A stretch of DNA of 63,007 nucleotides, taken from positions 1 through 63,007 of the forward strand of contig JAEKLQ010000041.1 in assembly GCA_019509785.1 (NCBI GenBank). Direction: 5' to 3'. Under the pieces are notes generated by a model, which had not been told where the DNA came from, searched no databases, and was given only the letters and a program-made list of their open reading frames with translations. The position numbers were made by a program, and so were the translations under genes. The stretch's first letter is position 1, and each line of letters starts with the position of its first letter. The stretch is from Fibrobacterota bacterium. Lineage in GTDB: Bacteria > Fibrobacterota > Fibrobacteria > UBA11236. This document shows positions 1 through 63,007 of this stretch, piece after piece.

Positions 1-206
1 ATTTCGAAGAAATGGTACCGGCCATCGGCTTCGAGAACCATTTCGGATTCATGCGCCTGGGAGCGCCCGGCAGCCCCATAATCGCTGTGGTAAACGCCGT
101 ATTTGATCTGGGTGGCGGGTTCGGTGCTTTTATCGATGCTATTCTCGATGCAGCCGGCGAGGAGGACGCAACCCATCCCGGCGGCGAGGGGAAATCGGGA
201 AATCAT
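1..206 (-). CDS. Lipoprotein of unknown function, N-terminal part (runs off the left edge)
   Basis: Reading the minus strand from ATG at 206 gives about 68 residues with no stop before the window edge. The start MISRFPLAAGMGCVLLAGC is a lipoprotein signal: one early Arg, a hydrophobic core and the lipobox LLAGC with Cys19 as the lipidation site. The mature part begins IENSIDKSTEPATQIKYGVYHSD and is polar. I do not recognise the family. A GGGGG run lies directly against the ATG, which is close for a ribosome site, so the internal ATG at residue 11 cannot be excluded, although starting there would shorten the signal too much. It follows the Asp-box gene on the same strand by about 76 bases and could be co-transcribed with it. 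Confidence 0.7.
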   Translation of the reverse strand, partial: MISRFPLAAGMGCVLLAGCIENSIDKSTEPATQIKYGVYHSDYGAAGRSQAHESEMVLEADGRYHFFE

Positions 207-282
207 CCCCCTAACCTAATCTTATATCCGCGAATGCGCCCGCATTAATGGACCCGTGCCAACGGTATCAAGGCATCGGGCG

Positions 283-1449
283 TCAATGCGACGGCAAGCG
301 GCGTCCGTCCGGTAGATAATCGAAGGGGCCGCCCGACAATCGGAAGAAGCGCGGGTTATCGGCTGGCGGCGCATGCCGACCCCGGCCTTTGGGGGATGCG
401 GAGAGCGCAAGTGGCGGGTCGCCTCGGCGATAAACTCCTTCCGGAGTGATCGCGAAAAGAGTGCCTTCGGGACTACGGTATAAGGTTTCTATCCGCAGAT
501 CCCCTAGCCCTTGGTTGCGCGCGATCCAAGTTGTTCCCAGGTCGGTGCTGGAGAATATGCCCTTACCCCAGGTTCCCAACCAGAGGGTCCCATCGTCCTG
601 CACGCGGAAGGCGGTGAGGGCGGAGTCGGGTAGCGCGAACGGTCGCGAATCGGGCGCGCCCGCGCTGCGGTAACGAAGAAGTTCCGGAACGTGCACGGTA
701 CCGCCCTCTTGGAAGGACGCGGAATCGTATATGGCCCACAAGGTCCAGCCCGAGTCGGTCCTTTGTAGCGATATCTTAAACGGGAACAGCCCGTCCGAGG
801 TGGCCCCGGATTGAGTCCAGGTCGCGCCTCCCGTGCGGCTGATCAGCAACCGCGCGCCGGATCCGAAAACCCACTGCGAGTCCGGTGCCTCGAACTGCAA
901 CACCGGAAAGTAATAGCCCAACGCATGGCTTTCCTTCCACGTCAGGCCGGAATCATTCGTGTTCCGGATCCTATCGTCGAACCCTTGGAAGGATGCCAAG
1001 TAAGTCGCGGGTTTGACTTGGACGACCGCGGAGGCTTCCTTTAGCGGAACGCCGGATCGGTATCCCCAGTTTCTCCCCTGGTCCCAGCTATACCAGCTTA
1101 CCCCCCATTGCACGGCCCCTTGAGGGTCGGCAAAGAATGGAGCCGGAAGCGTGTCCTGAACGATGTCCTGCCCCGGGAGAGGGGAGAGGCGGTGAAAATG
1201 CCAAGAATCCCCATAGTCCAGGCTCATCCAAAAGAGGCTGTCGTCGGAGAGGTATAACGCGCCTTTCCCATCCCCGGCCATACGATTCGCCAACAGCTTT
1301 ACATGGTCGCGATAGTCCATGAAAGGGCGATTCCCGGCGGATGCATGATAATGCAACTCCCCAACAGGTAATCTCTTCCATACGGGCTGGGCGGAAACCG
1401 GAGCCGAAATGGCTCCGATTATCATGATGCGGATCGCGGCCTTACGCAT
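283..1449 (-). CDS. Exported Asp-box (BNR/sialidase-like) beta-propeller protein
   Basis: 388 residues from ATG at 1449. The frame stays open 26 codons upstream, but the signal peptide MRKAAIRIMIIGAISAPVSA fixes this start. The mature protein has recurring Asp-box-like motifs of the S-x-D-x-G-x-x-W type: LDYGDSWHF, WDQGRNWGY, NDSGLTWKE, SRTGGATWTQ and SSTDLGTTWI. These are spaced about 45-65 residues apart, as in sialidase, Ycf48 and vps10-like propellers. Asp boxes are structural turns, so no activity can be inferred. The C-terminus (FFRLSGGPFDYLPDGRRLPSH) faintly resembles the DALGR tails of other exported proteins in this window. Probably periplasmic or surface-exposed. Function unknown. 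Confidence 0.75.
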   Translation of the reverse strand: MRKAAIRIMIIGAISAPVSAQPVWKRLPVGELHYHASAGNRPFMDYRDHVKLLANRMAGDGKGALYLSDDSLFWMSLDYGDSWHFHRLSPLPGQDIVQDTLPAPFFADPQGAVQWGVSWYSWDQGRNWGYRSGVPLKEASAVVQVKPATYLASFQGFDDRIRNTNDSGLTWKESHALGYYFPVLQFEAPDSQWVFGSGARLLISRTGGATWTQSGATSDGLFPFKISLQRTDSGWTLWAIYDSASFQEGGTVHVPELLRYRSAGAPDSRPFALPDSALTAFRVQDDGTLWLGTWGKGIFSSTDLGTTWIARNQGLGDLRIETLYRSPEGTLFAITPEGVYRRGDPPLALSASPKGRGRHAPPADNPRFFRLSGGPFDYLPDGRRLPSH

Positions 1450-1556
1450 GGGCAGAAAGTACACCCGCGTCAGCGCTCCTGCCGGACCCTTGGCAAAGCT
1501 TCCGTTCACTGCGGAGAACGGAAACATTGCGGACTATCGGCGGGGACTACGGAAAA

Positions 1557-3359
1557 CTAGGCCGGCTTTTGCGCGACGATGCGCATCCCGCCGCCGTCGG
1601 GCAGTCCGGTAATGGCGGCCTCCGCGAATCCGGCCGCGGCGAAGAGATTACGCAGGGTGGCCTCATTCCAGGCATAGAGTGGCAGCGGGTCCGCCGAGGT
1701 ATTCGCGGCGTTCCCTCCGTTCGCGCCTCCCGCGGGCACGACGAATATGGCGATGCCGCCCGGCGCCAGGCTCGCGAATCCTTTCCGCAAAACCGACAAC
1801 GGTTCCGGCTCGCACTCCAGGCCACCGTCGCAGAGCAGGGCATCGCCCGATCCCTCTCCCAATTCATCCCAGGTCCCCAAGGCGTCGATCCCGTTTTCAT
1901 AAAGTGATTTTTTGCAGGCGGAAACATCCTTATCGATGATCGCCTTGCTGGCGCAGTCCAGGCCGCGCAGGAGTTGCGAGGCATTCCTTCCGATGGCGAA
2001 AGCCGTATCCGTGATCTTAATCAGGGATTGGAACTGCAGGGCCGCTTCGGAACGCGTCGGGGGAACGGGCCAGGCATCTCCCATGCCCTGGCGTATTTGA
2101 TCCAAATAAGGGGCCAGCCGGTCGGCGCCCAAAGGCCGGGATACCCGTCCCGCCGCTTCGAAATGCGGTAAGGCATCGGCGAACCTATTCTGCCTGAGCA
2201 GGCTTAGCCCGTACCAGAAACGTAGCCGGCCGTCTATGCCTCCGTCCTTGGAATTGATCAGGTCGCGCAGGGTGGAGTGGAAACCCGGATCGGGCTCTTC
2301 CTGGATGCGCTTGTCGGCCGCCAAGAGCTTCTCCCGGGCCGCGGGGCTCCCCATCTCCCCGGCCAGGCTGATCCGCAGGGCCCCGATCAGGGCATGGTCA
2401 GGGCCAAATATGCGGGCGTATTCGCCGCACACCTCGCCGGCGAAATCGAAACCGGGCGGGCAGCCCGGCCGTCTCCGGAACGGCCGTCCAGCCACCTTCC
2501 TGCCGCAGGCGAGGCTACTGGAATAATCCAGATCGACGAGCAGGTCCTGGGCGTAATCCTTCCAGACCCGCCAAGAGCCGGGCCAGCCCATTTCCACGTC
2601 ATGGAAGGAAATGAAGCCGCCATCCTTTACGTACGGGTAGATGTTGCGGAAATCCTCCAGCACATCGATGTACTCGTGCGCGGCGTCGATAAAAACGAAG
2701 TCCGGAGGGGGATAGAGGTGCCTTTGGGGAACCATCTCGGTGGTGAATCCGCGCAGAGGCGTCGCGTATTTTTCCAGGCCGAAGCGCCGCAGGTTTCCCT
2801 CCCAAACGGGCTGGAACTCCTCGACCTTGCCCATCAACCCTTCGTTTCCGCAGAAGGTGTCGACGGAGAAAATCCGTTTGCGCGTTCCCACGCAGGCGAA
2901 GGCCATGGCGACCGTGCTCTTGCCACGGCAGGCGCCCATTTCCAGGATCACGGCGCCATCGGGCAACGCCTTTACCTTTTCGAAAAGGAATCGCTCCTGA
3001 TCTTTCAGGATCCAGCCGTATACGGTATCCAGCAGTACGCTTATATATTCGAACTTTTCCGGAGGCCGCGTGCCGCTAAGGGTCATCGCGGGAAGCGCAC
3101 CCAAGACGCGCAGGTAGAGTTCGCTTTGGAGGGGATCGGACCACTCCCGGATGGGGATTTGCAATTCCTTGGCCAAGTCCACGAGTTGCGCGTCCGGTTT
3201 ATGGCAATCGACGAATCCCTTCAGGAATTCGCGCCCCAATTCCACCAGTCCCAATTCGTGCAAAAGCCGGGTCATGGCCGCCGCCGTCCCCTGATCGTTG
3301 GGGTTCCACTCCAGCTCGTTCCTAAGTTCGCCGAGCCGTCGCAGGGATTCGTTTTCCAT
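1557..3359 (-). CDS. Two-lobed SAM-dependent methyltransferase (Methyltransf_24-like plus degenerate C-terminal lobe)
   Basis: 600 residues, cytoplasmic. Residues 1-90 are helical and TPR-like. Residues 130-260 are a class I SAM methyltransferase of the Methyltransf_24 (cephalosporin hydroxylase/TylF-like) type: motif I ILEMGACRGK at 138-147, an acidic strand end SVDTF at 165-169, and FVFIDAAHEY at 221-230 followed by DGGFISFHD. The last ~170 residues contain LLCDGG, LAPGGIAIFVVP and LRNLFAAAGF, which look like the second half of another methyltransferase fold (Methyltransf_11/23-like) without a clear glycine-rich motif I. Such proteins often methylate sugars or natural products; the substrate here is unknown. 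Divergent from dbpA across 101 bases. Confidence 0.75.
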   Translation of the reverse strand: MENESLRRLGELRNELEWNPNDQGTAAAMTRLLHELGLVELGREFLKGFVDCHKPDAQLVDLAKELQIPIREWSDPLQSELYLRVLGALPAMTLSGTRPPEKFEYISVLLDTVYGWILKDQERFLFEKVKALPDGAVILEMGACRGKSTVAMAFACVGTRKRIFSVDTFCGNEGLMGKVEEFQPVWEGNLRRFGLEKYATPLRGFTTEMVPQRHLYPPPDFVFIDAAHEYIDVLEDFRNIYPYVKDGGFISFHDVEMGWPGSWRVWKDYAQDLLVDLDYSSSLACGRKVAGRPFRRRPGCPPGFDFAGEVCGEYARIFGPDHALIGALRISLAGEMGSPAAREKLLAADKRIQEEPDPGFHSTLRDLINSKDGGIDGRLRFWYGLSLLRQNRFADALPHFEAAGRVSRPLGADRLAPYLDQIRQGMGDAWPVPPTRSEAALQFQSLIKITDTAFAIGRNASQLLRGLDCASKAIIDKDVSACKKSLYENGIDALGTWDELGEGSGDALLCDGGLECEPEPLSVLRKGFASLAPGGIAIFVVPAGGANGGNAANTSADPLPLYAWNEATLRNLFAAAGFAEAAITGLPDGGGMRIVAQKPA

Positions 3360-3460
3360 GCAACCCTTCCGTGAAATAGGGGGTCTTCCGCCGCATCGAT
3401 ATTAGCATCAAATCCATCCCCGGTGCCGCAATCAAGCGTCCGTCTTGTTAAGTTAGCCCC

Positions 3461-4843
3461 GTGTCATCCCTCCCTTTTTCCGAACTGAACCTTCCCGCCC
3501 TCCAATTGGAGAACCTGGAAAGCCTCGGGTATCGAGCCATGACTCCCGTCCAGGCCGAAGCCCTGCCCATCGCCTTGGCCGGCCTTGATCTCCTCGCCCA
3601 AGCCGCTACGGGAAGCGGCAAAACCGCCGCCTTCGCCATTCCCTTGCTGCAAAAGCTGGTCGCGCGGGAAACCGCGACGCAGGCGTTGATCCTCTGTCCC
3701 ACCCGGGAATTGTCGCTGCAGGTATCCCAGGAGTTGCGCAAGCTGGCGCGATACCTGGGGAACGTGAAGGTGGTCGCGCTGTACGGCGGACAGGCCATAG
3801 CCCTGCAAAAGACCGCGCTCCGGAACGGCGCGCACATCCTGGTGGGAACGCCGGGCCGCATCCTCGATCACCTCGGCCGGGAAACGCTTTCGCTGGGCGC
3901 GGTGCGAACCTTGGTGCTCGACGAAGCGGATCGCATGCTGGATATGGGTTTCCTCGGGGACATTACCGAAATCATTTCCGTGTTGCCGCGCGAGCGCCAG
4001 ACCTTGCTATTCTCCGCCACCTTTCCGGAAGACATCCGCGTATTGAGCGATCGTTTCCAACGCGACCCGGCGCACCTGCATATCGAATCCGATCCGGCGG
4101 ATTCCCGCATTGAGCAAAAGTTCATCGAATGCGGGCAGGAGAACAAGCTGACGGCCGTCGCCTCCCTGCTATCCCTCAGGCAACCCGAGAGCGCGCTCGT
4201 TTTCTGCAATACCAAGATCGCGGTTAAGGAAGTGGCGCGGCACTTGTCCGATCTGGGATTCGCCGCGGCTGCCTTGCATGGCGATCTGGAGCAAAGGGAG
4301 CGGGAGCAAACCCTGATCCGCTTCCGGCACGGAAGCTGCCGGGTGCTGGTGGCCACCGATGTCGCCGCGCGGGGGCTGGACATCCAAGGCCTGGGCGCGG
4401 TGATCAACTTCGAGGTGCCGCATGATATGGAGGCCTACGTCCATCGCATCGGCCGTACGGGACGGGCGGGGAATTCCGGCTTTGCCTTCACCCTGGCATT
4501 ACCTACGGAACGGCATAAGATTGCCGCCGCGAGCGCCTTCCTGGGTTTCGAAGTGCCATTTGGGCCCCTCGAATGGGATGACGCGGACGCGCGCGAGCCG
4601 CTGACTTCGGAACTGGCTTCCCTATGCATTTCCGCGGGCCGGAAGGACAAGCTACGGGCAGGCGACATCCTGGGCGCTTTGACCGGCGCGGACGGGCTGG
4701 ACGGCAAAGCCGTGGGCAAGATCGACGTTATGGACTACCAGGCCTACGTTTCGGTGGAAAGCCGGTTCGCGCAGAAGGCCCTGGCCCGCTTGACCGGGAA
4801 CAAGATCAAGGGGCAACGTTTCAAGGTCCGGCTGCTGGTATAG
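3461..4843 (+). CDS. dbpA: ATP-dependent DEAD-box RNA helicase DbpA
   Basis: 460 residues from a GTG start. All DEAD-box motifs are present in order: Q motif GYRAMTPVQ, Walker A ATGSGKT (Lys54), PTRELSLQV, TPGR, DEAD at 154-157, SAT in LFSATFP, LVFCNT, ATDVAARGLDI and HRIGRTGRAG. The last ~75 residues (from ISAGRKDKLRAGDILGAL to FKVRLLV) match the DbpA RNA-binding domain, which targets hairpin 92 of 23S rRNA during 50S assembly. Length is as in E. coli DbpA (457). The ribosome site before GTG is weak. No other frame start lies near, so the GTG is the best choice. It converges on the xylanase with only 8 bases between the two stops. Confidence 0.93.
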   Translation: MSSLPFSELNLPALQLENLESLGYRAMTPVQAEALPIALAGLDLLAQAATGSGKTAAFAIPLLQKLVARETATQALILCPTRELSLQVSQELRKLARYLGNVKVVALYGGQAIALQKTALRNGAHILVGTPGRILDHLGRETLSLGAVRTLVLDEADRMLDMGFLGDITEIISVLPRERQTLLFSATFPEDIRVLSDRFQRDPAHLHIESDPADSRIEQKFIECGQENKLTAVASLLSLRQPESALVFCNTKIAVKEVARHLSDLGFAAAALHGDLEQREREQTLIRFRHGSCRVLVATDVAARGLDIQGLGAVINFEVPHDMEAYVHRIGRTGRAGNSGFAFTLALPTERHKIAAASAFLGFEVPFGPLEWDDADAREPLTSELASLCISAGRKDKLRAGDILGALTGADGLDGKAVGKIDVMDYQAYVSVESRFAQKALARLTGNKIKGQRFKVRLLV

Positions 4844-4851
4844 TCCCGGCG

Positions 4852-6021
4852 TTATCTCCGCCTCCGCTCCCGCCCGAGCGCATCCCACGATCCCGAACCG
4901 AACCACCCGGGGAAGAACGGCTGCGCGGCGCGTAGGGGAGGGCCCGAAGCGAGGATCCCGTCCGGAACGCCGCCCAGGCCCGTCCAGATGCCGTCGTAAG
5001 CGGGTTTGGGGGCGTAGGCCGAATCCAAGAGCAGCGCGGCGCCCCAGCCGGGATAAGAGGCCGGTACCCAGGAATAGGCATCGGTAACTCCCCAGATCAT
5101 GAAGGTTTTGCAATTGGGATTCGCGAGGCAGACCTGGAGGGCTCCTTGGTAATCCTCTTTTTGCTTTTGGAGCGCTGCGGGAGTCGCAGGAAGCGGAACC
5201 CGGAAGTCGACCTCGGTGAACGCCACCTGCAAACCCAGGTCGGCTAAGCGCTTGATGTTCGTATCCATGTCCGCGAAGCTCGGCAAGGAATCGTAACGGA
5301 AGTGGCATTGCAAACCGACCCCATCGACGGGGACGCCGCGATCCTTAAGGCCTTTCAGCAAGTTGTAGACCTTATCCGATTTGGCTCCCAAGCCTTCGTT
5401 CCAATAGTCGTTGTAGAAAAGCTGGACGTCCGGATCGGCCAAGCGGGCCCAGCGGAAGCAGGAGTCGATGAATTCGATCCCCATCCTCTGGAACAGGAAG
5501 GTATTGCGGTAGGTGCTGTCGGGATTGTTGGAGATGGCTTCGTTGACCACGTCCCATTGCGGGATCCGGCCTTTATACCGGCCCACCACGGTCTGGATAT
5601 GCGTCTTCAGGATGGCGTACATTTCCTCCTTGGAGAACTGCGTCGTTTCGAGCCATGCCGCTTCCTTATGCCAAACCAGGCAATGCCCACGGAGCTTCAT
5701 GTGGTTCGTATCGGCGTATGCCAGCATCCTGTCCCCAGCGGCCCAATTGAAATCTCCGCGCGTCGGTTGGATTTGGCCGAACTTCATCTGGTATTCCGCC
5801 ACCAGCGCGTTGAACTCTTTTTTAAGATTCGCCTTGAAGACGGTACTGTCCCTTCCGAAGAAGGCCGTGCCGGCGGCGGCTCCCAGCATAATCCCTTTTT
5901 TGTCCGCCAGGACGCGCAAGCTATCCTTGGCGATCGAGAAGGTCGGCGCGATGGAAACGGCAAGCAGGATAAGGAAAGAGGGTAAGGTCAATCCGCCGAT
6001 ATTCCCCTGGGTTCTCCGCAT
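4852..6021 (-). CDS. Secreted GH10 endo-1,4-beta-xylanase
   Basis: 389 residues from ATG at 6021, which has AGGAG seven bases upstream. An N-terminal signal (about residues 1-31, hydrophobic core LPSFLILLAVSIAPTFS) exports it. The body is glycoside hydrolase family 10: RGHCLVWH, WDVVNEAI with acid/base Glu161, and FTEVDFR with nucleophile Glu270, then MIWGVTDAYSW and GAALLLDSAYAPKPAY near the end. It hydrolyses internal xylan bonds. After the barrel comes a short linker and the tail SWDALGRERRRR, which resembles the tails of the exported proteins at 56.3-58.2 kb and may be a sorting or anchoring signal (inference). It stops 8 bases from the end of dbpA, and divergent transcription toward the SRPBCC gene shares a 148-base promoter region. 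Confidence 0.93.
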   Translation of the reverse strand: MRRTQGNIGGLTLPSFLILLAVSIAPTFSIAKDSLRVLADKKGIMLGAAAGTAFFGRDSTVFKANLKKEFNALVAEYQMKFGQIQPTRGDFNWAAGDRMLAYADTNHMKLRGHCLVWHKEAAWLETTQFSKEEMYAILKTHIQTVVGRYKGRIPQWDVVNEAISNNPDSTYRNTFLFQRMGIEFIDSCFRWARLADPDVQLFYNDYWNEGLGAKSDKVYNLLKGLKDRGVPVDGVGLQCHFRYDSLPSFADMDTNIKRLADLGLQVAFTEVDFRVPLPATPAALQKQKEDYQGALQVCLANPNCKTFMIWGVTDAYSWVPASYPGWGAALLLDSAYAPKPAYDGIWTGLGGVPDGILASGPPLRAAQPFFPGWFGSGSWDALGRERRRR

Positions 6022-6169
6022 CGATGGCTCCTGTCGGCTTGGCTTGGTCAGCAAAATTAGTATCCGGAACCGGATCGCCCGCTCATCTTTGCACCGTGGA
6101 TCCGGCCCAGAAGGTTATCTTGGTAGAAACGGCTCTGGTTCGATCCCCAACTTTTCCCTGGAGGCCCCC

Positions 6170-6916
6170 ATGGAACCCACCGATCCCCGCTTGGACTCCG
6201 TCGATACCGAGGGCTACGAAGCCAAACCCCTGATCGCTTGGGACGATTTCCGGAATATGAAGATCAACGTCTCGGAGGCCGAGCGTTGGGGTTCCGCCGC
6301 CCTGGGGGGAGGCCTCGTCGCCTACGGCTTGCGCAAGCGTCGTTGGAGCGGGGTTTTCTTCGTGCTGGCGGGCGGGGTCCTGCTCTTGCGCGGGGCCTTG
6401 GGCCGCAGCTTGTTCTACAAGACTTTGGGCATCAATACCGCGACGGGGGAGGGGCTTCCGGGACAGGACAAGACCGCCAATCTCATCCGCATCGATAAAT
6501 CCATCGTCATCTCCCGCACCGCGGAGGAAATCTACCGGCATCTACGGGAACTGGAGAATCTGACAGGGTTGTTCGGCCATCTCAAATCCGTCGAACCGCT
6601 TGCCGGCGCCCGTTCGCGCTGGACCGCGCGCATGCCGGCCGGCGCCGATCTCGCTTGGGAGACCGAGCTCACGGAGGACCGGGCCAACCGCAAGCTCGCC
6701 TGGCATTCCGCCGCGGAGGCGGCGCTCAAGAGCGAAGGCGCCATCGTCCTGGATGCCCTGGCAGGGGGTCGGACCCAGATGGGGGTTCATCTCGAATACG
6801 CTTTGCCCGCGGGCAAGACGGGGCGCGTCTTCGCCAAGCTTTTCGGCAACCATCCCGACCGATTGCTGGACGAGGAGCTGCACCGCTTCAAGAGCCGGTT
6901 GGAGACGGGTGTTTAG
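6170..6916 (+). CDS. Membrane-anchored SRPBCC (polyketide cyclase-like) protein, copy 1
   Basis: 248 residues from ATG at 6170, preceded by GGAGG. Residues ~45-90 form a two-helix DUF2892/YgaP-like membrane hairpin (AALGGGLVAYGLRKRRW, FFVLAGGVLLLRGALGRS). The rest, from IRIDKSIVISRTAEEIYRHL, is an SRPBCC/START-like helix-grip fold ending EELHRFKSRLETG. Such domains bind hydrophobic ligands or act as coenzyme Q-like chaperones; the ligand here is unknown. A paralog of very similar design lies at 16370-17137, on the other side of the cyclic glucan synthase. The open frame continues far upstream, but that part is antisense to the xylanase and is not coding. A hairpin follows the stop at 6931-6957. 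Confidence 0.85.
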   Translation: MEPTDPRLDSVDTEGYEAKPLIAWDDFRNMKINVSEAERWGSAALGGGLVAYGLRKRRWSGVFFVLAGGVLLLRGALGRSLFYKTLGINTATGEGLPGQDKTANLIRIDKSIVISRTAEEIYRHLRELENLTGLFGHLKSVEPLAGARSRWTARMPAGADLAWETELTEDRANRKLAWHSAAEAALKSEGAIVLDALAGGRTQMGVHLEYALPAGKTGRVFAKLFGNHPDRLLDEELHRFKSRLETGV

Positions 6917-6930
6917 CGATCCCTTTTCGA

Positions 6931-6957
6931 AATTAGGGGCGAACGGCGCCCCGAATT
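6931..6957 (+). terminator. Hairpin after the SRPBCC gene
   Basis: AATT-A-GGGGCG, loop AACGG, CGCCCC-G-AATT: a six-pair GC stem extended by four A-T pairs across one mismatch, beginning 14 bases after the stop codon. No T-run follows, so it is either a non-canonical terminator or an mRNA 3' end stabiliser. Confidence 0.4.
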
Positions 6958-7097
6958 CCTTCCGCCGGATCCAATTTCCTCCCCTTCCTCCTTCCAAAAA
7001 GATTGTTTCAACCCTAAGGCCGGTCTTCCCTGGATCGAGGCGGTTATCATTTCGACCGTTCCGATCCGGGGGAACGCGGCCTGCAAGGAGGTCTCAC

Positions 7098-7535
7098 ATG
7101 GAAATCCGTGAAATCATGACCGAGAACCCCGTCTGCTGCGTTTCCGAAACCAACCTGGAAGAGGTGGCGCGGATGATGGCGGAGAACGATTGCGGCGCCA
7201 TCCCGGTGGTCGAGGACCAGGAAAAGTGGAAACCGATGGGCATCGTGACGGATCGCGATATCGTGGTGCGCGCCGTGGCCGAGGGCAAGAACCCCCTCGA
7301 CATGAACGCCGAGGAGGTGATGTCCCAAGGGCCCGTCTCGGTGCGGCAGGACGCGAGCGTGGAGGAATGCGTTCGCGAGATGGAATCCCATCAATTGCGC
7401 CGCATCCTGGTGGTGGATAGATCAGGCAGCTGCGTGGGCATCGTCTCCCTCGGCGATATCGCCCTGCATCGAGGCGGACAGGAGACGGTGGAGGTGGTTG
7501 GGGAAGTTTCCCGTCCCTCATCCCCGGATCGCTGA
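7098..7535 (+). CDS. Tandem CBS-domain protein
   Basis: 145 residues from ATG at 7098, with an AAGGAGG ribosome site six bases upstream; the same frame is open far upstream but that stretch is the antisense shadow of the SRPBCC gene. It contains two CBS motifs making one Bateman module: EIMTENPVCCVSETNLEEVARMM with MGIVTDRDIVVRAV, then EVMSQGPVSVRQDASVEECVREM with GIVSLGDIALH. Bateman modules bind adenosyl nucleotides (AMP, ATP, SAM) and usually regulate a partner. No enzyme domain is attached. It ends 8 bases before the cyclic glucan synthase, so it is likely co-transcribed with it and could sense energy state for that enzyme (inference). Confidence 0.88.
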   Translation: MEIREIMTENPVCCVSETNLEEVARMMAENDCGAIPVVEDQEKWKPMGIVTDRDIVVRAVAEGKNPLDMNAEEVMSQGPVSVRQDASVEECVREMESHQLRRILVVDRSGSCVGIVSLGDIALHRGGQETVEVVGEVSRPSSPDR

Positions 7536-7543
7536 ACCGCGAC

Positions 7544-10500
7544 ATGGCGGAAGTCGCGGCTACCCTCACCGAAACGGCCCCTTCCGGGCACTTCCCCATT
7601 CGCGGCGAGATTTTCAGCGCCGAGCATTTGGAGGAATACGCCGCGCGCCTCGCCGAGGCCCATGGTAAGGCCCGCCCCGGGCGCCGGGGCGTTCCCTTGC
7701 TGCGGCAGGTGGACCAGAACGGGGCCGCCCTTCGTGCCGTCTACAATTCCATATCCCGCATGGTGCGGGCGGATCGCAGCATAACGCCCGCGGCGGAATG
7801 GCTGGCCGACAACTTCCACGTGGTGGACGAGCAGTTGCGGGAAATCCGCAATCATTTGCCGCCGTCCTACTATCGCGATCTCCCCAAGCTCGCATCCGGC
7901 CCTTTCGCCCGCTATCCGCGCGTGTACGCCATGGTTTGCGGTTACATCGAACATACCGACAGCCGCCTCGAGGCCGCCTTGCTGTCCCGCTATATCCGGG
8001 CCTACCAGAGGGGAACCGAACTGACCATCGGCGAGCTTTGGGCGGTTGCGATCACCTTGCGGGTGGCCCTGATCGAGAACTTGCGCCGCATGGCGGATAT
8101 GGTGGTGGGCGGACGCGAGGCGCGGCTTCGCGCCGATCGCGTCGCCGATGCGCTCTTGGGGTTGCGCGGCCAGGACGGGACCGCCCCCGAGGCTAAGCCC
8201 GGGGACTGGGAGGATTTCGCCGAGTCGCCGTACTTCTCCGCTTTCGCGGTGCAGCTGTTCCAGCGGGTGCAGGATCAAGCTCCCGCGCAAGCCCGCCCCC
8301 TGGAATGGCTGGACGGGGAGCTAGCGCGCCGCGGCATTTCGGCCCAGGAGATCATCCGGCAGGAGCATCAGGCCCAGGCCGCCCTCAACGTTTCGGTGAG
8401 AAATATCATCACCAGCATGCGCCTGGTGTTGGAACTGGACTGGAAGGCTTTCTTCGAAGACGCCAGTTCCGTGGAAGCCATCCTGCATGCCTCGCCGCTC
8501 TATTCCGATCTGGATTTCCCGTCGCGGGATCTGTATCGGCACGCCATCGAGGATCTGGCGCGCGGATCCGGCCGATCGGAAACGGAGGTGGCGCAAAGGG
8601 CGGTGCGGGCCGCCGGGGAGCGCGTGCCCGGGGCCACCGGCGAAGTGGGCTTCGTCCTGTTCGGCGAAGGGCGCCTCGCCTTCGAAGGCGACCTGGGATA
8701 TCGCACCGGTTCCCGGGAAGCCTTCGCGCGCATCCTGCGCGCCCACGGGAAATGGATCTACCCTGGAGCGGTACTGGCGGTCACCGCCCTGTTCGCCTGG
8801 TACGGCCTGGAATCCCTTTCCGGCAGCGGACTGGGATGGGCCCCGTTGCTGCTCCTCGGCATCCTGGGCTCGGCCCCGCTTTCCGAAGGCGCCCTGGCAT
8901 TGGTCAACCGGTTCCTCATCAGCTTCCTGCCACCGCGAATCCTGCCCAAGCTCGATTTCGGGAACGGCATCCCTTCCGCATGCCGCACCTTGGTGGCGGT
9001 ACCCGCCTTTCTCCGGGACCCGGAGGAGATCCGCGACTTGCTGGAGAGACTCGAAGTGCATTACCTGGCCAATTCCGATGGCGATATCCGTTTCGCGTTG
9101 CTGACGGATTGGATCGATGCCGCATCCGAATCCATGGCCGGGGACGAAGCCTTGCTGGAATGCGCGCGCGAAGGCATGGCCGATTTGAACGAGCGCTATG
9201 GCGCCCTTCCCGATGGCGGCTCCCGCTTCCTCCTGCTGCACCGGAAGCGGACGTGGAACGAGCGCGAGGGGAAATGGATGGGGTGGGAGCGGAAGCGGGG
9301 TAAACTGAAGGAGCTGAACCGCATCCTGCGGGGCGCCCGGGATACGACCTATCTGGCCCCGGCGGGCGGGGAAGGGGCGATTCCCCGGGACGTCAAGTTC
9401 GTCATCACCTTGGACATGGACACGCGGCTTCCCAAAGGCGGCGCCGCCAGGCTGGCGGGTTGCCTGGCGCATCCCTTGAACCGTCCCCGCTTCGACGCGC
9501 GTTCGGGGCGCGTCACCGGCGGTTACGGGATCCTGCAACCCCGGGTGGTTCCCAGCCTTCCCGAAGATCGCGAGCGCACCTTCTTCCATTGGGTGACCGC
9601 GGGGCCGTGCGGCATCGATCCTTATGCCGCCGCCGTCTCGGACGTATACCAGGATCTGCTCGGCGAAGGGTCCTACGCGGGCAAGGGCATCTACGACGTG
9701 GACGCCTTCGAAGACGCGCTGCGCGACCGCATCCCCGACAATACCCTGCTGTCCCATGATTTGTTCGAAGGCATCTTCGCCCGCTCCGGCCTTTTGAGCG
9801 ATGTGGAAGTGTTGGAAGAATTCCCTTCGCATTACGGGGCATTCGCCGCCCGGGAACATCGCTGGGCGCGGGGGGACTGGCAATTGCTTCCCTGGATCCT
9901 GGGCCTGCGCGGCAAGGGGCTCCCGTTCCTGGGCCGCTGGAAGATGCTGGATAATTTGCGGCGCTCCCTGGTGCCCCCGTGCGCCTTCCTCTCCCTGGCC
10001 CTGGGCTGGATTTTCGCCGCCCAAGCGCCGGGGGCCTGGACCGCCCTGGTGCTGGTAGCCCTGTGCCTTCCTTATCTGGTCTCCGCTTCCGAAGCCGCCG
10101 CCCCGCCCCGCGCCGGCACCGCTTACGCCCGTTACTTGCGCGATACGGGAGAGCTGCTCTTGCAAGGCCTGGCCCATTACCTTTTCAATCTGGTGGTTTT
10201 GGCGCATCAGGCCTGGCTGCTCGGAGATGCCATGCTGCGATCCCTCTGGCGCATGGCGATCGGACGCCGCAGCCTGCTGGAGTGGGTGACGGCGGCGCAA
10301 GCCGCGACCCAACGGGAGAAAGGCCTGTGGGGAGCCTACCGGAACATGCTGGCCGCGGCCATCTTGCCCGTGGGGTTGGCCGCCGGCCTGGCCGCCCTGG
10401 GCCGCAACGAAAGCCTGCGGCTCGCGGCCCCGTGGATAGCCTTGTGGATGGCCTCCCCGGCCCTGGCCATGATGGCGGGAGCCCCGAAACGTTCCCGCGC

Positions 10501-13500
10501 CGACGACATGCTCACCTCCGGGGAAAGGCTGGCCCTGCGTGAGACGGCGCTTAAGACTTGGCGTTTCTTCCGGGAGTTCATCCGCCCCGAGGATCATTTC
10601 CTTCCCCCGGACAATTTCCAGGAGGATCCCAAACCGGTGGTGGCCCATCGTACTTCGCCCACCAATATGGGCTTGGGACTGCTCTCCATCGCCACCGCGC
10701 GGGATATGGGGTGGATCGGGCTAAAGGAGGCCGCCGGGAGGTTGGAGGCGATGCTGGCTTCCATGGGGAAACTCGCGCGTTACCGGGGCCATTTCTTCAA
10801 CTGGTATTCCACGACGGATCTGCGGCCCCTGGAGCCACGCTACATCTCTACGGTGGATAGCGGGAACCTGGCCGGGCATCTGCTGACCTTGGCTCGCGCC
10901 TGCCGCGAATACATGGAGTCGGAAATCCTCGCCCCTTCCCTGGAAGAAGGATTGGCCGATCTCATCCATCTGGTGCGGGACGCGGCCCAGGCCCTGCCGC
11001 GGGACTTGCGCGTGCAAGCCTTCGGGAAACGGCACATGATCGAGGCCCTGGAGGCCTTGGAGGGCGTTCTGCTGCCGGTTCCGGCGGATGCGGGCGAATG
11101 GTCGGCGCGGGTGCGCGAATGGGAGGCCCTCGCCGATACCGTGGTCGACGTGGCGCGCACGCTGGCGCTCGAGCAGAAGGAGCCGGGAACCATCGAGCTG
11201 CAGTCGCGCGCCGAACTGATGCGAAGCTCCCTGGAAGGCCTGTCCGGGGACGTGAAGGCTCTCTTCCCATGGGCGGGGTCCGGGCTCACCCTGGAAGCCT
11301 TATGCGACCTGCCGATCCCCGCCACCCATCGGCTCTTGCATGGACGCTTGACCTTGGCCGAATTGGAACAGGGCTGCCTGGCCGCCGCCGCGGAAGTACG
11401 CCAAGTCCCGTCCCTGGGATCGGACACCGGCGCGTCGACCCCTTTGGCCCAGGGACAGGCGGCCACTTTCGCCGCCGCCTTGGTGGATGCCGCCACGGCC
11501 GCGCGTTCCCTGATGGATCGTTTCGCGGGCCTGGCCGCGGCGGCCGAACGTCTGGCGTTGGGCATGGATTTCCGTTTCCTGATCGATCCGCAACGCAAAT
11601 TGTTCGCGATCGGTTTCCGCGTCCGGGAGGAAGCGCTCGATCCGTCTTTTTACGACTTGCTCGCCTCGGAAGCGCGCCTTACCAGTTTCCTTGCGGTGGC
11701 GAAAGGGGACGCGCCGCCCTCGCATTGGTTCCGGTTGGGACGTACGCTTACGCCGGTGGGCAGCGGGGCCACCCTGCTTTCCTGGTCGGGTTCCATGTTC
11801 GAATACCTGATGCCGCAGCTGGTGATGCGATCGCCGCCCGGCAGCCTTATCGACTCGGCCTGTCGCAGCGCGGTGAAGCGGCAGATCGAATACGGGCGCG
11901 AGCTCGGCATCCCCTGGGGCGTTTCCGAAGCAGCCTATAACATCCGCGATCTGGAAATGACCTACCAGTATTCCTCCTTCGGCGTACCGGGCTTGGGCCT
12001 GAAACGGGGGCTCTCCGAGGATCGGGTGATAGCGCCTTATGCGACCGGGCTGGCGGCCATGGTCGCCCCCAGGGCGGCGGCCGCGAACCTGGAGAGCCTG
12101 CGCGCGGCGGGGGCCGAGGGACGCTACGGCTTCTATGAGGCCATTGATTATACCCAGGCCCGTCTGCAAGAGGGCGAGCGCGCCACCGTGGTGCGCGCCT
12201 ACTTCGCGCATCATCAGGGGATGATGCTGGTGGCCCTGGGGGACGTGCTGCTGGGCGGACGCATGCAAGAGCGTTTCCATTCCCTGCCCATCGTGCGCGC
12301 GGTCGATCCCCTCCTCCAGGAACGCCTGCCCAAGGGCGTCACCGTATCCCTGCCCAATGCCTGGGAGGCATCCTACCCGGCCCGCGTAGAAGCGTCCATC
12401 GAACCGGTTCTGCACAGGTTCACCACGCCGCATGAGCTGGTCCCGCGCACCCATCTGCTGTCCAACGGGAATTATTCCGTGCTCATGACCGTTGCGGGAT
12501 CCGGCTTCAGCCGCTGGCAAGCCTTGGCGGTGACGCGATGGCGCGAGGATGCCGTACTCGACGATTACGGCCAGTACTTCTATCTCCGGGACGGCGAAAG
12601 CGGCGCGACCTGGTCCGCGGGCTATCAGCCATTGGCATCGGATCCGGACCTCTACGAGGCCGTCTTCGCCGAGGACAAGATAGAGATCGAAAGGCGCGAC
12701 GAATCCCTGATCACGCGCATGGAGGTCGTCATCTCCCCCGAGGACGATGCCGAGGTGAGGCGCATCACAATCGAGAATAAAGGGAGTCGTGATCGCGAAA
12801 TCGAGATCACCTCCTATTGCGAAATCGCCTTGGCTCCGCAGGAAGCGGACATCGCCCATCCCGCCTTTTCCAATTTGTTCGTGCAAACCGAATTCCTCCC
12901 CGCACTATCGGCCTTGCTGGCGACGCGACGGCCGCGCTCGGCGTCGGAGAAGCCGATCTGGGCGGCCCACGTTTGCGGGGTGGAAGGGGAGGTGGCGGGC
13001 GGATTACAGTACGAAACCGATCGGGCCCGCTTCCTGGGCCGCGGACGCACGGTCCGCGATCCGGTTTCCGTCGCCGACGGTAAACCCTTGTCGAATACGG
13101 CCGGCGCCGTACTCGATCCCGTTTTCAGCCTTAGACGGCGCGTGCGGGTTCCGGAAGGGGGACAGGTCCGTCTGGTGTTCGCCACCTTTATCAGCGGCAC
13201 CCGTGAACATGCCCTGGCCCTGGCGGACAAGTATCGCGAAGCTTCCACTTTCGAGCGGGTCGCGACCCTGGCCTGGACCCAGGCCCAGGTCCAATTGCGC
13301 CACCTCGGCGTGGGCCCGGACGAGGCGCGCTTGTACCAGCGCTTGGCCAACCGGCTGTTCTATCCGGACCCGGCGCTCCGTCCCTCTCCGGATCTGCTGG
13401 CGTTGAACCATAAGGGGCAGGACGCGCTGTGGCCCTACGGCATCTCCGGGGATTTGCCCATCATCTTCGCGGCCTTCGACGAGGCGGGTGATCGGAACCT

Positions 13501-16336
13501 GGCGCGCGATCTTCTGAAGGCGCATGCGTACTTCGAAATGAAGCGCCTGGACGTGGACCTGGTGCTCCTCAACGAAAACCCGTCGGAATCGTATTTCCAG
13601 CCCCAGCAGAACGAATTGGAGGGTTTATTGCGCATGCGTCGGGGAGGCGGCGAAGGGATGCGCGGCGGGGTTTTCCTGCTGCGACGGGACCGGATTCCCG
13701 CCGAGGACCGTCTATTGATCCAAGCCTGCTCTCGCGTCGTGCTCTCCGCCCGCCGCGGCAGCCTTTCCGATCAGGTCATGCGCATGCGGCGAGTGCCGGT
13801 GCCGGCCGCTCCGCCCCATAGGCGCCGGGAAGCCTCGGCGCAACCCGTGGTCCCGCCCCCACGGCCCTATCTCGAATTCTTCAACGGCCTGGGCGGATTC
13901 ACCCCGGACGGGAAGGAGTACCAGATCATCCTAGGCGAAGGGCAATGGACGCCCGCCCCTTGGATCAATGTTATCGCCAATCCTCATTTCGGATTCATCG
14001 CATCGGAGGCGGGATCGGGTTACACGTGGTGCGGGAATAGCCGCGAGCGCAAGCTGACGCCCTGGTCCGATGATCCGGTTTCCGATTCCCCGGGCGAAGC
14101 CATGTACGTGCGCGACCGCGAAAGCGGGGAAGTGTGGACGCCCACGGCCTTGCCCGTGCGTTTGGCCGGGCGGCCCTATGTGGCCGTGCATGGGCAAGGG
14201 TATACGCGGTACATGCATGCCTCGCAAGGGATCCGCTTGGAACTCACCCAATGGGTTCCCGAAAGCGATCCGGTAAAGATCTCGCGGCTGGTCCTGGAAA
14301 ACGTTTCCCCCAAGACCCGCCAACTGGACGTGACCGCCTACGTGGAGTGGGTGCTGGCCCCGGTGCGGGGGATGGCCACCCAGCACATCGTGACGCGTCG
14401 CGACCCGGCCACCGGCGCCCTTACCGCGCGAAATGCCTGGATCGCCGAATTCGCGGAGCCGGTCGCCTTCGCGGATCTGCAGGGCCGGCAATCCTCCTTT
14501 ACCTGCGATCGCGCCGAATTCCTGGGGCGTAACGGATCCCGGGCCCAACCCTTGGCCTTGCAACGCGTGGAGCCCTTGTCCAACCGCAGCGGCGCCGGCC
14601 TGGATCCTTGCGCGGCCCTGCAGGTTTTGATCGAATTGCCTCCCGGCGGCAAGGCCCAGATCGTATTCACCCTGGGACAGGCCGATTCCGACGAGGCAGC
14701 CGCCGCCCTAATTAAGAAATACCGCGACATTGATCACGAAAAGAACCTTGCCGATACGCGGCAGCGCTGGGATAGCCTGCTCGGCGGGGTGCAAGTCAAG
14801 ACACCGGATCGATCCCTGGATCTCCTGCTCAATCGCTGGTTGCCTTACCAGGTGATCGCCTGCCGCCTATGGGCCCGGACCGCCTTTTACCAGGCGGGCG
14901 GCGCGTTCGGTTTCCGCGATCAATTGCAGGACGTCATGGCCATGTGCGTCCTCGCCCCGGAAATGGCGCACGAGCAAATCCTCCGCGCGTCGGGCCGGCA
15001 GTTCCGCGCCGGGGACGTCCAGCATTGGTGGCATCCGCCTTCGGGCCGCGGGGTCCGCACCCATTTCTCGGACGATCGCCTTTGGCTGCCCTACGCGGTC
15101 CTGCATTATCTGGAGGCCACGGGCGATGCCGCCATCCTCGAGGCGCAAGCGCCCTGGTTGGATGGGCCGGAAGTGCCGGAAGGACGCGAGGACGCCTATT
15201 TCCAGCCCACGCAGAGCGAGGACACCGACAGCCTTTATGAACATTGCGCCCGCGCCCTGGAGCGGAGCATGGGGCTCGGGGCGCATGGCCTGCCGTTGAT
15301 GGGGAGCGGCGATTGGAACGATGGCATGAACCGCGTGGGGCAGGATGGCAAGGGGGAGAGCGGTTGGCTGGCCTGGTTCCTGATCCCCAACCTGAAGGGC
15401 TTCGCAGATTTGGCGGAGGCGCGCGGGGATGAGCGTGGCCGTATCTGGCGGGAACATGCGGAGCGCGTACGCGGGGCCATGGAGACGGCGGGATGGGATG
15501 GCGATTGGTATCGGCGCGGCTATTTCGACGACGGTTCGCCGCTCGGATCTTCCCAGTCGCAGGAATGCCGGATCGATTCCATCGCCCAATCTTGGGCGGT
15601 GCTTTCGGGAGCCGCCGATCCCGCGCGGGCCCGCCAGGCCATGTTCTCCGTAGAGGAATACCTGGTGCGCCAAGCGGAGGGCCTTGTCCTCCTTTTCACC
15701 CCGCCCTTCGACAAGGCTCCGCAGGATCCGGGCTATATCAAGGGATATCTCCCCGGCGTGCGCGAGAACGGCGGGCAGTATACCCACGCCGCGCTCTGGG
15801 TGGTAGCCGCTTTCGCGGCGCTAGGGGAGGGCGATAAGGCCGCGGAGCTGTTGTCCTTGCTCAACCCCGTGAACCATGCCGCCACGCGGGCGGGCGTGTA
15901 TCGCTACAAGGTCGAACCTTATGTCGCCGCCGCCGACGTGTATGCGGTGGCGCCGCACGTGGGCCGCGGAGGCTGGACCTGGTACACGGGATCGGCGGGA
16001 TGGATGTACCGCGTGGGCCTGGAGTGGTTACTGGGATTCCGGGTCCAAGGCGATCGCCTGCGGATCGTCCCCTGCCCGCCGCGCGATTGGCGGAGGTACG
16101 GGATGCGTTACCGCCGCGGCGGATCCATCTGGGATATTTCCGTTTCCAATCCGGAAGGGGACGGGCGCTTCATGGTGGCCTGCGAAATCGACGGCGTTAA
16201 GCGGGAACCGCCTTTCGACGCCATCGACGTTCCCGATGACGGGAAAGCGCACGTGGTCCGCATCGTGTTGGGGAAAGGGAATTCGGAACGGTACATGGAT
16301 TCTTCTTCCACCCGTCCCGCAACAACTTTATCTTGA
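7544..16336 (+). CDS. ndvB: Cyclic beta-1,2-glucan synthase (NdvB/ChvB-like, GT84-GH94)
   Basis: 2930 residues, close to Brucella Cgs and Rhizobium NdvB (about 2830-2870). Order: a helical N-terminal domain; membrane helices around 400-455; a GT84/GT2-like glycosyltransferase with acidic motif LDMDTR near 624-629 and HRWARGDWQLLPW near 771; more membrane helices around 805-985; a long GH94-related middle region; and two beta-sandwich/GH94 blocks (HELVPRTHLLSNGNYS and YTWCGNSRERKLTPWSD). The C-terminal phosphorylase barrel has GSGDWNDGMNRVG, with the GDWND motif at 2589-2593, where family members carry the catalytic Asp. The family primes on itself, elongates beta-1,2-glucan from UDP-glucose, trims by phosphorolysis and cyclises it into the periplasm. 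Role: osmotic adaptation or host/surface interaction. It is embedded with CBS and SRPBCC genes. Confidence 0.9.
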   Translation: MAEVAATLTETAPSGHFPIRGEIFSAEHLEEYAARLAEAHGKARPGRRGVPLLRQVDQNGAALRAVYNSISRMVRADRSITPAAEWLADNFHVVDEQLREIRNHLPPSYYRDLPKLASGPFARYPRVYAMVCGYIEHTDSRLEAALLSRYIRAYQRGTELTIGELWAVAITLRVALIENLRRMADMVVGGREARLRADRVADALLGLRGQDGTAPEAKPGDWEDFAESPYFSAFAVQLFQRVQDQAPAQARPLEWLDGELARRGISAQEIIRQEHQAQAALNVSVRNIITSMRLVLELDWKAFFEDASSVEAILHASPLYSDLDFPSRDLYRHAIEDLARGSGRSETEVAQRAVRAAGERVPGATGEVGFVLFGEGRLAFEGDLGYRTGSREAFARILRAHGKWIYPGAVLAVTALFAWYGLESLSGSGLGWAPLLLLGILGSAPLSEGALALVNRFLISFLPPRILPKLDFGNGIPSACRTLVAVPAFLRDPEEIRDLLERLEVHYLANSDGDIRFALLTDWIDAASESMAGDEALLECAREGMADLNERYGALPDGGSRFLLLHRKRTWNEREGKWMGWERKRGKLKELNRILRGARDTTYLAPAGGEGAIPRDVKFVITLDMDTRLPKGGAARLAGCLAHPLNRPRFDARSGRVTGGYGILQPRVVPSLPEDRERTFFHWVTAGPCGIDPYAAAVSDVYQDLLGEGSYAGKGIYDVDAFEDALRDRIPDNTLLSHDLFEGIFARSGLLSDVEVLEEFPSHYGAFAAREHRWARGDWQLLPWILGLRGKGLPFLGRWKMLDNLRRSLVPPCAFLSLALGWIFAAQAPGAWTALVLVALCLPYLVSASEAAAPPRAGTAYARYLRDTGELLLQGLAHYLFNLVVLAHQAWLLGDAMLRSLWRMAIGRRSLLEWVTAAQAATQREKGLWGAYRNMLAAAILPVGLAAGLAALGRNESLRLAAPWIALWMASPALAMMAGAPKRSRADDMLTSGERLALRETALKTWRFFREFIRPEDHFLPPDNFQEDPKPVVAHRTSPTNMGLGLLSIATARDMGWIGLKEAAGRLEAMLASMGKLARYRGHFFNWYSTTDLRPLEPRYISTVDSGNLAGHLLTLARACREYMESEILAPSLEEGLADLIHLVRDAAQALPRDLRVQAFGKRHMIEALEALEGVLLPVPADAGEWSARVREWEALADTVVDVARTLALEQKEPGTIELQSRAELMRSSLEGLSGDVKALFPWAGSGLTLEALCDLPIPATHRLLHGRLTLAELEQGCLAAAAEVRQVPSLGSDTGASTPLAQGQAATFAAALVDAATAARSLMDRFAGLAAAAERLALGMDFRFLIDPQRKLFAIGFRVREEALDPSFYDLLASEARLTSFLAVAKGDAPPSHWFRLGRTLTPVGSGATLLSWSGSMFEYLMPQLVMRSPPGSLIDSACRSAVKRQIEYGRELGIPWGVSEAAYNIRDLEMTYQYSSFGVPGLGLKRGLSEDRVIAPYATGLAAMVAPRAAAANLESLRAAGAEGRYGFYEAIDYTQARLQEGERATVVRAYFAHHQGMMLVALGDVLLGGRMQERFHSLPIVRAVDPLLQERLPKGVTVSLPNAWEASYPARVEASIEPVLHRFTTPHELVPRTHLLSNGNYSVLMTVAGSGFSRWQALAVTRWREDAVLDDYGQYFYLRDGESGATWSAGYQPLASDPDLYEAVFAEDKIEIERRDESLITRMEVVISPEDDAEVRRITIENKGSRDREIEITSYCEIALAPQEADIAHPAFSNLFVQTEFLPALSALLATRRPRSASEKPIWAAHVCGVEGEVAGGLQYETDRARFLGRGRTVRDPVSVADGKPLSNTAGAVLDPVFSLRRRVRVPEGGQVRLVFATFISGTREHALALADKYREASTFERVATLAWTQAQVQLRHLGVGPDEARLYQRLANRLFYPDPALRPSPDLLALNHKGQDALWPYGISGDLPIIFAAFDEAGDRNLARDLLKAHAYFEMKRLDVDLVLLNENPSESYFQPQQNELEGLLRMRRGGGEGMRGGVFLLRRDRIPAEDRLLIQACSRVVLSARRGSLSDQVMRMRRVPVPAAPPHRRREASAQPVVPPPRPYLEFFNGLGGFTPDGKEYQIILGEGQWTPAPWINVIANPHFGFIASEAGSGYTWCGNSRERKLTPWSDDPVSDSPGEAMYVRDRESGEVWTPTALPVRLAGRPYVAVHGQGYTRYMHASQGIRLELTQWVPESDPVKISRLVLENVSPKTRQLDVTAYVEWVLAPVRGMATQHIVTRRDPATGALTARNAWIAEFAEPVAFADLQGRQSSFTCDRAEFLGRNGSRAQPLALQRVEPLSNRSGAGLDPCAALQVLIELPPGGKAQIVFTLGQADSDEAAAALIKKYRDIDHEKNLADTRQRWDSLLGGVQVKTPDRSLDLLLNRWLPYQVIACRLWARTAFYQAGGAFGFRDQLQDVMAMCVLAPEMAHEQILRASGRQFRAGDVQHWWHPPSGRGVRTHFSDDRLWLPYAVLHYLEATGDAAILEAQAPWLDGPEVPEGREDAYFQPTQSEDTDSLYEHCARALERSMGLGAHGLPLMGSGDWNDGMNRVGQDGKGESGWLAWFLIPNLKGFADLAEARGDERGRIWREHAERVRGAMETAGWDGDWYRRGYFDDGSPLGSSQSQECRIDSIAQSWAVLSGAADPARARQAMFSVEEYLVRQAEGLVLLFTPPFDKAPQDPGYIKGYLPGVRENGGQYTHAALWVVAAFAALGEGDKAAELLSLLNPVNHAATRAGVYRYKVEPYVAAADVYAVAPHVGRGGWTWYTGSAGWMYRVGLEWLLGFRVQGDRLRIVPCPPRDWRRYGMRYRRGGSIWDISVSNPEGDGRFMVACEIDGVKREPPFDAIDVPDDGKAHVVRIVLGKGNSERYMDSSSTRPATTLS

Positions 16337-16369
16337 GGGGTACAAACCTTTTCGGCTGGGAGGATGGCC

Positions 16370-17137
16370 ATGGAAGAGAATCCCATTTCCGCGGATATCG
16401 CCGGCGTGGATGCGGCCACGGAAAATCCGGGCGAACGCGCTACCTTCGGCATGAATGTTTCGATCCCCGAACGCTGGATCTCGGCCGTGATCGGCGGGGC
16501 GCTCATCGCTTACGGCATCCGTAGGCGGTCTTGGACGGGCGGGCTCCTGGCCCTGGCCGGAGGGAACCTGCTGCTTCGCGGCGCCCTGGGACGCAGCTTC
16601 CTCTACCGGGCCCTCGGCATCGACACGAGCAAGGCATTCGCGAAGCTCGCGGAAAAGGCGGGTAAGGGCGAACGCTTTACGGTGGAGAAATCCATCAGCC
16701 TTTCAGCTTCCGCCGCGGATGCTTACCGCTTCTGGCGCAATTTCGAAAACCTGCCCCGGGTAATGCGCCATCTGAAATCCGTTCGTACCATCGACGAGCG
16801 CCGCTCGCATTGGGTGGCGACGGCGCCGGCAGGCTTGGACATCGAGTGGGACGCCGAGATCACCGATGAGCGCCAGGATCGCAAAATCGCCTGGCGTTCG
16901 CTGGAGAACGCCGACATCGAAACCAAAGGCGTGGTGCTCTTCGAACCCGTCCAGGACGGCAATGCCACCGAGTTGCGGGTTTACCTGGAATACGCGCCGC
17001 CGGGGGGCAAGGCCGGCAAGGCCTTCGCGAAATTCTTCGGCAAGGATCCCGCCAAAATGGTCGATGAGGATCTGCGCCGTTTCAAATCCCTGATCGAATC
17101 GGGCGAGCCCGTTCTCGATCGGAATGCGCGGGGTTGA
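16370..17137 (+). CDS. Membrane-anchored SRPBCC protein, copy 2
   Basis: 255 residues. Two in-frame ATGs lie at 16364 and 16370; GGGAGG abuts the first and sits seven bases from the second, so 16370 is preferred. Layout equals the copy at 6170: an N-terminal polar stretch, a DUF2892-like membrane hairpin (WISAVIGGALIAYGIRRRSW, LLALAGGNLLLRGALGRSFLY), then an SRPBCC fold (FTVEKSISLSASAADAYRFW to DEDLRRFKSLIESG). Both copies share the RGALGRS and HLKSV motifs, so they arose by duplication. It begins 33 bases after the glucan synthase stop and is followed 1 base later by a small membrane protein, indicating one operon. Ligand unknown. Confidence 0.87.
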   Translation: MEENPISADIAGVDAATENPGERATFGMNVSIPERWISAVIGGALIAYGIRRRSWTGGLLALAGGNLLLRGALGRSFLYRALGIDTSKAFAKLAEKAGKGERFTVEKSISLSASAADAYRFWRNFENLPRVMRHLKSVRTIDERRSHWVATAPAGLDIEWDAEITDERQDRKIAWRSLENADIETKGVVLFEPVQDGNATELRVYLEYAPPGGKAGKAFAKFFGKDPAKMVDEDLRRFKSLIESGEPVLDRNARG

Positions 17138-17138
17138 T

Positions 17139-17561
17139 ATGGTCTCGCCCGCTTCCCTGGAAACCGATTCGGTGAAAGATAGCGTCCGTTTTTACGGGTC
17201 CCTGGGTTCCCAGTCCATATCCGATCGCCTCGCCGCTTTGGAGGACGAACCCGAGCTCGAGACCGTGGCCACCCTAGGGCTGGCCGGAGCCGGCGTACTG
17301 GCCTTGATCTTCGGGATGCTGGGCTCGCGCCTATGGCGGCTATTGGCCTGGATGGTCCTTCCCCTCATCTTCGCGCATGCCCGAGGGCGCTTGGCCGCCC
17401 CCGGACAGTTCCTGAAAACGCTGGGCCTGCGCTCGCGTAAGGAGATCGAAGAGGAGAAGTACGCCCTGAAGGCCCTGCGGGGGGATTTCCGGGACATGGG
17501 CGAATCCCAACCCGAAGGAATGCCCGATCCCGCGTCCGCCTTGGACGCGGTCCGTTCCTGA
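17139..17561 (+). CDS. Small membrane protein of unknown function
   Basis: 140 residues from ATG at 17139, one base after the previous stop; an alternative start at 17124 would overlap it. Residues ~40-85 form two hydrophobic segments (VATLGLAGAGVLALIFGMLG and LWRLLAWMVLPLIF) separated by a short basic turn. The C-terminal half is charged (LRSRKEIEEEKYALKALRGDFRDMG) and probably cytoplasmic. I do not recognise a family. It is the last gene of the glucan synthase block and is closed by a strong hairpin shared with the convergent GAF gene. Confidence 0.7.
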   Translation: MVSPASLETDSVKDSVRFYGSLGSQSISDRLAALEDEPELETVATLGLAGAGVLALIFGMLGSRLWRLLAWMVLPLIFAHARGRLAAPGQFLKTLGLRSRKEIEEEKYALKALRGDFRDMGESQPEGMPDPASALDAVRS

Positions 17562-17582
17562 TCAAGAATCGAGGAGCTCGGT

Positions 17583-17606
17583 TGGCCGGTCCTTAGGGGC
17601 CGGCCA
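17583..17606. terminator. Bidirectional hairpin holding the GAF gene stop codon in its loop
   Basis: TGGCCGG then TCC, a short loop, then GG and CCGGCCA form a stem of about ten pairs including one wobble. It lies between the convergent membrane-protein gene and triple-GAF gene, and the minus-strand TAA stop (17593-17595) falls in the loop. It could end transcription from both sides. Confidence 0.5.
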
Positions 17607-19452
17607 TCGCCGTTTCCACGGCCGCGGGAACGGGAAACAGGAAGGGCCGGAAGCGCGAGAGGGCTTTGGCGGCTTGCGTCGCGAAATGCGCCAACACGTC
17701 TTGGTCTTCCTCCGCGAACGCCTTGGGGCCGGCGGGATCCTGGGAGCGTTTGTCGTAAAGCGAAAGCGTGCCGACCACCTCGCCTCCGATGCTGAGGGGC
17801 GCCGCCAAGGCGGATTCCGCCGCGTGGATGTCCGTCCCGAACCGGGAATCGGAAAGCTTATCGATCCGCACTGAAGCCGCGGAGGAAGCGGCCTCGCCCG
17901 AGAGCTTCCGGTCCACGGCCAGGATGTCCTTCATCCAAACAGGATCGCGTTGGCTCAAGGTTTCCGCGACTTCCGGCTCGGCTCCGGAGCCGTGCCGCAA
18001 ACGCAGCACGCAGGAATCGGCATCCACCAGCAAGCGAACGTTGGCCAGGATCATCCGCGAGAGTTCGGGAAGATCGGCGGCCCGGGCCGCATCCGCGGTG
18101 AACTGGGAAATTGCCGAATACTTGAGGGACTGGACCTTGATGGATTCGAGTTCCAGATGCTTGGCGGCTTCGCGGGAGAGCATGTCCCCGATGCGCTTGA
18201 GCAGGAGCATCTCGTCCTTGAAATGGTTCCGTTCCGAATGCAGGTAAAGGAACAACGCGCCGGCCAATTCCGTTCCCGTGCGGATGGGTTGCAACAGGTA
18301 CCACTTCTTGGCCCGCGGCTCCTTTCCCGCGGAGTTGACGCAAAACCCGTGGGGGGTCTTGAGCAGCCGCTGCGCGAAGATGTCGTCCAGGAGCATCGGC
18401 CGTTCCTTGAGGAGGATTCCGCTCATGGAGCTGGATGCCTTGGCCATGAAGGTGCGCTCGGTGGCGTTGAATTGATAGTAGGTGCAGGCCTTGGCCCCGA
18501 AGGTATTGGCCATTTTCATGAGCAATAGGTTCAAGCGCTCTTCGAATCGATAGCGCATGCCCAATATGTCGCGCACGCTATTGAGCAGTCCTTGCCCTTG
18601 TCCCTGCCCGGCCCCCGCTTCTCCTTCGCGTCCGTAGCGCACCGTCTCTGCCGCGACGCGCGCCAACTCTTCCAGCGCTTCGACGTCCGTTTTAACGAAG
18701 ACGCGGGCCTTGTTGCGGCTGGCCAGATTGATAACCCCCAACACTTCCCCTTCGCAGCACAGGGGGCAGCAAATCGCGGAAACGAGTTCGGGCCTCTGGT
18801 ATTCCGCCGCGAAAGCCTGTTGGTCCACGGCCCCGTTGATGATCACGGCTTCGCGATGCCTGACAACGAAGCCGGAGATGCCTTGTCCGACCCGTTGTAT
18901 CGAAGAGACGACGACGCTTTCTTCCAGGCCGCAAGCGGCTTCGATGGTCAACTGGCGGCGGGAAGGATCGAGAAGCATCAGGGATCCGCTGTCCGCCCGC
19001 GAGGTCTTGACCGCCGCGTTCAGGATGGCCTGCAACATGGCCCGTCGATCCTTGTTGGGGCCCGCGGCGCCGCGGATCTCGTCTAAGGCCCGGGCGGCCG
19101 TGTCCCGGGATTCGGAATGGCCGTCCCGTACGGCGCAGATCAATAGGCGCGCCCCCAGACCGCTGATCACGTCCACTTTCTTAAGCGGCAGCTTACGCAA
19201 GCGCGCCGCGATGGATGGATTCCGGGTGGTATCGATGATCACTTCGAGATGCGGATAGGTCGTGAGTCGGCTCAGATCCTCGAAATCGGGATTGAGCACC
19301 TTGACCACTTGGATGCCTTGCGCGTCCAGCAAGTTCGGCAACAGCTCCGCGGTCGCGCGGTTCAAGCCGACCAATGCGATCTGGCGCGCCCCTGCGGCCC
19401 GCTCGGGGATTTCCTGGTGGGGAACCGGGGTGAAGTCCGGGGTATCTGGCAT
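17593..19452 (-). CDS. Triple-GAF sensor protein with Rossmann-like N-terminus and no output domain
   Basis: 619 residues, soluble. Residues ~20-115 look like a small Rossmann fold (RQIALVGLNRATAELLPNLL, LEVIIDTTRN, KKVDVISGLGARLLICAV). Three GAF-type segments follow: about 135-285 (LQAILNAAVKTSRADSGSLMLLDP to VLGVINLASRN), 300-440 (ERLNLLLMKMANTFGAKACTYY to GALFLYLHSE) and 455-605 (LSRMILANVRLLVDADSCVL to VVGTLSLYDKR). No kinase, cyclase, GGDEF or HTH segment is present, so it must act by binding a partner. GAF domains bind cyclic nucleotides, small metabolites or haem; the ligand is not evident. A Gly/Gln-rich linker (GAGQGQGQG) separates GAF1 and GAF2. Divergent from the M48 protease gene. 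Confidence 0.75.
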   Translation of the reverse strand: MPDTPDFTPVPHQEIPERAAGARQIALVGLNRATAELLPNLLDAQGIQVVKVLNPDFEDLSRLTTYPHLEVIIDTTRNPSIAARLRKLPLKKVDVISGLGARLLICAVRDGHSESRDTAARALDEIRGAAGPNKDRRAMLQAILNAAVKTSRADSGSLMLLDPSRRQLTIEAACGLEESVVVSSIQRVGQGISGFVVRHREAVIINGAVDQQAFAAEYQRPELVSAICCPLCCEGEVLGVINLASRNKARVFVKTDVEALEELARVAAETVRYGREGEAGAGQGQGQGLLNSVRDILGMRYRFEERLNLLLMKMANTFGAKACTYYQFNATERTFMAKASSSMSGILLKERPMLLDDIFAQRLLKTPHGFCVNSAGKEPRAKKWYLLQPIRTGTELAGALFLYLHSERNHFKDEMLLLKRIGDMLSREAAKHLELESIKVQSLKYSAISQFTADAARAADLPELSRMILANVRLLVDADSCVLRLRHGSGAEPEVAETLSQRDPVWMKDILAVDRKLSGEAASSAASVRIDKLSDSRFGTDIHAAESALAAPLSIGGEVVGTLSLYDKRSQDPAGPKAFAEEDQDVLAHFATQAAKALSRFRPFLFPVPAAVETAMAGP

Positions 19453-19476
19453 ATTCCCAATCGTTTTACCCAGAGG

Positions 19477-19540
19477 TCGGCATGCGGAATTCGCCTATCG
19501 GGCAATCGTATCCATTGTACGCTCGGGAATCGGCATGCGG
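19477..19540. promoter_or_regulatory. Two 11-bp direct repeats (TCGGCATGCGG) in the GAF/M48 divergent region
   Basis: TCGGCATGCGG occurs at 19477-19487 and again at 19530-19540. The repeats are 53 bases apart start to start, about five helical turns, so both would face the same side of the DNA. Each contains the palindrome GCATGC. They sit 25-90 bases upstream of the GAF gene start and about 200 bases upstream of the M48 gene. This could be a looped or paired operator. Confidence 0.35.
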
Positions 19541-19739
19541 CAAGGGAACCGATGCCCTATTCACGCGTGCTCCCGTCCGGCAGGCATACCCAAGAATTCC
19601 AAATTCCCAAGTAAACCCAAAAGCGGGTAATCCTCGGCTACGAAGCGGCGGGCCAGCCGGATAGGGGTAACTTGCACGAGACCTCCGTCCCGGCGCCTGC
19701 GCGTTGCGGCAATCGGCCCCCGTCCCTTACAATCCGGGG

Positions 19740-21965
19740 ATGCGCGCCTTGAGTTTGCTGCCCGGCCCGGCCAGTCGCCTGCGTTTGCGGCGCCGCGTTC
19801 CCGCGGACGAACGGCCGCCGATCGCCTATGGCATCGGGCTCGTGTCGGTCGCCCTCGCCATCGTCTTTTTGCCCTTGGGCTATGCGGCCCTTTGTTTCGG
19901 GACCCTTTGGATCCTGGGATGGCATGCCGTAAGCCACCAGGGCTGGCTGATCGGTCCCGAGTCCGCCTTCTTGCCGGGATTGGCGTACGCGTTAGGCTTG
20001 CTCATGATCGCGGGCATCGCCTTGTTCCTCATCCGCCCTCTCGTCAGCGGGCATCGGCGCTCCCGCCCCGATTTGGTGCTTCGCCCGGAGCAGGAACCGA
20101 GATTGCATGCCTTCGTCCAGCAGATTTGCAATTCCCTCGGTTCGCCGACCCCCGTGCGCATCCAGGTGAGCATGGACGTGAACGCGTGCGCCCGCCTGGC
20201 CCCGGGCCGGGAGAATTTTTGGAACGGCGGTTTGGAGTTGGTGTTGGGGCTTCCGTTGGTACGCGGCCTGGAACTGGGCCAATTCGCCGCGGTGCTCGCC
20301 CACGAGCTCGGGCATTTCCGCCAGGGCGCAGCCATGCGCCTGGTGCACGGCATCCGCCGGGTGAACCAATGGTTCGCTCGCGCATCCGCGCACGAGGATG
20401 CCTGGGAACGCGACTTGGCGGCCCGCTCCGACCGCATTGATCCCATGCTCTATGGTTTCTATTGGTGCGGGCGCGCCTGTTCCGTCACCGCGCGTGGGAT
20501 CTTGCGATCCCACGCCCGTGCCGGGCAGGCGGTCAGTTGCCTGTTGCTGCGCGAGATGGAGCATCAGGCGGATAACGCGGCCATCCGCTTGGTCGGGGGC
20601 GAAACGTTCGCGTCCATGGTGCTGGAGGCCAAGGTGATCGAAGCGGCCTGGGGATTAGCCAACCGGAGCTTAGGGCTGGCCCTGCGCGAAGGCAACCTGG
20701 CCGATGATCTTCCCGCCCTGGTGGCGGCGCATACGCGCGTGTTCATCCCCGAGGTGCGCCGCCGGATGGAACGGACCATCATGTCCGAACGCACTACCTG
20801 GTTCGATACCCATCCCAGCCTGGCCGAACGCGTTCGCCGAGCGCGTCGGGCGGCATCGCGGGGCATGTTCCACGCCGCCGGGCCCGCGCATACGCTTTTC
20901 TCCGACTTCGTCGCCCTATCACGTAAGGCCACCTTGGGCTTCTACCGTACCGATCTGGGCGAAGAGTTCAATCCCGCCCGCGTCATGGCGACCGGCGATC
21001 TGGTGTCCGGCCAAAGCGAGATCCAAGTCGGCGAAGCGGCGGTGACCGGTTATTTCCTCGGCATGCTCTCCAATCTGCGGCCGTTGTGGCTGAACGCCGC
21101 CGACATGGCCCCGGACGCGGAGGAGGGCCACCTGCCCTTGCATGGGGACGAGGACGCGGCGGCCGGCTTGTCTCCCGAATCCAGCGCGCGCTGGCGGATC
21201 CGTCTGGAAGACGCCCGGCAGCGGCTCGAGTCCGGGTTCTCCAAGGCCAGCGAAAGCTCGCGGGCCTATGCCGCCGCCGATGCGCGTATGTTGGATGCCG
21301 TCCAGGCCTTGGCGCTCATGCGGGCGAATTTCTGGATCGAGCCGGGCGATTTCCAGTTGCGCGAAGGCGGGGCCGCCCAAGCCGGCGCGGTTTTCCGCGA
21401 ATCCGAAGCCGAGCAGCGCGCCTTGGCCATCGGAATGGTCGGGTTCGAAGACGCTATGCGCCGCCGCCTGGCCGCGGCCTTACGATTGTTGGACGACGTC
21501 GAGGTGCGGAAGCGTTTGCTGGACGCGAGGTCCTGCTCGCGCGAGGCTTCGCGGCTCTTACCGGTATTGGCGGCCCTCGGCCGGGTGCAAGCGCGCCTGG
21601 AATCCCTGCGACGCTCTTTTCATGGGATGGGAATCTTGCTCGAGAACCTGGAAGGCAACGAGAGCGCGCCGGAAGTGGATGCCCAGCTTAAGACCTACGC
21701 TCTCGCCATCCGCCTGGAATTGGAGGCGATCGGGAAGGGGCTGCGGGGGGTGGAATACCCGTTCGGGTCTTCGCCATCGGATTTGGCCGACTACGCCTTG
21801 GACGAACTCCCCTCGGAGAAGAATTACGCCGGCCACTATGCCATTGCCGAAGAAGCCTTAGGGCGATCATACGCATTGTACTTCCGCATCTTCGGAAGGC
21901 TGGCCCTATCGGCGGGCCGGGTGGAAGGCGTCTTGGGGTTAGGACCCTTGCGGGTCGACGGGTAG
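19740..21965 (+). CDS. Membrane M48-family zinc metalloprotease with long C-terminal extension
   Basis: 741 residues from ATG at 19740; a TTG start 36 bases upstream is possible. Two hydrophobic segments near the N-terminus (IGLVSVALAIVFLPLGYAAL and LAYALGLLMIAGIALFLI) anchor it. The zinc motif HELGH is at 188-192, and the third ligand is likely Glu272 in REMEHQADNAAIRL, as in M48 (HtpX/Ste24-like) peptidases. The family HtpX degrades damaged membrane proteins. The ~370 residues after the protease core (from TWFDTHPSLAERVRRA on) are helical and alanine/arginine-rich, far longer than HtpX (~290), and give no recognised domain. Converges with the ubiB-like gene. Confidence 0.85.
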   Translation: MRALSLLPGPASRLRLRRRVPADERPPIAYGIGLVSVALAIVFLPLGYAALCFGTLWILGWHAVSHQGWLIGPESAFLPGLAYALGLLMIAGIALFLIRPLVSGHRRSRPDLVLRPEQEPRLHAFVQQICNSLGSPTPVRIQVSMDVNACARLAPGRENFWNGGLELVLGLPLVRGLELGQFAAVLAHELGHFRQGAAMRLVHGIRRVNQWFARASAHEDAWERDLAARSDRIDPMLYGFYWCGRACSVTARGILRSHARAGQAVSCLLLREMEHQADNAAIRLVGGETFASMVLEAKVIEAAWGLANRSLGLALREGNLADDLPALVAAHTRVFIPEVRRRMERTIMSERTTWFDTHPSLAERVRRARRAASRGMFHAAGPAHTLFSDFVALSRKATLGFYRTDLGEEFNPARVMATGDLVSGQSEIQVGEAAVTGYFLGMLSNLRPLWLNAADMAPDAEEGHLPLHGDEDAAAGLSPESSARWRIRLEDARQRLESGFSKASESSRAYAAADARMLDAVQALALMRANFWIEPGDFQLREGGAAQAGAVFRESEAEQRALAIGMVGFEDAMRRRLAAALRLLDDVEVRKRLLDARSCSREASRLLPVLAALGRVQARLESLRRSFHGMGILLENLEGNESAPEVDAQLKTYALAIRLELEAIGKGLRGVEYPFGSSPSDLADYALDELPSEKNYAGHYAIAEEALGRSYALYFRIFGRLALSAGRVEGVLGLGPLRVDG

Positions 21966-21991
21966 AATCGCTACCGTACGTTTGCGCTGCC

Positions 21992-23686
21992 TTATTTCCA
22001 AGATCCTTTGCGTAATAGGATCGAAACCAATAGCCAGAATCCCACGAAGGCGGCGCTTAGGAAGCCGGCGACGCCGATCAGGGGCACGCCATACCACTTA
22101 GGCGGAATGCCCGAAAGCACGACGAGGGACGAACCGATGATGAGCGAGGCCAGGACCAAGGCGAAAACCATCCGGGTCATCATGCGTTCATGCGTCTTGA
22201 GGATGGGCTCCAGACCTTGATGTTGGAATTCGATGCGCAGCTTGCCGCGCTTGATGAGCCCCAGGATATCCCGGGCTTGCGCTGGGAATTCCTTCAGCAT
22301 CGGCGTCAAATCCAAGGCGCCGTAATAGAGGTCCTTGGCCAAGCGATCGGGCCGTAAACGTTCCCGCATGGCACGCTTGGCGAACGGCTTAATGCTTTCC
22401 ACCATGTCGAAGGCCGGGTCCAAGCGGCGGGCCACTCCTTCCAGGGTCACGATGGCCTTCAGCATCAGGTAGAAGCCCGGCGGCATGCGCAGCCGGTTGC
22501 GGATGATCAGCCGGATGAGGCGATTGAGGAATTCGCCGATGCGGAAATCCTTGAGGGCGACGAATGAGTAGGCCTCGAGCAATTCGCCCACCTGGTATTC
22601 CAGATCCTCGACGATGTCCGAGGGCTGGAAGGCCAATTGCAGCAAGGTCTTGGCGATGCGTCCCGCGTCCTGCGTGGCAACGCCCACCAGGATTTCGAGC
22701 AAGCGCTCGCGATGAGTCGGTGAAAGCGAACCCACCATGCCATAGTCCAGGAAGCACACGCGTCCGTCCGGCAGGATGAGGATATTGCCCGGATGGGGAT
22801 CGGCATGGAAAAAGCCTTGCTTGAATACCTGGTGCATGAGTACTTGGGATAGGTCTTGGGCCACGCGCGCGGGATCCAGGCCCGCGCTCCGCAGGCCGGC
22901 CAGGTTGGAAACCTTGGTCCCCGCGATGAACTCGGTGGTGAGCACCCTGCGGCCGGTGCGGGAACGATGCACCTTGGGCACGTAGAAAATCGCCAGGTCC
23001 GCGGAAGCCTGGGCGAAGCGCTCCATCTGCGAGGCTTCCAGGGAAAAATCGAGCTCCTTCATGATGGTGCGGTCGAACTCTTCGCAGATCGCCACGGGAT
23101 TGAGTATGTCCATGCCCTGCACGTATTTCTCGAGCAGTTGGGCGAGCTGGAACATGATTTCCACGTCCACCTTCACCAAGTCCTCGATGCCGGGGCGTTG
23201 CACCTTGACCGCGACCCGGGTGCCTTCGCCGATGTCTGCGACGTGGACCTGGGCCATGGAGGCTGAGGCGATGGGCGAATCGCCGAAGGAGGCGAATAGG
23301 CTTTCGACGGGCTGGCCGAATTGTTCCGTCACGACTTGGCGCGCTTGCGCGGTGGGGAAGGGCGGAACGGAATCCTGCAGCTTCTCCAAGGCGGCGGCCC
23401 ATTCGGGAGCGAGCAGGTCGGGGCGATTCCCGATCATCTGCCCGAGCTTGATGAAGGCCGGCCCGAGCTCTTCCAGGGCCATGCGGAATCGTTCCGGGCG
23501 CGTGGGGTGGATGGTGGCTACGCGCGGCGGCAGCCTCAGGTATTTGCCGCCCAGGTCCAGGTATTTGTCCAGACCCAGCTTGTCGGCCAAATCGCCGAAG
23601 CCGTGCTTCGCGAATACGGAAAGGATTTCCCGGAAACGGTTGGCTCCCCGGACGGTGCGGGAGATCCGGCGGATGTTTCGGATCAC
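21992..23686 (-). CDS. ubiB: UbiB/ABC1-family atypical protein kinase
   Basis: 564 residues if it starts at GTG 23686, five bases after the phasin-like stop; the open frame further upstream only shadows that gene. Family motifs are in place: KLGQ in AFIKLGQMIGNRPDLL, the Ala-rich loop IASASMAQVH, invariant Lys in VAVKVQRPG, FDRTIMKELDFSLEASQ, HADPHPGNIL and FLDYGMVG (the DFG equivalent). Two C-terminal transmembrane helices follow (MVFALVLASLIIGSSLVVL and GVAGFLSAAFVGFWLLV). UbiB-type ATPases support ubiquinone biosynthesis or quinone and lipid handling at the inner membrane. No other ubi gene is in the window, so the pathway role is inferred. Tight coupling to the phasin-like gene recurs with UbiB-like kinases in other genomes, from memory. 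Confidence 0.85.
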   Translation of the reverse strand: MIRNIRRISRTVRGANRFREILSVFAKHGFGDLADKLGLDKYLDLGGKYLRLPPRVATIHPTRPERFRMALEELGPAFIKLGQMIGNRPDLLAPEWAAALEKLQDSVPPFPTAQARQVVTEQFGQPVESLFASFGDSPIASASMAQVHVADIGEGTRVAVKVQRPGIEDLVKVDVEIMFQLAQLLEKYVQGMDILNPVAICEEFDRTIMKELDFSLEASQMERFAQASADLAIFYVPKVHRSRTGRRVLTTEFIAGTKVSNLAGLRSAGLDPARVAQDLSQVLMHQVFKQGFFHADPHPGNILILPDGRVCFLDYGMVGSLSPTHRERLLEILVGVATQDAGRIAKTLLQLAFQPSDIVEDLEYQVGELLEAYSFVALKDFRIGEFLNRLIRLIIRNRLRMPPGFYLMLKAIVTLEGVARRLDPAFDMVESIKPFAKRAMRERLRPDRLAKDLYYGALDLTPMLKEFPAQARDILGLIKRGKLRIEFQHQGLEPILKTHERMMTRMVFALVLASLIIGSSLVVLSGIPPKWYGVPLIGVAGFLSAAFVGFWLLVSILLRKGSWK

Positions 23687-23691
23687 GCGGG

Positions 23692-23991
23692 TCAGCCGCC
23701 GAGTCGGGCTTCGAGCGCCTTGACCCGGGCTTCCAGGGCCTTGAGATCGCGATCGCGCGCGACGTTCATCCGCTCCAGGGCCGCCGAGACGCCCGCGTCG
23801 ACCGCGCGCTGCAGGGACGATTTCGCCTCTTCGGATTTCTTCAGGATCTCGTCGATGAACTTCTTCCCTTCGGTCTCGCCCAGCTTGGCCTCTTCGGCCA
23901 GCTTCTTCGCCATCTCCTCGATCTTTTCGCTGGTGAGGAAGGCCATCCCCACTCCGGCGTACAACGTTTTCTTCAAGGTGTCGAACAACAT
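23692..23991 (-). CDS. Phasin-like (PhaF/PhaI-type) coiled-coil protein
   Basis: 99 residues from ATG at 23991 with GGAGGGAACC upstream; the frame is open 21 codons further but those residues are unlike a protein start. Sequence: MLFDTLKKTLYAGVGMAFLT, then a charged amphipathic helix (KIEEMAKKLAEEAKLGETEG), and a C-terminal heptad stretch LKALEARVKALEARLGG that would form a coiled coil. This matches the poly(hydroxyalkanoate) granule-associated phasin pattern. No PHA synthase is in the window, so granule binding is unproven, and it may simply partner the UbiB-like kinase that begins 5 bases downstream. Confidence 0.75.
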   Translation of the reverse strand: MLFDTLKKTLYAGVGMAFLTSEKIEEMAKKLAEEAKLGETEGKKFIDEILKKSEEAKSSLQRAVDAGVSAALERMNVARDRDLKALEARVKALEARLGG

Positions 23992-24031
23992 GGTTCCCTC
24001 CGGGATCACGAATAATGTACAACCTGGAAGT

Positions 24032-24044
24032 GCGGGGATCCCGC
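24032..24044. terminator. Short GC hairpin between the lytic transglycosylase and phasin genes
   Basis: GCGGG-GAT-CCCGC is a perfect five-pair stem lying after the transglycosylase stop on the minus strand. No T-run follows, so it is a weak terminator candidate. Confidence 0.3.
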
Positions 24045-24066
24045 CCATGCGCAAAGGAGCGGGTTT

Positions 24067-25506
24067 TCAGCCGCCCGTGCTGCGGAGCATGGCATGCAGA
24101 GCGGGATGGGGTTCGATGAGGATGCGATCCTGTTTCGCCAAGGCCAAGCGGTCGGCGTCCAGGAGCCCTTGGGAATGCATGTAAGCCATGACCGGCTGAT
24201 CATCCCGGCGCCCTCCGGCGAAAAGGGTTTGGCGCACGCGCATCAGGGCCGATTCCGCGAACTTGGGCACCGGCAAACCGGCTACGCCCGGATGGCCCCG
24301 CAATTCGTCCGTGCCGTTGCCGGCGATGCGCAAATCGGCGAATTGCAAATCCTGGCGGCTGGGCAGGCCCACGGGCAACTTGAGATCGAATCCTTTCGGC
24401 AGCGGCAGATTGCGCTCGAAGACCACCGGCCTTAGGGCTGGATTATAGCGCATCAAAACCGCCGTGGAATAACCCGAGAGCAAACGCAATTGCCGCGGGG
24501 TCCACTCATGCTCGAGGCGGAGCGTTTTCCACCCGGGCGCGGTCGTACCCGGCTTGTGCAGGCCCGGATAAAGCCTATCCGCCTGCATGGCGAGACTCGA
24601 AGCCGCCAGGAACATGGCATAGTAAGCGCGCGAAACCGGACCGAACGCGTCGGCCTGGTAAGTGCGGATGATTTCGCCCGGATCACGCGTGCCGGTCTGC
24701 GCTACTGCATCCAGCATCTGGCCGGGGCCGGCATTGTAGGACATGATCGCCAAAGGCCAGGAACGCAGGTTGGCGCGGCACAATTTCAAGTAGCGGGCGG
24801 CGGCGCGCGTGGAAGCATCGGGATCGAAACGTTGATCGATGCGCTCGTCGATGACCAGGAAACGTGCTCCCGATGATTTCACGAATTGCCATATGCCGGC
24901 GGCTCCCGCGGGGGACATGGCCTCCGGATTGAAGCGCGATTCGACATGGGCCAGGTACTTGAGGCGCGTAGGCAAACCTTCCGCCCGGAAAACCGAGTCC
25001 ATCATGGCCAGATAGGGGAGGGAGGCTTCCAGGGAAGCCCGGAAGCTTTTGCGCATGCCGCGATGCGCCGTGAGCCGTTGCGCGGAGACGGCGATGTCCC
25101 CCTGGCTCCATGCCGCCGGGAAACGCTTGCGAAGCGCCTTTTGATCATCGGTCCATTCGGCTTCAGGCGTGACCGCCAGCCCGCATACCCGGGTGCGCGC
25201 CGTCTCGCGCGCCCGCGCCAGGCTGTCCTCGGCGGCTTTGGCGACCAGGTTCCGCAATGGGACGCGGCCCAATACGACTTCGGGCGATTCGGGATCGAAG
25301 ATCAGGCCCTCGTCCTCGTCCATCCGGTAATTCAGTTCCACCATCAGGCAGGCCTGATCCAGGATGGTCTTATCGGCGGTGAAGGAGTTGTCGGTCAAGA
25401 TGAGGGCGCGATTCGCGTCCAGCGGGCCGGCGAATGCAGGCGCTGCAAAGCTCGTTAGCCCAGCCAGGCAGGCCGCTATCAGCTTCGCTTGCGTCGATTT
25501 CGGCAT
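24067..25506 (-). CDS. MltD-like membrane-bound lytic murein transglycosylase
   Basis: 479 residues from ATG at 25506, preceded by GGGGGCGAG. Signal peptide MPKSTQAKLIAACLAGLTSFAAPAFA with an AFA cleavage site. The goose-lysozyme-like SLT domain starts near residue 170 (FRAEGLPTRLKYLAHVES) with catalytic Glu189 in HVESRFNPEAMSPAGAAG, IWQFVKSSGARF, and the SYNAGPGQ motif. It cleaves peptidoglycan glycan strands with 1,6-anhydro product formation in the periplasm. The C-terminal ~170 residues (from HEWTPRQLRLLSGYS through GNGTDELRGHPG) lack clear LysM repeats, which MltD usually has, so cell-wall anchoring may differ. It faces the large TPR gene across an 844-base gap. Confidence 0.88.
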   Translation of the reverse strand: MPKSTQAKLIAACLAGLTSFAAPAFAGPLDANRALILTDNSFTADKTILDQACLMVELNYRMDEDEGLIFDPESPEVVLGRVPLRNLVAKAAEDSLARARETARTRVCGLAVTPEAEWTDDQKALRKRFPAAWSQGDIAVSAQRLTAHRGMRKSFRASLEASLPYLAMMDSVFRAEGLPTRLKYLAHVESRFNPEAMSPAGAAGIWQFVKSSGARFLVIDERIDQRFDPDASTRAAARYLKLCRANLRSWPLAIMSYNAGPGQMLDAVAQTGTRDPGEIIRTYQADAFGPVSRAYYAMFLAASSLAMQADRLYPGLHKPGTTAPGWKTLRLEHEWTPRQLRLLSGYSTAVLMRYNPALRPVVFERNLPLPKGFDLKLPVGLPSRQDLQFADLRIAGNGTDELRGHPGVAGLPVPKFAESALMRVRQTLFAGGRRDDQPVMAYMHSQGLLDADRLALAKQDRILIEPHPALHAMLRSTGG

Positions 25507-25847
25507 CTCGCCCCCTAGCCCGGCACCTTGGAATCGATCCGCTTCGCCGCGGACCTTTCCCAATAAAATCAATTGCCTTGGCGGTTTCAACATCTTTTAG
25601 CTTGACGCGTTTCCGGCCCGAACGTGAGCCTCGTGGCGCTTAAGATAGTCCGACTTTCATTCGCTGCGGAACATATTTTCCCCCCGCCTGTCGGACTTTG
25701 CGGAAATATGGTCGCATTGCAAGGGGTGTTTTCGGTGCGCGTGGAAATCATGGTTTTTGGGCGCCTTGGGTCCTTTCCGAATTCATAGGTACCATCCGTG
25801 TTTCGTCCCCTGCGGGTTTCCCCTTTCCTTCCTGCGGAGGCGCATTG

Positions 25848-25865
25848 GGTAACTCGCGTGTTACC
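25848..25865. promoter_or_regulatory. Palindromic operator-like site GGTAAC-N6-GTTACC, copy 1
   Basis: GGTAAC TCGCGT GTTACC is a perfect 6+6 dyad with a six-base spacer (18 bp). The half-site centres are 12 bases apart. The same architecture recurs at 36492-36509 upstream of the Prc gene. It lies about 340 bases upstream of the transglycosylase start and about 490 bases upstream of the TPR gene. Confidence 0.5.
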
Positions 25866-26299
25866 TCCGATCTTGATTGGATCATCATCCACCGCAGTGG
25901 TTCGTCATCCACCAACGGAATAGGTCATTTATAGCCGTTTTCGCCGCGGTTGGCTGTGATCGGCCTCATATGTACGCAAGGGCCGGATTCCGCGCGCAAA
26001 AAAGGCCCGCCTGGATGGTTTTCCATTAGACGCTATTCCCGGTCCGGGAGTTTCCTCGGAATACGGGCCAAGACGGGAGAATCCCTCCCGCCTAGCCGTC
26101 CCGATTTTTGGCGTTTCCGCTGCCATCGACCGGATGGTGGTTTAGATTTCAAAGGATTCAAGGGAATCCCAGGTTCGCGGAATCTCCGTGTAACCGCCGC
26201 TCCGCTTTCGGCCCTTGGACTGATGACTCGGGGCTTGGCTTCGCCCTGGCGCCGATGCATGGGATTCATGTCGGACGGCGAATAATTGAACGAACCTTT

Positions 26300-26326
26300 G
26301 ATCGGTCCCATCTAATAGGGCCGATC
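26300..26326 (+). promoter_or_regulatory. Hairpin in the leader of the giant TPR gene
   Basis: GATCGG-T-CCC, loop ATCTAATA, then GGG-CCGATC: nine pairs with one bulged T. It ends 24 bases before the TPR start codon and could affect translation or mark a leader structure. Confidence 0.35.
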
Positions 26327-26350
26327 GTTGCCAACCCGGTGGGGGATATC

Positions 26351-29300
26351 ATGGCTGTCGGTAAGCTCCTTTCCATATGCGCAGCGCTTGGCACGCTCGC
26401 TTTCGCCTCGCCATCGGCCCCGGACCCGAAGCCTGCGGCGCAAGCGCCGGAAGCCAAGGACGTTTGTAAGCAAGGACGGTCCTTATACTCGTCCGGGGAC
26501 GTGGTGAGGGCGGCCAAGGCCCTAACGCATTGCGTAGAACAGGAGCCGCGCAACCGTGAAGCCTGGACCGCATTGGCCAATGCCGATCTCGAAGCCGGCC
26601 GTTTCGCCCAGTCCGCCGAAGCCTTCGCCCGCGCCGAAGCCCTGAAGCCGGGGGATGATGCCTTCCTCAATGCCTATCTCTCCGCTCTCGAAGGGGCGGG
26701 AAGGGATGAAGATCGGATTCCCGTGTTGCGCAAGCTCGCTGCGCGGAAATCCGGGGATCGCCAGGCCGCCGAACGATTGTTGGCCGCCGTGGAGGCCTCC
26801 GGGGTCGATCGCCATGCCGATGACTATCTGTTCGCCTTGCAGATTCTCGGCGATGGCCCCCGCGCGGAACGCTTCCATGTCGAGAAGTTGGCCGCGGCCT
26901 ATTTGAAGCGGAAGGACTACGAGAAGGCCGAAGCCGAATACCGCTGGCTGCTGGAAAAAAGCCCGGAGTCCCCGGAAGGTTGGGCGGGTTTGGGGTCCGC
27001 GCTGGCGCTATCCGATCCTCAGGCGGCCTCGGATTGCTATCGCAAGGCGGCATTGTACTCGAACCATGCAGAGCAACGCGCAGGTTACCTTGCCGAGCGG
27101 GATCGGCTGGCGAAGGCTTCCCCCGAAGTTAAGCCAAGCCTCCCGCAGGACGTCAAGGAAACGGCATTGGCGGCACCCACGCAGGAGAAGGCCATTGCGC
27201 CCAAGGCCGCGCCTGCAGCGGAAAAGAACGCGGTGGCCAAGACCGTACCCGCACCTGAAAAGATCATGGTGGCGAAGGCCGCGCCGGTGGCGGAAAAGCC
27301 TCCGGTAGCCAAGGCCGTACCCACGCCGGAAAAGCCGGCCACGGCCAAGGTAGCCGCCGGCTCGGGTCTAGATCTCAAAGCCTTCCAGGACAGCGTTTAT
27401 CGCGCGGAGTTGGCTAAACAGCTAGCGGCCCGGCACATCAAGAAAGCGGATATCGCCGCCGTTACCGCTCCAGGCACCCAAGCGTCCCCGGTGGTCGCCG
27501 TTCCGGCTCCGGGCAAGCCGGCGCAATCCCAACCTCCAATCCAATCCCAAGCCGAAAAGAACCAAATAGCCATTGAGGAAAAGCGCCAAAAGGAGGACGC
27601 CCGTAAGCAGGCCGAAGCGGAAAAACTCGCAAAGGCGGAGAAGACACATAAGGACTCCCTTGATCGCGCGGCGGAAGCCAAGGCCACGGCCGAAGCCAAA
27701 GCCAAAGAGGATGCGGCGAAACGCGATGCCATGGCCAAGGCCGAGAAGGCCCGCCAGGAATCCCAGGCGAAAGCCGATAAGGCCCGAAGTGATTCCCTGA
27801 AGGCCGTTGCGGATCGCAAGGGTGCGGAAGAGAAACTACGGCAGGAGGCCTTGGCGAAGGCGGACAGGGCCCGGCAAGATTCCCTGGCCCGCGCCGATAA
27901 AGCACGCCAAGAGGCTATGGCCAAGGCCGAGAAGGCCCGCAACGATTCGCTCGCCCGGGTCGCCGAGACCAAGGCGAAGGAAGAAAAGGCCCGGCAGGAT
28001 GCGGTCGCCAAGGCGGAGAAGGCCCGCCAGGAATCCCAGGCCAAAGCCGACAAGGTACGGAGCGACTCCCTTAAGGCCGTTGCGGATCGCAAGGCTGCGG
28101 AAGAAAAAATCCACCAGGAGGCATTGGCAAAGGCCCGCAAGGATTCCCTTGATCGCGTGGCGGAGGCGAAAGCAAAAGAGGATGCGGCCAAGCGGGAAGC
28201 AGTCGCCAAAGCCGACAAGGCCCGCCAAGACTCTCTCGCCCGCGCCGACAAGGCGCGCCAAGAGGCCCTGGCTAAAGCCGATAAGGCCCGACAGGATTCC
28301 CTAGTCAAGGTCGCTGAAGCGAAATCCAAGGCGGACAAGGCCCGGCAAGATTCCCTGGTTCGGGTAACCGAGGCGAAGGCGAAGGCGGAAAAAGCCAAGC
28401 AGGATTCCTTGGCGATGGTAGCCGTGGCGAAGGCCAAGGCCGATAAAGCGAAACAGGATTCTTTAGTCATGGTTGCCGAAGCGAAGGCAAAAGCGGACAA
28501 GGCGCGTCAAGATTCCCTAGCGCAAGTCGCCAAAGTTAAGGCCAAGGCGGACAAGGCCCGCCAAGATTCATTAGCCCAAGTCGCCATGGTAAAGGCCAAG
28601 GCGGATAAAGCGCGCCAAGATTCATTGGCCCAAGTCGCAGTTGCGAAAGCCAAGGCGGAAAAGGTACGCCAAGACTCCCTGGCCCGGGTCGCCGAGTCGA
28701 TAGCAAGGGCCGAGAAGGCCAGACAGGATTCCTTGGCGCGGGCGGACAAGGCGCGCCTGGAAAGGGAACGGCTCGCGCGCGAACGTCGGGATCGGTTCGA
28801 CCGCGCGTATGCGCATTATCGCGCCGGACGCTTGGACTCTTCGGCGCTGCTATTCAAGGCCGTGCTGGCGGATTCTCCGGTCGCCGATGCGTGGTATTAC
28901 GCCGGCCGCGTGCAACTGGCAAAGGGCGATTTCTCCCGGGCCCTGGAATTGTTCGAACGCGCTGCTTCCGACAAGCCGGACATCGACGGCCTTAAAGGAA
29001 AGGCTTTGCTTGGAATGGGGAAGCCCAAGGATGCGCTGAAACCCCTGCAGGCACAGTACACCAAGGACAAGAACGATTCCTTGCTGGAGGACATCATTGC
29101 GGCCAAGCGAAAGATCGGGGATGAAGCGGGAGCCATAACCACCCTGGAGGAATTGGCGACGCGCCGCCCCGGCTCCCTGAAGGTTCAAACCGAACTGGCG
29201 GCATACTGGCGTTCGAAAGGGGTTAGGGCTAAGGCGACGGAACGCTACAACCATGTCTTTACGCTCGATCCCAAGGACGGCGAGGCCAATTATTGGCTCG

Positions 29301-31138
29301 GCATGGAAGCCATCCAATCGAACGGTTTCGTCCGCGCCGCGCCTTTGTTGGAGCGGGCGGTTATCGCCTTCCCGACCCGCGCGGATGCCTGGAAGGGGTT
29401 GGCCAAGGCCGACCTCGCTTTGGGGCGCAGGGATGCGGCCTGGGAGGCCCATCGCAAAGCCTTGGCCTTATCGCCGAATGATCTCGAATTGGCGAAGGGC
29501 CGTCTGGCCTTGGCCCGCGAATCCCACCCCAACGAATTGGCGCAGGCATATGAAGAAGTGTTGCGCTTGTCCCCCGGCGATACCTCCGCCGCCATGGGCC
29601 TAGCGCGCCTTCGCTACGGACGCGGCGACTATGCGGGCGCGGAGAAGGACTTCCGCATCGCGCTGAAGGATTCGAAGGACGGACAGGCCTGGGCGGAATT
29701 CGGCCGGACCTTGCTGGAACTGAAGAAGTCCGACGAGGCGGCCGCTGCGCTCCAGAAAGCGGTGGACTTGGGGGAGAAGGATCCATCGCTGCATTTGGAT
29801 CTGGCGCGCATCCGCATCGATAAAGGCGATCTCGATGGGGCCGAGGCGCTCGTGAAGGACTTGGCTAAACAATCGCCGCGGGACGCGGAAGCCCAGTATT
29901 GGCTGGGCCAAATCGCCCTCAAGCGCCAACAAACCCAAGTGGCGGAAGAGTTCTTCCGGAAGGCCCACCAGCTACAGCCCGATCATGCGAAGTACGCCGA
30001 GTCTCTTGCCCAGGCCCTGCGCGATAAGGACGAGTTCAAACAAGCCCTCGCCGTGCTTTCGCAAGCGGAGCCCTCCCTCTCGCCGGGGGGAAAACTCCTG
30101 TTCGGCGAATGCCTCGCGCGCTCAGGCGATCCGGGCAAGGCCATCGAAGTCTACGCGGCCCTATTCGCTAAGCAACCGTCCGCCCAATTGTTGGCCCGGC
30201 GCATGGATCTGCTGGTTCTCGCAGGGAAAGCGGAGCAAGCGGTGGAATTGACGGGAGCTTCGCCTTATGCCCAATCAAACGAAGTCCGGTACGCCCTCGC
30301 GAAAGCACAACTGAACCTGGCCGAATCGCACGTCCTGAAGGGGGATGTGGATCAAGCGGTCGATTTGATGAAGCAAGTCGTTAAGAGCGACGATCATCGC
30401 CCCGAGTACCACTATTACCTCGGCCTTGGCTTTTTCGATCAGGCCCGTTGGAAAAAGGCGGTGGATGAATTCGGCGAAGCGCTGACTTACAGGGTGGATT
30501 ATCCCGAAGCCTTGTACCGCAAAGGACTTTGTCTGCTCAAGACCGGGGACGCGAAGGAAGCCGGCGATGCCTTCACCGAGCTTTCGCAGCACGCCGATGC
30601 GCAGTGGAAAGCCCGTGGCCTTTACGGCATGGCGATGGTTTTCGAGGCCGACGGGAAAACGGAGGCCGTCCAACATCATCTGGAATTGTCCATCGCGGCC
30701 GCAGCCCAAGCCGATGCCATGGCCGACCTCGCGCGCATCCTACTCAAGCAGGGCAAGGTTCCCGAGGCCCAGGAATGGGCCCGCCGGGCGCTGGCCATCG
30801 ACCACGGCCATGAGGCGGCCACGGTGGCTTTAGGCGACGCCCTGGCCGCGTCCAAGAAACAGGATCAGGCCATGGAATTGGCGCGGGCCGGGTTGAAGGT
30901 CAAACCCCTTTCCTGCGGCCTTCTCGTGCAATCGGCGAAATTGAATTTCGAAGCCGGCCGGATCGATTCGAGCCTGGTCGCGAGCAACGTGGCCATGAAA
31001 AATTGTCCTACCGAACCCATGGCCTACTACTATGCGGGCGTGGCCACGCGCTCCAGCAATCGATCCAAGGAAGCTAAGCAGTACTTCAAGACTTTCCGCA
31101 AGCTGGGCGGGGACGGAAAGATGGTTCCGGAGGAATGA
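26351..31138 (+). CDS. Giant exported TPR protein with a long 18-residue-repeat charged helix
   Basis: 1595 residues from ATG at 26351; the upstream open frame lacks protein character. Residues 1-20 (MAVGKLLSICAALGTLAFAS) are a signal peptide. TPR-like repeats occupy about 35-250, then a Pro/Ala/Lys linker (APAAEKNAVAKTVPAPEKIM). Residues ~410-813 are an almost uninterrupted charged helix built on KARQDSLAxVAxxKAKAD units of 18 residues. A second TPR array fills ~815-1590 (AWYYAGRVQLAKGDFSRALELFERA, DGEANYWLGMEAIQSNGFVRAAPLLERA, MAYYYAGVATRSSNRSKEAKQYF). Such a layout suggests a periplasmic scaffold that spans distance, TolA-like, with protein-binding TPR heads at both ends. No enzyme motif is seen. 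Partners are unknown. Confidence 0.85.
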   Translation: MAVGKLLSICAALGTLAFASPSAPDPKPAAQAPEAKDVCKQGRSLYSSGDVVRAAKALTHCVEQEPRNREAWTALANADLEAGRFAQSAEAFARAEALKPGDDAFLNAYLSALEGAGRDEDRIPVLRKLAARKSGDRQAAERLLAAVEASGVDRHADDYLFALQILGDGPRAERFHVEKLAAAYLKRKDYEKAEAEYRWLLEKSPESPEGWAGLGSALALSDPQAASDCYRKAALYSNHAEQRAGYLAERDRLAKASPEVKPSLPQDVKETALAAPTQEKAIAPKAAPAAEKNAVAKTVPAPEKIMVAKAAPVAEKPPVAKAVPTPEKPATAKVAAGSGLDLKAFQDSVYRAELAKQLAARHIKKADIAAVTAPGTQASPVVAVPAPGKPAQSQPPIQSQAEKNQIAIEEKRQKEDARKQAEAEKLAKAEKTHKDSLDRAAEAKATAEAKAKEDAAKRDAMAKAEKARQESQAKADKARSDSLKAVADRKGAEEKLRQEALAKADRARQDSLARADKARQEAMAKAEKARNDSLARVAETKAKEEKARQDAVAKAEKARQESQAKADKVRSDSLKAVADRKAAEEKIHQEALAKARKDSLDRVAEAKAKEDAAKREAVAKADKARQDSLARADKARQEALAKADKARQDSLVKVAEAKSKADKARQDSLVRVTEAKAKAEKAKQDSLAMVAVAKAKADKAKQDSLVMVAEAKAKADKARQDSLAQVAKVKAKADKARQDSLAQVAMVKAKADKARQDSLAQVAVAKAKAEKVRQDSLARVAESIARAEKARQDSLARADKARLERERLARERRDRFDRAYAHYRAGRLDSSALLFKAVLADSPVADAWYYAGRVQLAKGDFSRALELFERAASDKPDIDGLKGKALLGMGKPKDALKPLQAQYTKDKNDSLLEDIIAAKRKIGDEAGAITTLEELATRRPGSLKVQTELAAYWRSKGVRAKATERYNHVFTLDPKDGEANYWLGMEAIQSNGFVRAAPLLERAVIAFPTRADAWKGLAKADLALGRRDAAWEAHRKALALSPNDLELAKGRLALARESHPNELAQAYEEVLRLSPGDTSAAMGLARLRYGRGDYAGAEKDFRIALKDSKDGQAWAEFGRTLLELKKSDEAAAALQKAVDLGEKDPSLHLDLARIRIDKGDLDGAEALVKDLAKQSPRDAEAQYWLGQIALKRQQTQVAEEFFRKAHQLQPDHAKYAESLAQALRDKDEFKQALAVLSQAEPSLSPGGKLLFGECLARSGDPGKAIEVYAALFAKQPSAQLLARRMDLLVLAGKAEQAVELTGASPYAQSNEVRYALAKAQLNLAESHVLKGDVDQAVDLMKQVVKSDDHRPEYHYYLGLGFFDQARWKKAVDEFGEALTYRVDYPEALYRKGLCLLKTGDAKEAGDAFTELSQHADAQWKARGLYGMAMVFEADGKTEAVQHHLELSIAAAAQADAMADLARILLKQGKVPEAQEWARRALAIDHGHEAATVALGDALAASKKQDQAMELARAGLKVKPLSCGLLVQSAKLNFEAGRIDSSLVASNVAMKNCPTEPMAYYYAGVATRSSNRSKEAKQYFKTFRKLGGDGKMVPEE
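27580..28790 (+). repeat. Degenerate 54-bp (18-codon) tandem repeats inside the TPR gene
   Basis: Units read KADKARQDSLAQVAKVKA, KADKARQDSLAQVAMVKA, KADKARQDSLAQVAVAKA and drift toward both ends. Regular 54-base spacing is clearest at about 28,260-28,730. Codons differ between units while residues hold, so the repeat is old and kept by selection rather than a fresh slip product. Eighteen residues equal five turns of an alpha helix. Confidence 0.8.
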
Positions 31139-31144
31139 TCGCGT

Positions 31145-31181
31145 GCGGCGGCCGGTTGGATCGCTATCCTTCAGCCGCCGC
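31145..31181. terminator. Terminator-like hairpin between the TPR gene and a small membrane protein
   Basis: GCGGCGGC (31145-31152) and GCCGCCGC (31174-31181) pair perfectly over eight bases; inside, GGAT and ATCC form a second small stem. It sits between two convergent genes, and could stop both. Confidence 0.45.
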
Positions 31182-31186
31182 CGGAC

Positions 31187-31321
31187 TTAACTTCGGGCTA
31201 CGCGATCCTCGGGGAATTTCCCGGAGCGATTCACCATCCCCGGCAAGATCCAAATCAGGAAAACCATGGCGCTGAAAAGCGCGGTCATAACAGGAAGCGA
31301 TTCTCGCGGTAGCCATTGCAT
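31187..31321 (-). CDS. Small single-pass membrane protein (44 residues)
   Basis: ATG at 31321 is preceded by GGGGAGGTGCGCC, a strong ribosome site at good spacing. The product MQWLPRESLPVMTALFSAMV continues FLIWILPGMVNRSGKFPEDR, giving one hydrophobic helix (about residues 11-31) and a charged C-terminal tail. No family is recognised. A very short gene, but its ribosome site and membrane pattern are better than chance open frames in this GC-rich DNA. It converges with the TPR gene and is divergent from the DUF1016 gene. Confidence 0.5.
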   Translation of the reverse strand: MQWLPRESLPVMTALFSAMVFLIWILPGMVNRSGKFPEDRVARS

Positions 31322-31592
31322 GGCGCACCTCCCCTGGCGGGTAGCCAATCCATTGTACCAAGACCCGGGCAAGCCTGACCAGGGGGCCCGGAGCCGGACC
31401 GGCTTCCCCCACCCGTACCAGCCCGATTCCGCTGAATTCGGAGGTTATTAACGCTTTTTAAGCCGCATGGATCCGTGCTTCCCGAAATGCTATCATTCCA
31501 GCGTTCCGCGTGATCCGGGGTCAGAATCGGACATCCCCCCGGGGATATATTGACTAGCGGGACGACCAACTCCGAGTGAAATCGAATCGTGT

Positions 31593-32087
31593 ATGCAACC
31601 TTATGAAATTACCGCCATCCAATGGCTCCGTGATGAAATTCGCGTCTACCTAAGGGCGCGGCGGGAAGGTAAACAACCCCCCGCCCCCGGCGATTGGGTA
31701 GGCCTCGCTTGGGAAATCGGCCATAGCCTATCCATGATGGCTGCCCATGGGATCGCGGTGAATCCGGTAATCGCGGCCGTTTCTGGTAAATTACGGTTGG
31801 AGTTCGTGGGGGTACAAGGTCTCATGCCTTCGGACTTCCACCGGATGCGGCTGTTCTATCTGAGCTATTTCGAGCGCTCCGCCTTGTTGCCGAAGCTGAG
31901 GCAAATACCTTGGGACCGCCACGAGGTCATTCTCGAACGGTGCAAGGATCCGGGCCAGCAGGAGTTCTACCTCGACCTGTGCCTGAAGGAGGAGCTGAAC
32001 CGCGATGGCCTCCTGGAGGCCATCGCCAAGCAGCGTTACGAGACCAGTGCGATGTCGGGTATCGGCCGGGCCGATTCTTCCGTCTGA
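31593..32087 (+). CDS. Stand-alone DUF1016 (YhcG) N-terminal domain protein
   Basis: 164 residues. The pattern GVQGLMPSDFHRMRLFYLSY, then LRQIPWDRHEVILERCKDPG, QQEFYLDLCLKEELNRDGLL and EAIAKQRYE matches the N-terminal winged-helix part of YhcG/DUF1016 proteins. In YhcG this is followed by a PD-(D/E)XK nuclease domain; here the protein stops right after that part, so the nuclease is missing. It may be a decayed remnant or an intact DNA-binding adaptor. The ribosome site is weak. Its last 52 bases overlap the 3' end of the convergent HxlR gene. Confidence 0.7.
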   Translation: MQPYEITAIQWLRDEIRVYLRARREGKQPPAPGDWVGLAWEIGHSLSMMAAHGIAVNPVIAAVSGKLRLEFVGVQGLMPSDFHRMRLFYLSYFERSALLPKLRQIPWDRHEVILERCKDPGQQEFYLDLCLKEELNRDGLLEAIAKQRYETSAMSGIGRADSSV

Positions 32088-32518
32088 TCGGCTCGGAAAT
32101 CCGTCTTAGCGGCTCGGAAAGAAGGCTCCCGGATTGAACCCTCGGGCAAAGGACCTGTCGCGTCCCCGCGGGCCGGTCCATCTCCCGGCTCATTGTCCGC
32201 ATAGACGTCCAAGTGTTCCTGGCCCCACAGCTGCATCGCCGTCAGAACCGGCGCCAAGCTCCGGCTGCGCTCGGTCGGCGCGTAGAGGATTCGCGGCTTA
32301 TCCGTTCCGGTGACCATGCGCGTGATGAGCCCATCGAACTCGAGCTCTTTCAAATGCTTGGCCAGGATCTTCGCCGAAATGCCTCGCGAGAGCTTCTTCA
32401 ACTCCCCGAAACGCTTGGACTCTCCGGTCAAAAGGAGATTCAAGATAAGGCCTTTCCATTTCCCTCCGATGAGGGATAAGGTCAACTCCGCCGGCCAAGT
32501 GAATTTTTTCAGTACCAC
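32036..32518 (-). CDS. HxlR-family winged-helix transcriptional regulator
   Basis: 160 residues from GTG at 32518, with GAGGAGG five bases upstream. Residues 1-100 are a classic HxlR/MarR-like winged helix: FTWPAELTLSLIGGKWKGLI, LLLTGESKRFGELKKLSRGI, SAKILAKHLKELEFDGLITR, then the wing and YAPTERSRSLAPVLTAMQLWGQEH. HxlR regulators often sense electrophiles or redox changes and repress a neighbouring gene. The N-terminal Cys common in the redox members is absent. The C-terminal ~55 residues are acidic and disordered, an extension beyond the family norm that overlaps the DUF1016 gene antisense. Tandem repeats upstream (32571-32592) may be its operator. Confidence 0.85.
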   Translation of the reverse strand: MVLKKFTWPAELTLSLIGGKWKGLILNLLLTGESKRFGELKKLSRGISAKILAKHLKELEFDGLITRMVTGTDKPRILYAPTERSRSLAPVLTAMQLWGQEHLDVYADNEPGDGPARGDATGPLPEGSIREPSFRAAKTDFRADQTEESARPIPDIALVS

Positions 32519-32570
32519 ATTGCCTCCTCGTTCAGATAGGGAAACAAGGCAACCCCTGTGCCAAGTCGTG

Positions 32571-32592
32571 ACCTGCCGGAAACCTGCCGGAA
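32571..32592. promoter_or_regulatory. Tandem 11-bp repeat, candidate HxlR operator
   Basis: ACCTGCCGGAA occurs twice with no gap (32571-32581 and 32582-32592), one helical turn apart. It lies 53 bases upstream of the HxlR start, in the divergent region with the next gene. HxlR proteins are known to bind tandem sites near their own promoters. Confidence 0.4.
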
Positions 32593-32715
32593 AAGGGAGG
32601 GCTCGGAGTTCGGATAGGTAACCGATCGGAAAGGACGTTCCAGAATGGTTCTATGGGTTCCAAAATGGGCCGCAAAAACGCGATTAACTATCTTTGTCCT
32701 TTCTCCGGGAGAACC

Positions 32716-33732
32716 ATGCCACGAACGTGCCTCGTCTTCGCTTTTGCGATCGCATCATTGCTTATTTTGCCCGGACGACTCCCGGCCCAACCCAATTCCC
32801 AACAATCCTCGCAACTTCCGGGCCCCGCGCCCCAGCCGCCCACTCCTCCCAAAGCGGTCAAGGATTCGGTTAAGGCGGCCCGCGCCAAATCGAAGAAGGC
32901 GAAATCTCCCGTTGCCGATACGACCCGAACCGGTGCGTCGAGCGCGGCCGCCGCTAAAGCTTCGACGGCCCCCGCCGGATCCCCGGCCGGCGTAAAGGAC
33001 AGCCTCCAGACCTCGTCCCAAGCCACGGCGCCCGTCGCGCCGCCCCTGGCCACGGACAGCGCCAAAGCCAAATCGTCCGCACCCTTCGATTCGAATAAGG
33101 CTCCCGCCGATGTCCTGGAAGCCAAGCCGGAAATCGCCAAGGTGGAACCCAAACGCCTCCCTCCCGATTTGAGGCTCTTCAATGATCCGCCCCTGATCGG
33201 GCGCGAATATGGATTCGGAATCCTGGGTTCGGTGGTCGCCAGCACCTTGGGCTTCTTCATCGGAAGCGGTATCGAGACCGCCATCGTGGGTGAAAGCCGG
33301 GCCCACAAGGGAACGCTTTCCTTCACCGGCATCCGTTACGACAATTTCAAGGGCGCCTTTTGGGGCGGGTCCTCCGGCATGGTCCTCGGCTCGGCCCTCA
33401 CCATCTATTTCACCGGTCAAACCGAAGAAGAGGACGGCGGGCTATTCGCGACCTTGGCGGGTACGACCGCGGCCGCCGCCGGCGCCTTCTATCTCGCCAG
33501 CCTGATGGGCGTGAACGATGACGTCGATTGGAAGCCCTTCATCCCTTTGCTCGCGGTTCCCTCCTTGGGAGGCGCCTTGGGATTCAACGTCTCCCGGTGG
33601 TTCCACGATCGCCAGCGCGAAGAAGTGGTCGGGAAGGAGGCGGCGATCCGTTTGCACGCCCCCTCCTTAGCCTTCGGCCTGGGACCCCGCGGGGAGCGCG
33701 TGGAGATCCGGGCCCTGCGACTGACATTTTAA
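32716..33732 (+). CDS. Exported protein with disordered N-terminus and glycine-rich membrane-like C-terminal domain
   Basis: 338 residues from ATG at 32716 (GGGAGA upstream); the frame is open 21 codons earlier without a signal. A signal peptide (CLVFAFAIASLLILPGRLPAQ) is followed by ~110 residues of Pro/Ala/Lys/Ser low complexity. The C-terminal part has several hydrophobic, glycine-rich segments: FGILGSVVASTLGFFIGSGI, GGSSGMVLGSALTIYFTG and TLAGTTAAAAGAFYLASLMG, ending AIRLHAPSLAFGLGPRGERV. These look like glycine-zipper helices, or strands of an outer-membrane protein. I do not recognise the family. It is followed by a lipoprotein gene on the same strand. Confidence 0.75.
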   Translation: MPRTCLVFAFAIASLLILPGRLPAQPNSQQSSQLPGPAPQPPTPPKAVKDSVKAARAKSKKAKSPVADTTRTGASSAAAAKASTAPAGSPAGVKDSLQTSSQATAPVAPPLATDSAKAKSSAPFDSNKAPADVLEAKPEIAKVEPKRLPPDLRLFNDPPLIGREYGFGILGSVVASTLGFFIGSGIETAIVGESRAHKGTLSFTGIRYDNFKGAFWGGSSGMVLGSALTIYFTGQTEEEDGGLFATLAGTTAAAAGAFYLASLMGVNDDVDWKPFIPLLAVPSLGGALGFNVSRWFHDRQREEVVGKEAAIRLHAPSLAFGLGPRGERVEIRALRLTF

Positions 33733-33782
33733 GCGTCGGCTGGGCCTTTCAAGGTACGGCTTCTGGGTAACGGAGGAAGGGC

Positions 33783-34631
33783 GTGGGTTTGAGAATCCGT
33801 TCCTTGGCCGCCGCATTCGCGGCCATAGCCCTTTCCGGCTGCAACAAGATCGGCCTCCTTTACGATTATGCGGATAAACTGGTCCGCTATAAGGTGGAGG
33901 ATGATTTCGATCTGGATAAGGCCCAGCGGGTCCGCCTCAAGACGGACGTCGAGGGCTATTTCCAATGGCATCGTAAATCGCTGCTCCCTGCCTACGCCGA
34001 CTTCCTCTCCTATATCGTCGATAGCGCGCGCGTCGATCTCCGCCCGGACGAAATCGATTCCGGCTACCAACGTTATCTAGTACTCTATCGCCGCACCATG
34101 GAACCCGTGGCGGAGAAGTCGGCGGCCTTGTTGCTGAGCCTCAGCCCGGATCAGGTCGACGGTTGGATCGAGCGGCAGCGGAAGAAGAACCGGAAGCTGC
34201 ATAAGGACTTCAGCGGGAGCCAGCCGGAACGCTTGGAACATCGCGCCAAGAAGATCATCGATGAGCTCGAGGATTGGACGGGCAGGTTGAGCAAGGAACA
34301 GAAAGAGAAGATCAGGATCCTGAACGGGTCGGTTCCCTGGAACGGTATCCTTTGGCTAGACCTCCGGGAGAAGGTCCAGGAACGGGTGGCCGAAATGGCG
34401 AAGCGCAAAGCGCCGGCCGATTCCCTGCGGGCCTACCTTGCGGAGTACTATCTGGGCGATGAGAATCTGAAAAGCGAAGAGTTCCGGGCGCGCTATCGCG
34501 AGTTCGAGCAGCGGTTGAAGACGTTTATCTTCGCGATCCGCAATCTGTTGACGGAGGAACAGAGGGCCCGGTTTCTGCAACAGGTCGAGAAGCTGGCCCA
34601 GGATTTCCGCGCCCGGAGCCAGCAGGAATAG
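33783..34631 (+). CDS. DUF6279-family lipoprotein
   Basis: 282 residues from GTG at 33783 with GGAGG upstream. The signal MGLRIRSLAAAFAAIALSGC has lipobox ALSGC with Cys20. Mature start NKIGLLYDYADKLVRYKVED, then DDFDLDKAQRVRLKTDVEGY and FQWHRKSLLPAYADFL match the conserved opening of DUF6279 lipoproteins, which are all-helical and of unknown function. The rest is charged helices (RQRKKNRKLHKDFSG, LTEEQRARFLQQVEKLAQDF). Likely outer-membrane anchored in the periplasm. Same strand and 50 bases after the exported protein, so probably one transcript. Confidence 0.8.
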   Translation: MGLRIRSLAAAFAAIALSGCNKIGLLYDYADKLVRYKVEDDFDLDKAQRVRLKTDVEGYFQWHRKSLLPAYADFLSYIVDSARVDLRPDEIDSGYQRYLVLYRRTMEPVAEKSAALLLSLSPDQVDGWIERQRKKNRKLHKDFSGSQPERLEHRAKKIIDELEDWTGRLSKEQKEKIRILNGSVPWNGILWLDLREKVQERVAEMAKRKAPADSLRAYLAEYYLGDENLKSEEFRARYREFEQRLKTFIFAIRNLLTEEQRARFLQQVEKLAQDFRARSQQE

Positions 34632-34637
34632 CCGCCT

Positions 34638-35876
34638 TTACTCCGCAGGCGGAGGGGGCAGATCGTCAATCCCCGGGGGATTGGGCACGCTCGGGCTTTC
34701 GGAGGATGAGCCGCTTGCGGACGAAGAGGATCCGTCCGTAGCATCTCCCGCGTCTGAACCGGCATCGCTGGACGGCTTTGCGCTCTTCTTGCGCAAGGCG
34801 GCGCCCCGCGCGGCGGCTTTGGCCATCGCCGACTGGCTCGAGGGCTTGGTCCTTGCGCTGGCGAAGGCCTTCTTCGACTTGGGCGGTTTGCTTTCCACCG
34901 GCTTGGTGGCGGCCGCTTTTGCGGTCTTACCGGCCTTTCCCGCAGCTACTGGTGCCGCGGTGCCGTGTGCCGCCGGCGCGACCTCTTTCGGGGCGGCAGT
35001 GCCCGATACTACGGCCACCTTGGAAGACTCGACAGGGGACTTCGTAGCCGCCAATTCGTCGGTTAGTTTTTTCACCTCGGTTTCGAGCGCGGTGACATGC
35101 GCCTTGGTTTTTTCCTGGAAGTCGGCCATGGCCGCGTTCGCATCCGTCAAGGCCTTGCGATCCACGAAGGCTATCGATGCCTTTTGCATCTCTTTCGAGA
35201 TCAAGCGCGTGGTGATATAAGCGGAAAGGGCGACTGCGGCCACCAATCCGGCCAACAGGGTGAGAATCCCGATCCCGGAGGAAGCGGGGGCCAATCCGTA
35301 CATGGCGGGGGAACCGTTAAAGGTCGGGGATTGGGGGATCGAAGCCAAACCGCCGCGATCCGAAGAATCAAATCCGCGCAGGGCCGGTTCGGGTTCGGCA
35401 GCCATGTGTTGCACCTGGACCGGTCTCGCTTCCCGATCCGGGGAAGGCATGGGACGGGGCATGGGCGGTTTCGGTTCGGGAGCGGCCATGCCGCGTTCGG
35501 GCCCAGCCATGAAAGAGGAACGCACTTCGGACGGAACCCGGGCTTCGACGGCGATGGGGCCACCCATGGCGGGCATCTGGGCGGTGGCCGCGGCCAAGGG
35601 CGGGGTGCTATGTCCCGGAAGGCGCTCGGCCATCTGGGATCCGGCAAAATTAGAGGAAGGAACGGCATGGCTGGAAGAGCCCGAACCCGGAAACCAGCAT
35701 TCGATTCCCTGGCTATTCACCTTCTTGGTTATCAGGCCCTGGCCCTGGAGCGATGAAAGGGATTCGCTGATATCCGAGATGCTGATATTCAAGCGCGTCA
35801 TCATTTCGGTGATGGTTGGCGCCCGGTCCCCATTCTGGTTCAGGAATTTCAGGATGCGCTGATCATGCTTGGCCAT
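34638..35876 (-). CDS. Membrane-tethered winged-helix protein with disordered tail
   Basis: 412 residues, GGAGGATCC before ATG. Residues 1-65 form a winged helix of the MarR/ArsR type: HDQRILKFLNQNGDRAPTIT, EMMTRLNISISDISESLSSL, QGQGLITKKV. A Pro/Met-rich linker leads to a single transmembrane helix around 205-225 (GIGILTLLAGLVAAVALSAY). A coiled-coil segment (DANAAMADFQEKTKAHVTAL, ETEVKKLTDELAA) and a Lys/Ala/Ser-rich tail ending in acidic/Pro stretches would be outside. If correct, this is a ToxR/CadC-like topology where a cytoplasmic DNA-binding head is tied to a periplasmic sensor region, although the head is not OmpR-like. No target is known. Confidence 0.65.
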   Translation of the reverse strand: MAKHDQRILKFLNQNGDRAPTITEMMTRLNISISDISESLSSLQGQGLITKKVNSQGIECWFPGSGSSSHAVPSSNFAGSQMAERLPGHSTPPLAAATAQMPAMGGPIAVEARVPSEVRSSFMAGPERGMAAPEPKPPMPRPMPSPDREARPVQVQHMAAEPEPALRGFDSSDRGGLASIPQSPTFNGSPAMYGLAPASSGIGILTLLAGLVAAVALSAYITTRLISKEMQKASIAFVDRKALTDANAAMADFQEKTKAHVTALETEVKKLTDELAATKSPVESSKVAVVSGTAAPKEVAPAAHGTAAPVAAGKAGKTAKAAATKPVESKPPKSKKAFASARTKPSSQSAMAKAAARGAALRKKSAKPSSDAGSDAGDATDGSSSSASGSSSESPSVPNPPGIDDLPPPPAE

Positions 35877-35936
35877 GGATCCTCCGGGCTTGTCCCGCGT
35901 TGCCGCAGGAATTGAAAAATGGGCCCCCTAATATAG

Positions 35937-35961
35937 CTACCCCGCCAGTGGCGGAGTAGCC
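35937..35961. promoter_or_regulatory. Inverted repeat in the divergent region upstream of the tethered winged-helix gene
   Basis: GCTACCCCGCC, loop AGT, GGCGGAGTAGC: eleven positions pair with one mismatch. It lies about 60 bases upstream of the winged-helix gene and 170 upstream of the next plus-strand gene. Hairpin or operator; its small loop favours an RNA hairpin. Confidence 0.4.
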
Positions 35962-36127
35962 GGGCCGGGAACCGCTCCTAAACATCGGGATTGATGCCTG
36001 AGCGCTTTGCGCCGGCTATCCCGATAACTTATTTAAATGCATAAGGCTTCCCGGGTATCCGGGATCCTGAAGCGGGTAGCCTTGGAACCGGGGCATTCCG
36101 CACCGTTTCACTTTTTGGAGGGAAGCC

Positions 36128-36442
36128 ATGATCAAGGCGATGAGCAGTAAAACGTTCGATAATATCCGGGATGGCGTAAAAGACGGAATGGGGACGGCCT
36201 GGAAGGCCTCCAAACGGATGCAATTCCGATCCCCGGTGGTGTACGAGCGGCGTACCATGGCATGGGCCGGGGGCTGGCTCGGGATTGCCGTCCTTTCCAC
36301 GGCGGCTTTGGCCTTGGGGGCTTGGATGTATTTCCGCAAGCGCAAGCAAGTGGCTGATCACTACACCATGGGCGAAGGGCCGGGACCGTCTTGGGAGGCC
36401 GACCAAGTCTCCACCGGCCATCAAATGTCCAGCCCCGCTTAG
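36128..36442 (+). CDS. Small single-pass membrane protein
   Basis: 104 residues, strong GGAGGGAAGCC ribosome site. An amphipathic N-terminus (SSKTFDNIRDGVKDGMGTAW), one transmembrane helix (AGGWLGIAVLSTAALALGAW, around 47-67), then a basic stop (MYFRKRKQ) and a polar tail. The pattern resembles YtxH or phage-shock-like small proteins, but no family is certain. Likely ends at the hairpin at 36509-36527. Confidence 0.65.
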   Translation: MIKAMSSKTFDNIRDGVKDGMGTAWKASKRMQFRSPVVYERRTMAWAGGWLGIAVLSTAALALGAWMYFRKRKQVADHYTMGEGPGPSWEADQVSTGHQMSSPA

Positions 36443-36490
36443 GATGGCTTTCGCAGGGGATGGGCTTTCTCCCTTCCCGAGCCCTCCGCA

Positions 36491-36510
36491 GGGTAACATG
36501 TATGTTACCC
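36491..36510. promoter_or_regulatory. Palindromic operator-like site GGTAAC-N6-GTTACC, copy 2
   Basis: GGGTAACAT-GT-ATGTTACCC is a perfect 20-bp palindrome; its core GGTAAC-ATGTAT-GTTACC (36492-36509) has the same half-sites and spacing as 25848-25865. It lies 80-100 bases upstream of the promoter proposed for prc and directly before a second hairpin. Confidence 0.55.
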
Positions 36511-36527
36511 GGCCATAGCCTGGCCGG
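36509..36527 (+). terminator. Hairpin after the small membrane gene
   Basis: CCGGCCA-TAGCC-TGGCCGG, a perfect seven-pair stem with a five-base loop. It shares two bases with the adjoining palindrome. No T-run follows. Probably ends the small membrane gene transcript or separates it from prc. Confidence 0.4.
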
Positions 36528-36590
36528 GCGCGCGCATAAGCGCGGGGCCGATTGCGCCCAGGGGAAACATTCCCCGAATCGATAGCTATC

Positions 36591-36620
36591 ATGGCATCGA
36601 AAGATTCAAATTGCTATAAT
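36591..36620 (+). promoter_or_regulatory. Sigma70-like promoter for prc
   Basis: A perfect -10 TATAAT at 36615-36620 with a 4-of-6 -35 (ATGGCA, 36591-36596) at 18-base spacing. Start of transcription would be near 36627, giving a leader of about 43 bases. The ten-base palindrome GATAGCTATC sits just upstream at 36581-36590. Confidence 0.45.
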
Positions 36621-36669
36621 ACCGAGAAATCGCGCGCGCTCCGTAGTGCGTATTCAGGGAAAGGCCGGG

Positions 36670-38862
36670 ATGTCCAAGGAGTTGCGTTCCTTTGCTTGTG
36701 TCTTATCGCTTTTGGGTCTGTCCACGGCCGCCGTGCCGCAGCCGACCAAGGAAGAGTTCCTCACTAAAATCGTGGTGAAAAGCCTGGCTTCGTGGCATTA
36801 TAGTCCCCCGAAGATCGATGATGCGTTCTCGAAAAAGGTTTACTCCCTCGAGGTCAAGCGTCTGGATCCCCAGAAGAGGTTCCTCATCCAAGAGGACCTG
36901 GACTCCCTTTCCCGCTTCGAGACGGATATCGACAACGAGTTGAACCAAGGCTCGCTCGATTTCTTCGACGCCGCTTCCGCCCTGCTGCGGAGGCGAATCC
37001 AGGAGGCCCAAACCATGACGGCGGCCTTGCTGGAAACCCAGTTGGATCTGAACGTGGAGGACTCCCTGCCGATGGAGCCGGAAAAGCTCCCCTGGGCCAA
37101 GAATAAAGAGGAACTGCGCGATCGCTGGACCAAGATGCTCAAGTACCAGATCCTCGCGCATATGCAAGACGCCCGGGAAACGAAGGATAAGGACAAGGAA
37201 GAGAAACTCAAGGAAGCATCCAAGGAAAAGCCCAAGCCGGACGCCGTGAAGGGCGCGAAGGGAAACAAGGGGTCCAAGGCCGCCGTGAACGCGAAGAATG
37301 GCGAAAAGCCCGTGGCCCCGGAAGACACGGAGAAGAATGCGCGCGAATACGTGAAGCGCAGCACCCGTCGCCTCTTCGAGCGCATGCTCAAAGAGGATAA
37401 GATGGAACGCATTTCGTCCTATTTGAATACGGTGGGGAATACCCACGATCCGCACACCGAGTATTTCAAACCCGAAGCCAAGGAGGATTTCGATCTCTCC
37501 ATGACCGGGACCTTGGAAGGCATCGGGGCGGTTCTTCGCGAGGACGACGGCTTCATCAAGGTCGTGAGCATCGTGCCGGGAAGCGCCTCGTGGCGCCAGA
37601 AGGAACTCAAGGCGGAGGATAAGATCCTGAAAGTCGCCCAGGGCAACGAGGAGCCGGTGGACCTGGTGGAAGCCAGCGTGAACGAGGCAGTGCGGCTCAT
37701 CCGCGGGCGCAAGGGCACCGAGGTGAGGCTGACCGTGCAAAAGCCTTCCGGACGCATCCAGGTCATCCCCATCATCCGCGACGTGGTGGTGGTGGAGGAG
37801 ACTTACGCCAAGAGCTCCATTCTGACCCCTCCCGGCAGCAAGAAGAAATACGGTTACATCAACCTGCCGGCCTTTTACCACGACTTCAATAACAGCCACG
37901 GCCGGACTTCCTCGGCCGACGTGCGCGATGAGCTGGAAAAGCTCAAGGCGGAAAACGTGGAGGGCGTGGTGCTGGATCTGCGCAGCAATGGCGGAGGCGC
38001 GCTGGACGACGCCGTGAAGATGGCGGGATTGTTCTTCAAGACCGGACCTGTGGTCCAAATCAAGGATCAGAAGGGCAATACCACGGTCTTGAACGATCAG
38101 GACGCGGACGTCACCTATGACGGGCCGCTGATGATCATGGTCAACACTTTCAGCGCTTCGGCTTCGGAGATCGTGGCGGCGGCCCTGCAGGATTACGGTC
38201 GCGCGGTTATCATGGGGACGGATACGAGCTTCGGGAAGGGGACCGTGCAGTCCATGCTGGATCTGGACGCCTACCTGCCGCCCGCGTTCAGTTCCTTTAA
38301 GCCGATGGGATCCCTCAAGCTCACCATCCAGAAGTTCTATCGCATCAACGGCGGCACCACCCAATACAAAGGCGTGGTTCCGGACATCATGATACCCGAT
38401 GCGTACAGCAACCTCGAAGTGGGGGAGAAGAACCTGGATTACCCCATGCCCTGGGATACGGTCAGTTCCCTCACTTACGCGAAATGGCCGAAGCGCGCCG
38501 ATATCGCTTCCTTGAAAAAGAAAAGCCAAGGCCGCGTCAAGGCCGATCCCTTCGCCCAGAAAATGCTGGAACTGGCCGACAAGCTGGCCAAGCAGCGCGA
38601 CCGCGCCTACGTAAGCCTGAGCAAGGCCAAGTTCTTCCAGGAGCAGGAAAGCGCCCGCAAGGAATCCGAGAAGTTCGAGGCCTTGCAGAAAGAGAACGCC
38701 AACATGAAGGTCTCGCCCCTCGCCTTGTCCCGGCCCCCCGTGGACTCGCTAGAGGATGAGAAGGAGAAGAAGTGGCGCGAGGGCCTGGCCAAGGATTACT
38801 ACCTGCGCGAGGCCGTAAACGTGCTGGGGGATATGGTCCAACCGAACGTGGCCGCCAAGTAG
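36670..38862 (+). CDS. prc: Carboxy-terminal processing protease Prc (tail-specific, S41)
   Basis: 730 residues from ATG at 36670, with a short signal (LRSFACVLSLLGLSTAAV); the upstream GTG at 36646 is less likely. An N-terminal helical domain (KIVVKSLASWHYSPPKIDDA, RLDPQKRFLIQEDLDSL) matches Tsp/Prc, followed by a Lys/Glu-rich insertion, a PDZ domain (GTLEGIGAVLREDDGFIKVV) and the S41 core: VVLDLRSNGGGALDDAV, catalytic Ser in MVNTFSASASEIVAAAL near residue 498, and Lys in FGKGTVQ near 521. The C-terminal DUF3340-like part ends it. Prc is periplasmic, removing C-terminal tails from selected proteins and degrading hydrolases and lipoprotein-linked partners. Length (E. coli 682) is slightly long owing to the insert. 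Confidence 0.92.
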   Translation: MSKELRSFACVLSLLGLSTAAVPQPTKEEFLTKIVVKSLASWHYSPPKIDDAFSKKVYSLEVKRLDPQKRFLIQEDLDSLSRFETDIDNELNQGSLDFFDAASALLRRRIQEAQTMTAALLETQLDLNVEDSLPMEPEKLPWAKNKEELRDRWTKMLKYQILAHMQDARETKDKDKEEKLKEASKEKPKPDAVKGAKGNKGSKAAVNAKNGEKPVAPEDTEKNAREYVKRSTRRLFERMLKEDKMERISSYLNTVGNTHDPHTEYFKPEAKEDFDLSMTGTLEGIGAVLREDDGFIKVVSIVPGSASWRQKELKAEDKILKVAQGNEEPVDLVEASVNEAVRLIRGRKGTEVRLTVQKPSGRIQVIPIIRDVVVVEETYAKSSILTPPGSKKKYGYINLPAFYHDFNNSHGRTSSADVRDELEKLKAENVEGVVLDLRSNGGGALDDAVKMAGLFFKTGPVVQIKDQKGNTTVLNDQDADVTYDGPLMIMVNTFSASASEIVAAALQDYGRAVIMGTDTSFGKGTVQSMLDLDAYLPPAFSSFKPMGSLKLTIQKFYRINGGTTQYKGVVPDIMIPDAYSNLEVGEKNLDYPMPWDTVSSLTYAKWPKRADIASLKKKSQGRVKADPFAQKMLELADKLAKQRDRAYVSLSKAKFFQEQESARKESEKFEALQKENANMKVSPLALSRPPVDSLEDEKEKKWREGLAKDYYLREAVNVLGDMVQPNVAAK

Positions 38863-38868
38863 GAACTT

Positions 38869-38883
38869 GGCCGCCGGGCGGCC
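38869..38883. terminator. Hairpin between prc and pyruvate carboxylase genes
   Basis: GGCCGC-CGG-GCGGCC, a six-pair stem just after the prc stop and before the convergent pyc stop. No T-run. Bidirectional terminator candidate. Confidence 0.4.
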
Positions 38884-38913
38884 GAGCGGACTCCCTCATT
38901 CGCTTCCGCGGCG

Positions 38914-41900
38914 CTAGGTCGGCTTGATTTCGAAGACCAGATCGCCGGGCGAGACCTCGTCGCCCTTCTGGACAAGCACCCTGGCAACCATCCCCGCGCA
39001 CGGGGATTTCACCACGTTCATCATCTTCATGGCTTCGGTGGTCAGAAGCTTCTGGCCCTCTTGGATGCGATCTCCGGCGACGGCGGAGATTTCCACCACC
39101 TTGCCCGACATGGGCGCCGCGATGTGGCCGGGATTGTCCGGATCGGCCTTGTCCCGACGCTTCACCTTGACGGCCGCCTTGGCATCGGCCACGACGGTGT
39201 TGCGGCGGCGGCCGTTCAGCTCCCAAAATATCGAACGGGTTCCGTCAGGTTGCAAATCGCCGATGGCCAGCAGGTTCACGATGAGGGTCTTGCCCTCTTG
39301 GATGGTGATGGCCTGCTCCTCGCCGACTTTCACCCCGTAGAAAAAGGTCGGCGTATCCAGCACCGCCACGTCCCCGAAATGATCGCGGAAACGCAGGTAG
39401 TCGGTGTACACCTTCGGGTACTGGGCATAGCTGAGGAGATCCTCCTCCTCGAAGTGCCGATTGAACTTCTGCTTCAGCATCGTCCTGGCCGCATCGAAAT
39501 CGAAATCCTCCAACAACTCGCCTGGGCGGCAAGTGATGGGTTCTTCATCCTTGAGGATCGCCTTTTGGAGCTCGGGCGGGAAGCCGCCGGGAGGCTGGCC
39601 CATCATGCCCTTCATCATGCTTACGAAGGAATCCGGGAAGGCCAAATCCTTGGCCCGGCCGATCACCGTATCCGGGGTCAGGTTGTTCTGGACCATGAAC
39701 AAGGCCATGTCGCCGACGGCCTTGCTGGAAGGCGTAACCTTGATGATGTCGCCGCACATGTCGTTGACCGTGCGGTAGGCATTCTTGACTTCGTCCCACC
39801 GTTCGCCAAGGCCCAAGGAAATGGCTTGGGCGCGGAAGTTCGAGTACTGCCCGCCGGGCATCTCATGGCGGTAGACATCCGCCGTGCCGGCCTTGAGTCC
39901 GCATTCGAAGGGGGCGTAGGGCTCGCGGGCCACTTCCCAGTAATCGGCCAGCTTTTGCAGGCCAACTTCATCCAGTCCGGTATCGCGCTCGGTCGCTTGC
40001 AAGGCGCAGACCAGGGCGTTCAGGGACGGTTGCGAAGTCACTCCCGACATGGAGGACAGGGCCGCGTCCACCACGTCCACTCCGGCCTTGGAGGCTTCCA
40101 GCAAGGCGGCTACCTGGTTTCCGCTGGTATCATGGGTATGCAGGTGGATGGGCAAGGACACCGCATTCTTGAGTTCGGTGACCAGGATGCGCGCGGCTTC
40201 GGGTTTCAATAGCCCGGCCATGTCCTTGATGGCCAGGATGTGCGTTCCGGCCTTCTCCAATTCCTTCGCGAGCTTCACGTAGTACTGCAAGGTGTACTTG
40301 CCGCGCCGGCTGTCGGTGAGATCGCCGCTATAGCAAATGGCCGCTTCGGCGATCTTGCCCGTCTTGAGGACGGCCTCGATGCAAGGCTTAAGGCCTTCGA
40401 TCCAGTTCAGGCAATCGAAGATGCGGAACACGTCGATGCCGTTGCGGGCGGCTGCGTCGATGAAGCGGTTTACGACGTTATCCGGGTAGTTGGTGTAGCC
40501 CACCGCGTTCCCGGAGCGGAACAGCATCTGCAGCAGGGTGCCTGGCATCAGTTTGCGGATGGCCCGTAGGCGCTCCCAAGGATCTTCGTGCAAGAAGCGC
40601 AAGGCCACGTCGAAGGTAGCGCCGCCCCACATTTCTTGGGAAAAGAGACCGGCGGCAAGGTGGGCCGATGCATGGGAAATCTTGACCAGATCGTCGCTGC
40701 GCATCCGCGTTGCGAGCAGGCTCTGGTGAGCGTCCCGGAAGGTGGTGTCGGTGAGGAGCAATGCCTTTTGCTGCTTAAGCCATTTGGCCAGGCCTTCCGG
40801 CCCATGCGCCTTGAAGACGGCGAAGGCGGGGGAGACGGGCGGGGCCGTCTTAGGCACCTTCGGGATGGGGGGCGTTTGCAGGCGCGCCGGTTTCAGTTTC
40901 GGGTCGATATCCGGAAAGCCGTTTACGGCGATCTGGGAAAGGTAGTCCAGGAGCTTATTGGCCCGGTCCAGCCGCGGCTTGAAATCGAACAGCTCGGGAT
41001 GGGTCTCGATGAAGGTGGTGGTGCATTTGCCGGCCAGGAATTCCGGATGCTTCAATACGTTTTCGAGGAAAGGGATATTGGTTTTCACCCCGCGGATACG
41101 GAACTCGCGGATGGCGCGCAAGGCCTTGTTGGCGGCCTGATCGAATTGCAGGCCCCAAGCGCATACCTTGATGAGCAGGGAATCGTAATGGGGGGTGATG
41201 ACGGCGCCATCGAAGCCGGAACCCGCGTCCAGGCGGATGCCCATGCCTTCGCCGGCGCGGAAGGCCGTGATATTGCCATGGTCGGGGGCGAAATTGTTGG
41301 TCGGATCCTCGGTGGTCAACCGCAGCTGGATGCAATAACCGCTCTTCTTCACGTCCGCTTGGGACTTGATGCGGATGGAATCATGCCCGAGGGGGTAGCC
41401 TTCCGCGATACGGATCTGGGCCTGCACGATGTCCCGGCCGGTGATCACCTCGGTAACGGTGTGCTCGACCTGGATGCGCGGATTGACCTCGATGAAGTAA
41501 TGCTTACCCGAGCTATCTACCAGGAACTCGACCGTCCCGGCGTTGACGTAATCGACCTCCCGCGCGATCTTGAGCGCGTCCGCGTAAAGCGCTTCCTTCT
41601 GCTCCTTGGACAAGGTAAGCGCGGGGGCTATTTCCACCACTTTCTGGTGTCGACGCTGGATCGAGCAATCGCGCTCGAACAGATGCACCATGTTGCCGTG
41701 CCTGTCGGCAAGCACCTGGATCTCTATGTGCTTGGGGCTTTCCAGATAGCGTTCGATGAAAACCTTGGGATTCCCGAAGGAGGCCTCGGCCTCGGCGCGG
41801 GAGCGGGCGATGGCCGTGACCAGTTCATTCCGGTCCCGCACGATGCTCATGCCGCGGCCGCCGCCGCCCATGGCGGCTTTGATGATCAGGGGGTATCCGA

Positions 41901-42375
41901 ATTCCTTGGCGAAGAGAAGCGCGTCTTGCTCGCTTTCGACCGCATCCTTGGTGCCCGGGACGGTGGGCACGCCCGCCTTCTCCGCAATCAAGCGCGCCGC
42001 GGTCTTGTCCCCCATGGCGTCGAGGACTTCCGGAGGAGGCCCGATGAAGGTGATTCCGGCCTTCACACAGGCGCGCGCGAACTCCGCGTTCTCGGAAAGG
42101 AAACCGTAGCCGGGGTGGATGGCGTCCACGCCCTTGTCCACGGCGAGTTGCACGATTTCATCGATGGCCAGGTACGCCCCGACGGGGGTCTTTCCCGCGC
42201 CGACCAGGTAAGCCTCGTCGGCCTTGTAGCGGTGCAGGTGGAGGCGGTCCTCCCGGGAATAGATGGCCACCGTTTGGATGCCCATCTCGGCGGCCGCGCG
42301 GAAGACGCGGATGGCGATCTCCCCGCGGTTCGCCACCATGATTTTACGGATCGGCTTGACCGGGATTTCGCCCAT
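38914..42375 (-). CDS. pyc: Pyruvate carboxylase (single-chain, biotin-dependent)
   Basis: 1153 residues, the usual length. N-terminal biotin carboxylase (KIMVANRGEIAIRVFRAAAE, AAMGGGGRGMSIV for ATP, FIEVNPRIQVEHTVTEV), central carboxyltransferase with TTFRDAHQSLLATRMRSDDL and the KDMAGLLKPEA and THDTSGNQVA metal-site motifs, and a C-terminal biotin carrier domain with EAMKMMN; Lys1117 is the biotinylation site. It carboxylates pyruvate to oxaloacetate with ATP and bicarbonate, feeding the TCA cycle and gluconeogenesis. It starts at ATG behind AAGGGGGCAAGG. FKBP lies just upstream on the same strand, 29 bases apart, so both may share a transcript. Confidence 0.95.
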   Translation of the reverse strand: MGEIPVKPIRKIMVANRGEIAIRVFRAAAEMGIQTVAIYSREDRLHLHRYKADEAYLVGAGKTPVGAYLAIDEIVQLAVDKGVDAIHPGYGFLSENAEFARACVKAGITFIGPPPEVLDAMGDKTAARLIAEKAGVPTVPGTKDAVESEQDALLFAKEFGYPLIIKAAMGGGGRGMSIVRDRNELVTAIARSRAEAEASFGNPKVFIERYLESPKHIEIQVLADRHGNMVHLFERDCSIQRRHQKVVEIAPALTLSKEQKEALYADALKIAREVDYVNAGTVEFLVDSSGKHYFIEVNPRIQVEHTVTEVITGRDIVQAQIRIAEGYPLGHDSIRIKSQADVKKSGYCIQLRLTTEDPTNNFAPDHGNITAFRAGEGMGIRLDAGSGFDGAVITPHYDSLLIKVCAWGLQFDQAANKALRAIREFRIRGVKTNIPFLENVLKHPEFLAGKCTTTFIETHPELFDFKPRLDRANKLLDYLSQIAVNGFPDIDPKLKPARLQTPPIPKVPKTAPPVSPAFAVFKAHGPEGLAKWLKQQKALLLTDTTFRDAHQSLLATRMRSDDLVKISHASAHLAAGLFSQEMWGGATFDVALRFLHEDPWERLRAIRKLMPGTLLQMLFRSGNAVGYTNYPDNVVNRFIDAAARNGIDVFRIFDCLNWIEGLKPCIEAVLKTGKIAEAAICYSGDLTDSRRGKYTLQYYVKLAKELEKAGTHILAIKDMAGLLKPEAARILVTELKNAVSLPIHLHTHDTSGNQVAALLEASKAGVDVVDAALSSMSGVTSQPSLNALVCALQATERDTGLDEVGLQKLADYWEVAREPYAPFECGLKAGTADVYRHEMPGGQYSNFRAQAISLGLGERWDEVKNAYRTVNDMCGDIIKVTPSSKAVGDMALFMVQNNLTPDTVIGRAKDLAFPDSFVSMMKGMMGQPPGGFPPELQKAILKDEEPITCRPGELLEDFDFDAARTMLKQKFNRHFEEEDLLSYAQYPKVYTDYLRFRDHFGDVAVLDTPTFFYGVKVGEEQAITIQEGKTLIVNLLAIGDLQPDGTRSIFWELNGRRRNTVVADAKAAVKVKRRDKADPDNPGHIAAPMSGKVVEISAVAGDRIQEGQKLLTTEAMKMMNVVKSPCAGMVARVLVQKGDEVSPGDLVFEIKPT

Positions 42376-42404
42376 GCGCCTTGCCCCCTTGGATCAGGCC
42401 GGAA

Positions 42405-43214
42405 TTACTTGGCCGGCTTGGCGGCTGCGGCCTTGGCCGCGTCCGAGGCCTTGGCGGGCTTGCCCGCGGGAGCGCTTCCGGGGCCGGTCTTATCGGGACC
42501 GACGATGCCGAGCAACTCCACCTCGAAGATGAGGGCGGCGTTCGGGCCGATCTGGTGGCCGGCGCCATGCTCGCCATAACCCAATTGCGGCGGGATGAAG
42601 AGCTTCCATTTGGAGCCGACCGGCATCATTTCCAGGGCCTCGGTCCAGCCCTTGATCACGTTGGTGACGGGGAACTGCACCGGCTGCCCGCGCTTGTAGG
42701 AATTGTCGAACTCGGTTCCATCGACCAAGGTGCCGATGTAGCTCACCGAGACGGTGGAAGTGCTGTCCGGCTTGGGGCCCTTGCCTTCGACTTCGACCTT
42801 GTACTGTAAGCCGCTCGGGGTCACTTGGACGCCCGGCTCCTTGGCGTTCTTATCCATGAAGGCTTTCGCAGCTTTCAATCCCGAATCGGCCTTGACCTTC
42901 TGCAGGGAATCGTTGCGGGCCATCATGACCTTTTGAAAATCCATCATGGTGGATTGCAGGACGGAGTCCGGAAGGGCGGGTTTGGCGCCGGTCATGGCAT
43001 CCTGGATGCCGTAGCGCACCTTTTCGAGATCGATATCCTGGCCGCCGAGATTTTGTTGCTTGAAGCTGCGGCCGATGTCCACGCCGATGACGTAGCTCAC
43101 CTTATCCTTGGTGGTCTTCAATTCGCGCGAACCATGTGTTTCGATTTTGTCGCAAGCCGTAAGCGCAAGCGTGGCCGCTACAACGGAGGCCCATATGCGC
43201 ATGCTGTTTTCCAT
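42405..43214 (-). CDS. FKBP-type peptidyl-prolyl isomerase, lipoprotein (Mip/FkpA-like)
   Basis: 269 residues from ATG at 43214 with GGGAG six bases upstream; a TTG two codons earlier is less likely. Signal MENSMRIWASVVAATLALTAC has lipobox ALTAC. An N-terminal FkpA-type dimerisation helix region (VSYVIGVDIGRSFKQQNLGG, VRYGIQDAMTG) precedes the FKBP domain: GLQYKVEVEGKGPKPDSTST, VSYIGTLVDGTEFDNSYKRG, VIKGWTEALEMMPVGSKWKL, FIPPQLGYGEHGAG. It catalyses cis-trans prolyl turnover of envelope proteins. A Lys/Ala/Pro-rich tail of 30 residues is unusual. Upstream of pyc on the same strand. Confidence 0.9.
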   Translation of the reverse strand: MENSMRIWASVVAATLALTACDKIETHGSRELKTTKDKVSYVIGVDIGRSFKQQNLGGQDIDLEKVRYGIQDAMTGAKPALPDSVLQSTMMDFQKVMMARNDSLQKVKADSGLKAAKAFMDKNAKEPGVQVTPSGLQYKVEVEGKGPKPDSTSTVSVSYIGTLVDGTEFDNSYKRGQPVQFPVTNVIKGWTEALEMMPVGSKWKLFIPPQLGYGEHGAGHQIGPNAALIFEVELLGIVGPDKTGPGSAPAGKPAKASDAAKAAAAKPAK

Positions 43215-43291
43215 ATCCAACTCCCTGGAGATTGCTTTTTTTAAGGCGGTCAGAAGCTAGAAAAAAAGGCGGGATTTGGTCGGGCTAGGAA

Positions 43292-43297
43292 TATAAT
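43292..43297 (+). promoter_or_regulatory. -10-like TATAAT before the rhodanese gene
   Basis: TATAAT at 43292-43297, 40 bases before the start codon. No good -35 is seen at 16-18 bases, so it is only a -10 candidate. Confidence 0.3.
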
Positions 43298-43337
43298 CTA
43301 TGGTATTCGGCCCTTATCCGCGCATCCAGGAGGCGAG

Positions 43338-43706
43338 ATGGAACACAGCGAAAGATTCCTGCGCATCGTGAACGATGCTAAGACCCGGATCCATGAGATC
43401 GGGGTCGCGGAAGTGAAGCGCAAGCAGGACGCCGGCCAGCGCTTCCATCTCGTGGACGTCCGGGAAGAAAGCGAGTGGGCCAAGGGGCGCCTGCCCGGAG
43501 CCACGCACCTCGGTAAAGGCATTCTGGAGCGCGACATCGAGAAGGCCATTCCGGATCTGGGCGCCGAGATAATCCTGTATTGTGGCGGGGGATTCCGCTC
43601 GGCCTTGGCCGCCGATAACCTTCGGAAAATGGGCTACTCCCGTGTTTTCTCCTTGGATGGCGGCTGGAGGGCCTGGAACGATGCGGGCTTTCCCGTCCAG
43701 AATTAA
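43338..43706 (+). CDS. Rhodanese-like sulfurtransferase
   Basis: 122 residues, CAGGAGGCGAG ribosome site. Single rhodanese domain: FHLVDVREESEWAKGRLPGA, THLGKGILERDIEK and the active-site loop YCGGGFRSALAADNL with Cys82 as the persulfide carrier, ending VFSLDGGWRAWNDAGFPV. Single-domain rhodaneses transfer sulfur to nucleophilic acceptors or detoxify cyanide; the substrate is unknown. Cytoplasmic. Divergent from the FKBP gene. Confidence 0.9.
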   Translation: MEHSERFLRIVNDAKTRIHEIGVAEVKRKQDAGQRFHLVDVREESEWAKGRLPGATHLGKGILERDIEKAIPDLGAEIILYCGGGFRSALAADNLRKMGYSRVFSLDGGWRAWNDAGFPVQN

Positions 43707-44029
43707 CCTGTACGGATTATTATAAGTGGCCAATATTTAAGGGGTAAGGCCAAATGACGTGATGCGGAAGGGGAGGCGGGCCGGGAGATTCCCGTCCTTG
43801 CGTCACGAATCCGTAGCATGGCGTTTCCCGGTCCAAGCTAGCTGCGCGTCCACCCGTTTCTCCGCTTTCTAGCGCTAACATTGTTGTAGCCGGTGTTAGC
43901 GCCCCGTGGTACGATCGCATTAAGACCTCGGAGCGGGAAACCCGCCTTGTCGCCCGGAAGCATACCGCCCAAGCGGGGTGTTACCGGGCGAAAAGAATGT
44001 CCGGCCCTGGGGAGATGGAGGGCGAGGCG
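43707..44029. other. Intergenic region before a small membrane gene
   Basis: No gene is seen in these 323 bases. It contains the short stem CGGGA-GAT-TCCCG near 43,782 and the dyad GCGCTAACA-N13-TGTTAGCGC at 43872-43902. Confidence 0.4.
43872..43902. promoter_or_regulatory. Operator-like dyad GCGCTAACA-N13-TGTTAGCGC
   Basis: Perfect nine-base arms with a 13-base spacer; half-site centres are 22 bases apart (two helical turns). The dyad lies ~130 bases upstream of the start at 44030. The long spacer fits a dimeric repressor or activator better than an RNA hairpin. Confidence 0.5.
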
Positions 44030-44431
44030 ATGGACGCGGCGGACGTAACTTTAAGCGCGGGCGCGATGGGCGGGCAGACCGGGTTGTGGATGCTCGCCGT
44101 CTTCCTGCTGGGACTGGCGACCATGGCATGGCTTACCGTGAGGGAAGCCAGCCTCTATGAAACCCGGACGGCCATTAAGAATCTGCGTAAGCAGCGTAGG
44201 CACAAGTTCCCCGCGCGCGAGGAATTGTCGCCTCTTTCACGCATGAATCTTTTCATCCGCCGGGTAATCCGTGGCGGCGAGATTCTCGAAGTGCTGCAGG
44301 AATTCCCGGCGGCGGCGCGCGAAGAGTACGAAGCGCGCTTGCGCCGCGAGATCGATAAGCTGGTCGGCAAGCAGGTCTATCATGGGGGCAAGGAACAATT
44401 GAAGCCCCCCACGCGTCCCACTTCCGATTAA
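44030..44431 (+). CDS. Small membrane protein with coiled cytoplasmic tail
   Basis: 133 residues from ATG at 44030, with GGAGG eight bases upstream; an ATG at 43997 would add 11 residues. A transmembrane helix near residues 17-38 (GLWMLAVFLLGLATMAWLTV) is followed by a basic and charged soluble region: TAIKNLRKQRRHKFPAREEL, NLFIRRVIRGGEILEVLQEF, EEYEARLRREIDKLVGKQVY. No recognised domain. Downstream of the dyad at 43872 that may control it. Confidence 0.6.
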   Translation: MDAADVTLSAGAMGGQTGLWMLAVFLLGLATMAWLTVREASLYETRTAIKNLRKQRRHKFPAREELSPLSRMNLFIRRVIRGGEILEVLQEFPAAAREEYEARLRREIDKLVGKQVYHGGKEQLKPPTRPTSD

Positions 44432-44468
44432 TTCCGCCGACTCTCTTCCGCAACGATTCCGTAATGTC

Positions 44469-44492
44469 CAGGCCGCCAGCGAAGGCGGCCTG
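44469..44492. terminator. Bidirectional terminator-like hairpin
   Basis: CAGGCCGCC-AGCGAA-GGCGGCCTG: nine perfect pairs with a six-base loop, located between convergent genes. Only a short T-run (CATCGTTT) follows on the plus strand. Confidence 0.6.
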
Positions 44493-44529
44493 CATCGTTT
44501 CAGGGATTGCCGCGCCCGGTCCTACCGTA

Positions 44530-44940
44530 TCAACGGGGCTGGAACCCGCGAATCACGGCACGGGGAACGCCGCGCCTTCTCCTGACTCCGAACAAACCCC
44601 AGAGCGATCCGCCCATGACGGCCCCGGCCAGTTCGCAGCCGTCGCAGGAAGCGGGGCTGTCACCCGGCGAGACTTCCTCGTCTTCGCTTGGGCTCGATTC
44701 GGTATCGGAGGGTTTGCTTTGCGGCGCCGCGGGTTTTTCCGCATGCGGCTTCGCCCGGGGAACGTTCTCGCGGGAAGGAGCGGACTCCGCCGGTTTGGGA
44801 TAGGGCCGTAAATGATGTCGCTTACGCGACGGCTGGGCCAGTTCTTTTCCGGCGCGGTCGCGGGCATGGGCCGGGCCGGAAATGAAAAGGCAGCCGCACG
44901 CGGCTACGGTAACCGCCAGGATACGGGCAGAAGGGAACAT
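44530..44940 (-). CDS. Small exported protein with CxxC and Arg-rich C-terminus
   Basis: 136 residues from ATG at 44940. Signal peptide MFPSARILAVTVAACGCLFI followed by SGPAHA cleavage. The middle is Lys/Pro/Ser/Glu-rich and disordered. Near the end SPASCDGCELAGAVMGGSLW GLF then VRRRRG, which is a Cys pair, a short hydrophobic stretch and a basic cluster. This order is loosely like C-terminal sorting signals (Cys, helix, Arg-rich), but the helix is short and 12 residues follow the arginines. Family unknown. Confidence 0.55.
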   Translation of the reverse strand: MFPSARILAVTVAACGCLFISGPAHARDRAGKELAQPSRKRHHLRPYPKPAESAPSRENVPRAKPHAEKPAAPQSKPSDTESSPSEDEEVSPGDSPASCDGCELAGAVMGGSLWGLFGVRRRRGVPRAVIRGFQPR

Positions 44941-45191
44941 ATATCCGCCTTTCCAAGCTTTGGAAGCTTTCGGGGATAAGCGCGCCGAAAAGGTATAGAA
45001 GCAAATGCCGGGCCGCCGATCCGGGCGAATCCGGCCGGAATTTCAGCGATGTGTAAGAATTTCCTTTACGGAGTCGGGAAATTGAACGTGTTTTTGATTT
45101 GTCTCCGCCCTGGAGGCCCTATGCGCGTAGGCTTCCGCGGCTGGCTTACTATATTTGGTTCCACCGCGTCCAAAGTGCGACTCTAAATACG

Positions 45192-45221
45192 TTGCTATCG
45201 CTTTTTTGGTTTTCATACAAT
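45192..45221 (+). promoter_or_regulatory. Sigma70-like promoter for the small exported protein at 45240
   Basis: TTGCTA (45192-45197), 18 bases rich in T, then TACAAT (45216-45221). Transcription would start near 45228, leaving room for the GAGGG ribosome site before ATG at 45240 and arguing against longer starts upstream. Confidence 0.45.
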
Positions 45222-45239
45222 ACGCGCATGCGAGGGAAC

Positions 45240-45626
45240 ATGTCTCCGAAGCCTTTCCTGATTGGCCTTATCTTTTTCTCCGCGGTTCATGCCGCGGATG
45301 ATTCCTTCCGCCTGGTGCGGCAGGACGAGAAGGTGAACATCTACGGGAAAAAGCCCGAGGCCTGCGTCTCCGACGGGGCCAGCGTGATGTTTCTCGTCGA
45401 GAACAAGACCAAGGAGCGTCTTGAGCTGAAGTTGGAGCTGCTTAACCTGAAGGTAAAGAACACGCTCACGGTGCGCGTGGAACCGGCGGGCAACACTTCG
45501 GTGCTCTCGCTATCCCCGGACCCCGAAGCCTGCACGACCCAGTTGGTCGACATGCAGGTGAGCGCGGTGACGTCTAAGCCGGCTAAAGCCGCCGCCAAAC
45601 CCGCCGACGCGGCTCCGGTGCTTTAG
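45240..45626 (+). CDS. Small exported protein of unknown function
   Basis: 128 residues from ATG at 45240 (GAGGGAAC just upstream; ATG at 45228 is an alternative and would fall at the predicted transcription start). Signal MSPKPFLIGLIFFSAVHA then ADDSFRLVRQDEKVNIYGKK. The mature domain (SVMFLVENKTKERLELKLEL, LNLKVKNTLTVRVEPAGNTS) is beta-rich, immunoglobulin-like, with two Cys (PEACVSDG, PEACTTQ) that may form a disulfide. A Lys/Ala tail ends it. No family recognised. Confidence 0.65.
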   Translation: MSPKPFLIGLIFFSAVHAADDSFRLVRQDEKVNIYGKKPEACVSDGASVMFLVENKTKERLELKLELLNLKVKNTLTVRVEPAGNTSVLSLSPDPEACTTQLVDMQVSAVTSKPAKAAAKPADAAPVL

Positions 45627-45697
45627 AGCCCCTGGGCCTCGCTCTTCGCATCCATTCTGTCAGAGTCTCTTCGCGCCCGCGCCCTTAGCTTGATAAT

Positions 45698-47605
45698 TCA
45701 ATTGGTCTGCTTGGCTTCCAGGGCCGCCCATCGGGCATAGAGGGCTTCGACCTCCGCTTGGCGGGCGGCATGCCTTTCGGTTGCCGCCTTGGAGGCTTCG
45801 TAGTTCCCGGAAGCGCTGGCTTCCAGCAGGGCGGCTTCGGCGGCCATCGCTTCGCCTTCCTTGGCCGCGATGGCGGCCTCCATCCCTTCCAACTCCTTTT
45901 TCTCGTTGTAGGATAACGTTGAGCGCTTCCTGGCAGGGGCCTCCGCTTCCGGGCGCAGGGGCGCCGTTGCGGCCTCGGCGGTTTCGTTCGCCATGGCTTC
46001 CAGGTAATCGCTGTAGTTGCCGGGAATCTGGCGGACCCGGCCGTCCGCGGAGAAAACGAGCATGGATGTCGCCACCTGATCGAGGAAGAACCGATCATGG
46101 CCCACGACCAGGGCGCACCCCGGGAAATCCGCCAGGGCCCGTTCCAAAGCCTGCAAGGTGGCGATGTCGAGATCATTGGTCGGCTCGTCGAGGATGAGCA
46201 AATTGGCCGGCGCCGAAACCAGCGCCAGGGCGAGCTGGAGCCGGTTCTGCTCCCCGCCGGAAAGCTTGCCCGCCAGGGCGAAATGCATGCGCGCGGGGAA
46301 AAGGAAGTTCTCCAGGAAGTTGCGCTTGGCGACGCGCGCGCCCCCGAACTCCACGTACTCGGCATCGCCGCCCAGGGTCTGCCAAACGGTTTTGGACGGA
46401 TCCAGGGCTTCGCGTTTTTGGTCGAAGTAGGCCGGAACGGTATTCACTCCCAGTTTGATGAGGCCGGAATCGGGCTTAAGATCGCCGAGGACGAGCTTCA
46501 GGAAAGTGGTCTTACCGGAGCCGTTGGGCCCGAGGATTCCCACGCGATCCCCGGGAAGCAGGCTCAAGTTCAAATCCCGGAAAAGGGTATGGCCGCCGAA
46601 GGATTTGGATATCCCCTGCGCCTCGAGAATCGTTTTCCCCAGGCGGGCGGATCCCTCCAGATCGAGGGACATGGTTTTGTCGGTGGAGAAGCCTTGCGTG
46701 TCCCGGGCGGTTTCGAAACGTTGGATGCGGGCTTTAGCCTTGGTCCCGCGGGCTTTGGGGCCCCGGCGGATCCAATCGATCTCCGTCCGCAGGAATCCAA
46801 GCCGCTTGGAGTCGGCCTTGGACAGGCTTTCCTCCAGCTCGGCCTTCTTCTCAAGATAGCGCCCGTAATTTCCCGGGAAGGATCGCATCTGCCCCTGCCA
46901 TAGCTCCAGGATATGATCGACGGCGTTTTCCAGGAAATAACGATCGTGGGTGACCACCACCAAGGTGCCGGGGTAACTTGCGAGTTTCCCTTCCAGCCAG
47001 CGGATGGCCGATTCGTCGAGATGGTTGGTGGGCTCATCGAGGAAAAGGAGATCAGGGGTTCCCGCCAAGGCCCGGATGAGCTGGATCTTCTTGATCTGGC
47101 CGCCCGAAAGCCGCGGGTTCACGGTCCAGGCCAGGTCCACGTCGAGCTGGCCCGCCAAGGCCTGTACCTGGCCGTATAAATCCCATCCGTGCTCGCGATC
47201 AATGGCGGCGGCGAGGTCGGCGAGGATTTCGGCATCCCCGCCGGGAAGCGCCAGGAAATAGCGGGCTAACAGGTTTCCTAAGGGACCATGGGGAGCGAAG
47301 ATCTCCTCGGCGACCGGGCGGCCCTCGGCCAAGTCGCCCATTTCCGGCCTAGCCTCGGACGGAGGTACGATACGGGCGGCTTGATCAAGATACCGGTAGG
47401 CGAGGTTGGTCCGCCGGGTGACCGTGCCGGCGTAGTCGCTTTCCCGGCCGGCGAGGATGCGAAGCAAGGTCGATTTGCCCGAGCCGTTGATGCCGAGCAA
47501 GGCGACCTTCTGCCCGCGGTCGATGCCGAAAGAAAGTCCGTCGAAGAGGGTTTTTTCGCCCCAGGCTTTGCGTAGATCCTGGGCGGTGAGGACGTTTTCG
47601 GCCAT
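45698..47605 (-). CDS. uup: ABC-F family ATPase (Uup-like)
   Basis: 635 residues. Two ABC ATPase domains in one soluble chain: first LLGINGSGKSTLLRILAG and LSGGQIKKIQLIRAL with FLDEPTNHLDE; second ILGPNGSGKTTFLKLVLG, LSGGEQNRLQLALALV and ILDEPTNDLD. The linker between (EKKAELEESLSKADSKRLGF, GPKARGTKAKARIQRFE) is ABC-F-typical. A C-terminal coiled coil (KKELEGMEAAIAAKEGEAMA, RHAARQAEVEALYARW) matches Uup, which binds ribosomes and DNA and limits transposon excision. No membrane helices. Follows the PilZ gene operon but is separated by a hairpin. Confidence 0.9.
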   Translation of the reverse strand: MAENVLTAQDLRKAWGEKTLFDGLSFGIDRGQKVALLGINGSGKSTLLRILAGRESDYAGTVTRRTNLAYRYLDQAARIVPPSEARPEMGDLAEGRPVAEEIFAPHGPLGNLLARYFLALPGGDAEILADLAAAIDREHGWDLYGQVQALAGQLDVDLAWTVNPRLSGGQIKKIQLIRALAGTPDLLFLDEPTNHLDESAIRWLEGKLASYPGTLVVVTHDRYFLENAVDHILELWQGQMRSFPGNYGRYLEKKAELEESLSKADSKRLGFLRTEIDWIRRGPKARGTKAKARIQRFETARDTQGFSTDKTMSLDLEGSARLGKTILEAQGISKSFGGHTLFRDLNLSLLPGDRVGILGPNGSGKTTFLKLVLGDLKPDSGLIKLGVNTVPAYFDQKREALDPSKTVWQTLGGDAEYVEFGGARVAKRNFLENFLFPARMHFALAGKLSGGEQNRLQLALALVSAPANLLILDEPTNDLDIATLQALERALADFPGCALVVGHDRFFLDQVATSMLVFSADGRVRQIPGNYSDYLEAMANETAEAATAPLRPEAEAPARKRSTLSYNEKKELEGMEAAIAAKEGEAMAAEAALLEASASGNYEASKAATERHAARQAEVEALYARWAALEAKQTN

Positions 47606-47678
47606 GGGACGGGAGGCTCCGGAAAGGGAGGGGGGAAAGGTAGCAAAGCCGGGAAGGCAGAGAAGCGACGAGGGGACA

Positions 47679-47695
47679 AGCCGCGTCCCGCGGCT
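47679..47695 (-). terminator. Hairpin ending the PilZ/acyltransferase operon
   Basis: AGCCGCG-TCC-CGCGGCT, seven perfect pairs with a three-base loop, 8 bases after the last PilZ gene stop on the minus strand and before the ABC-F gene. No strong T-run follows, only TTGTCC. Confidence 0.5.
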
Positions 47696-47702
47696 CCCGG
47701 AC

Positions 47703-48425
47703 CTATAGCGGCAAGCTGCGGGAGAGGGCCTTCCGCAAGCGGCGCGGGATGGTGGTGGCTTTGAGCAAAGCTTCCGTACGTCCTTGCGCGTCGAGCCTCA
47801 AGGCGCGTACGCGGGCAATCAGGGGGTGATTCATAAGCTCCGGTAAGTCGAAGCAAAGGCGCGCTTCGCATCCCGGAAAGAGGAACACCGCGGGGTCTTG
47901 GGAAGTGATCCCGAAGTTTCCGCACGGCCCGACGGCCGATAGGGCGAAGGCCGAGGCATGCCCGTACAGGATGGGATGGGGGATGCGCCCGGAGAGGGAC
48001 GGAACGGCTGCCTGATCGGGAAGGCGGGATGAGGGGTTGGTGAATTCGTCTACGTCCAGCCGCTGGACTCCCACCTTGAGACCGTCGGGAGTAGCCGCGA
48101 CGGAGCGGACCCTCACCTCGACCATGGGGAATTGGCGTCGATCGAGACGGATGCGAACGGTCAAGATAGAGCCGGTACGGATCGGGATGGGCGAAGGAGC
48201 GTCCAGGGTGAATCCGAAGGAGGTCGATGAGAAATCCCATAGCTGCGCAGGATGCCAATCGCCCGCGTCCTGGGCGCGTACGTCCATCGTTACGAGACCA
48301 AGTTCCCGGCGCGAAACGCGGGTTATGGCGCGGCTTTCCCGATAGATCGGGAAGATCCGGCCTATCGGGCCCGGCCTTCCGCGTACTGAAGCGGGACCAG
48401 GGGGTCGATCGTATTCCCCGCTCAA
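47703..48425 (-). CDS. Free-standing paired PilZ-like protein
   Basis: 240 residues from TTG at 48425, with AGGGA upstream; it overlaps the stop of the previous gene by 3 bases. Two PilZ-like beta domains without acyltransferase. The first has RVSRR (RxxxR pattern) then LWDFSSTSFGF, aligned with WDFTSISFG and WDFSPHGF of the fused proteins. The second (VPSLSGRIPHPILYGHASAF to VRALRLDAQG) lacks clear RxxxR and DxSxxG. It matches the N-terminal halves of the proteins at 49742 and 52242, so it is a split-off sensor. With the truncated acyltransferase next to it, it probably forms a two-chain equivalent of the fused enzymes. Confidence 0.65.
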   Translation of the reverse strand: MSGEYDRPPGPASVRGRPGPIGRIFPIYRESRAITRVSRRELGLVTMDVRAQDAGDWHPAQLWDFSSTSFGFTLDAPSPIPIRTGSILTVRIRLDRRQFPMVEVRVRSVAATPDGLKVGVQRLDVDEFTNPSSRLPDQAAVPSLSGRIPHPILYGHASAFALSAVGPCGNFGITSQDPAVFLFPGCEARLCFDLPELMNHPLIARVRALRLDAQGRTEALLKATTIPRRLRKALSRSLPL

Positions 48426-49663
48426 AACAGGTCCCTACGGTAGCGCTTGCCGAGCTTCGCCTCGAAAGCGCGCGACTCGGCGTAGCGCAGCCGAAAAGCG
48501 AGGAAGGGATGCGCCAAAAGCCTCACGAGCAGGCCCGGCCACTCACGCAGACGGGGACGGAAGTACCCTTTGATGGTCCGATCCATCACGACGGATGCAT
48601 AGGTGGCCGACCAGGCCGAAAGGTTCATGCCCGCGCCGGAACTCGCGCGGCTGCGCGGGGCCCTAAGCAGGTAATGTTCTTTGCCCAAGCAGGATCCGGA
48701 AGCCCCCGTGTCCTCGAAACCGACGGAGAGGTATATCGGTTTCAGGTATCGGTCGCACAAGCAGTAGAACCATTCCCTGCCGGATTCGAGGAAGACGCGC
48801 GCGATCTGTTCGAATATGGCCTCGCGGACGTCGCCTCCCCGGTAGCCGCGATGCATGCAAAGCCGGTTGATCTCGAACATCGTCCGGCGGGGCGGGATCG
48901 GGCCGGGGAAGCGGTTGCCAGGAAAAATGGTCTCCCCTACGAGAACATCGTCTTCGGAGTTGGCGAAACAGATGGCGGCGCTCGCGACGAGGACATCCCC
49001 GTGGAACGCGCATAGGATGCGGCTGGAATTGTCCCAGGCGAAGACCATGTCCTCGGGTTTGGCCCCGGCGCGGACTTTGCCTACCCGCGTGTACGCCTCC
49101 TTGCGCAATTCCAGGACCTTGGCATAGTCCTCGCGCGTGACGGCGTAGCTGAAATCCAATCGGCCCCGGAAGATCCGCAACGGGAAGCCGACCCGGTACG
49201 CTTCCGCCGGAGGGATTCCCGCCGTGAAGACCAGCCATGAGGAAAGGGCGTTCGCGAGGGAATAGGGGAGGTGCAATGGCGCGGTACTAAAGCGCCAAGA
49301 CGTGCCTTCGGGGAGGCATAGGGTAATCCGGCCGCGGTACAGCGTCGGCCCGGCGGAAGGGACCATGATTCGTGTTTCCAGGACATCCCCAGGCCGCGGA
49401 ATCCACCCCGGAAAGGCGGACCTGAACTCCAGACTTAAATCCGGACCAGAGCCGCAGCACCAGAGACCCGGTCCCCGCGGGACGCCCCGTCCCAGGAGTC
49501 GCGCAGGCAAAGGCGGATCCCAAGCCAGGTTCGGGCGCGTTTGGGATGGGGCGGAAGAGACGGGGCCATCCGCACCCTCTTCTGCAGCGGAGCCAGAACG
49601 ATCCTGATCCTCGGGGCTCGCATTTGCGCCACCGGCAAGGCTCAATCTCGTATGGGACTGCAT
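48422..49663 (-). CDS. FeeM-like N-acyltransferase with degenerate PilZ N-terminus
   Basis: 413 residues from ATG at 49663 (AAAAGGAG eight bases upstream; a TTG one codon earlier is less likely). Residues 1-165 include one degenerate PilZ-like beta region (PGWIPRPGDVLETRIMVPSA, GPTLYRGRITLCLPEGTSWR) without the RxxxR motif. The C-terminal GNAT/FeeM-like domain begins LRIFRGRLDFSYAVTREDYA and has VLELRKEAYTRVG, SRILCAFHGDVLVASAAICF, ETIFPGNRFPGPIPPRRTMF, INRLCMHRGYRGGDVREAIF and YLKPIYLSVGF. FeeM-type enzymes transfer acyl chains from acyl-ACP to an amine. Its last bases overlap the free PilZ gene. Confidence 0.6.
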   Translation of the reverse strand: MQSHTRLSLAGGANASPEDQDRSGSAAEEGADGPVSSAPSQTRPNLAWDPPLPARLLGRGVPRGPGLWCCGSGPDLSLEFRSAFPGWIPRPGDVLETRIMVPSAGPTLYRGRITLCLPEGTSWRFSTAPLHLPYSLANALSSWLVFTAGIPPAEAYRVGFPLRIFRGRLDFSYAVTREDYAKVLELRKEAYTRVGKVRAGAKPEDMVFAWDNSSRILCAFHGDVLVASAAICFANSEDDVLVGETIFPGNRFPGPIPPRRTMFEINRLCMHRGYRGGDVREAIFEQIARVFLESGREWFYCLCDRYLKPIYLSVGFEDTGASGSCLGKEHYLLRAPRSRASSGAGMNLSAWSATYASVVMDRTIKGYFRPRLREWPGLLVRLLAHPFLAFRLRYAESRAFEAKLGKRYRRDLF

Positions 49664-49714
49664 CAAAATCGCTCCTTTTGGGCCTTCGGGTTAAAAAAAT
49701 AGAATTCGCTTCCA

Positions 49715-49732
49715 GCCCCGGGCGGACGGGGC
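49715..49732 (-). terminator. Internal operon hairpin between two acyltransferase genes
   Basis: GCCCCG-N6-CGGGGC, followed on the minus strand about 14 bases on by seven Ts. Possibly a partial terminator that lowers expression of the last two genes. Confidence 0.35.
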
Positions 49733-49741
49733 GCAGCCGTA

Positions 49742-51544
49742 TCAGCCGGCTTCGGCGCCCGCTTCGGTTTCCGGCAGAAAGTCTTCGGTTTCCAGCCCCC
49801 CGGACCGCAGGATGGGGGCGGGCGGGAGCTTGGGCCGTTCGCGCTCGCGGAGCAGGACCTGGAGATGCCGGCGGAACGCCTTGGCGGCCCGCTTTTCCAG
49901 GATTCGCTTTGATAAGGGTCCGAATAGAAGCTTCGCGCGGATGAGAAAGGACACCGGCCCTGGAATCTTGAGGATCTTGCCATCCAGCAGGTGCCGCACC
50001 AGGTCGCCGAAAAGGAAGTTCCATAGGAACAGGTTCATCCCTTTGCCCGAGAGGAAGGCGTCGCGATGCGCGAGGATGAGGTGATGCTCCAGATTGTTGA
50101 GGCCCGGATGCCTGTAGCTGGCTCCGAGCTTCACGAATCCGATGCGCTCGTACAAGGGCAGCAGGTCCGATACCGCCGAGGTGAGGAGCCAATAACGATC
50201 CGAGAGAAGGAAATGCTTGGCTCCGTGCTGGAAAAGGCCCTGAAGCAAATCGGTGCCGCGGTATTCTTCGTCGATGCACAAGCGCGAGACCTCGATCAAG
50301 CTGGTCTTCGGGGGGATAGTGACCGGGTATTTGCTTCCCGGAAAGCCCACCTCGCTATCGAGCGATTCTTCTTCGTGCGCCGGGAAGGCGAAGGTGATTG
50401 AGCCTACAAGCTTGTCATGGTGCCAGGCCATGAGGATACGGCTGTGCCCGTCCAAACGGCTGGCCATGTCCTCCGGAAGCGTATCCTTCGGCTTCTTGCC
50501 CGTGCCCACGTAGGCTTCGCGCCGCAAATGGAGGACTTCGGCGTAATCCTCCATGGTTTTCACGCTGCGGAAGCGAAGCCGGCCCTTCACCTGGCGGGCC
50601 AGAAAGCCGGCCTGCCGCAAGCGTCCCGGGGTCCATTGCCTGGAGAACAGGAGGTAATCGCAGATCCCGTTATGCAGATCCCAGGGTATGTTGACGCAGG
50701 CGACGCCGAACCTTACATGGTTGGACTCTGTCGCATACACCCAGGTGACGCGGCCGGACAGGGGCGTATCGCGATGGCGGGCAAGATCGAAATGGATCCC
50801 GATCTCCATGCCCTCGAAGAGGAGGATGGACGGATCCTCGCTCAGGAACGAAAGGCCCATGTGGCGGTTGATGTCCGAGACGACCAAAGGGGACCAATGC
50901 CCGAAGAGGAACGGATGCTTCACCCGGGCCTTGAGCGAAAGGGTGGGGGACAAGGGCAATCGAAAGGCTTCGCGCCGTTCCGCATCCACGACCTGGGGGA
51001 AATTGACATCCAGTCGCCTGAGCCCGATGCGGGTCCCTTCTTTGATCGGGATTAGGTTCTTCACTTGGCACCAGGTTTCGAATTCACGATCCGGCGAGAG
51101 GCGGATGCGGATCTCGACCTCATCGCCCGGGCGGATGCCGAGCGGGGCGGGGGATTCCGGTCCGGTAGCGGCGGGATCCATAGGGCCGGCATCCGGGGGT
51201 ATGCCAGGCATGTCGGCCGGAGTCGCGGCGTCTTCCATCCCCGCCGGCGCGGGCCAAGAGGCGGCCGGGGCCTCGTGGATCACGCCGAAGGAGATGGACG
51301 TGAAGTCCCAGAGCTTGACCGGAAGCCAGCGGCCTCCGGGAGCGCGTAAGGAGACGATAACGAATCCCAGCTCACGGTGCGAAATGCGGTCCTGCAAGCG
51401 GTTCTCGGAGGGCCCGGAATACTTGTAGAGTCCGGTCGCGAGTTTGCCGTGATCGATGTCCGGCGCGGCGCTCCAATCGACCGGCGTCGCCGGATCCGAT
51501 CCTTGCGAGCTTCGCGCCAAGGCTTTCCGGGCCGAACGTTTCAT
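49742..51544 (-). CDS. PilZ-PilZ-FeeM fusion, putative c-di-GMP-controlled N-acyltransferase (copy B)
   Basis: 600 residues from ATG at 51544; the ATG overlaps the TGA of the haem-oxygenase-like gene. First PilZ: RISHR at 53-57 (RxxxR) and LWDFTSISFG at 78-87. It carries a ~45-residue Pro/Ala insert (about 93-136) not found in the other copies. Second PilZ: RREAFR near 190-195 and SDINRHMG (223-230), close to (D/N)xSxxG with one extra residue. From ~325 the FeeM/GNAT-like domain starts: GRLRFRSVKTMEDYAEVLHL, RREAYVGTGKKPKDTLP, KLVGSITFAF, PKTSLIEVSRLCIDEEYRGT and LLPLYERIGFVKLG. PilZ domains bind c-di-GMP, so the enzyme is likely switched by this messenger (inference). Substrate unknown. Confidence 0.65.
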   Translation of the reverse strand: MKRSARKALARSSQGSDPATPVDWSAAPDIDHGKLATGLYKYSGPSENRLQDRISHRELGFVIVSLRAPGGRWLPVKLWDFTSISFGVIHEAPAASWPAPAGMEDAATPADMPGIPPDAGPMDPAATGPESPAPLGIRPGDEVEIRIRLSPDREFETWCQVKNLIPIKEGTRIGLRRLDVNFPQVVDAERREAFRLPLSPTLSLKARVKHPFLFGHWSPLVVSDINRHMGLSFLSEDPSILLFEGMEIGIHFDLARHRDTPLSGRVTWVYATESNHVRFGVACVNIPWDLHNGICDYLLFSRQWTPGRLRQAGFLARQVKGRLRFRSVKTMEDYAEVLHLRREAYVGTGKKPKDTLPEDMASRLDGHSRILMAWHHDKLVGSITFAFPAHEEESLDSEVGFPGSKYPVTIPPKTSLIEVSRLCIDEEYRGTDLLQGLFQHGAKHFLLSDRYWLLTSAVSDLLPLYERIGFVKLGASYRHPGLNNLEHHLILAHRDAFLSGKGMNLFLWNFLFGDLVRHLLDGKILKIPGPVSFLIRAKLLFGPLSKRILEKRAAKAFRRHLQVLLRERERPKLPPAPILRSGGLETEDFLPETEAGAEAG

Positions 51545-52239
51545 AGCCGGGTCACCGCCTTGGGTGATGCCGCGGGCCGCCAATCCTCCGCCTCTTCCAG
51601 GATGCCTTGGAACATGCCCGCATGCAAGCGGCACGTCCCCCTCAAGCCGTAGAGCACGGCTTCCAGATCCTTCTCGTTCTTGACGAAGCCTTCCAGGTAT
51701 TCCCGGTTCCATTTCAGATGGACGGGATCCGCTTCGGCATGCTCCCGGAGGAAGGTCGTGGCTTCCAACGGGACTCCGATGCGGAGCAGGGATTCGATCA
51801 CTTCGGGACCGAAATGGACGGGCAGGGCCTCGAGGTGGTACAGATAACCCAGGTACGACAAGGGATTGCGGTGCTGGATCTGGAAAGTAATGAAAGCGGC
51901 CATAGCCTCGGTGGTGGGCAAGGGAAGCGATCGGCGGACATCTTCCGTGTTGCCGCCCAATTTTCCGAAGTCCTCCAGCGCAAGCGCGTCATGCCCGATT
52001 TCCATGGCGGTATGCTTCAGGAATTTCGCTTCCAGATCCGGCCGGTCCGAATCGAGATGGGCGATGAACAGCGCCATGTTCCTGGGGTTGCAGGCGGCGT
52101 TGAAATAGGTTTCCCGGAGAAAGCCCATATAATAACGGATCTCCAGCCGATCCGAAGCGAGCCGCCGGAAATATTCTCCTTGCGTCATCCGTTCGAATTC
52201 CTTTTGCCACTGCGAATCCAATTGCGATGCAACGTCCAT
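51541..52239 (-). CDS. Haem-oxygenase-like diiron oxidase (HDO-type) protein
   Basis: 232 residues, AAGG ribosome site inside the end of the previous gene, with a 2-base gap. All-helical. Motifs: FLKHTAMEIGHDALALEDF with Glu80-x-x-His83, and REHAEADPVHLKWN with His167-x-x-x-Asp171-x-x-His174. The ExxH and HxxxDxxH pair is typical of the haem-oxygenase-like diiron oxidases (UndA, BesC, SznF relatives) and of iron-containing redox enzymes rather than of TenA. Known relatives cleave C-C bonds, N-oxygenate or desaturate acyl or amino acid substrates. Sitting between two acyltransferases, it probably oxidises their acyl product. The reaction is unknown. Confidence 0.7.
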   Translation of the reverse strand: MDVASQLDSQWQKEFERMTQGEYFRRLASDRLEIRYYMGFLRETYFNAACNPRNMALFIAHLDSDRPDLEAKFLKHTAMEIGHDALALEDFGKLGGNTEDVRRSLPLPTTEAMAAFITFQIQHRNPLSYLGYLYHLEALPVHFGPEVIESLLRIGVPLEATTFLREHAEADPVHLKWNREYLEGFVKNEKDLEAVLYGLRGTCRLHAGMFQGILEEAEDWRPAASPKAVTRL

Positions 52240-52241
52240 TT

Positions 52242-53780
52242 TTAACCTTCCGCCGCGGTAGCGGCCTTCCTGATAGCCTTATCGTTCTTCGCGTCCATGA
52301 GCCATTCCGCCAGCGGGCCAAGCGCCAGCCGCAACCGCAGCGCCCATCTCTCGGCCCGTGTCAAGCGGACCAGTCCTTTGCCGGCCAATTCCCGCATGAG
52401 GTCGCCGTAAAGGATGTTCCAACGCAGGAGGCCGATGCCCCGGGCGTGGGTCACCGTCTCTTTCGGAACCCGGATGAGATGGTGGGGCCGGCCCAGGAAA
52501 TCGCCCACGTACCCGGGAGCCTTGAATCCGATGTCCAGATACATGGGCAAGAGGGTATCGTCGGAAAGATTCATGATATAGTCGCGATCGGAAAGCACGA
52601 AGATGCGCGCGATCTGCTCGAAGACTGCGTGCAAGAGGTCGCCTCTCCGGTAATCCTTGTGGGTGCAGAGGCTATTGACCTCCATTACGCGGGTGCGGGG
52701 CGGAGGATTTCCCGGGAAACGATGGCCCGGGAAAGCGGTTTCCGAGCGCATCACCTCGGTTTCCGAGGCCGGGAAGGTCAAGGCCGCGCTGGCCACCAGG
52801 GTTCCTTTGTAATAGAAGCAAAGGATGCGGCTGCGCTTGTCCCAAGCGAGGGACATTTCTTCGGGCGAGGTCCGGGCCTCGCGTTTGCCGACGTCAACGT
52901 AGGCGTTGCGTCGCAGAGCCAGGACCTGGGCGTAATCATCCATGGTTTCCACGAAGCGGAACTCGATCCGATTGCGGAAGATGCGGATCGGAAGCCCCAT
53001 ACGCCGCAGGGATTCCGGGGAGAATTGGTATTCGTACGCGAGGGCCTCGGCGAGATCGTTCGCCAGGCCCGCGCCCAGCCTCTCCGCGCGCACCCGCACT
53101 TTGATCCGCGCGCCGGGCGCCAATTCCAGGGATTCGATCCGCCCTTCCATCGCGCACTCGCCCGTAGTCGGGATCAGCAGATGCAACTTCAACCGCTGCC
53201 CGCGGAACAGCGGCTGGGCGGGATCCTCGGCGAGGAAATCGAAACGCAGGCCGGGACGCAGGCCGCATAAGCGCAGTTGCGAACGCTCCCCGAAGAAAAG
53301 GGGATTCTCCGCTTCGGCGATCAATTCCGCCTCTTTGGGAATGCGCAACAATTCTCCGTGGGGCGTAGACGACCACGCATCGGGTCCCACCCGCCGATCG
53401 AGGTCCCGGCGGGACAACCCGATGCGGCTTTTGCCCTTGTGCATGGATATGTTCGCCACGCGGCATTCCGCTTCCAGCCGGTTGCCATCGGCTTCCAGGC
53501 GAATGCGCACTCGGTCGCCTACGTTTACCCCGCCCTTCACGGTCTCGGGCCCTTGCAAGACGGCGAAACCGTGAGGGGAAAAGTCCCAGAGCGTCACCCG
53601 GCTTTCCCGGCCGTCGGGCGATACGAGCCAGGAGGGAATCCGCTCCAGCTCGCGTTCGCTAACGCGGTTGGAAACGCGTCCGTTGGCCCCTACGCTGGGG
53701 CGCCAGGCTTCGGCCGGCAGGGCTTGCAATTCCAGTGGCTTCATGGGCGCGAGATTCCGGATCGTCGTGCGCGTTCTCAT
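52242..53780 (-). CDS. PilZ-PilZ-FeeM fusion, putative c-di-GMP-controlled N-acyltransferase (copy A)
   Basis: 512 residues from ATG at 53780; a GTG four codons earlier is an alternative, and neither ribosome site is strong. First PilZ: RVSER at 39-43 and LWDFSPHGF, in which DFSPHG fits the canonical DxSxxG exactly, so this copy is the most likely true c-di-GMP binder. Second PilZ-like region around 140-250 (LLRIPKEAELIAEAENPLFF) is degenerate. From ~265 the FeeM/GNAT domain: IRIFRNRIEFRFVETMDDYA, QVLALRRNAYVDVGKREART, GTLVASAALTFPASE, RTRVMEVNSLCTHKDYRRGD and LLPMYLDIGFKAPG. First gene of the operon, divergent from a histidine kinase across 133 bases that must hold both promoters. Confidence 0.65.
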   Translation of the reverse strand: MRTRTTIRNLAPMKPLELQALPAEAWRPSVGANGRVSNRVSERELERIPSWLVSPDGRESRVTLWDFSPHGFAVLQGPETVKGGVNVGDRVRIRLEADGNRLEAECRVANISMHKGKSRIGLSRRDLDRRVGPDAWSSTPHGELLRIPKEAELIAEAENPLFFGERSQLRLCGLRPGLRFDFLAEDPAQPLFRGQRLKLHLLIPTTGECAMEGRIESLELAPGARIKVRVRAERLGAGLANDLAEALAYEYQFSPESLRRMGLPIRIFRNRIEFRFVETMDDYAQVLALRRNAYVDVGKREARTSPEEMSLAWDKRSRILCFYYKGTLVASAALTFPASETEVMRSETAFPGHRFPGNPPPRTRVMEVNSLCTHKDYRRGDLLHAVFEQIARIFVLSDRDYIMNLSDDTLLPMYLDIGFKAPGYVGDFLGRPHHLIRVPKETVTHARGIGLLRWNILYGDLMRELAGKGLVRLTRAERWALRLRLALGPLAEWLMDAKNDKAIRKAATAAEG

Positions 53781-53913
53781 GCTCCGCGTCACGATCCGCT
53801 TCAGGTTTTTCAGGGCCGCTCAGATATTAGGGGCCGGTCCGCGCCGCCGGCAAGGTTTCCCGTAATCGCGTTTGGGAATTAGCGGAATTGGGGATTAACT
53901 AGATTTGCACGCC

Positions 53914-56100
53914 ATGCATCGCGCCGCAACGCAACCGCGTCCTCCGGAAAAGGTGTATTCGAACCGCCTTATGTTCGGCTACCTGAAAATCATGGACGAT
54001 CGGGCCGGAAAGACGGCTACGAACGATGCCCTGGCCCGGTACGGCCTGGATCGCCTCAAGCTGATGGATCCTTCCGGCTTCGTGACCTTCGATGAGAACG
54101 ATCGTCTCGTGCGGGCCGCTCGCGAGGTAACGAAGGAGGAAGACGTCGGTTATCTCGTCGGCCGGAATCTGCCGAATAGCGTAGGCAATGCCCAGGCGTT
54201 CATCCTGGGTATCACCTCTCCCGGCTTCCTCATGCGTAGCTTCGGAACCATCGAGTCCAAGCTGGCCCCCCGAACCATCGCGAAGTTGAAGCAGGTCGGC
54301 CCCAACGCTTTCCAATCGGACATCACCCACAAGGACGGATTCAAGGAAGCGCCGTACGTCTGCCGCAATCGCATCGGCTCCTACGAGTCCATGCCCTTGT
54401 TCTTCGGCCTTCCGCATGCCAGGGTCGAGCACCCGGAATGCGCTTTCAAAGGCGCTGATCATTGCGTTTACATCGTCCGTTTCCCCGCCTTCGGGACCGG
54501 CTGGTTGAACCGCGCTTTCTTCATCCTGGTCGCCGTGGCCGCGGCCCTAGGAGTTGCGTTCCTCCTGCATCGGGATCGCTTCGCCATCGCCGCATCCGCG
54601 CTCATTTCCTTGAACCTCGGGTGGGCTTGCTTGGCTTTGCACAAGAGCCGCAACGCGAAACGGGCCGTGGACTGGTCGCGCCAGACCAACGAAGGCCTGG
54701 AGCGCCAGAACAAGATCCTCGAGGCCACCAACGAGCAGATCCATTCCCTGCAGGAATTGACCTCCATCCGGAACGCCGGCATGAGCGTGCAAGACATCTG
54801 CGATCGCGTGGTCCGGACCCTGGTCGACAATTTCCACTTCGGCTCCAGCCAGATTTGGCTTCTGGATGAACCGCGTAAATACCTCTCCTGCCACAACGCC
54901 GTCGGCTATTCGCCCGAGCTTTTCGCCTTCATACAGAATACCCGGTTCAAGATTAGCCAGGACTGGGACAACCCGTATGGATTGCTGATCCAGACCTTGG
55001 ATCAGGGAAAGACCCTGCTGGTAAACGAACCGGAAGAGGTCTACGCCAAGGTTACCCCCCGGACCCGCGAGTTCCTCATGGCCCTCGGGATTTCCTCTTT
55101 CATCATCACGCCCCTCATTCACGAGGGGAAATCCTTCGGGATCCTGGCGGCGGAATACCACCACGGGGAGAAGTTCCGGAACCAGGATCGGCTGCTTTTC
55201 CAGTCCATCGCGAATTCCATCGCCGGCACCTTGGTGGCCGCCGAACTATACGAGGCGATGGAGCGGAAGGTCGAGCAACGGACGCGCGAATTGGCCGCGG
55301 CCAACGAGCAGTTGCTGGCCGCCAAGGAGATGGCGATCCAAAGCGAGAAGCTATCCTCCTTGGGCCAAATGGCCGCCGGCGTGGCCCATGAGATCAACAA
55401 TCCCCTCAATTTCTTGGTCAATATCATCCCGGACGTAAAACGGGACATGGAAGGCCTGGAAGCGATCCGGACGCTGGCGCTCACGACCGGACCGGGCGAG
55501 GAATTCGCGAAAAAGGCCCGGGAGATCGAGGAGTCGTACGATCTGGAATCCCATTTGTCCGAGAAGGACTTCGTCTTCGAGAAAATCCGGAAGGCCCTGG
55601 ATAAAAGCACCCGCATCGCCAATAGCCTGAAGGTTTTCTCCCGCACCAGCGCCAAGGAAAAGGTGGTCCGGGAGACTTGGGCGGACATGGTGCGGGAAGT
55701 CATCGAGCTGATCCCGGCGAAGGTTAAGGGGGATACGCGCATCCAGGTGGACATCCCCGCGGCCATGAATTGGCTTGTGAACAAGAACGAGATCGAGCAG
55801 GCCATCCTGGTTCTCATCAACAACGCCATCGACGCTTTGGCCCAGAAGGGAAACCTGGAGGTTACGGGCCGGGAGGCACCCGAGGAGCAGGTGCTTGAAT
55901 TCAAGGACGACGGTCCCGGAATCCCCGATGCCATCCTCAAGAAAATCTTCGACCCGTTTTTCACCACCAAGCCGCCCGGCAAGGGAACGGGGCTCGGCCT
56001 CACCATCGCCGCCGAAATCGTGAAAAAGTACGGCGGCAACCTGAGCGTCCAGTCGACGCCGGGGAAGGGCGCCACTTTCCGCATGCGCTTCAGGAAATAG
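53914..56100 (+). CDS. Hybrid-sensor histidine kinase: V4R-like domain, two membrane helices, GAF, HisKA, HATPase
   Basis: 728 residues from ATG at 53914 (weak ribosome site; ATG at 53971 is an alternative). N-terminal ~190 residues end HARVEHPECAFKGADHCVYI, a pattern like the C-terminal half of V4R small-molecule domains. Two hydrophobic helices follow (FFILVAVAAALGVAFLL and FAIAASALISLNLGWACLAL), then a coiled coil. GAF: MSVQDICDRVVRTLVDNFHF to EGKSFGILAAEYHH. A second coil leads to HisKA with phosphoacceptor His in GVAHEINNPLNFLVN, and HATPase with LINNAIDAL, DDGPGIPD and GTGLGLTIAAEIV. No receiver. It faces the acyltransferase operon and may control it through an unlinked response regulator. 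Confidence 0.85.
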   Translation: MHRAATQPRPPEKVYSNRLMFGYLKIMDDRAGKTATNDALARYGLDRLKLMDPSGFVTFDENDRLVRAAREVTKEEDVGYLVGRNLPNSVGNAQAFILGITSPGFLMRSFGTIESKLAPRTIAKLKQVGPNAFQSDITHKDGFKEAPYVCRNRIGSYESMPLFFGLPHARVEHPECAFKGADHCVYIVRFPAFGTGWLNRAFFILVAVAAALGVAFLLHRDRFAIAASALISLNLGWACLALHKSRNAKRAVDWSRQTNEGLERQNKILEATNEQIHSLQELTSIRNAGMSVQDICDRVVRTLVDNFHFGSSQIWLLDEPRKYLSCHNAVGYSPELFAFIQNTRFKISQDWDNPYGLLIQTLDQGKTLLVNEPEEVYAKVTPRTREFLMALGISSFIITPLIHEGKSFGILAAEYHHGEKFRNQDRLLFQSIANSIAGTLVAAELYEAMERKVEQRTRELAAANEQLLAAKEMAIQSEKLSSLGQMAAGVAHEINNPLNFLVNIIPDVKRDMEGLEAIRTLALTTGPGEEFAKKAREIEESYDLESHLSEKDFVFEKIRKALDKSTRIANSLKVFSRTSAKEKVVRETWADMVREVIELIPAKVKGDTRIQVDIPAAMNWLVNKNEIEQAILVLINNAIDALAQKGNLEVTGREAPEEQVLEFKDDGPGIPDAILKKIFDPFFTTKPPGKGTGLGLTIAAEIVKKYGGNLSVQSTPGKGATFRMRFRK

Positions 56101-56104
56101 ACTA

Positions 56105-56129
56105 AGAGCTCCATCAAGTTAGAGGCTCT
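56105..56129 (+). terminator. Hairpin after the histidine kinase gene
   Basis: AGAGCTC, ten-base loop, GAGGCTCT (one bulge) just after the stop codon. No T-run. Confidence 0.35.
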
Positions 56130-56245
56130 ATGCGCTTTCCCAAATTCCCAATTGCCATCGGGCCATCCGGTCCATAGATAGGATTTAAGGGGTATTTGCT
56201 GGCCCGGGAACAAGGGTCCCGCCCCAGGCACCCCTTTCCCGGAAA

Positions 56246-56303
56246 CTCCTGGCGGATGCTTGGCTACTAATCCCGGCGAGCCGGCTAGGTTGCCGGGCAG
56301 GAG
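56246..56303 (+). promoter_or_regulatory. Structured leader that can hide the ribosome site of the next gene
   Basis: CTCCTG (56246-56251) pairs with CAGGAG (56298-56303), which contains the ribosome site of the gene at 56308. CCCGGC (56272-56277) pairs with GCCGGG (56292-56297), directly adjoining, so the two helices would stack. Between them AGCCGGCT could pair with TGGCT at 56261. The result is a compact three-part RNA that blocks translation unless opened. Confidence 0.4.
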
Positions 56304-56307
56304 AATC

Positions 56308-57387
56308 ATGCCGAGTACACCAACCCGTTTCCGTTCCGCTGCCGCCCTTTTCCTGGGCGCCCTTTGCTTAGGCGGCCTATCCACGGCCCACGCCGCTCTC
56401 AGCCCGTGCAAATTCAATTTCGGCGCAGGCTGGAACGGCCTCAACGCCAACTACCCGGCCGCCGCCGATTACATCACCATCTGGGCCGGGGCCGACGAGG
56501 ACTGGAACACCTACTGGATCGGGGATATGGTGAAATCGACCCGCCCCGGCGGCAAGGCTGCGGGGAAGACCCCGGTCTTCTACAGCTATTTCATCGCCTA
56601 TACGGCCCGCCACGATGCCGGCCTGCAGGATTGCAACGTCGGGACCCCGGACCTTTGCCATAAGGGGGCGAATTTCATCCGCCAACAGAAGAGCCGCATC
56701 CTTTCGCAGATCACGAAGTACGCTTCAGAGGCGGCCAAGATCGTGGGTTCCGATCCCATCGTTTGGCTGATGGAGCCGGACTACTACCAATACGCGCAAC
56801 CGGGTTCCGCGCAGGAAGGCGGCCCCTTGACCTTCGCCGAAGCGGGGTCTTTCATGAAGGAAATGGTCGCGACCGTGCGGCAAAGCCTTCCCGGCGCGGT
56901 CTTCTCCCTGGACATCTCGCCCTGGATCAACGATGCGGCGGGGTGGTACGGCGCCTTCAACATGGGCGACTTCACCTACATCAATACCTCCGGCGGCGCG
57001 ACCGATGCGAACAGCTCCAAGATCCGTAATGCGAATCCCATGACCTGGAAGAGCGTGCACGATCTGACGCATAAACCCATCATCGCCGATGACGGGTACG
57101 GAGTACAGGGCACCCCGACCTTCCACGATGATACCTGGGACGACGTGAACAATCTGAAGGCGCGCATCGCCGATGGCGTGGTCGCCATCAGCCAAGCCAA
57201 TCCCAAGGCGGATTGGAATTCCACCCTCACCTCGGTGCAGGGGCAATTGCCGAAACCGGAATGCACGACGGCTATCGGCCTCGTCCAGCCGATGGCGCCC
57301 AGATCCTTCGGAATCCTCCGCTGGGACGCCCTGGGCCGCCCGCAGTCCCTTTCGCGCAAGCTCCCGACCCTGATCCTTTCCCGTTAG
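56308..57387 (+). CDS. Secreted TIM-barrel glycoside-hydrolase-like protein with DALGR tail
   Basis: 359 residues from ATG at 56308 with CAGGAG upstream; signal peptide FRSAAALFLGALCLGGLSTAHA. The barrel-like body has GAGWNGLNANYPAAADYITI, TPVFYSYFIAYTARHDAG, DPIVWLMEPDYYQYA, PGAVFSLDISPWINDAAGWY and KPIIADDGYGV. MEPDYY carries a candidate catalytic Glu, as in clan GH-A barrels, with Asp residues at later strand ends, but I cannot assign a family. The end SFGILRWDALGRPQSLSRKL PTLILSR is the tail type also seen in the xylanase and the next gene. Likely exported to the surface. Confidence 0.65.
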   Translation: MPSTPTRFRSAAALFLGALCLGGLSTAHAALSPCKFNFGAGWNGLNANYPAAADYITIWAGADEDWNTYWIGDMVKSTRPGGKAAGKTPVFYSYFIAYTARHDAGLQDCNVGTPDLCHKGANFIRQQKSRILSQITKYASEAAKIVGSDPIVWLMEPDYYQYAQPGSAQEGGPLTFAEAGSFMKEMVATVRQSLPGAVFSLDISPWINDAAGWYGAFNMGDFTYINTSGGATDANSSKIRNANPMTWKSVHDLTHKPIIADDGYGVQGTPTFHDDTWDDVNNLKARIADGVVAISQANPKADWNSTLTSVQGQLPKPECTTAIGLVQPMAPRSFGILRWDALGRPQSLSRKLPTLILSR

Positions 57388-57424
57388 GCCGCTTTTCTTA
57401 CCTTTCGGGGGAGGGGGAAGCAGC

Positions 57425-58252
57425 ATGATCAGGAAGCAACTCTTCGGGATAACCGTTTTCATCGCGGCCGCATGGGGTTCCGGGGCCCGGGCGCAAGCCG
57501 TCGCCTGCTCCGATTCCTTCTCCGTGGCCGACGTCGGGGAGGGGAAGACCTGGCGCTTCGTCGCCTTCGACAAGTCCACCTTTGGAACCGCCTCCGTCGC
57601 CGACGGCAAGCTGACCTTGGCCGGCCGCGGGGCCGACATCTACGGCGCGAAGAACGAATTCGTTACGGCCTATCGCAGCGATATCACGGGAGACTTCGAC
57701 GTCTCGGTGAAATTGGTGAGCCAGGACAGCACCTTCGAATGGGCGCAGGCCGGAATCGTGGCGGCCACGGACCTGAACGATTTGACCAAAGGCGGCTACG
57801 TGGCCGTGGACATCAGCCCCGGGCACGGCTACACCATCTTCTACGACAAGACCGCTCCGGCCGGGCAGTTGGACGGCAACTCGGGCGCGGGCAAGACGGC
57901 CTATCCCGCTTGGCTGCGCTTGGCGAAGAAGGGAATGCAATACACGGCATATTACAAGACCCAGGAAACCGGAGCCTGGACGGCGCTTCCGACCCCGCCG
58001 CAAAGCCTGAACACTCAGGCTAACGCCCAGATCGGGTTGTTCACCGTGAGCCACAATGCGACCCAAACGGGCAAGGCCGTTTTCGATGACTTCACCTGCC
58101 TCGAGGGAACCACGGTCATCGGCTCCAAGGCCAGGAGAGGGTTCGCTTATAAAATTTCCGGCCTCATCCCGTCTACGCTAACGGATGCCTTAGGGAAGGC
58201 GCAGCGGGATCCCGCGCAGGCGGAAAGCCCCGTGCTTATTTTCCAGAGGTAA
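57425..58252 (+). CDS. Secreted lectin/glucanase-like (DUF1349-type) beta-sandwich protein with DALGK tail
   Basis: 275 residues; GGGGGAGGGGGAAGC upstream of ATG. Signal peptide KQLFGITVFIAAAWGSGARA Q. The body follows a DUF1349/concanavalin-like jelly roll: FSVADVGEGKTWRFVAFDKS, DIYGAKNEFVTAYRSDITGD, FDVSVKLVSQDSTFEWAQAG, PAWLRLAKKGMQYTAYYKTQ and VFDDFTCLEG. Such domains bind carbohydrate or act as accessory modules. The tail DALGKAQRDPAQAESPVLIFQR resembles that of the previous gene. No catalytic residues can be named. Co-directional with the hydrolase-like gene 37 bases upstream, so likely one transcript. Confidence 0.7.
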   Translation: MIRKQLFGITVFIAAAWGSGARAQAVACSDSFSVADVGEGKTWRFVAFDKSTFGTASVADGKLTLAGRGADIYGAKNEFVTAYRSDITGDFDVSVKLVSQDSTFEWAQAGIVAATDLNDLTKGGYVAVDISPGHGYTIFYDKTAPAGQLDGNSGAGKTAYPAWLRLAKKGMQYTAYYKTQETGAWTALPTPPQSLNTQANAQIGLFTVSHNATQTGKAVFDDFTCLEGTTVIGSKARRGFAYKISGLIPSTLTDALGKAQRDPAQAESPVLIFQR

Positions 58253-58369
58253 CGCTAGATTCCCCCGGTTCGGGTTCGGAACCCCCCTGGTAACGGCGGG
58301 TAAGAAAAATGTATGAAAACGGATTGCGGGAATAAGCTTAACTTGGAAGCGTTGTAAAACCCGCCCGTC

Positions 58370-59386
58370 GTGCCCGGCCGTCCTAGGGCGAAAGCGATAG
58401 CGGTAAGCAGAGATAAGTTCAAGGAAGAGGAGGAGGGACCTTTCCCAGGGTCCCGAGTGCGAATGCTTTTCATTCTCCTGGCCGCGGTCATCCCCCTAAG
58501 CATTTTGGAGTTCGTCCTTCGGGCCGAGGCTCTGCCCGAGCCGATTTGGCTCGGAGATGCCTTGGCCTTCGCGCTGTTGACTCTGGCCACGTTCTTCTTC
58601 CTGGGCGCGTGGGTACAGCGCAAGCGGAAAACCGCTTCCCGCGTTCCCGCTACCGGTCAGGATTGGGAAGCAACCCTGCCTTGCCTGGTCCACGAAATCC
58701 GGAACTATTCCTCGGTTATCAAAGGCAACGCGCTGTTGCTTCGTTCCCGTATGGACGGCCCGGAAATCCTGGGGCCGCTCGGACGCCTTGAGCGGACAAC
58801 GGATAAGATCGCGGTTCTGGCACAGGAGATCCTGGACGCCGTTTCTCCCACGGAACTGGGCGACCGGGAATCCCTTTGCCTACGAGCCGTTCTCGAGCAT
58901 TGCATTGCGGAGCATTTCCATGAAGCTCGCGACTCCTTCCGCATCGAAACCACGGGCACCCTGCCGGCCGTCGCGGGAGACCCGAGGAAGTTGGAGCGGG
59001 TTTTCCTGAACCTGTTCCGGAATGCGCGTGAGGCGGAAGCTAAAACCGTTCGCATCCGCATCCGGTCCGCATTCGGACGCGTTCGCCTCTGGGTGGAGGA
59101 TGATGGCCATGGATGCCGCCCGGAGGCCCTGGCCCGGTTCTTCCAACCCCTTTACTCCACGAAGAAGACGCAAGGCGGAACCGGCCTCGGCCTTTATATG
59201 GTCAAGGCAATCCTGGAAGCGCATGGGGGCAGGATTAACGCGCTCTCCAAAAACGGAAGGACACGGCATGGGACCGGCATGGTCTTCCGCCTGGAGTTCC
59301 CGATCGCCGCGGGATCGAAGGCGAAAACGCGTATGCCCGGTGACTTTGGTAATAAATCCGTTCCCCTGGAGGAGGCGGTAGGTTAG
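58370..59386 (+). CDS. Small membrane histidine kinase with little sensor region
   Basis: 338 residues from GTG 58370; no good ribosome site is visible and ATG at 58463 (307 residues) is possible. Two membrane helices (MLFILLAAVIPLSILEFVL and LGDALAFALLTLATFFFLGA) leave almost no periplasmic loop. HisKA-like phosphoacceptor in CLVHEIRNYSSVIKGNALLL; then ATP-binding HATPase: FLNLFRNAREAEA (N box), VEDDGHGCRPEALARFF, and GTGLGLYMVKAILEAHGG. It probably senses at the membrane or cytosol. No partner receiver gene nearby. Confidence 0.8.
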   Translation: MPGRPRAKAIAVSRDKFKEEEEGPFPGSRVRMLFILLAAVIPLSILEFVLRAEALPEPIWLGDALAFALLTLATFFFLGAWVQRKRKTASRVPATGQDWEATLPCLVHEIRNYSSVIKGNALLLRSRMDGPEILGPLGRLERTTDKIAVLAQEILDAVSPTELGDRESLCLRAVLEHCIAEHFHEARDSFRIETTGTLPAVAGDPRKLERVFLNLFRNAREAEAKTVRIRIRSAFGRVRLWVEDDGHGCRPEALARFFQPLYSTKKTQGGTGLGLYMVKAILEAHGGRINALSKNGRTRHGTGMVFRLEFPIAAGSKAKTRMPGDFGNKSVPLEEAVG

Positions 59387-59590
59387 CAAGACGGGTTTTG
59401 CATTCTTCCGCTTCAACGGATAGGTTTCCAAGCCCATCCGTATTTGGCATTTCCCCCTAGGAAAATTTTTACAAAAACCCAAAACAACGGAATTTTCGGA
59501 AAGGCATTGATTTGACATCCGATTAGATTTTAGGGAATAAACGCTTTCCGGTCGGTGACTGAGGAACGGAAAGGGCCGGTTCATTTCTGA
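59387..59590. other. 204-base region before the tandem paralogs
   Basis: AT-rich compared with the rest. Contains a sigma70-like promoter at 59512-59541 and runs of A and T upstream of it (59460-59500) resembling an UP element. No gene. Confidence 0.5.
59512..59541 (+). promoter_or_regulatory. Sigma70-like promoter of the tandem paralog family
   Basis: Perfect -35 TTGACA (59512-59517), 18-base spacer, -10 AATAAA (4 of 6, 59536-59541). Start near 59548, giving a leader of ~43 bases before ATG at 59591. AT-rich stretches lie upstream. Confidence 0.55.
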
Positions 59591-60955
59591 ATGCCGATCA
59601 TAGCCGCTGATCCGACCATGCGCCCGGGGTCCCGGTACTTCCATCCGACGGACCCTTATCTCACTCCCCACGACTTCACTAAGTCGATTTACCTCAACTT
59701 ATTGGCTCATTTTCCCGTCGAGGAGGTGGTCGCGTTTTGGCGAACGCTTCCCATGCGTTGGGAAGGCCGCGAACTGTCCACCTACGCGCTCTTGTCGCTT
59801 TTGTGGCGGGACAAGGCCAAAGTCCCCATGGTCTGGGACTACGGAGTCGGTGAAGCGCTGGACGTGTTCCTGAGCGAGCGTGGACATTCCATCCTGGAGT
59901 TCTACAGGAAAATCCTCTATCGCAATAATCATGGGACCTATCTGCAAGGCAAGGTCCTGCTCAAATGGTTTTATCCGGTCATGAAGGCGGCCTTCAACGT
60001 GGATGCGCGGGACATGATGCTGCGGTTGATCCCCCATTTCACCGAGAACCTGCTTCCGAACCATGTCCATCGCCGCGTAAGGCGCGAGATCAAAGACGGT
60101 TGGACCGAATCGGTGTTCGTCTATCTCACGGATAAGGATAACGAGGAAATCATCTACTTCGACAGTGAGGTCCATGCCGGCGAGCAATTCCGGATGAGTC
60201 CCGTCATTTTCGGAATGCCCCCCTTCGAGGAAGTGGGCATCCTCAGCGACTCCAGGCCTTTGCATGTGGTGGTCTGGAAACATGCCGTCGAGGAGAGCAA
60301 CGACGTGGCCTACGTCAACGGCCGCCGCGTGGGCCGTCGCATCGATTTCGAAGAGTTCCTGCGGATACATGACCTCGATCTTTCCGCCTACAAGGTGCCC
60401 GGTAAGCGTTGCGTTCTGATGGAAGAGGATTACGTATGCCCGCAACGCAAGCGCGTGGTGCTGCGCGCGGGCTGCGCCTATGATGCCCCGGCCTATCTGC
60501 AAACCATCCGGCACAAGATCCGGGTGGAACGCGATCTAGGGGTGTTGGGCCACATCGTGGACGATATCGAGGATGAGGAAGGGCCGCTCGCGCGCGCGGT
60601 GAAAGGCCGGCATGAGTCCGCCTTGGGATTGGCGCGGGAGAAGATCCGGCTGACCTGGCATGTGGAGGACGAAACCCTTGCCTGCAACGGCGAAACCCTG
60701 GTGAAGGGCGTGCCTGCCAAGATACTGAAGTACATGGTGCAAGCCTACCTGTCCGAGGGCCGGGTCACTTTCGAATATCGGGAATTCAAACGCGATTTCG
60801 ATATCTCGCTCGGGCAGAAGAATTCGAATTTCGAAGTGCGCTTCTACCGCCTCATCGAACGGCTCCAGGAGAAATGCCCGTCCCTGGCCATCACCAAGGC
60901 GGGGCGAGGGCGGTTCGAATTGCATGTCCGCTGCGAACTCAGCCTTGAGGGTTGA
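59591..60955 (+). CDS. Unrecognised protein with OmpR-like C-terminal winged helix, tandem paralog 1
   Basis: 454 residues. Soluble. An N-terminal helical region (FTKSIYLNLLAHFPVEEVVA, NHGTYLQGKVLLKWFYPVMK), a middle part (HRRVRREIKDGWTESVFVYL) with beta content and VCPQRKRVVLRAGCAYDAPA, and a C-terminal ~90 residues that read as an OmpR/PhoB-like winged helix: LTWHVEDETLACNGETLV, VPAKILKYMVQAYLSEGRVT, FEYREFKRDFDISLGQKNSN, FEVRFYRLIERLQEKC. No receiver domain. The function is unknown; DNA binding is inferred from this fold match. First of three adjacent copies, downstream of a good promoter. Confidence 0.75.
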   Translation: MPIIAADPTMRPGSRYFHPTDPYLTPHDFTKSIYLNLLAHFPVEEVVAFWRTLPMRWEGRELSTYALLSLLWRDKAKVPMVWDYGVGEALDVFLSERGHSILEFYRKILYRNNHGTYLQGKVLLKWFYPVMKAAFNVDARDMMLRLIPHFTENLLPNHVHRRVRREIKDGWTESVFVYLTDKDNEEIIYFDSEVHAGEQFRMSPVIFGMPPFEEVGILSDSRPLHVVVWKHAVEESNDVAYVNGRRVGRRIDFEEFLRIHDLDLSAYKVPGKRCVLMEEDYVCPQRKRVVLRAGCAYDAPAYLQTIRHKIRVERDLGVLGHIVDDIEDEEGPLARAVKGRHESALGLAREKIRLTWHVEDETLACNGETLVKGVPAKILKYMVQAYLSEGRVTFEYREFKRDFDISLGQKNSNFEVRFYRLIERLQEKCPSLAITKAGRGRFELHVRCELSLEG

Positions 60956-60963
60956 TTCCGATC

Positions 60964-62304
60964 ATGGGCCAAACGAAAAAATTAGACTCACTCCTCATCC
61001 GCCATGATTACAAGAAGGCCTGCTACCGGGCCTTGCTCTCCGAGTTCGAACCCAGGGAAATCGCGGAATACTTCGAAAAGGTGCCCTTGGTCATCGAAGG
61101 CCGGACCATCAAGGGCCCGGAACTGTACAAACTGCTTTGGTCCGAGAAGGGCAAGATCACCACCGGATGGGACTATCGCAGCGACAATTATCTTGAACGA
61201 TTCCTACTCGAAAGGGACCGTGTTCCCAATAAGGTGATGGCGAAAATGCTTTGGCTCAACAACCAGAGCACGCATATCCCGGGCAAGGTCCTCATGACCT
61301 GGTTCTATCCCAAGCTGGAATCCCTTTTCGATAGCATCGACACCCGGGACATGGTATTCAGCCTGATCGCGATCTTCACCGAAAGCTGGCTGCCGGGAAC
61401 GGTGCACCGCCGGGTGAAGCGATGGGAAGACGGGGAGTGGATCAAGTCCACCCTGGTTTTCATCCCGGATACGGGCTTCGAGGATATCCTGGACTGGGAT
61501 TACGAATTCATCGGCGGGCCGCAGGTCCTGAACGCCCCGGTCATGTTCGGTCTGCCATTGTTCGAAGCATTCGGAATGATCGCCGATAGCCGTAATCCTG
61601 AATCGGTTCTGTGGGAAAGGGATGCCGATCCGCGCTTGGGGGGTGGGGACTTTACGATTCGCGGACAAGTTTACGGCCGGCAGACCTCGTTCCATACCTT
61701 CTGCGATCGGCGCGAAATCGATTTGTCCAAGTACGCTCCGCCCGATTTCCCGGTAGTCGTAATGGATCGGGATTATGTTTGCCCGATCCGGAAGCGAACC
61801 GTTCTATACGCCGGTGCTGCCTACGGTGCTCCTTTGTACCTGGCCTGGGTCTCCCATCGCAAACTCAAAATCGAGCGCAAAGGCGGCTTGTTCGACCTTT
61901 TGATCAAGGACATCGAGCGCGAGGAATCCGTACAGAAAGACGCTTTGGAATCGCGCCACCAGGCTATGCTGGCCTTCGCGGCGGGTAAGGCGTCCTTCGT
62001 CTACCACCCCGCCGACGAAAGCATCACCCTCAACGGGGAGCATTTCACCAAGAACGTTCCGGCGAAGATCCTGAAGTACCTCTTGGAGGCCCATCAAAAG
62101 GATGGGAAGGCCGAGTTCGAGTACCGGGAATTGAAGCGGCAGTTCGAGATTTCCCTCGGGCAGAAGAACGCCAATTTCGAAGTGCGCTTCACCCGTCTCG
62201 CGGAGAAGCTGAAATCGGAATGTCCCACGGTGGCAGTGGAGAAGACCGGGCGCGGCAAGTTCGCGTTGATCGTGAACGGCGTGCTCGAATACGCAGAGGC
62301 CTGA
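60964..62304 (+). CDS. Unrecognised protein, tandem paralog 2
   Basis: 446 residues from ATG at 60964; GAGGG lies 12 bases upstream. A TTG four codons earlier overlaps the end of copy 1 and is less likely. Same layout as copy 1: HDYKKACYRALLSEFEPREI, MLWLNNQSTHIPGKVLMTWF, HRRVKRWEDGEWIKSTLVFI, VCPIRKRTVLYAGAAYGAPL, and the C-terminal winged-helix pattern VPAKILKYLLEAHQKDGKAE, FEYRELKRQFEISLGQKNAN, FEVRFTRLAEKLKSECPTVA. The last region is the most conserved between copies, while the centre has diverged, as expected when the DNA-binding or scaffold end is fixed. Confidence 0.75.
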   Translation: MGQTKKLDSLLIRHDYKKACYRALLSEFEPREIAEYFEKVPLVIEGRTIKGPELYKLLWSEKGKITTGWDYRSDNYLERFLLERDRVPNKVMAKMLWLNNQSTHIPGKVLMTWFYPKLESLFDSIDTRDMVFSLIAIFTESWLPGTVHRRVKRWEDGEWIKSTLVFIPDTGFEDILDWDYEFIGGPQVLNAPVMFGLPLFEAFGMIADSRNPESVLWERDADPRLGGGDFTIRGQVYGRQTSFHTFCDRREIDLSKYAPPDFPVVVMDRDYVCPIRKRTVLYAGAAYGAPLYLAWVSHRKLKIERKGGLFDLLIKDIEREESVQKDALESRHQAMLAFAAGKASFVYHPADESITLNGEHFTKNVPAKILKYLLEAHQKDGKAEFEYRELKRQFEISLGQKNANFEVRFTRLAEKLKSECPTVAVEKTGRGKFALIVNGVLEYAEA

Positions 62305-62310
62305 ACGCAG

Positions 62311-63007
62311 ATGGGGTCTCTCGGTAACACCAATCGTACCCTCATTCGCCATGATTTCAAGCGCGCCCTGTACCGCGCGCTTTTGTCCGAGTTTCCTCCG
62401 GAGATCGTGCGGGAATATTTCGCGCTCGTTCCGTTGGAAATCGGCGGGAGAAGGATACCGGAACCGGAGTTGTTCGAACTGCTTTGGAAGCCCAAGGCAA
62501 AGATCCCGATTTACTGGGACATCGCGACCGATAACGAATTCGAGCCATTCGCGATCCGCATGGGCAAAGACTTCTCCCACCTCATGGGCAAGGTTCTTTG
62601 GCTTAATAATAACGCGACCGTCATGCCGGGGAAAGTGCTGCTGAGTTGGTTCTATCCTAAGCTGGAATCCTTGGCCGACAGGCTCGATTCCCGGGATATC
62701 TGTTTCGCGTTACTGACCTTGCATAACGAGAATTGGATTCCCGGACTTTACCATCGACGGGTTAAAAAATGGATGGAAGGGGAGTGGGTCCATTCGGTGG
62801 TGGTATTCATCTTGGACCGCGGCCATATGGAATACGTGGACTGGGATATGGAGGCGATCGGTGGGCCGCAGGTCATGGCTTTGCCCTGCGCCTTGGGGAT
62901 GCCGCCCTTGGAGAAATTCGGAATGCTCGCCGATACCCGCCTCCCCGATCGCATCATCTGGCGCCCGGAAGATCGGCCCGCTTGGAACGGGTCAAGCCTG
63001 GATATCC
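62311..63007 (+). CDS. Unrecognised protein, tandem paralog 3 (cut by the right edge)
   Basis: ATG at 62311, 6 bases after copy 2; the frame stays open to the window end (232 codons, no stop). MGSLGNTNRTLIRHDFKRAL, YRALLSEFPPEIVREYF, KVLWLNNNATVMPGKVLLSW, FYPKLESLADRLDSRDICFA and HRRVKKWMEGEWVHSVVVFI align with copy 2 more closely than with copy 1. The end shown does not reach the winged-helix part. Confidence 0.75.
   Translation, partial: MGSLGNTNRTLIRHDFKRALYRALLSEFPPEIVREYFALVPLEIGGRRIPEPELFELLWKPKAKIPIYWDIATDNEFEPFAIRMGKDFSHLMGKVLWLNNNATVMPGKVLLSWFYPKLESLADRLDSRDICFALLTLHNENWIPGLYHRRVKKWMEGEWVHSVVVFILDRGHMEYVDWDMEAIGGPQVMALPCALGMPPLEKFGMLADTRLPDRIIWRPEDRPAWNGSSLDI

Follow-up and report, generated by a model that had tools for sequence, protein, structure and literature searches.

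The gene cluster described here raises two questions: (i) whether its acyltransferases and its oxidase form a single lipid pathway and (ii) whether that pathway is switched by c-di-GMP. It lies on the minus strand of a 63,007-nt window, the whole stretch of a Fibrobacterota genome that was analyzed. The original prediction had placed five genes there in one operon, and all five ORFs were found at the positions given, with 4-base overlaps at 51541-51544 and 48422-48425 (Table 1). The core unit consists of three genes, two of which encode the fusions A (PilZ-PilZ-FeeM-like) and B; between them lies the gene for a haem-oxygenase-like diiron oxidase (HDO). The start of fusion A is ambiguous (53744, 53780, or 53792; ATG is possible at 53744 or 53780).

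Table 1. Features of the operon and its neighbors, in window positions
Feature	Position	Strand	Basis
Sensor histidine kinase (GAF + HATPase), divergent from A	53905..56100	+	HATPase_c 3.9e-24, GAF_2 3.3e-12
Fusion A, tandem PilZ barrels + FeeM-like GNAT acyltransferase, 516 aa as listed	52242..53792	-	Pfam, AlphaFold, fold search
c-di-GMP-type motif in first PilZ of A, RVSER (residues 43-47) to DFSPHG (residues 70-75), 23 residues apart	53568..53666	-	Orthologue alignment
Putative catalytic Glu371 of A (MEVNSLC), central strand of GNAT domain	52680..52682	-	Invariant in fusions
HDO, haem-oxygenase-like diiron oxidase, 232 aa	51541..52239	-	PF14518 profile, PDB matches, ligand residues
Fusion B, tandem PilZ barrels + FeeM-like GNAT, 600 aa	49742..51544	-	Pfam, AlphaFold, fold search
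Putative catalytic Glu418 of B (IEVSRLC)	50291..50293	-	Invariant column E418
Extra A-type GNAT, degenerate N-terminus, 414 aa, outside conserved core	48422..49666	-	Similarity to A of the window
Extra paired-PilZ protein, 240 aa, B-type N-terminus without GNAT, outside conserved core	47703..48425	-	Similarity to B N-termini
ABC-F ATPase, downstream	45698..47605	-	ABC_tran 1.3e-42 + ABC_tran_Xtn/CTD

Conservation of the operon

The order A-HDO-B is kept in five of the six genomes of the genus, so the co-occurrence in related genomes on which the prediction depended was found. Each operon copy has two acyltransferases flanking one oxidase; HDO always lies between A and B except in genome G001, and G004 carries two parallel operon types. 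A co-diverges with HDO (r 0.90) and with B (r 0.84). No other of the 168 phylum genomes scanned has A-HDO-B. A scan of genome contigs with a single HDO protein gave no match, and an alignment-based scan recovered the same genus only. Searches by tblastn of A against plasmids and of HDO against phages also gave no match. The sensor histidine kinase adjoins A divergently in the window, G002, G003, and G005 and is a possible regulator of the operon. The ABC-F ATPase gene, which adjoins B in G001-G004, is probably a conserved housekeeping neighbor.

The other two predicted genes were found in the window genome only and are absent from the other operon-bearing genomes. The GNAT part of the 414-aa protein is nearest to the window's fusion A (43%, 217 bits, versus 146-150 bits for fusion B), and its FeeM match (20.9 bits) falls under the Pfam cut-off. 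For the 240-aa protein, all seven B N-termini rank top (80-91 bits) and every A ranks below (≤49 bits); its PilZ match (20.5 bits) is likewise under the cut-off. From these similarities, the pair look like a decayed second copy. Their confinement to one genome and their decayed appearance rule out an operon of five functional, conserved genes; what survives of that claim is the presence of the ORFs and overlaps, with conservation limited to A-HDO-B.

Two PilZ-PilZ-acyltransferase fusions

Neither fusion A by itself nor the fusion profiles matched a PDB sequence significantly, so we turned to fold prediction. The AlphaFold models of A (pLDDT 81.7) and B (pLDDT 77.4) each place two beta-barrels ahead of a GNAT domain. 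The tandem-PilZ c-di-GMP receptors YcgR and MrkH head the Foldseek list for the N-terminus of A, and tandem-PilZ receptors are among the best matches for B (MotI, PP4397, and YcgR were recovered). Global rmsd in the tandem-PilZ alignments is high (11-18 Å), indicating that the domain arrangement differs from that of YcgR. For the C-terminus of A, FeeM (2g0b_A) ranks first (VIA-align Z 16.7, 2.9 Å over 179 residues); for that of B, FeeM (2g0b_H; Z 17.5, 2.5 Å over 166) shares a top tie with plain GNATs. The AHL synthases LasI, TofI, RpaI, and BjaI rank just behind FeeM in these searches. With barrels modeled at both N-termini, a GNAT fold at both C-termini, and FeeM at or near the top, the two predicted fusions are borne out, and the structural matches rule out spurious PilZ and GNAT calls.

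Pfam profiles divide between the two proteins. The PilZ profile passes its cut-off of 22.5 in A (23.3-23.8 bits), and the FeeM profile passes its cut-off of 27 in B (37.7 bits, 2.2e-9). In A, FeeM scores 21.9 bits, under the cut-off, and a FeeM-like identity is suggested by the modeled fold and by homology to B. The Glu of an (M/I)E(V/I)xxLC motif is invariant in 15/15 fusion sequences. Glu371 of A and Glu418 of B, the putative catalytic residues, may be the counterparts of FeeM Glu95.

These folds would also suit ordinary c-di-GMP effectors, with GNATs that modify a protein or polysaccharide and an HDO that is functionally unrelated. There is precedent in Caulobacter HfsK, an N-acetyltransferase-family c-di-GMP effector that targets the holdfast (PMC5362036), and plain GNATs score high in the C-terminal fold searches of both A and B. 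We consider this very unlikely, however: the best matches of A, alone or in a tie, are FeeM and AHL synthases, B passes the FeeM cut-off, and the HDO lies inside the operon, co-diverges with A, and has relatives of the same family that adjoin FeeM-like enzymes elsewhere.

Motifs for c-di-GMP

All of the PilZ motifs predicted for the fusions are present. The first barrel of A pairs RVSER with DFSPHG; among A orthologues RxxxR occurs in 6/7 and DxSxxG in 7/7, and six of the seven have the full motif with PilZ-like spacing. The exception is G001, where HDO is missing and A is interrupted by a premature TAG. The second barrel of A lacks the motif. In the window's fusion B, neither barrel combines RxxxR with (D/N)xSxxG: the first has RISHR with DFTSIS, and the second has REAFR (within the predicted RREAFR) with DINRHM. 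DFTSIS replaces DxSxxG in five of seven B orthologues, and those of G003 and G004a have DFSAIG or DFTSIG. The second barrel of B has an inserted residue (DxNxxMG).

The incomplete motifs of B, the motif-free second barrel of A, and the position of HDO between A and B everywhere except in G001 would fit barrels that serve as assembly modules, holding the three proteins in one complex rather than sensing c-di-GMP. This seems unlikely to us. A keeps both canonical motif halves in 6/7 orthologues, the exception being the copy with the lost HDO and the premature stop, and the window genome encodes c-di-GMP synthases (10 GGDEF domain matches, including intact GGEEF enzymes).

The oxidase and its relatives

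The HDO matches Haem_oxygenas_2 (PF14518; 4.4e-19, 69.4 bits versus a cut-off of 28.9), and its PDB matches are 3dde (E 6.5e-30), MboA (1.6e-7), and a CADD-type protein (8.6e-7). The candidate ligands E43, E80, H83, E137, H167, D171, and H174 are all invariant in Fibrobacterota orthologues. The predicted ExxH (E80/H83) and HxxxDxxH (H167/D171/H174) are thus present, and together with E137 occur in 6/6 Fibrobacterota and in 17/18 of the sequences aligned. Profile, homology, and ligand set point to a diiron oxidase.

Among Proteobacterial relatives of this HDO, a FeeM-like, GNAT, or "thermostable hemolysin" gene is adjacent in 11 of 12 contexts, and we conclude that acyltransferase-HDO pairing is recurrent. 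Pseudoalteromonas, Vibrio, Alteromonas, Variovorax, Pantoea, and Novosphingobium have T_hemolysin-AMP-binding-HDO-SDR-TPR clusters, whose HDOs form a separate tree group (support 88/89). On Agarilytica rhodophyticola plasmid pSU2, a FeeM profile match (35 bits, cut-off 27) lies directly upstream of HDO. Comparison by hhalign of the fusions with four T_hemolysins was weak (E 0.078). The GNAT part only, compared with seven T_hemolysins, gave Prob 64% and E 6.5e-5, the Glu motifs falling in register, and unrelated HDOs used as a control gave <2%. The relationship is suggestive but short of proof. The recurrent pairing raises the possibility that "thermostable hemolysin" genes encode acyltransferases under a wrong annotation.

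HDOs carry out varied chemistry, which leaves a wide choice of substrates and which we count against a synthase-then-oxidase model. BesC, SznF, and CADD-type HDOs oxidize or cleave free amino acids or amines. The acyltransferase's place beside HDO genes may have more to do with amine supply than with oxidation of the product: HDO would act first on a free amino acid or amine, and the amine so formed would next be acylated by A and B, perhaps at two sites, yielding a two-chain amide lipid. Besides 3dde, the nearest characterized or solved HDOs are MboA (mangotoxin) and CADD-type 4-aminobenzoate synthases rather than fatty-acid enzymes, and the two acyltransferases around one oxidase in every operon copy would suit this order. 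In Deefgea, a FeeM-like-HDO pair adjoins a DUF3419 protein and S-adenosylmethionine decarboxylase, which are possible amine-supplying genes. The Fibrobacterota operon has no such gene, however, and the Proteobacterial T_hemolysin-AMP-binding-HDO-SDR sets resemble lipid tailoring. We regard oxidation before acylation as doubtful.

Proposed pathway

Our preferred reading, to which we assign a probability of about one half, is a c-di-GMP-gated two-step N-acyl lipid pathway in which N-acylation is followed by oxidative tailoring by HDO. The observations behind it are gene order, folds, motifs, conservation of A-HDO-B, and GGDEF enzymes in the genome. We predict that A and B work as FeeM-type N-acyltransferases, each transferring a long acyl chain to an amine. 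The donor would be acyl-ACP, as the operon has no acyl-CoA ligase gene, and the acceptor is most likely an amino acid. The tandem barrels, with one canonical site in A and partial ones in B, would report c-di-GMP to the enzymes, with activation or inhibition both conceivable. HDO would then use O2 and its diiron center on the acylated product, by desaturation, oxidative decarboxylation to an enamide, or hydroxylation. The product may be a surfactant, signal, or membrane lipid. Of the switched pathway originally proposed, the domain assignments and operon logic stand, supported by profiles, AlphaFold models with fold search, and conservation in the genus; the switch and the chemistry stay conditional.

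More broadly, FeeM-like/T_hemolysin acyltransferases and HDOs may constitute a class of N-acyl-lipid oxidation pathways that is widespread yet undescribed, and its committed step would in Fibrobacterota be switched directly by c-di-GMP via tandem PilZ domains on both acyltransferases. We offer this tentatively, at somewhat less than even confidence. The usual targets of c-di-GMP effectors are motility, exopolysaccharide, and transcription. Small-lipid synthesis under direct c-di-GMP gating would, if true, be an unusual output, an allosteric, post-translational control of a small-lipid pathway, and one testable as a two-enzyme system. On the broader reading, "thermostable hemolysin" proteins would not be protein toxins but synthases of N-acyl lipids. 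The recurrent pairing provides a substrate hypothesis for the uncharacterized HDO family that includes 3dde, a solved structure of unassigned function.

Comparison with known systems

The claim that no system of this make-up had been described holds in part. FeeM-PilZ fusions such as Nas354 and pathways joining FeeM-fold acylation to an oxidase, such as tyz, are already published (PMC4897644, PMC10404671), and acyltransferase-HDO pairs recur. The open literature searched yielded no description of a PilZ-gated acyltransferase combined with HDO, and no open-access paper linking HDO with N-acyl amino acids, T_hemolysin, or an acyltransferase. New here is the recurrence of the pairing in Proteobacteria.

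Nas343 and Nas354 (Thies et al. 2016) likewise join a FeeM-type NAS domain to PilZ, have a catalytic Glu, and made N-acyltyrosine in E. coli; control by c-di-GMP was proposed (PMC4897644). Their order, an N-terminal NAS and a single C-terminal PilZ, is reversed in A and B, where two barrels precede the GNAT domain, and the nas genes lie outside any biosynthetic operon and lack a partner HDO (PMC4897644). The tyz/oxz acyl-oxazolone pathways share the logic of a FeeM-fold N-acyltransferase followed by an oxidase on the N-acyl amino acid, in tyz an O2-dependent desaturation of N-acyl-Tyr. Their oxidase is of the flavin nitroreductase type with a ThiF partner, and they lack PilZ and HDO (PMC10404671); neither a nitroreductase-type oxidase nor a ThiF-type enzyme was found among the Fibrobacterota operon proteins.

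The Proteobacterial T_hemolysin clusters resemble the Fibrobacterota operon in that an HDO of the same family adjoins a probable FeeM-like acyltransferase. They differ in a ligase-supplied acyl donor, an added SDR, and the lack of PilZ; by Pfam, PF12261, AMP-binding, and SDR have no match among the Fibrobacterota operon proteins. The Agarilytica pSU2 genes are an ungated minimal pair, with one small acyltransferase, no PilZ, and no second acyltransferase. FeeM itself shares with the fusions a GNAT/AHL-synthase-like fold and an invariant Glu; it lacks PilZ, and the fusions, of which B alone passes the FeeM cut-off, add extra C-terminal helices. Like YcgR, MrkH, and PP4397, the fusions have two successive PilZ-type barrels, with RxxxR and DxSxxG together in A. 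Unlike in those receptors, the barrels are joined to an enzyme and it is the first barrel of A that has the canonical site; in YcgR the canonical motif is in the second.

Operon architecture and predicted folds

The contig belongs to a 5.4 Mb Fibrobacterota metagenome-assembled genome (MAG), and the same operon is present on Fibrobacteres/Fibrobacteria MAG contigs. Its core comprises A and B, both fusions of tandem PilZ barrels to a C-terminal FeeM-like GNAT acyltransferase, with a haem-oxygenase-like diiron oxidase (HDO) encoded between them. Of the five-gene operon originally predicted, the five minus-strand ORFs and two start/stop overlaps (4 bases each; HDO/B and 414-aa/240-aa genes) were confirmed, but the last two genes are absent from the other operons compared. 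The GNAT domain of the 414-aa protein is most closely related to A of the same genome, and the 240-aa protein is matched far better by B N-termini than by A N-termini. By sequence, the simplest reading is that these genes are a duplicated A/B pair from which HDO and portions of the two fusions have been lost. The operon may be regulated by a divergent histidine kinase in the window, possibly in response to a small molecule. The window also encodes a 2930-aa protein (7544-16336) that combines a glucoamylase-like domain with the supersandwich and catalytic domains of GH94, as in cyclic beta-glucan synthases.

Features of the operon and a histidine kinase gene in the window
Feature	Coordinates	Strand	Domain assignment
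A	53792-52242	minus	Pfam PilZ + FeeM (FeeM below cut-off)
HDO	52239-51541	minus	Pfam Haem_oxygenas_2
B	51544-49742	minus	Pfam FeeM
414-aa protein	49666-48422	minus	Pfam FeeM, below cut-off
240-aa protein	48425-47703	minus	Pfam PilZ, below cut-off
Divergent histidine kinase	53905-56100		N-terminal region weakly similar to AraC ligand-binding domain (1.3e-5)

AlphaFold models of A and B (mean pLDDT 81.7 and 77.4) both have two beta-barrels in tandem, then a GNAT domain with additional C-terminal helices. The top Foldseek matches of A are the tandem-PilZ c-di-GMP receptors YcgR, MrkH, PP4397, and VCA0042; Foldseek matches of B include MotI, PP4397, and YcgR. Two-domain matches to such receptors have high global rmsd, so the single barrels are PilZ-like but their relative placement differs from that in the receptors. 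By VIA-align, the best match of A is FeeM (Z 16.7, 2.9 A over 179 residues), with AHL synthases and plain GNATs trailing it by up to roughly 2 Z units; for B, FeeM comes second (Z 17.5, 2.5 A over 166), level with plain GNATs. The predicted N-terminal PilZ barrels and C-terminal GNAT fold are thus borne out by the models and fold searches, with neither missing.

Conservation across Fibrobacterota

Among 168 genomes searched from the phylum, HDO is confined to the window's genus (five of six genomes) and invariably lies between A and B; fusions occur in all six. Genome G001, which lacks HDO, has A and B at different loci; its A (L030:7243-8763), in which RxxxR is broken and a TAG comes early, probably decayed after oxidase loss. 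A possible relative of the fusions in another family (G012, L059:8089-9633) is a remote PilZ-PilZ-GNAT-like orphan without HDO, with a degenerate GNAT, adjoining prepilin-type genes; G014 also has a remote match.

A and HDO share one two-type split ({window, G005, G004 second copy} versus {G002, G003, G004 first copy}), and pairwise identities correlate (A-HDO r 0.90; A-B r 0.84); in these comparisons A, HDO, and B evolve as a module. In G004 the complete operon is present twice, as tandem copies separated by a class III adenylate/guanylate cyclase gene (L027:11040-12740). Another N-acyl amino acid synthase, NasP, is reportedly cAMP-activated (cited in PMC4897644).

Barrel 1 of A retains RxxxR in 6/7 orthologues and DxSxxG in 7/7; that of B keeps RxxxR, with DFTSIS in place of DxSxxG in 5/7. 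Barrel 2 of B has RxxxR in most orthologues and reads DxNxxMG. The Glu of (M/I)E(V/I)xxLC is invariant in all 15 GNAT domains, as are all candidate HDO ligands across the Fibrobacterota set. The window genome has 10 GGDEF matches, the strongest with intact GGEEF sites, so the organism very probably makes c-di-GMP.

Acyltransferase-HDO pairing in Proteobacteria

An actual or possible acyltransferase lies at most two genes upstream of relatives of this HDO in 11 of 12 Proteobacterial plasmid contexts (not a random sample; assignment is weak for Deefgea, Pseudomonas, and Rhizobium), the exception being Pseudoalteromonas THAF3. The FeeM profile is rare, occurring in one of 14 control genomes. FeeM (35 bits, above cut-off) is immediately upstream of HDO in Agarilytica pSU2, as are a weak FeeM-like protein in Deefgea (followed, after HDO, by DUF3419 and S-adenosylmethionine decarboxylase) and a GNAT in Pseudomonas coronafaciens; a hypothetical protein near HDO in Rhizobium CB3171 has weak profile likeness to the fusions' GNAT. 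In the HDO tree, Fibrobacterota HDOs cluster with FeeM/GNAT-linked HDOs, with support (88/89) that is not decisive. On a Rhizobium sp. T1470 plasmid, a serine-hydrolase domain is fused to a FeeM domain (L048:2777-4732), downstream of cmlS, a gene annotated as chloramphenicol halogenase, and of an adenylating enzyme.

The remaining contexts, in Pseudoalteromonas, Vibrio (two), Variovorax, Pantoea, Alteromonas, and Novosphingobium, are clusters of 'thermostable hemolysin' (T_hemolysin, PF12261), AMP-binding, HDO, SDR, and TPR genes, the other four regularly coming after T_hemolysin (L043, L044, L046, L047, L074, L077), sometimes with a two-component system. Beside T_hemolysin, SDR, and TPR, Novosphingobium sp. 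PP1Y plasmid Mpl has a single AMP-binding-HDO ORF (L075:3528-5564), placing two steps of the cluster on one chain. Profile-profile comparison (Prob 64%, E 6.5e-5, Glu aligned) suggests a relationship between T_hemolysin and the Fibrobacterota GNAT, and T_hemolysin proteins may be synthases of N-acyl lipids. Expression of Nas354 (FeeM-PilZ) renders E. coli haemolytic, with N-acyltyrosine produced (PMC4897644), which would account for the name 'hemolysin'.

Proposed pathway and comparison with known systems

We propose that c-di-GMP gates A, and perhaps B; that both would N-acylate an amine, with acyl-ACP as donor; and that HDO would then oxidize the N-acylated product. The main alternative is that HDO acts first, making the amine. 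The original prediction knew of no system with this composition. In the open-access literature searched we found neither an HDO flanked by two N-terminally tandem-PilZ acyltransferases nor a recurrent acyltransferase-HDO association, but the PilZ-NAS fusion, the FeeM-plus-oxidase logic, and HDOs are already known separately.

Follow-up and report, generated by a model that had tools for sequence, protein, structure and literature searches.

Tandem Fibrobacterota paralogs predicted to combine an H-NOX-like fold with an OmpR-type winged helix

A tandem array and its family

The end of contig JAEKLQ010000041.1 of a Fibrobacterota assembly (GCA_019509785.1) raises the question of what kind of protein is encoded by three similar, consecutive genes that no family library recognises. 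The window, i.e., the whole stretch of 63,007 nucleotides analysed here, carries this array in its final 3.4 kb. Copy 1 (59591..60955, forward strand, as are all three) encodes 454 residues, read as an H-NOX-type fold with a beta insert, a linker and a winged helix. Copy 2 (60964..62304), the member that was modelled, encodes 446 residues from an ATG, with a TTG at 60952 as a possible alternative start. Copy 3 (62311..63007) is incomplete because the contig stops at 63007; its N-terminal 232 codons run to the end without a stop, and the remainder was not found elsewhere in the same assembly. The three open reading frames are collinear and separated by gaps of only 8 bp and 6 bp. Copy 2 shares 41% identity with copy 1 and 50% with copy 3. 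The three are the tandem paralogs that a sequence-only reading of this DNA had proposed, and they probably form one operon.

That reading had quoted three N-terminal motifs as common to all copies. WFYP and HRRV[KR] do occur in copies 1, 2 and 3, but FYPKLE is restricted to copies 2 and 3, copy 1 having FYPVMK instead. The C-terminal pattern PAKILKY...FEYRE.KR.F.ISLGQKN.NFEVRF was found in copies 1 and 2. The argument for a shared transcript from a consensus -35 box is weak: the hexamer TTGACA is present upstream of copy 1 (59512..59517, forward strand), but no acceptable -10 element was called beside it and the promoter scan stayed at chance level (2 sites versus 2.0 in shuffled sequences), so that a sigma-70 promoter at 59512 is not supported.

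Two further full copies were found in the same assembly, one on contig C46 and one on C25, with identities of 50% and 41%, respectively; a search of this genome with the family profile recovered copy 1 at an E-value of 5e-170. Copy 3 is closest to the C46 copy (54% identity over 231 columns) and pairs with it in the tree, in which the five copies of this genome group together with a bootstrap of 100 and an SH-aLRT of 99. The array thus reflects a lineage-specific expansion, a duplication into at least five copies carrying or starting the full architecture. A relative of 347 residues on contig C54 lacks the C-terminal domain. This N-terminal domain without a winged helix (L011:4757-5800) adjoins, by eye, an arginine decarboxylase-like gene.

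Across the phylum, a search with the family profile was positive for 109 of the 167 Fibrobacterota genomes, usually with one copy each and with E-values down to 1e-180, placing the signal of the array far above chance. The named loci, that of F. intestinalis ATCC 43854 among them, all come from Fibrobacter or from further members of the phylum. Copies 1 to 3 have no Pfam match (hmmscan, E<=1) and no NCBIfam match, in line with the earlier description of the family as unrecognised. With copy 2 as query, a PDB sequence search returned only noise, a phage search gave no match, and a contig scan of the genomes found no confirmed relatives with this lone sequence, whereas an alignment query succeeded. 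Two apparent fusions of 921-968 residues in genomes G081 and G071 were put down to open antisense frames and discarded: their extra N-termini resemble non-coding frames, overlap open reading frames on the opposite strand and have no Pfam match.

Fibrobacteraceae have the family gene as a single copy, and in 52 of 56 Fibrobacter-type loci it and mutL are divergently oriented neighbours. Footprinting of 27 aligned mutL/family-gene intergenic regions revealed promoter-like AT boxes only and no clear operator, which leaves autoregulation or control of mutL as no more than a lead. Among the neighbours, a DUF4423 protein lies downstream of the family gene only in F. intestinalis and close relatives (L079:9681-10508). 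In a same-genus genome, a 910-residue open reading frame with RelA_SpoT and RyR domains is found just upstream of a family copy (L132:2818-5550). Within the window itself, two long proteins at 49742-53792 on the reverse strand match FeeM-type N-acyl amino acid synthases/acetyltransferases, one of them also weakly PilZ, and a haem-oxygenase-like iron-containing redox enzyme (51541-52239) lies between both.

The N-terminal domain and the haem ligand

Full-length copy 2 was modelled with AlphaFold together with 21 other sequences (pLDDT 82, pTM 0.67). An independent model was obtained for the N-terminal domain alone of the F. intestinalis member, which is ~20% identical to the copies in the window (pTM 0.85). 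Foldseek candidates were re-aligned with VIA-align. The region of copy 2 comprising residues ~12-302 (60997..61869, forward strand) matched the H-NOX domain of soluble guanylate cyclase (sGC) beta with Z 10.4 and 3.5 Å over 179 residues, and the Shewanella oneidensis H-NOX protein with Z 10.1. For the F. intestinalis domain, the top 37 VIA-align rows were all H-NOX or sGC, with a best Z of 10.0. VIA-align values of Z <8 (<~13 for helical bundles) can mean a mere common arrangement; we nevertheless credit the match, since for both separate models the list is filled by a single family, which aligns over almost its full length. Foldseek E-values were never better than 0.001 (best 0.12 for copy 2 and 0.026 for the F. 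intestinalis domain), and profile-profile comparison of the N-terminal domain with H-NOX sequences gave no significant match, so that the assignment rests on predicted structure. The Pfam H-NOX model HNOB (PF07700) did not score in the copies and had no matches in their genome, and a search of 41 relatives for canonical H-NOX proteins found none above cut-off. We conclude that the N-terminal two thirds of the proteins are predicted to adopt an H-NOX fold.

The ~290 modelled residues cover only ~178 aligned H-NOX positions, and both alignments skip ~80-100 residues. These are best read as a family-specific beta insert of ~80 residues near the last strands, approximately at residues 210-290 of copy 2 (61591..61833, forward strand; bounds inferred), with the motif DY.CP.RKR.VL..G[CA].YGAP.

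Could the domain instead fall into a different branch of the fold group, i.e., the V4R/XylR_N aromatic sensors or TRAPP Bet3-like proteins, and have a lipid or a small organic molecule as its ligand? XylR_N-V4R proteins regulate transcription, the haem residues are absent from the family, and Bet3 (6aq3) appears lower in the F. intestinalis list at Z 7.7 over 145 residues, followed by the sensor domains of PoxR (Z 5.1) and MopR (Z 4.9), in the range of 4.5-5.1. Yet H-NOX and sGC domains occupy the 37 rows above, aligned from the first residues, and we regard this placement as possible but rather doubtful. The H-NOX-type fold remains our preferred assignment. Elsewhere in the window, the protein at 53905-56100 is a sensor histidine kinase carrying GAF and HATPase domains. 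Its N-terminal stretch is a weak match to PF12625 (Arabinose_bd); by eye, the N-terminal domain ends in a V4R/H-NOX-like pattern, so that the kinase may be a second sensor from this fold group.

Whether the predicted fold holds haem was addressed by counting residue conservation in 30 diverse family members. For comparison, five true H-NOX sequences were aligned, and all of them have His102, Pro115, Tyr131, Ser133 and Arg135 (Tt numbering). In the family, no column of the N-terminal domain has a His in more than 10 of the 30 members, and the proximal His (His102 of Tt H-NOX, helix F) is absent. The haem-propionate motif YxSxR is limited to isolated occurrences: 3 of the 30 members have it, each at a different position. 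Given the lack of both a conserved His and YxSxR, canonical haem binding appears unlikely from these alignments. The literature describes H-NOX proteins that lack the proximal His, those of group 5 being mostly His-less with an unknown signal, as well as a heme-free H-NOX that senses redox state (PMC8738867). In the heme-free H-NOX of Vibrio cholerae, cysteines are oxidised.

If the protein were instead a genuine gas sensor that binds haem through a non-canonical ligand, the candidates would be the His of the HRRV motif or the cysteines of the CP...GC stretch. His148 is found in copies 1, 2 and 3 and in the C25 copy (4 of the 5 copies of this genome), and Cys is present at position 273 in 17 and at position 285 in 21 of the 30 members, many non-Fibrobacter members holding two. 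However, the C46 copy lacks His148, copy 2 lacks the second Cys, and a maximum of 10/30 for any His column speaks against a family-wide ligand, which makes such a sensor quite improbable.

The winged helix and its sensor partners

The C-terminal domains of copy 1 (60638..60949) and copy 2 (61987..62298), both on the forward strand, match the winged-helix profile with E-values of 1.3e-41 and 1.9e-40, respectively. In the model, residues ~342-446 of copy 2 match OmpR-type DNA-binding domains, led by BaeR (Z 10.4) and SaeR (Z 9.5) and followed by AdeR (8.6), CosR (8.6) and PhoB (8.5). When the profile of the domain was compared pairwise with that of seven PF00486 proteins encoded in this genome, 76 columns aligned in register at an E-value of 0.004. 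Structure and profile together support the OmpR-like winged helix that had been suspected from the sequence. Two arginines of the helix that corresponds to the recognition helix, R408 and R411, are conserved in 27 of 30 members each; at the wing, R430/G431 are conserved.

The winged helix is also the best-conserved part of the family, with a mean pairwise identity of 41% versus 22% for the N-terminal core. Among the copies of this genome, identity amounts to 48-59% in the winged helix, 28-56% in the H-NOX core plus insert and 15-35% in the linker. The idea that the family varies its middle part is therefore correct only in part: divergence is higher in all regions other than the winged helix, yet the motifs of the middle are retained. 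Duplication has presumably led to greater diversity in the signal than in the DNA contact.

None of the 21 winged-helix members tested matches Pfam Trans_reg_C at E<=1. A winged helix can also be an interaction module, and low-score Foldseek matches to Stn1, ScpB and ESCRT-II were obtained; the domain might thus bind protein or RNA, the proteins being scaffolds instead of transcription factors. OmpR-type matches dominate the structural ranking, though, the recognition helix keeps its arginines, and the independent fusion to GAF sensors described below resembles the output of a regulator. We consider the scaffold reading unlikely and retain that of a DNA-binding output domain.

A plasmid search with copy 2 detected a homologous winged helix in Azospirillum (33% identity, E 1e-7), and follow-up searches extended it to 20 plasmid records, mostly from Rhizobiaceae and also from Tistrella, Cupriavidus and Roseateles. 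The two Azospirillum proteins scanned consist of PNPOx, GAF and then the winged helix; a Tistrella open reading frame gives a similar PNPOx/GAF-like reading by eye, and in Rhizobium and Sinorhizobium the winged helix ends GAF-annotated proteins. No Pfam model covers the winged helix. These proteins thus share a homologous winged helix with the Fibrobacterota family and differ from it in the sensor half, PNPOx plus GAF. Our strongest argument for a portable output module is that the same winged helix follows sensor halves of two different kinds. On alphaproteobacterial plasmids (L165, L166, L168 and L169), a small PNPOx-like protein with a weak Pfam score precedes the GAF-winged-helix protein, a conserved arrangement that, judged from sequence, looks like an undescribed regulator pair. 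Open reading frames of 147-148 residues in same-genus genomes (L146:6125-6568 and L132:8067-8513) contain little beyond the winged helix, indicating that sensor and output can separate.

A proposed one-component regulator

The family, the predicted folds of its domains, the absence of a conserved haem ligand and the modular reuse of the winged helix are computed results. The copies are likely to be cytosolic one-component regulators whose OmpR-like winged helix is controlled by a non-haem sensor of H-NOX fold. The earlier suggestion of a one-component family is supported at the level of architecture: a predicted sensor fold is joined to a winged helix, Pfam scans found no Response_reg match, i.e., no receiver domain with a phospho-Asp, and no transmembrane segments were evident on reading the translation. 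It is tempered by the relatives that carry the winged helix apart or, on contig C54, the N-terminal domain alone.

In the proposed mechanism, the N-terminal domain would sense its signal independently of a haem anchored to the canonical proximal His, a conformational change would pass through the helical linker (residues ~305-340), and the C-terminal OmpR/PhoB-type winged helix would bind DNA. DNA binding, signal sensing, the direction of control, the ligand and the targets are what we infer from the architecture. With somewhat less confidence, we favour the broader view of a phylum-wide H-NOX-fold sensor that lacks canonical haem ligation and directly drives a DNA-binding domain, its portable winged helix being shared with proteobacterial GAF proteins.

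Compared with H-NOX proteins (PF07700; S. oneidensis SO2144, Nostoc Alr2278, sGC beta), the family has the same predicted fold (Z ~10 over 165-180 residues) but no proximal His and no YxSxR, an insert of ~80 beta-rich residues and a fused DNA-binding domain, whereas known H-NOX proteins act via histidine kinases, DGC/PDE, chemotaxis or cyclase partners (PMC8738867). H-NOX group 5 likewise mostly lacks the haem-ligating His; no winged helix is mentioned for it, and it is likened to the family here by description only (PMC8738867). With OmpR/PhoB (PF00486) the family shares the predicted fold, the order of elements, the recognition-helix Arg and the R-G-[KR]-F wing, but it has neither a Pfam score nor a receiver domain. 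The family is thus neither H-NOX proper, lacking the His and YxSxR, nor an OmpR response regulator, but a variant of sensor-plus-winged-helix regulator. In those parts of the literature that our search covered, we found no H-NOX domain fused to a winged helix, DNA-binding domain or helix-turn-helix, and no earlier report of the H-NOX-fold/OmpR-type pairing.

Fibrobacter is a main rumen cellulose degrader, and its family gene is a single conserved gene adjoining mutL that had gone unrecognised in the family libraries. The winged helix represents an undescribed output domain occurring in two unrelated sensor contexts. H-NOX proteins are known haem gas sensors; how those lacking haem sense a signal is an open question (PMC8738867). 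If the proposed architecture is true, an H-NOX fold fused to its own DNA-binding domain would offer a direct reporter assay for the signal of haem-less H-NOX proteins.
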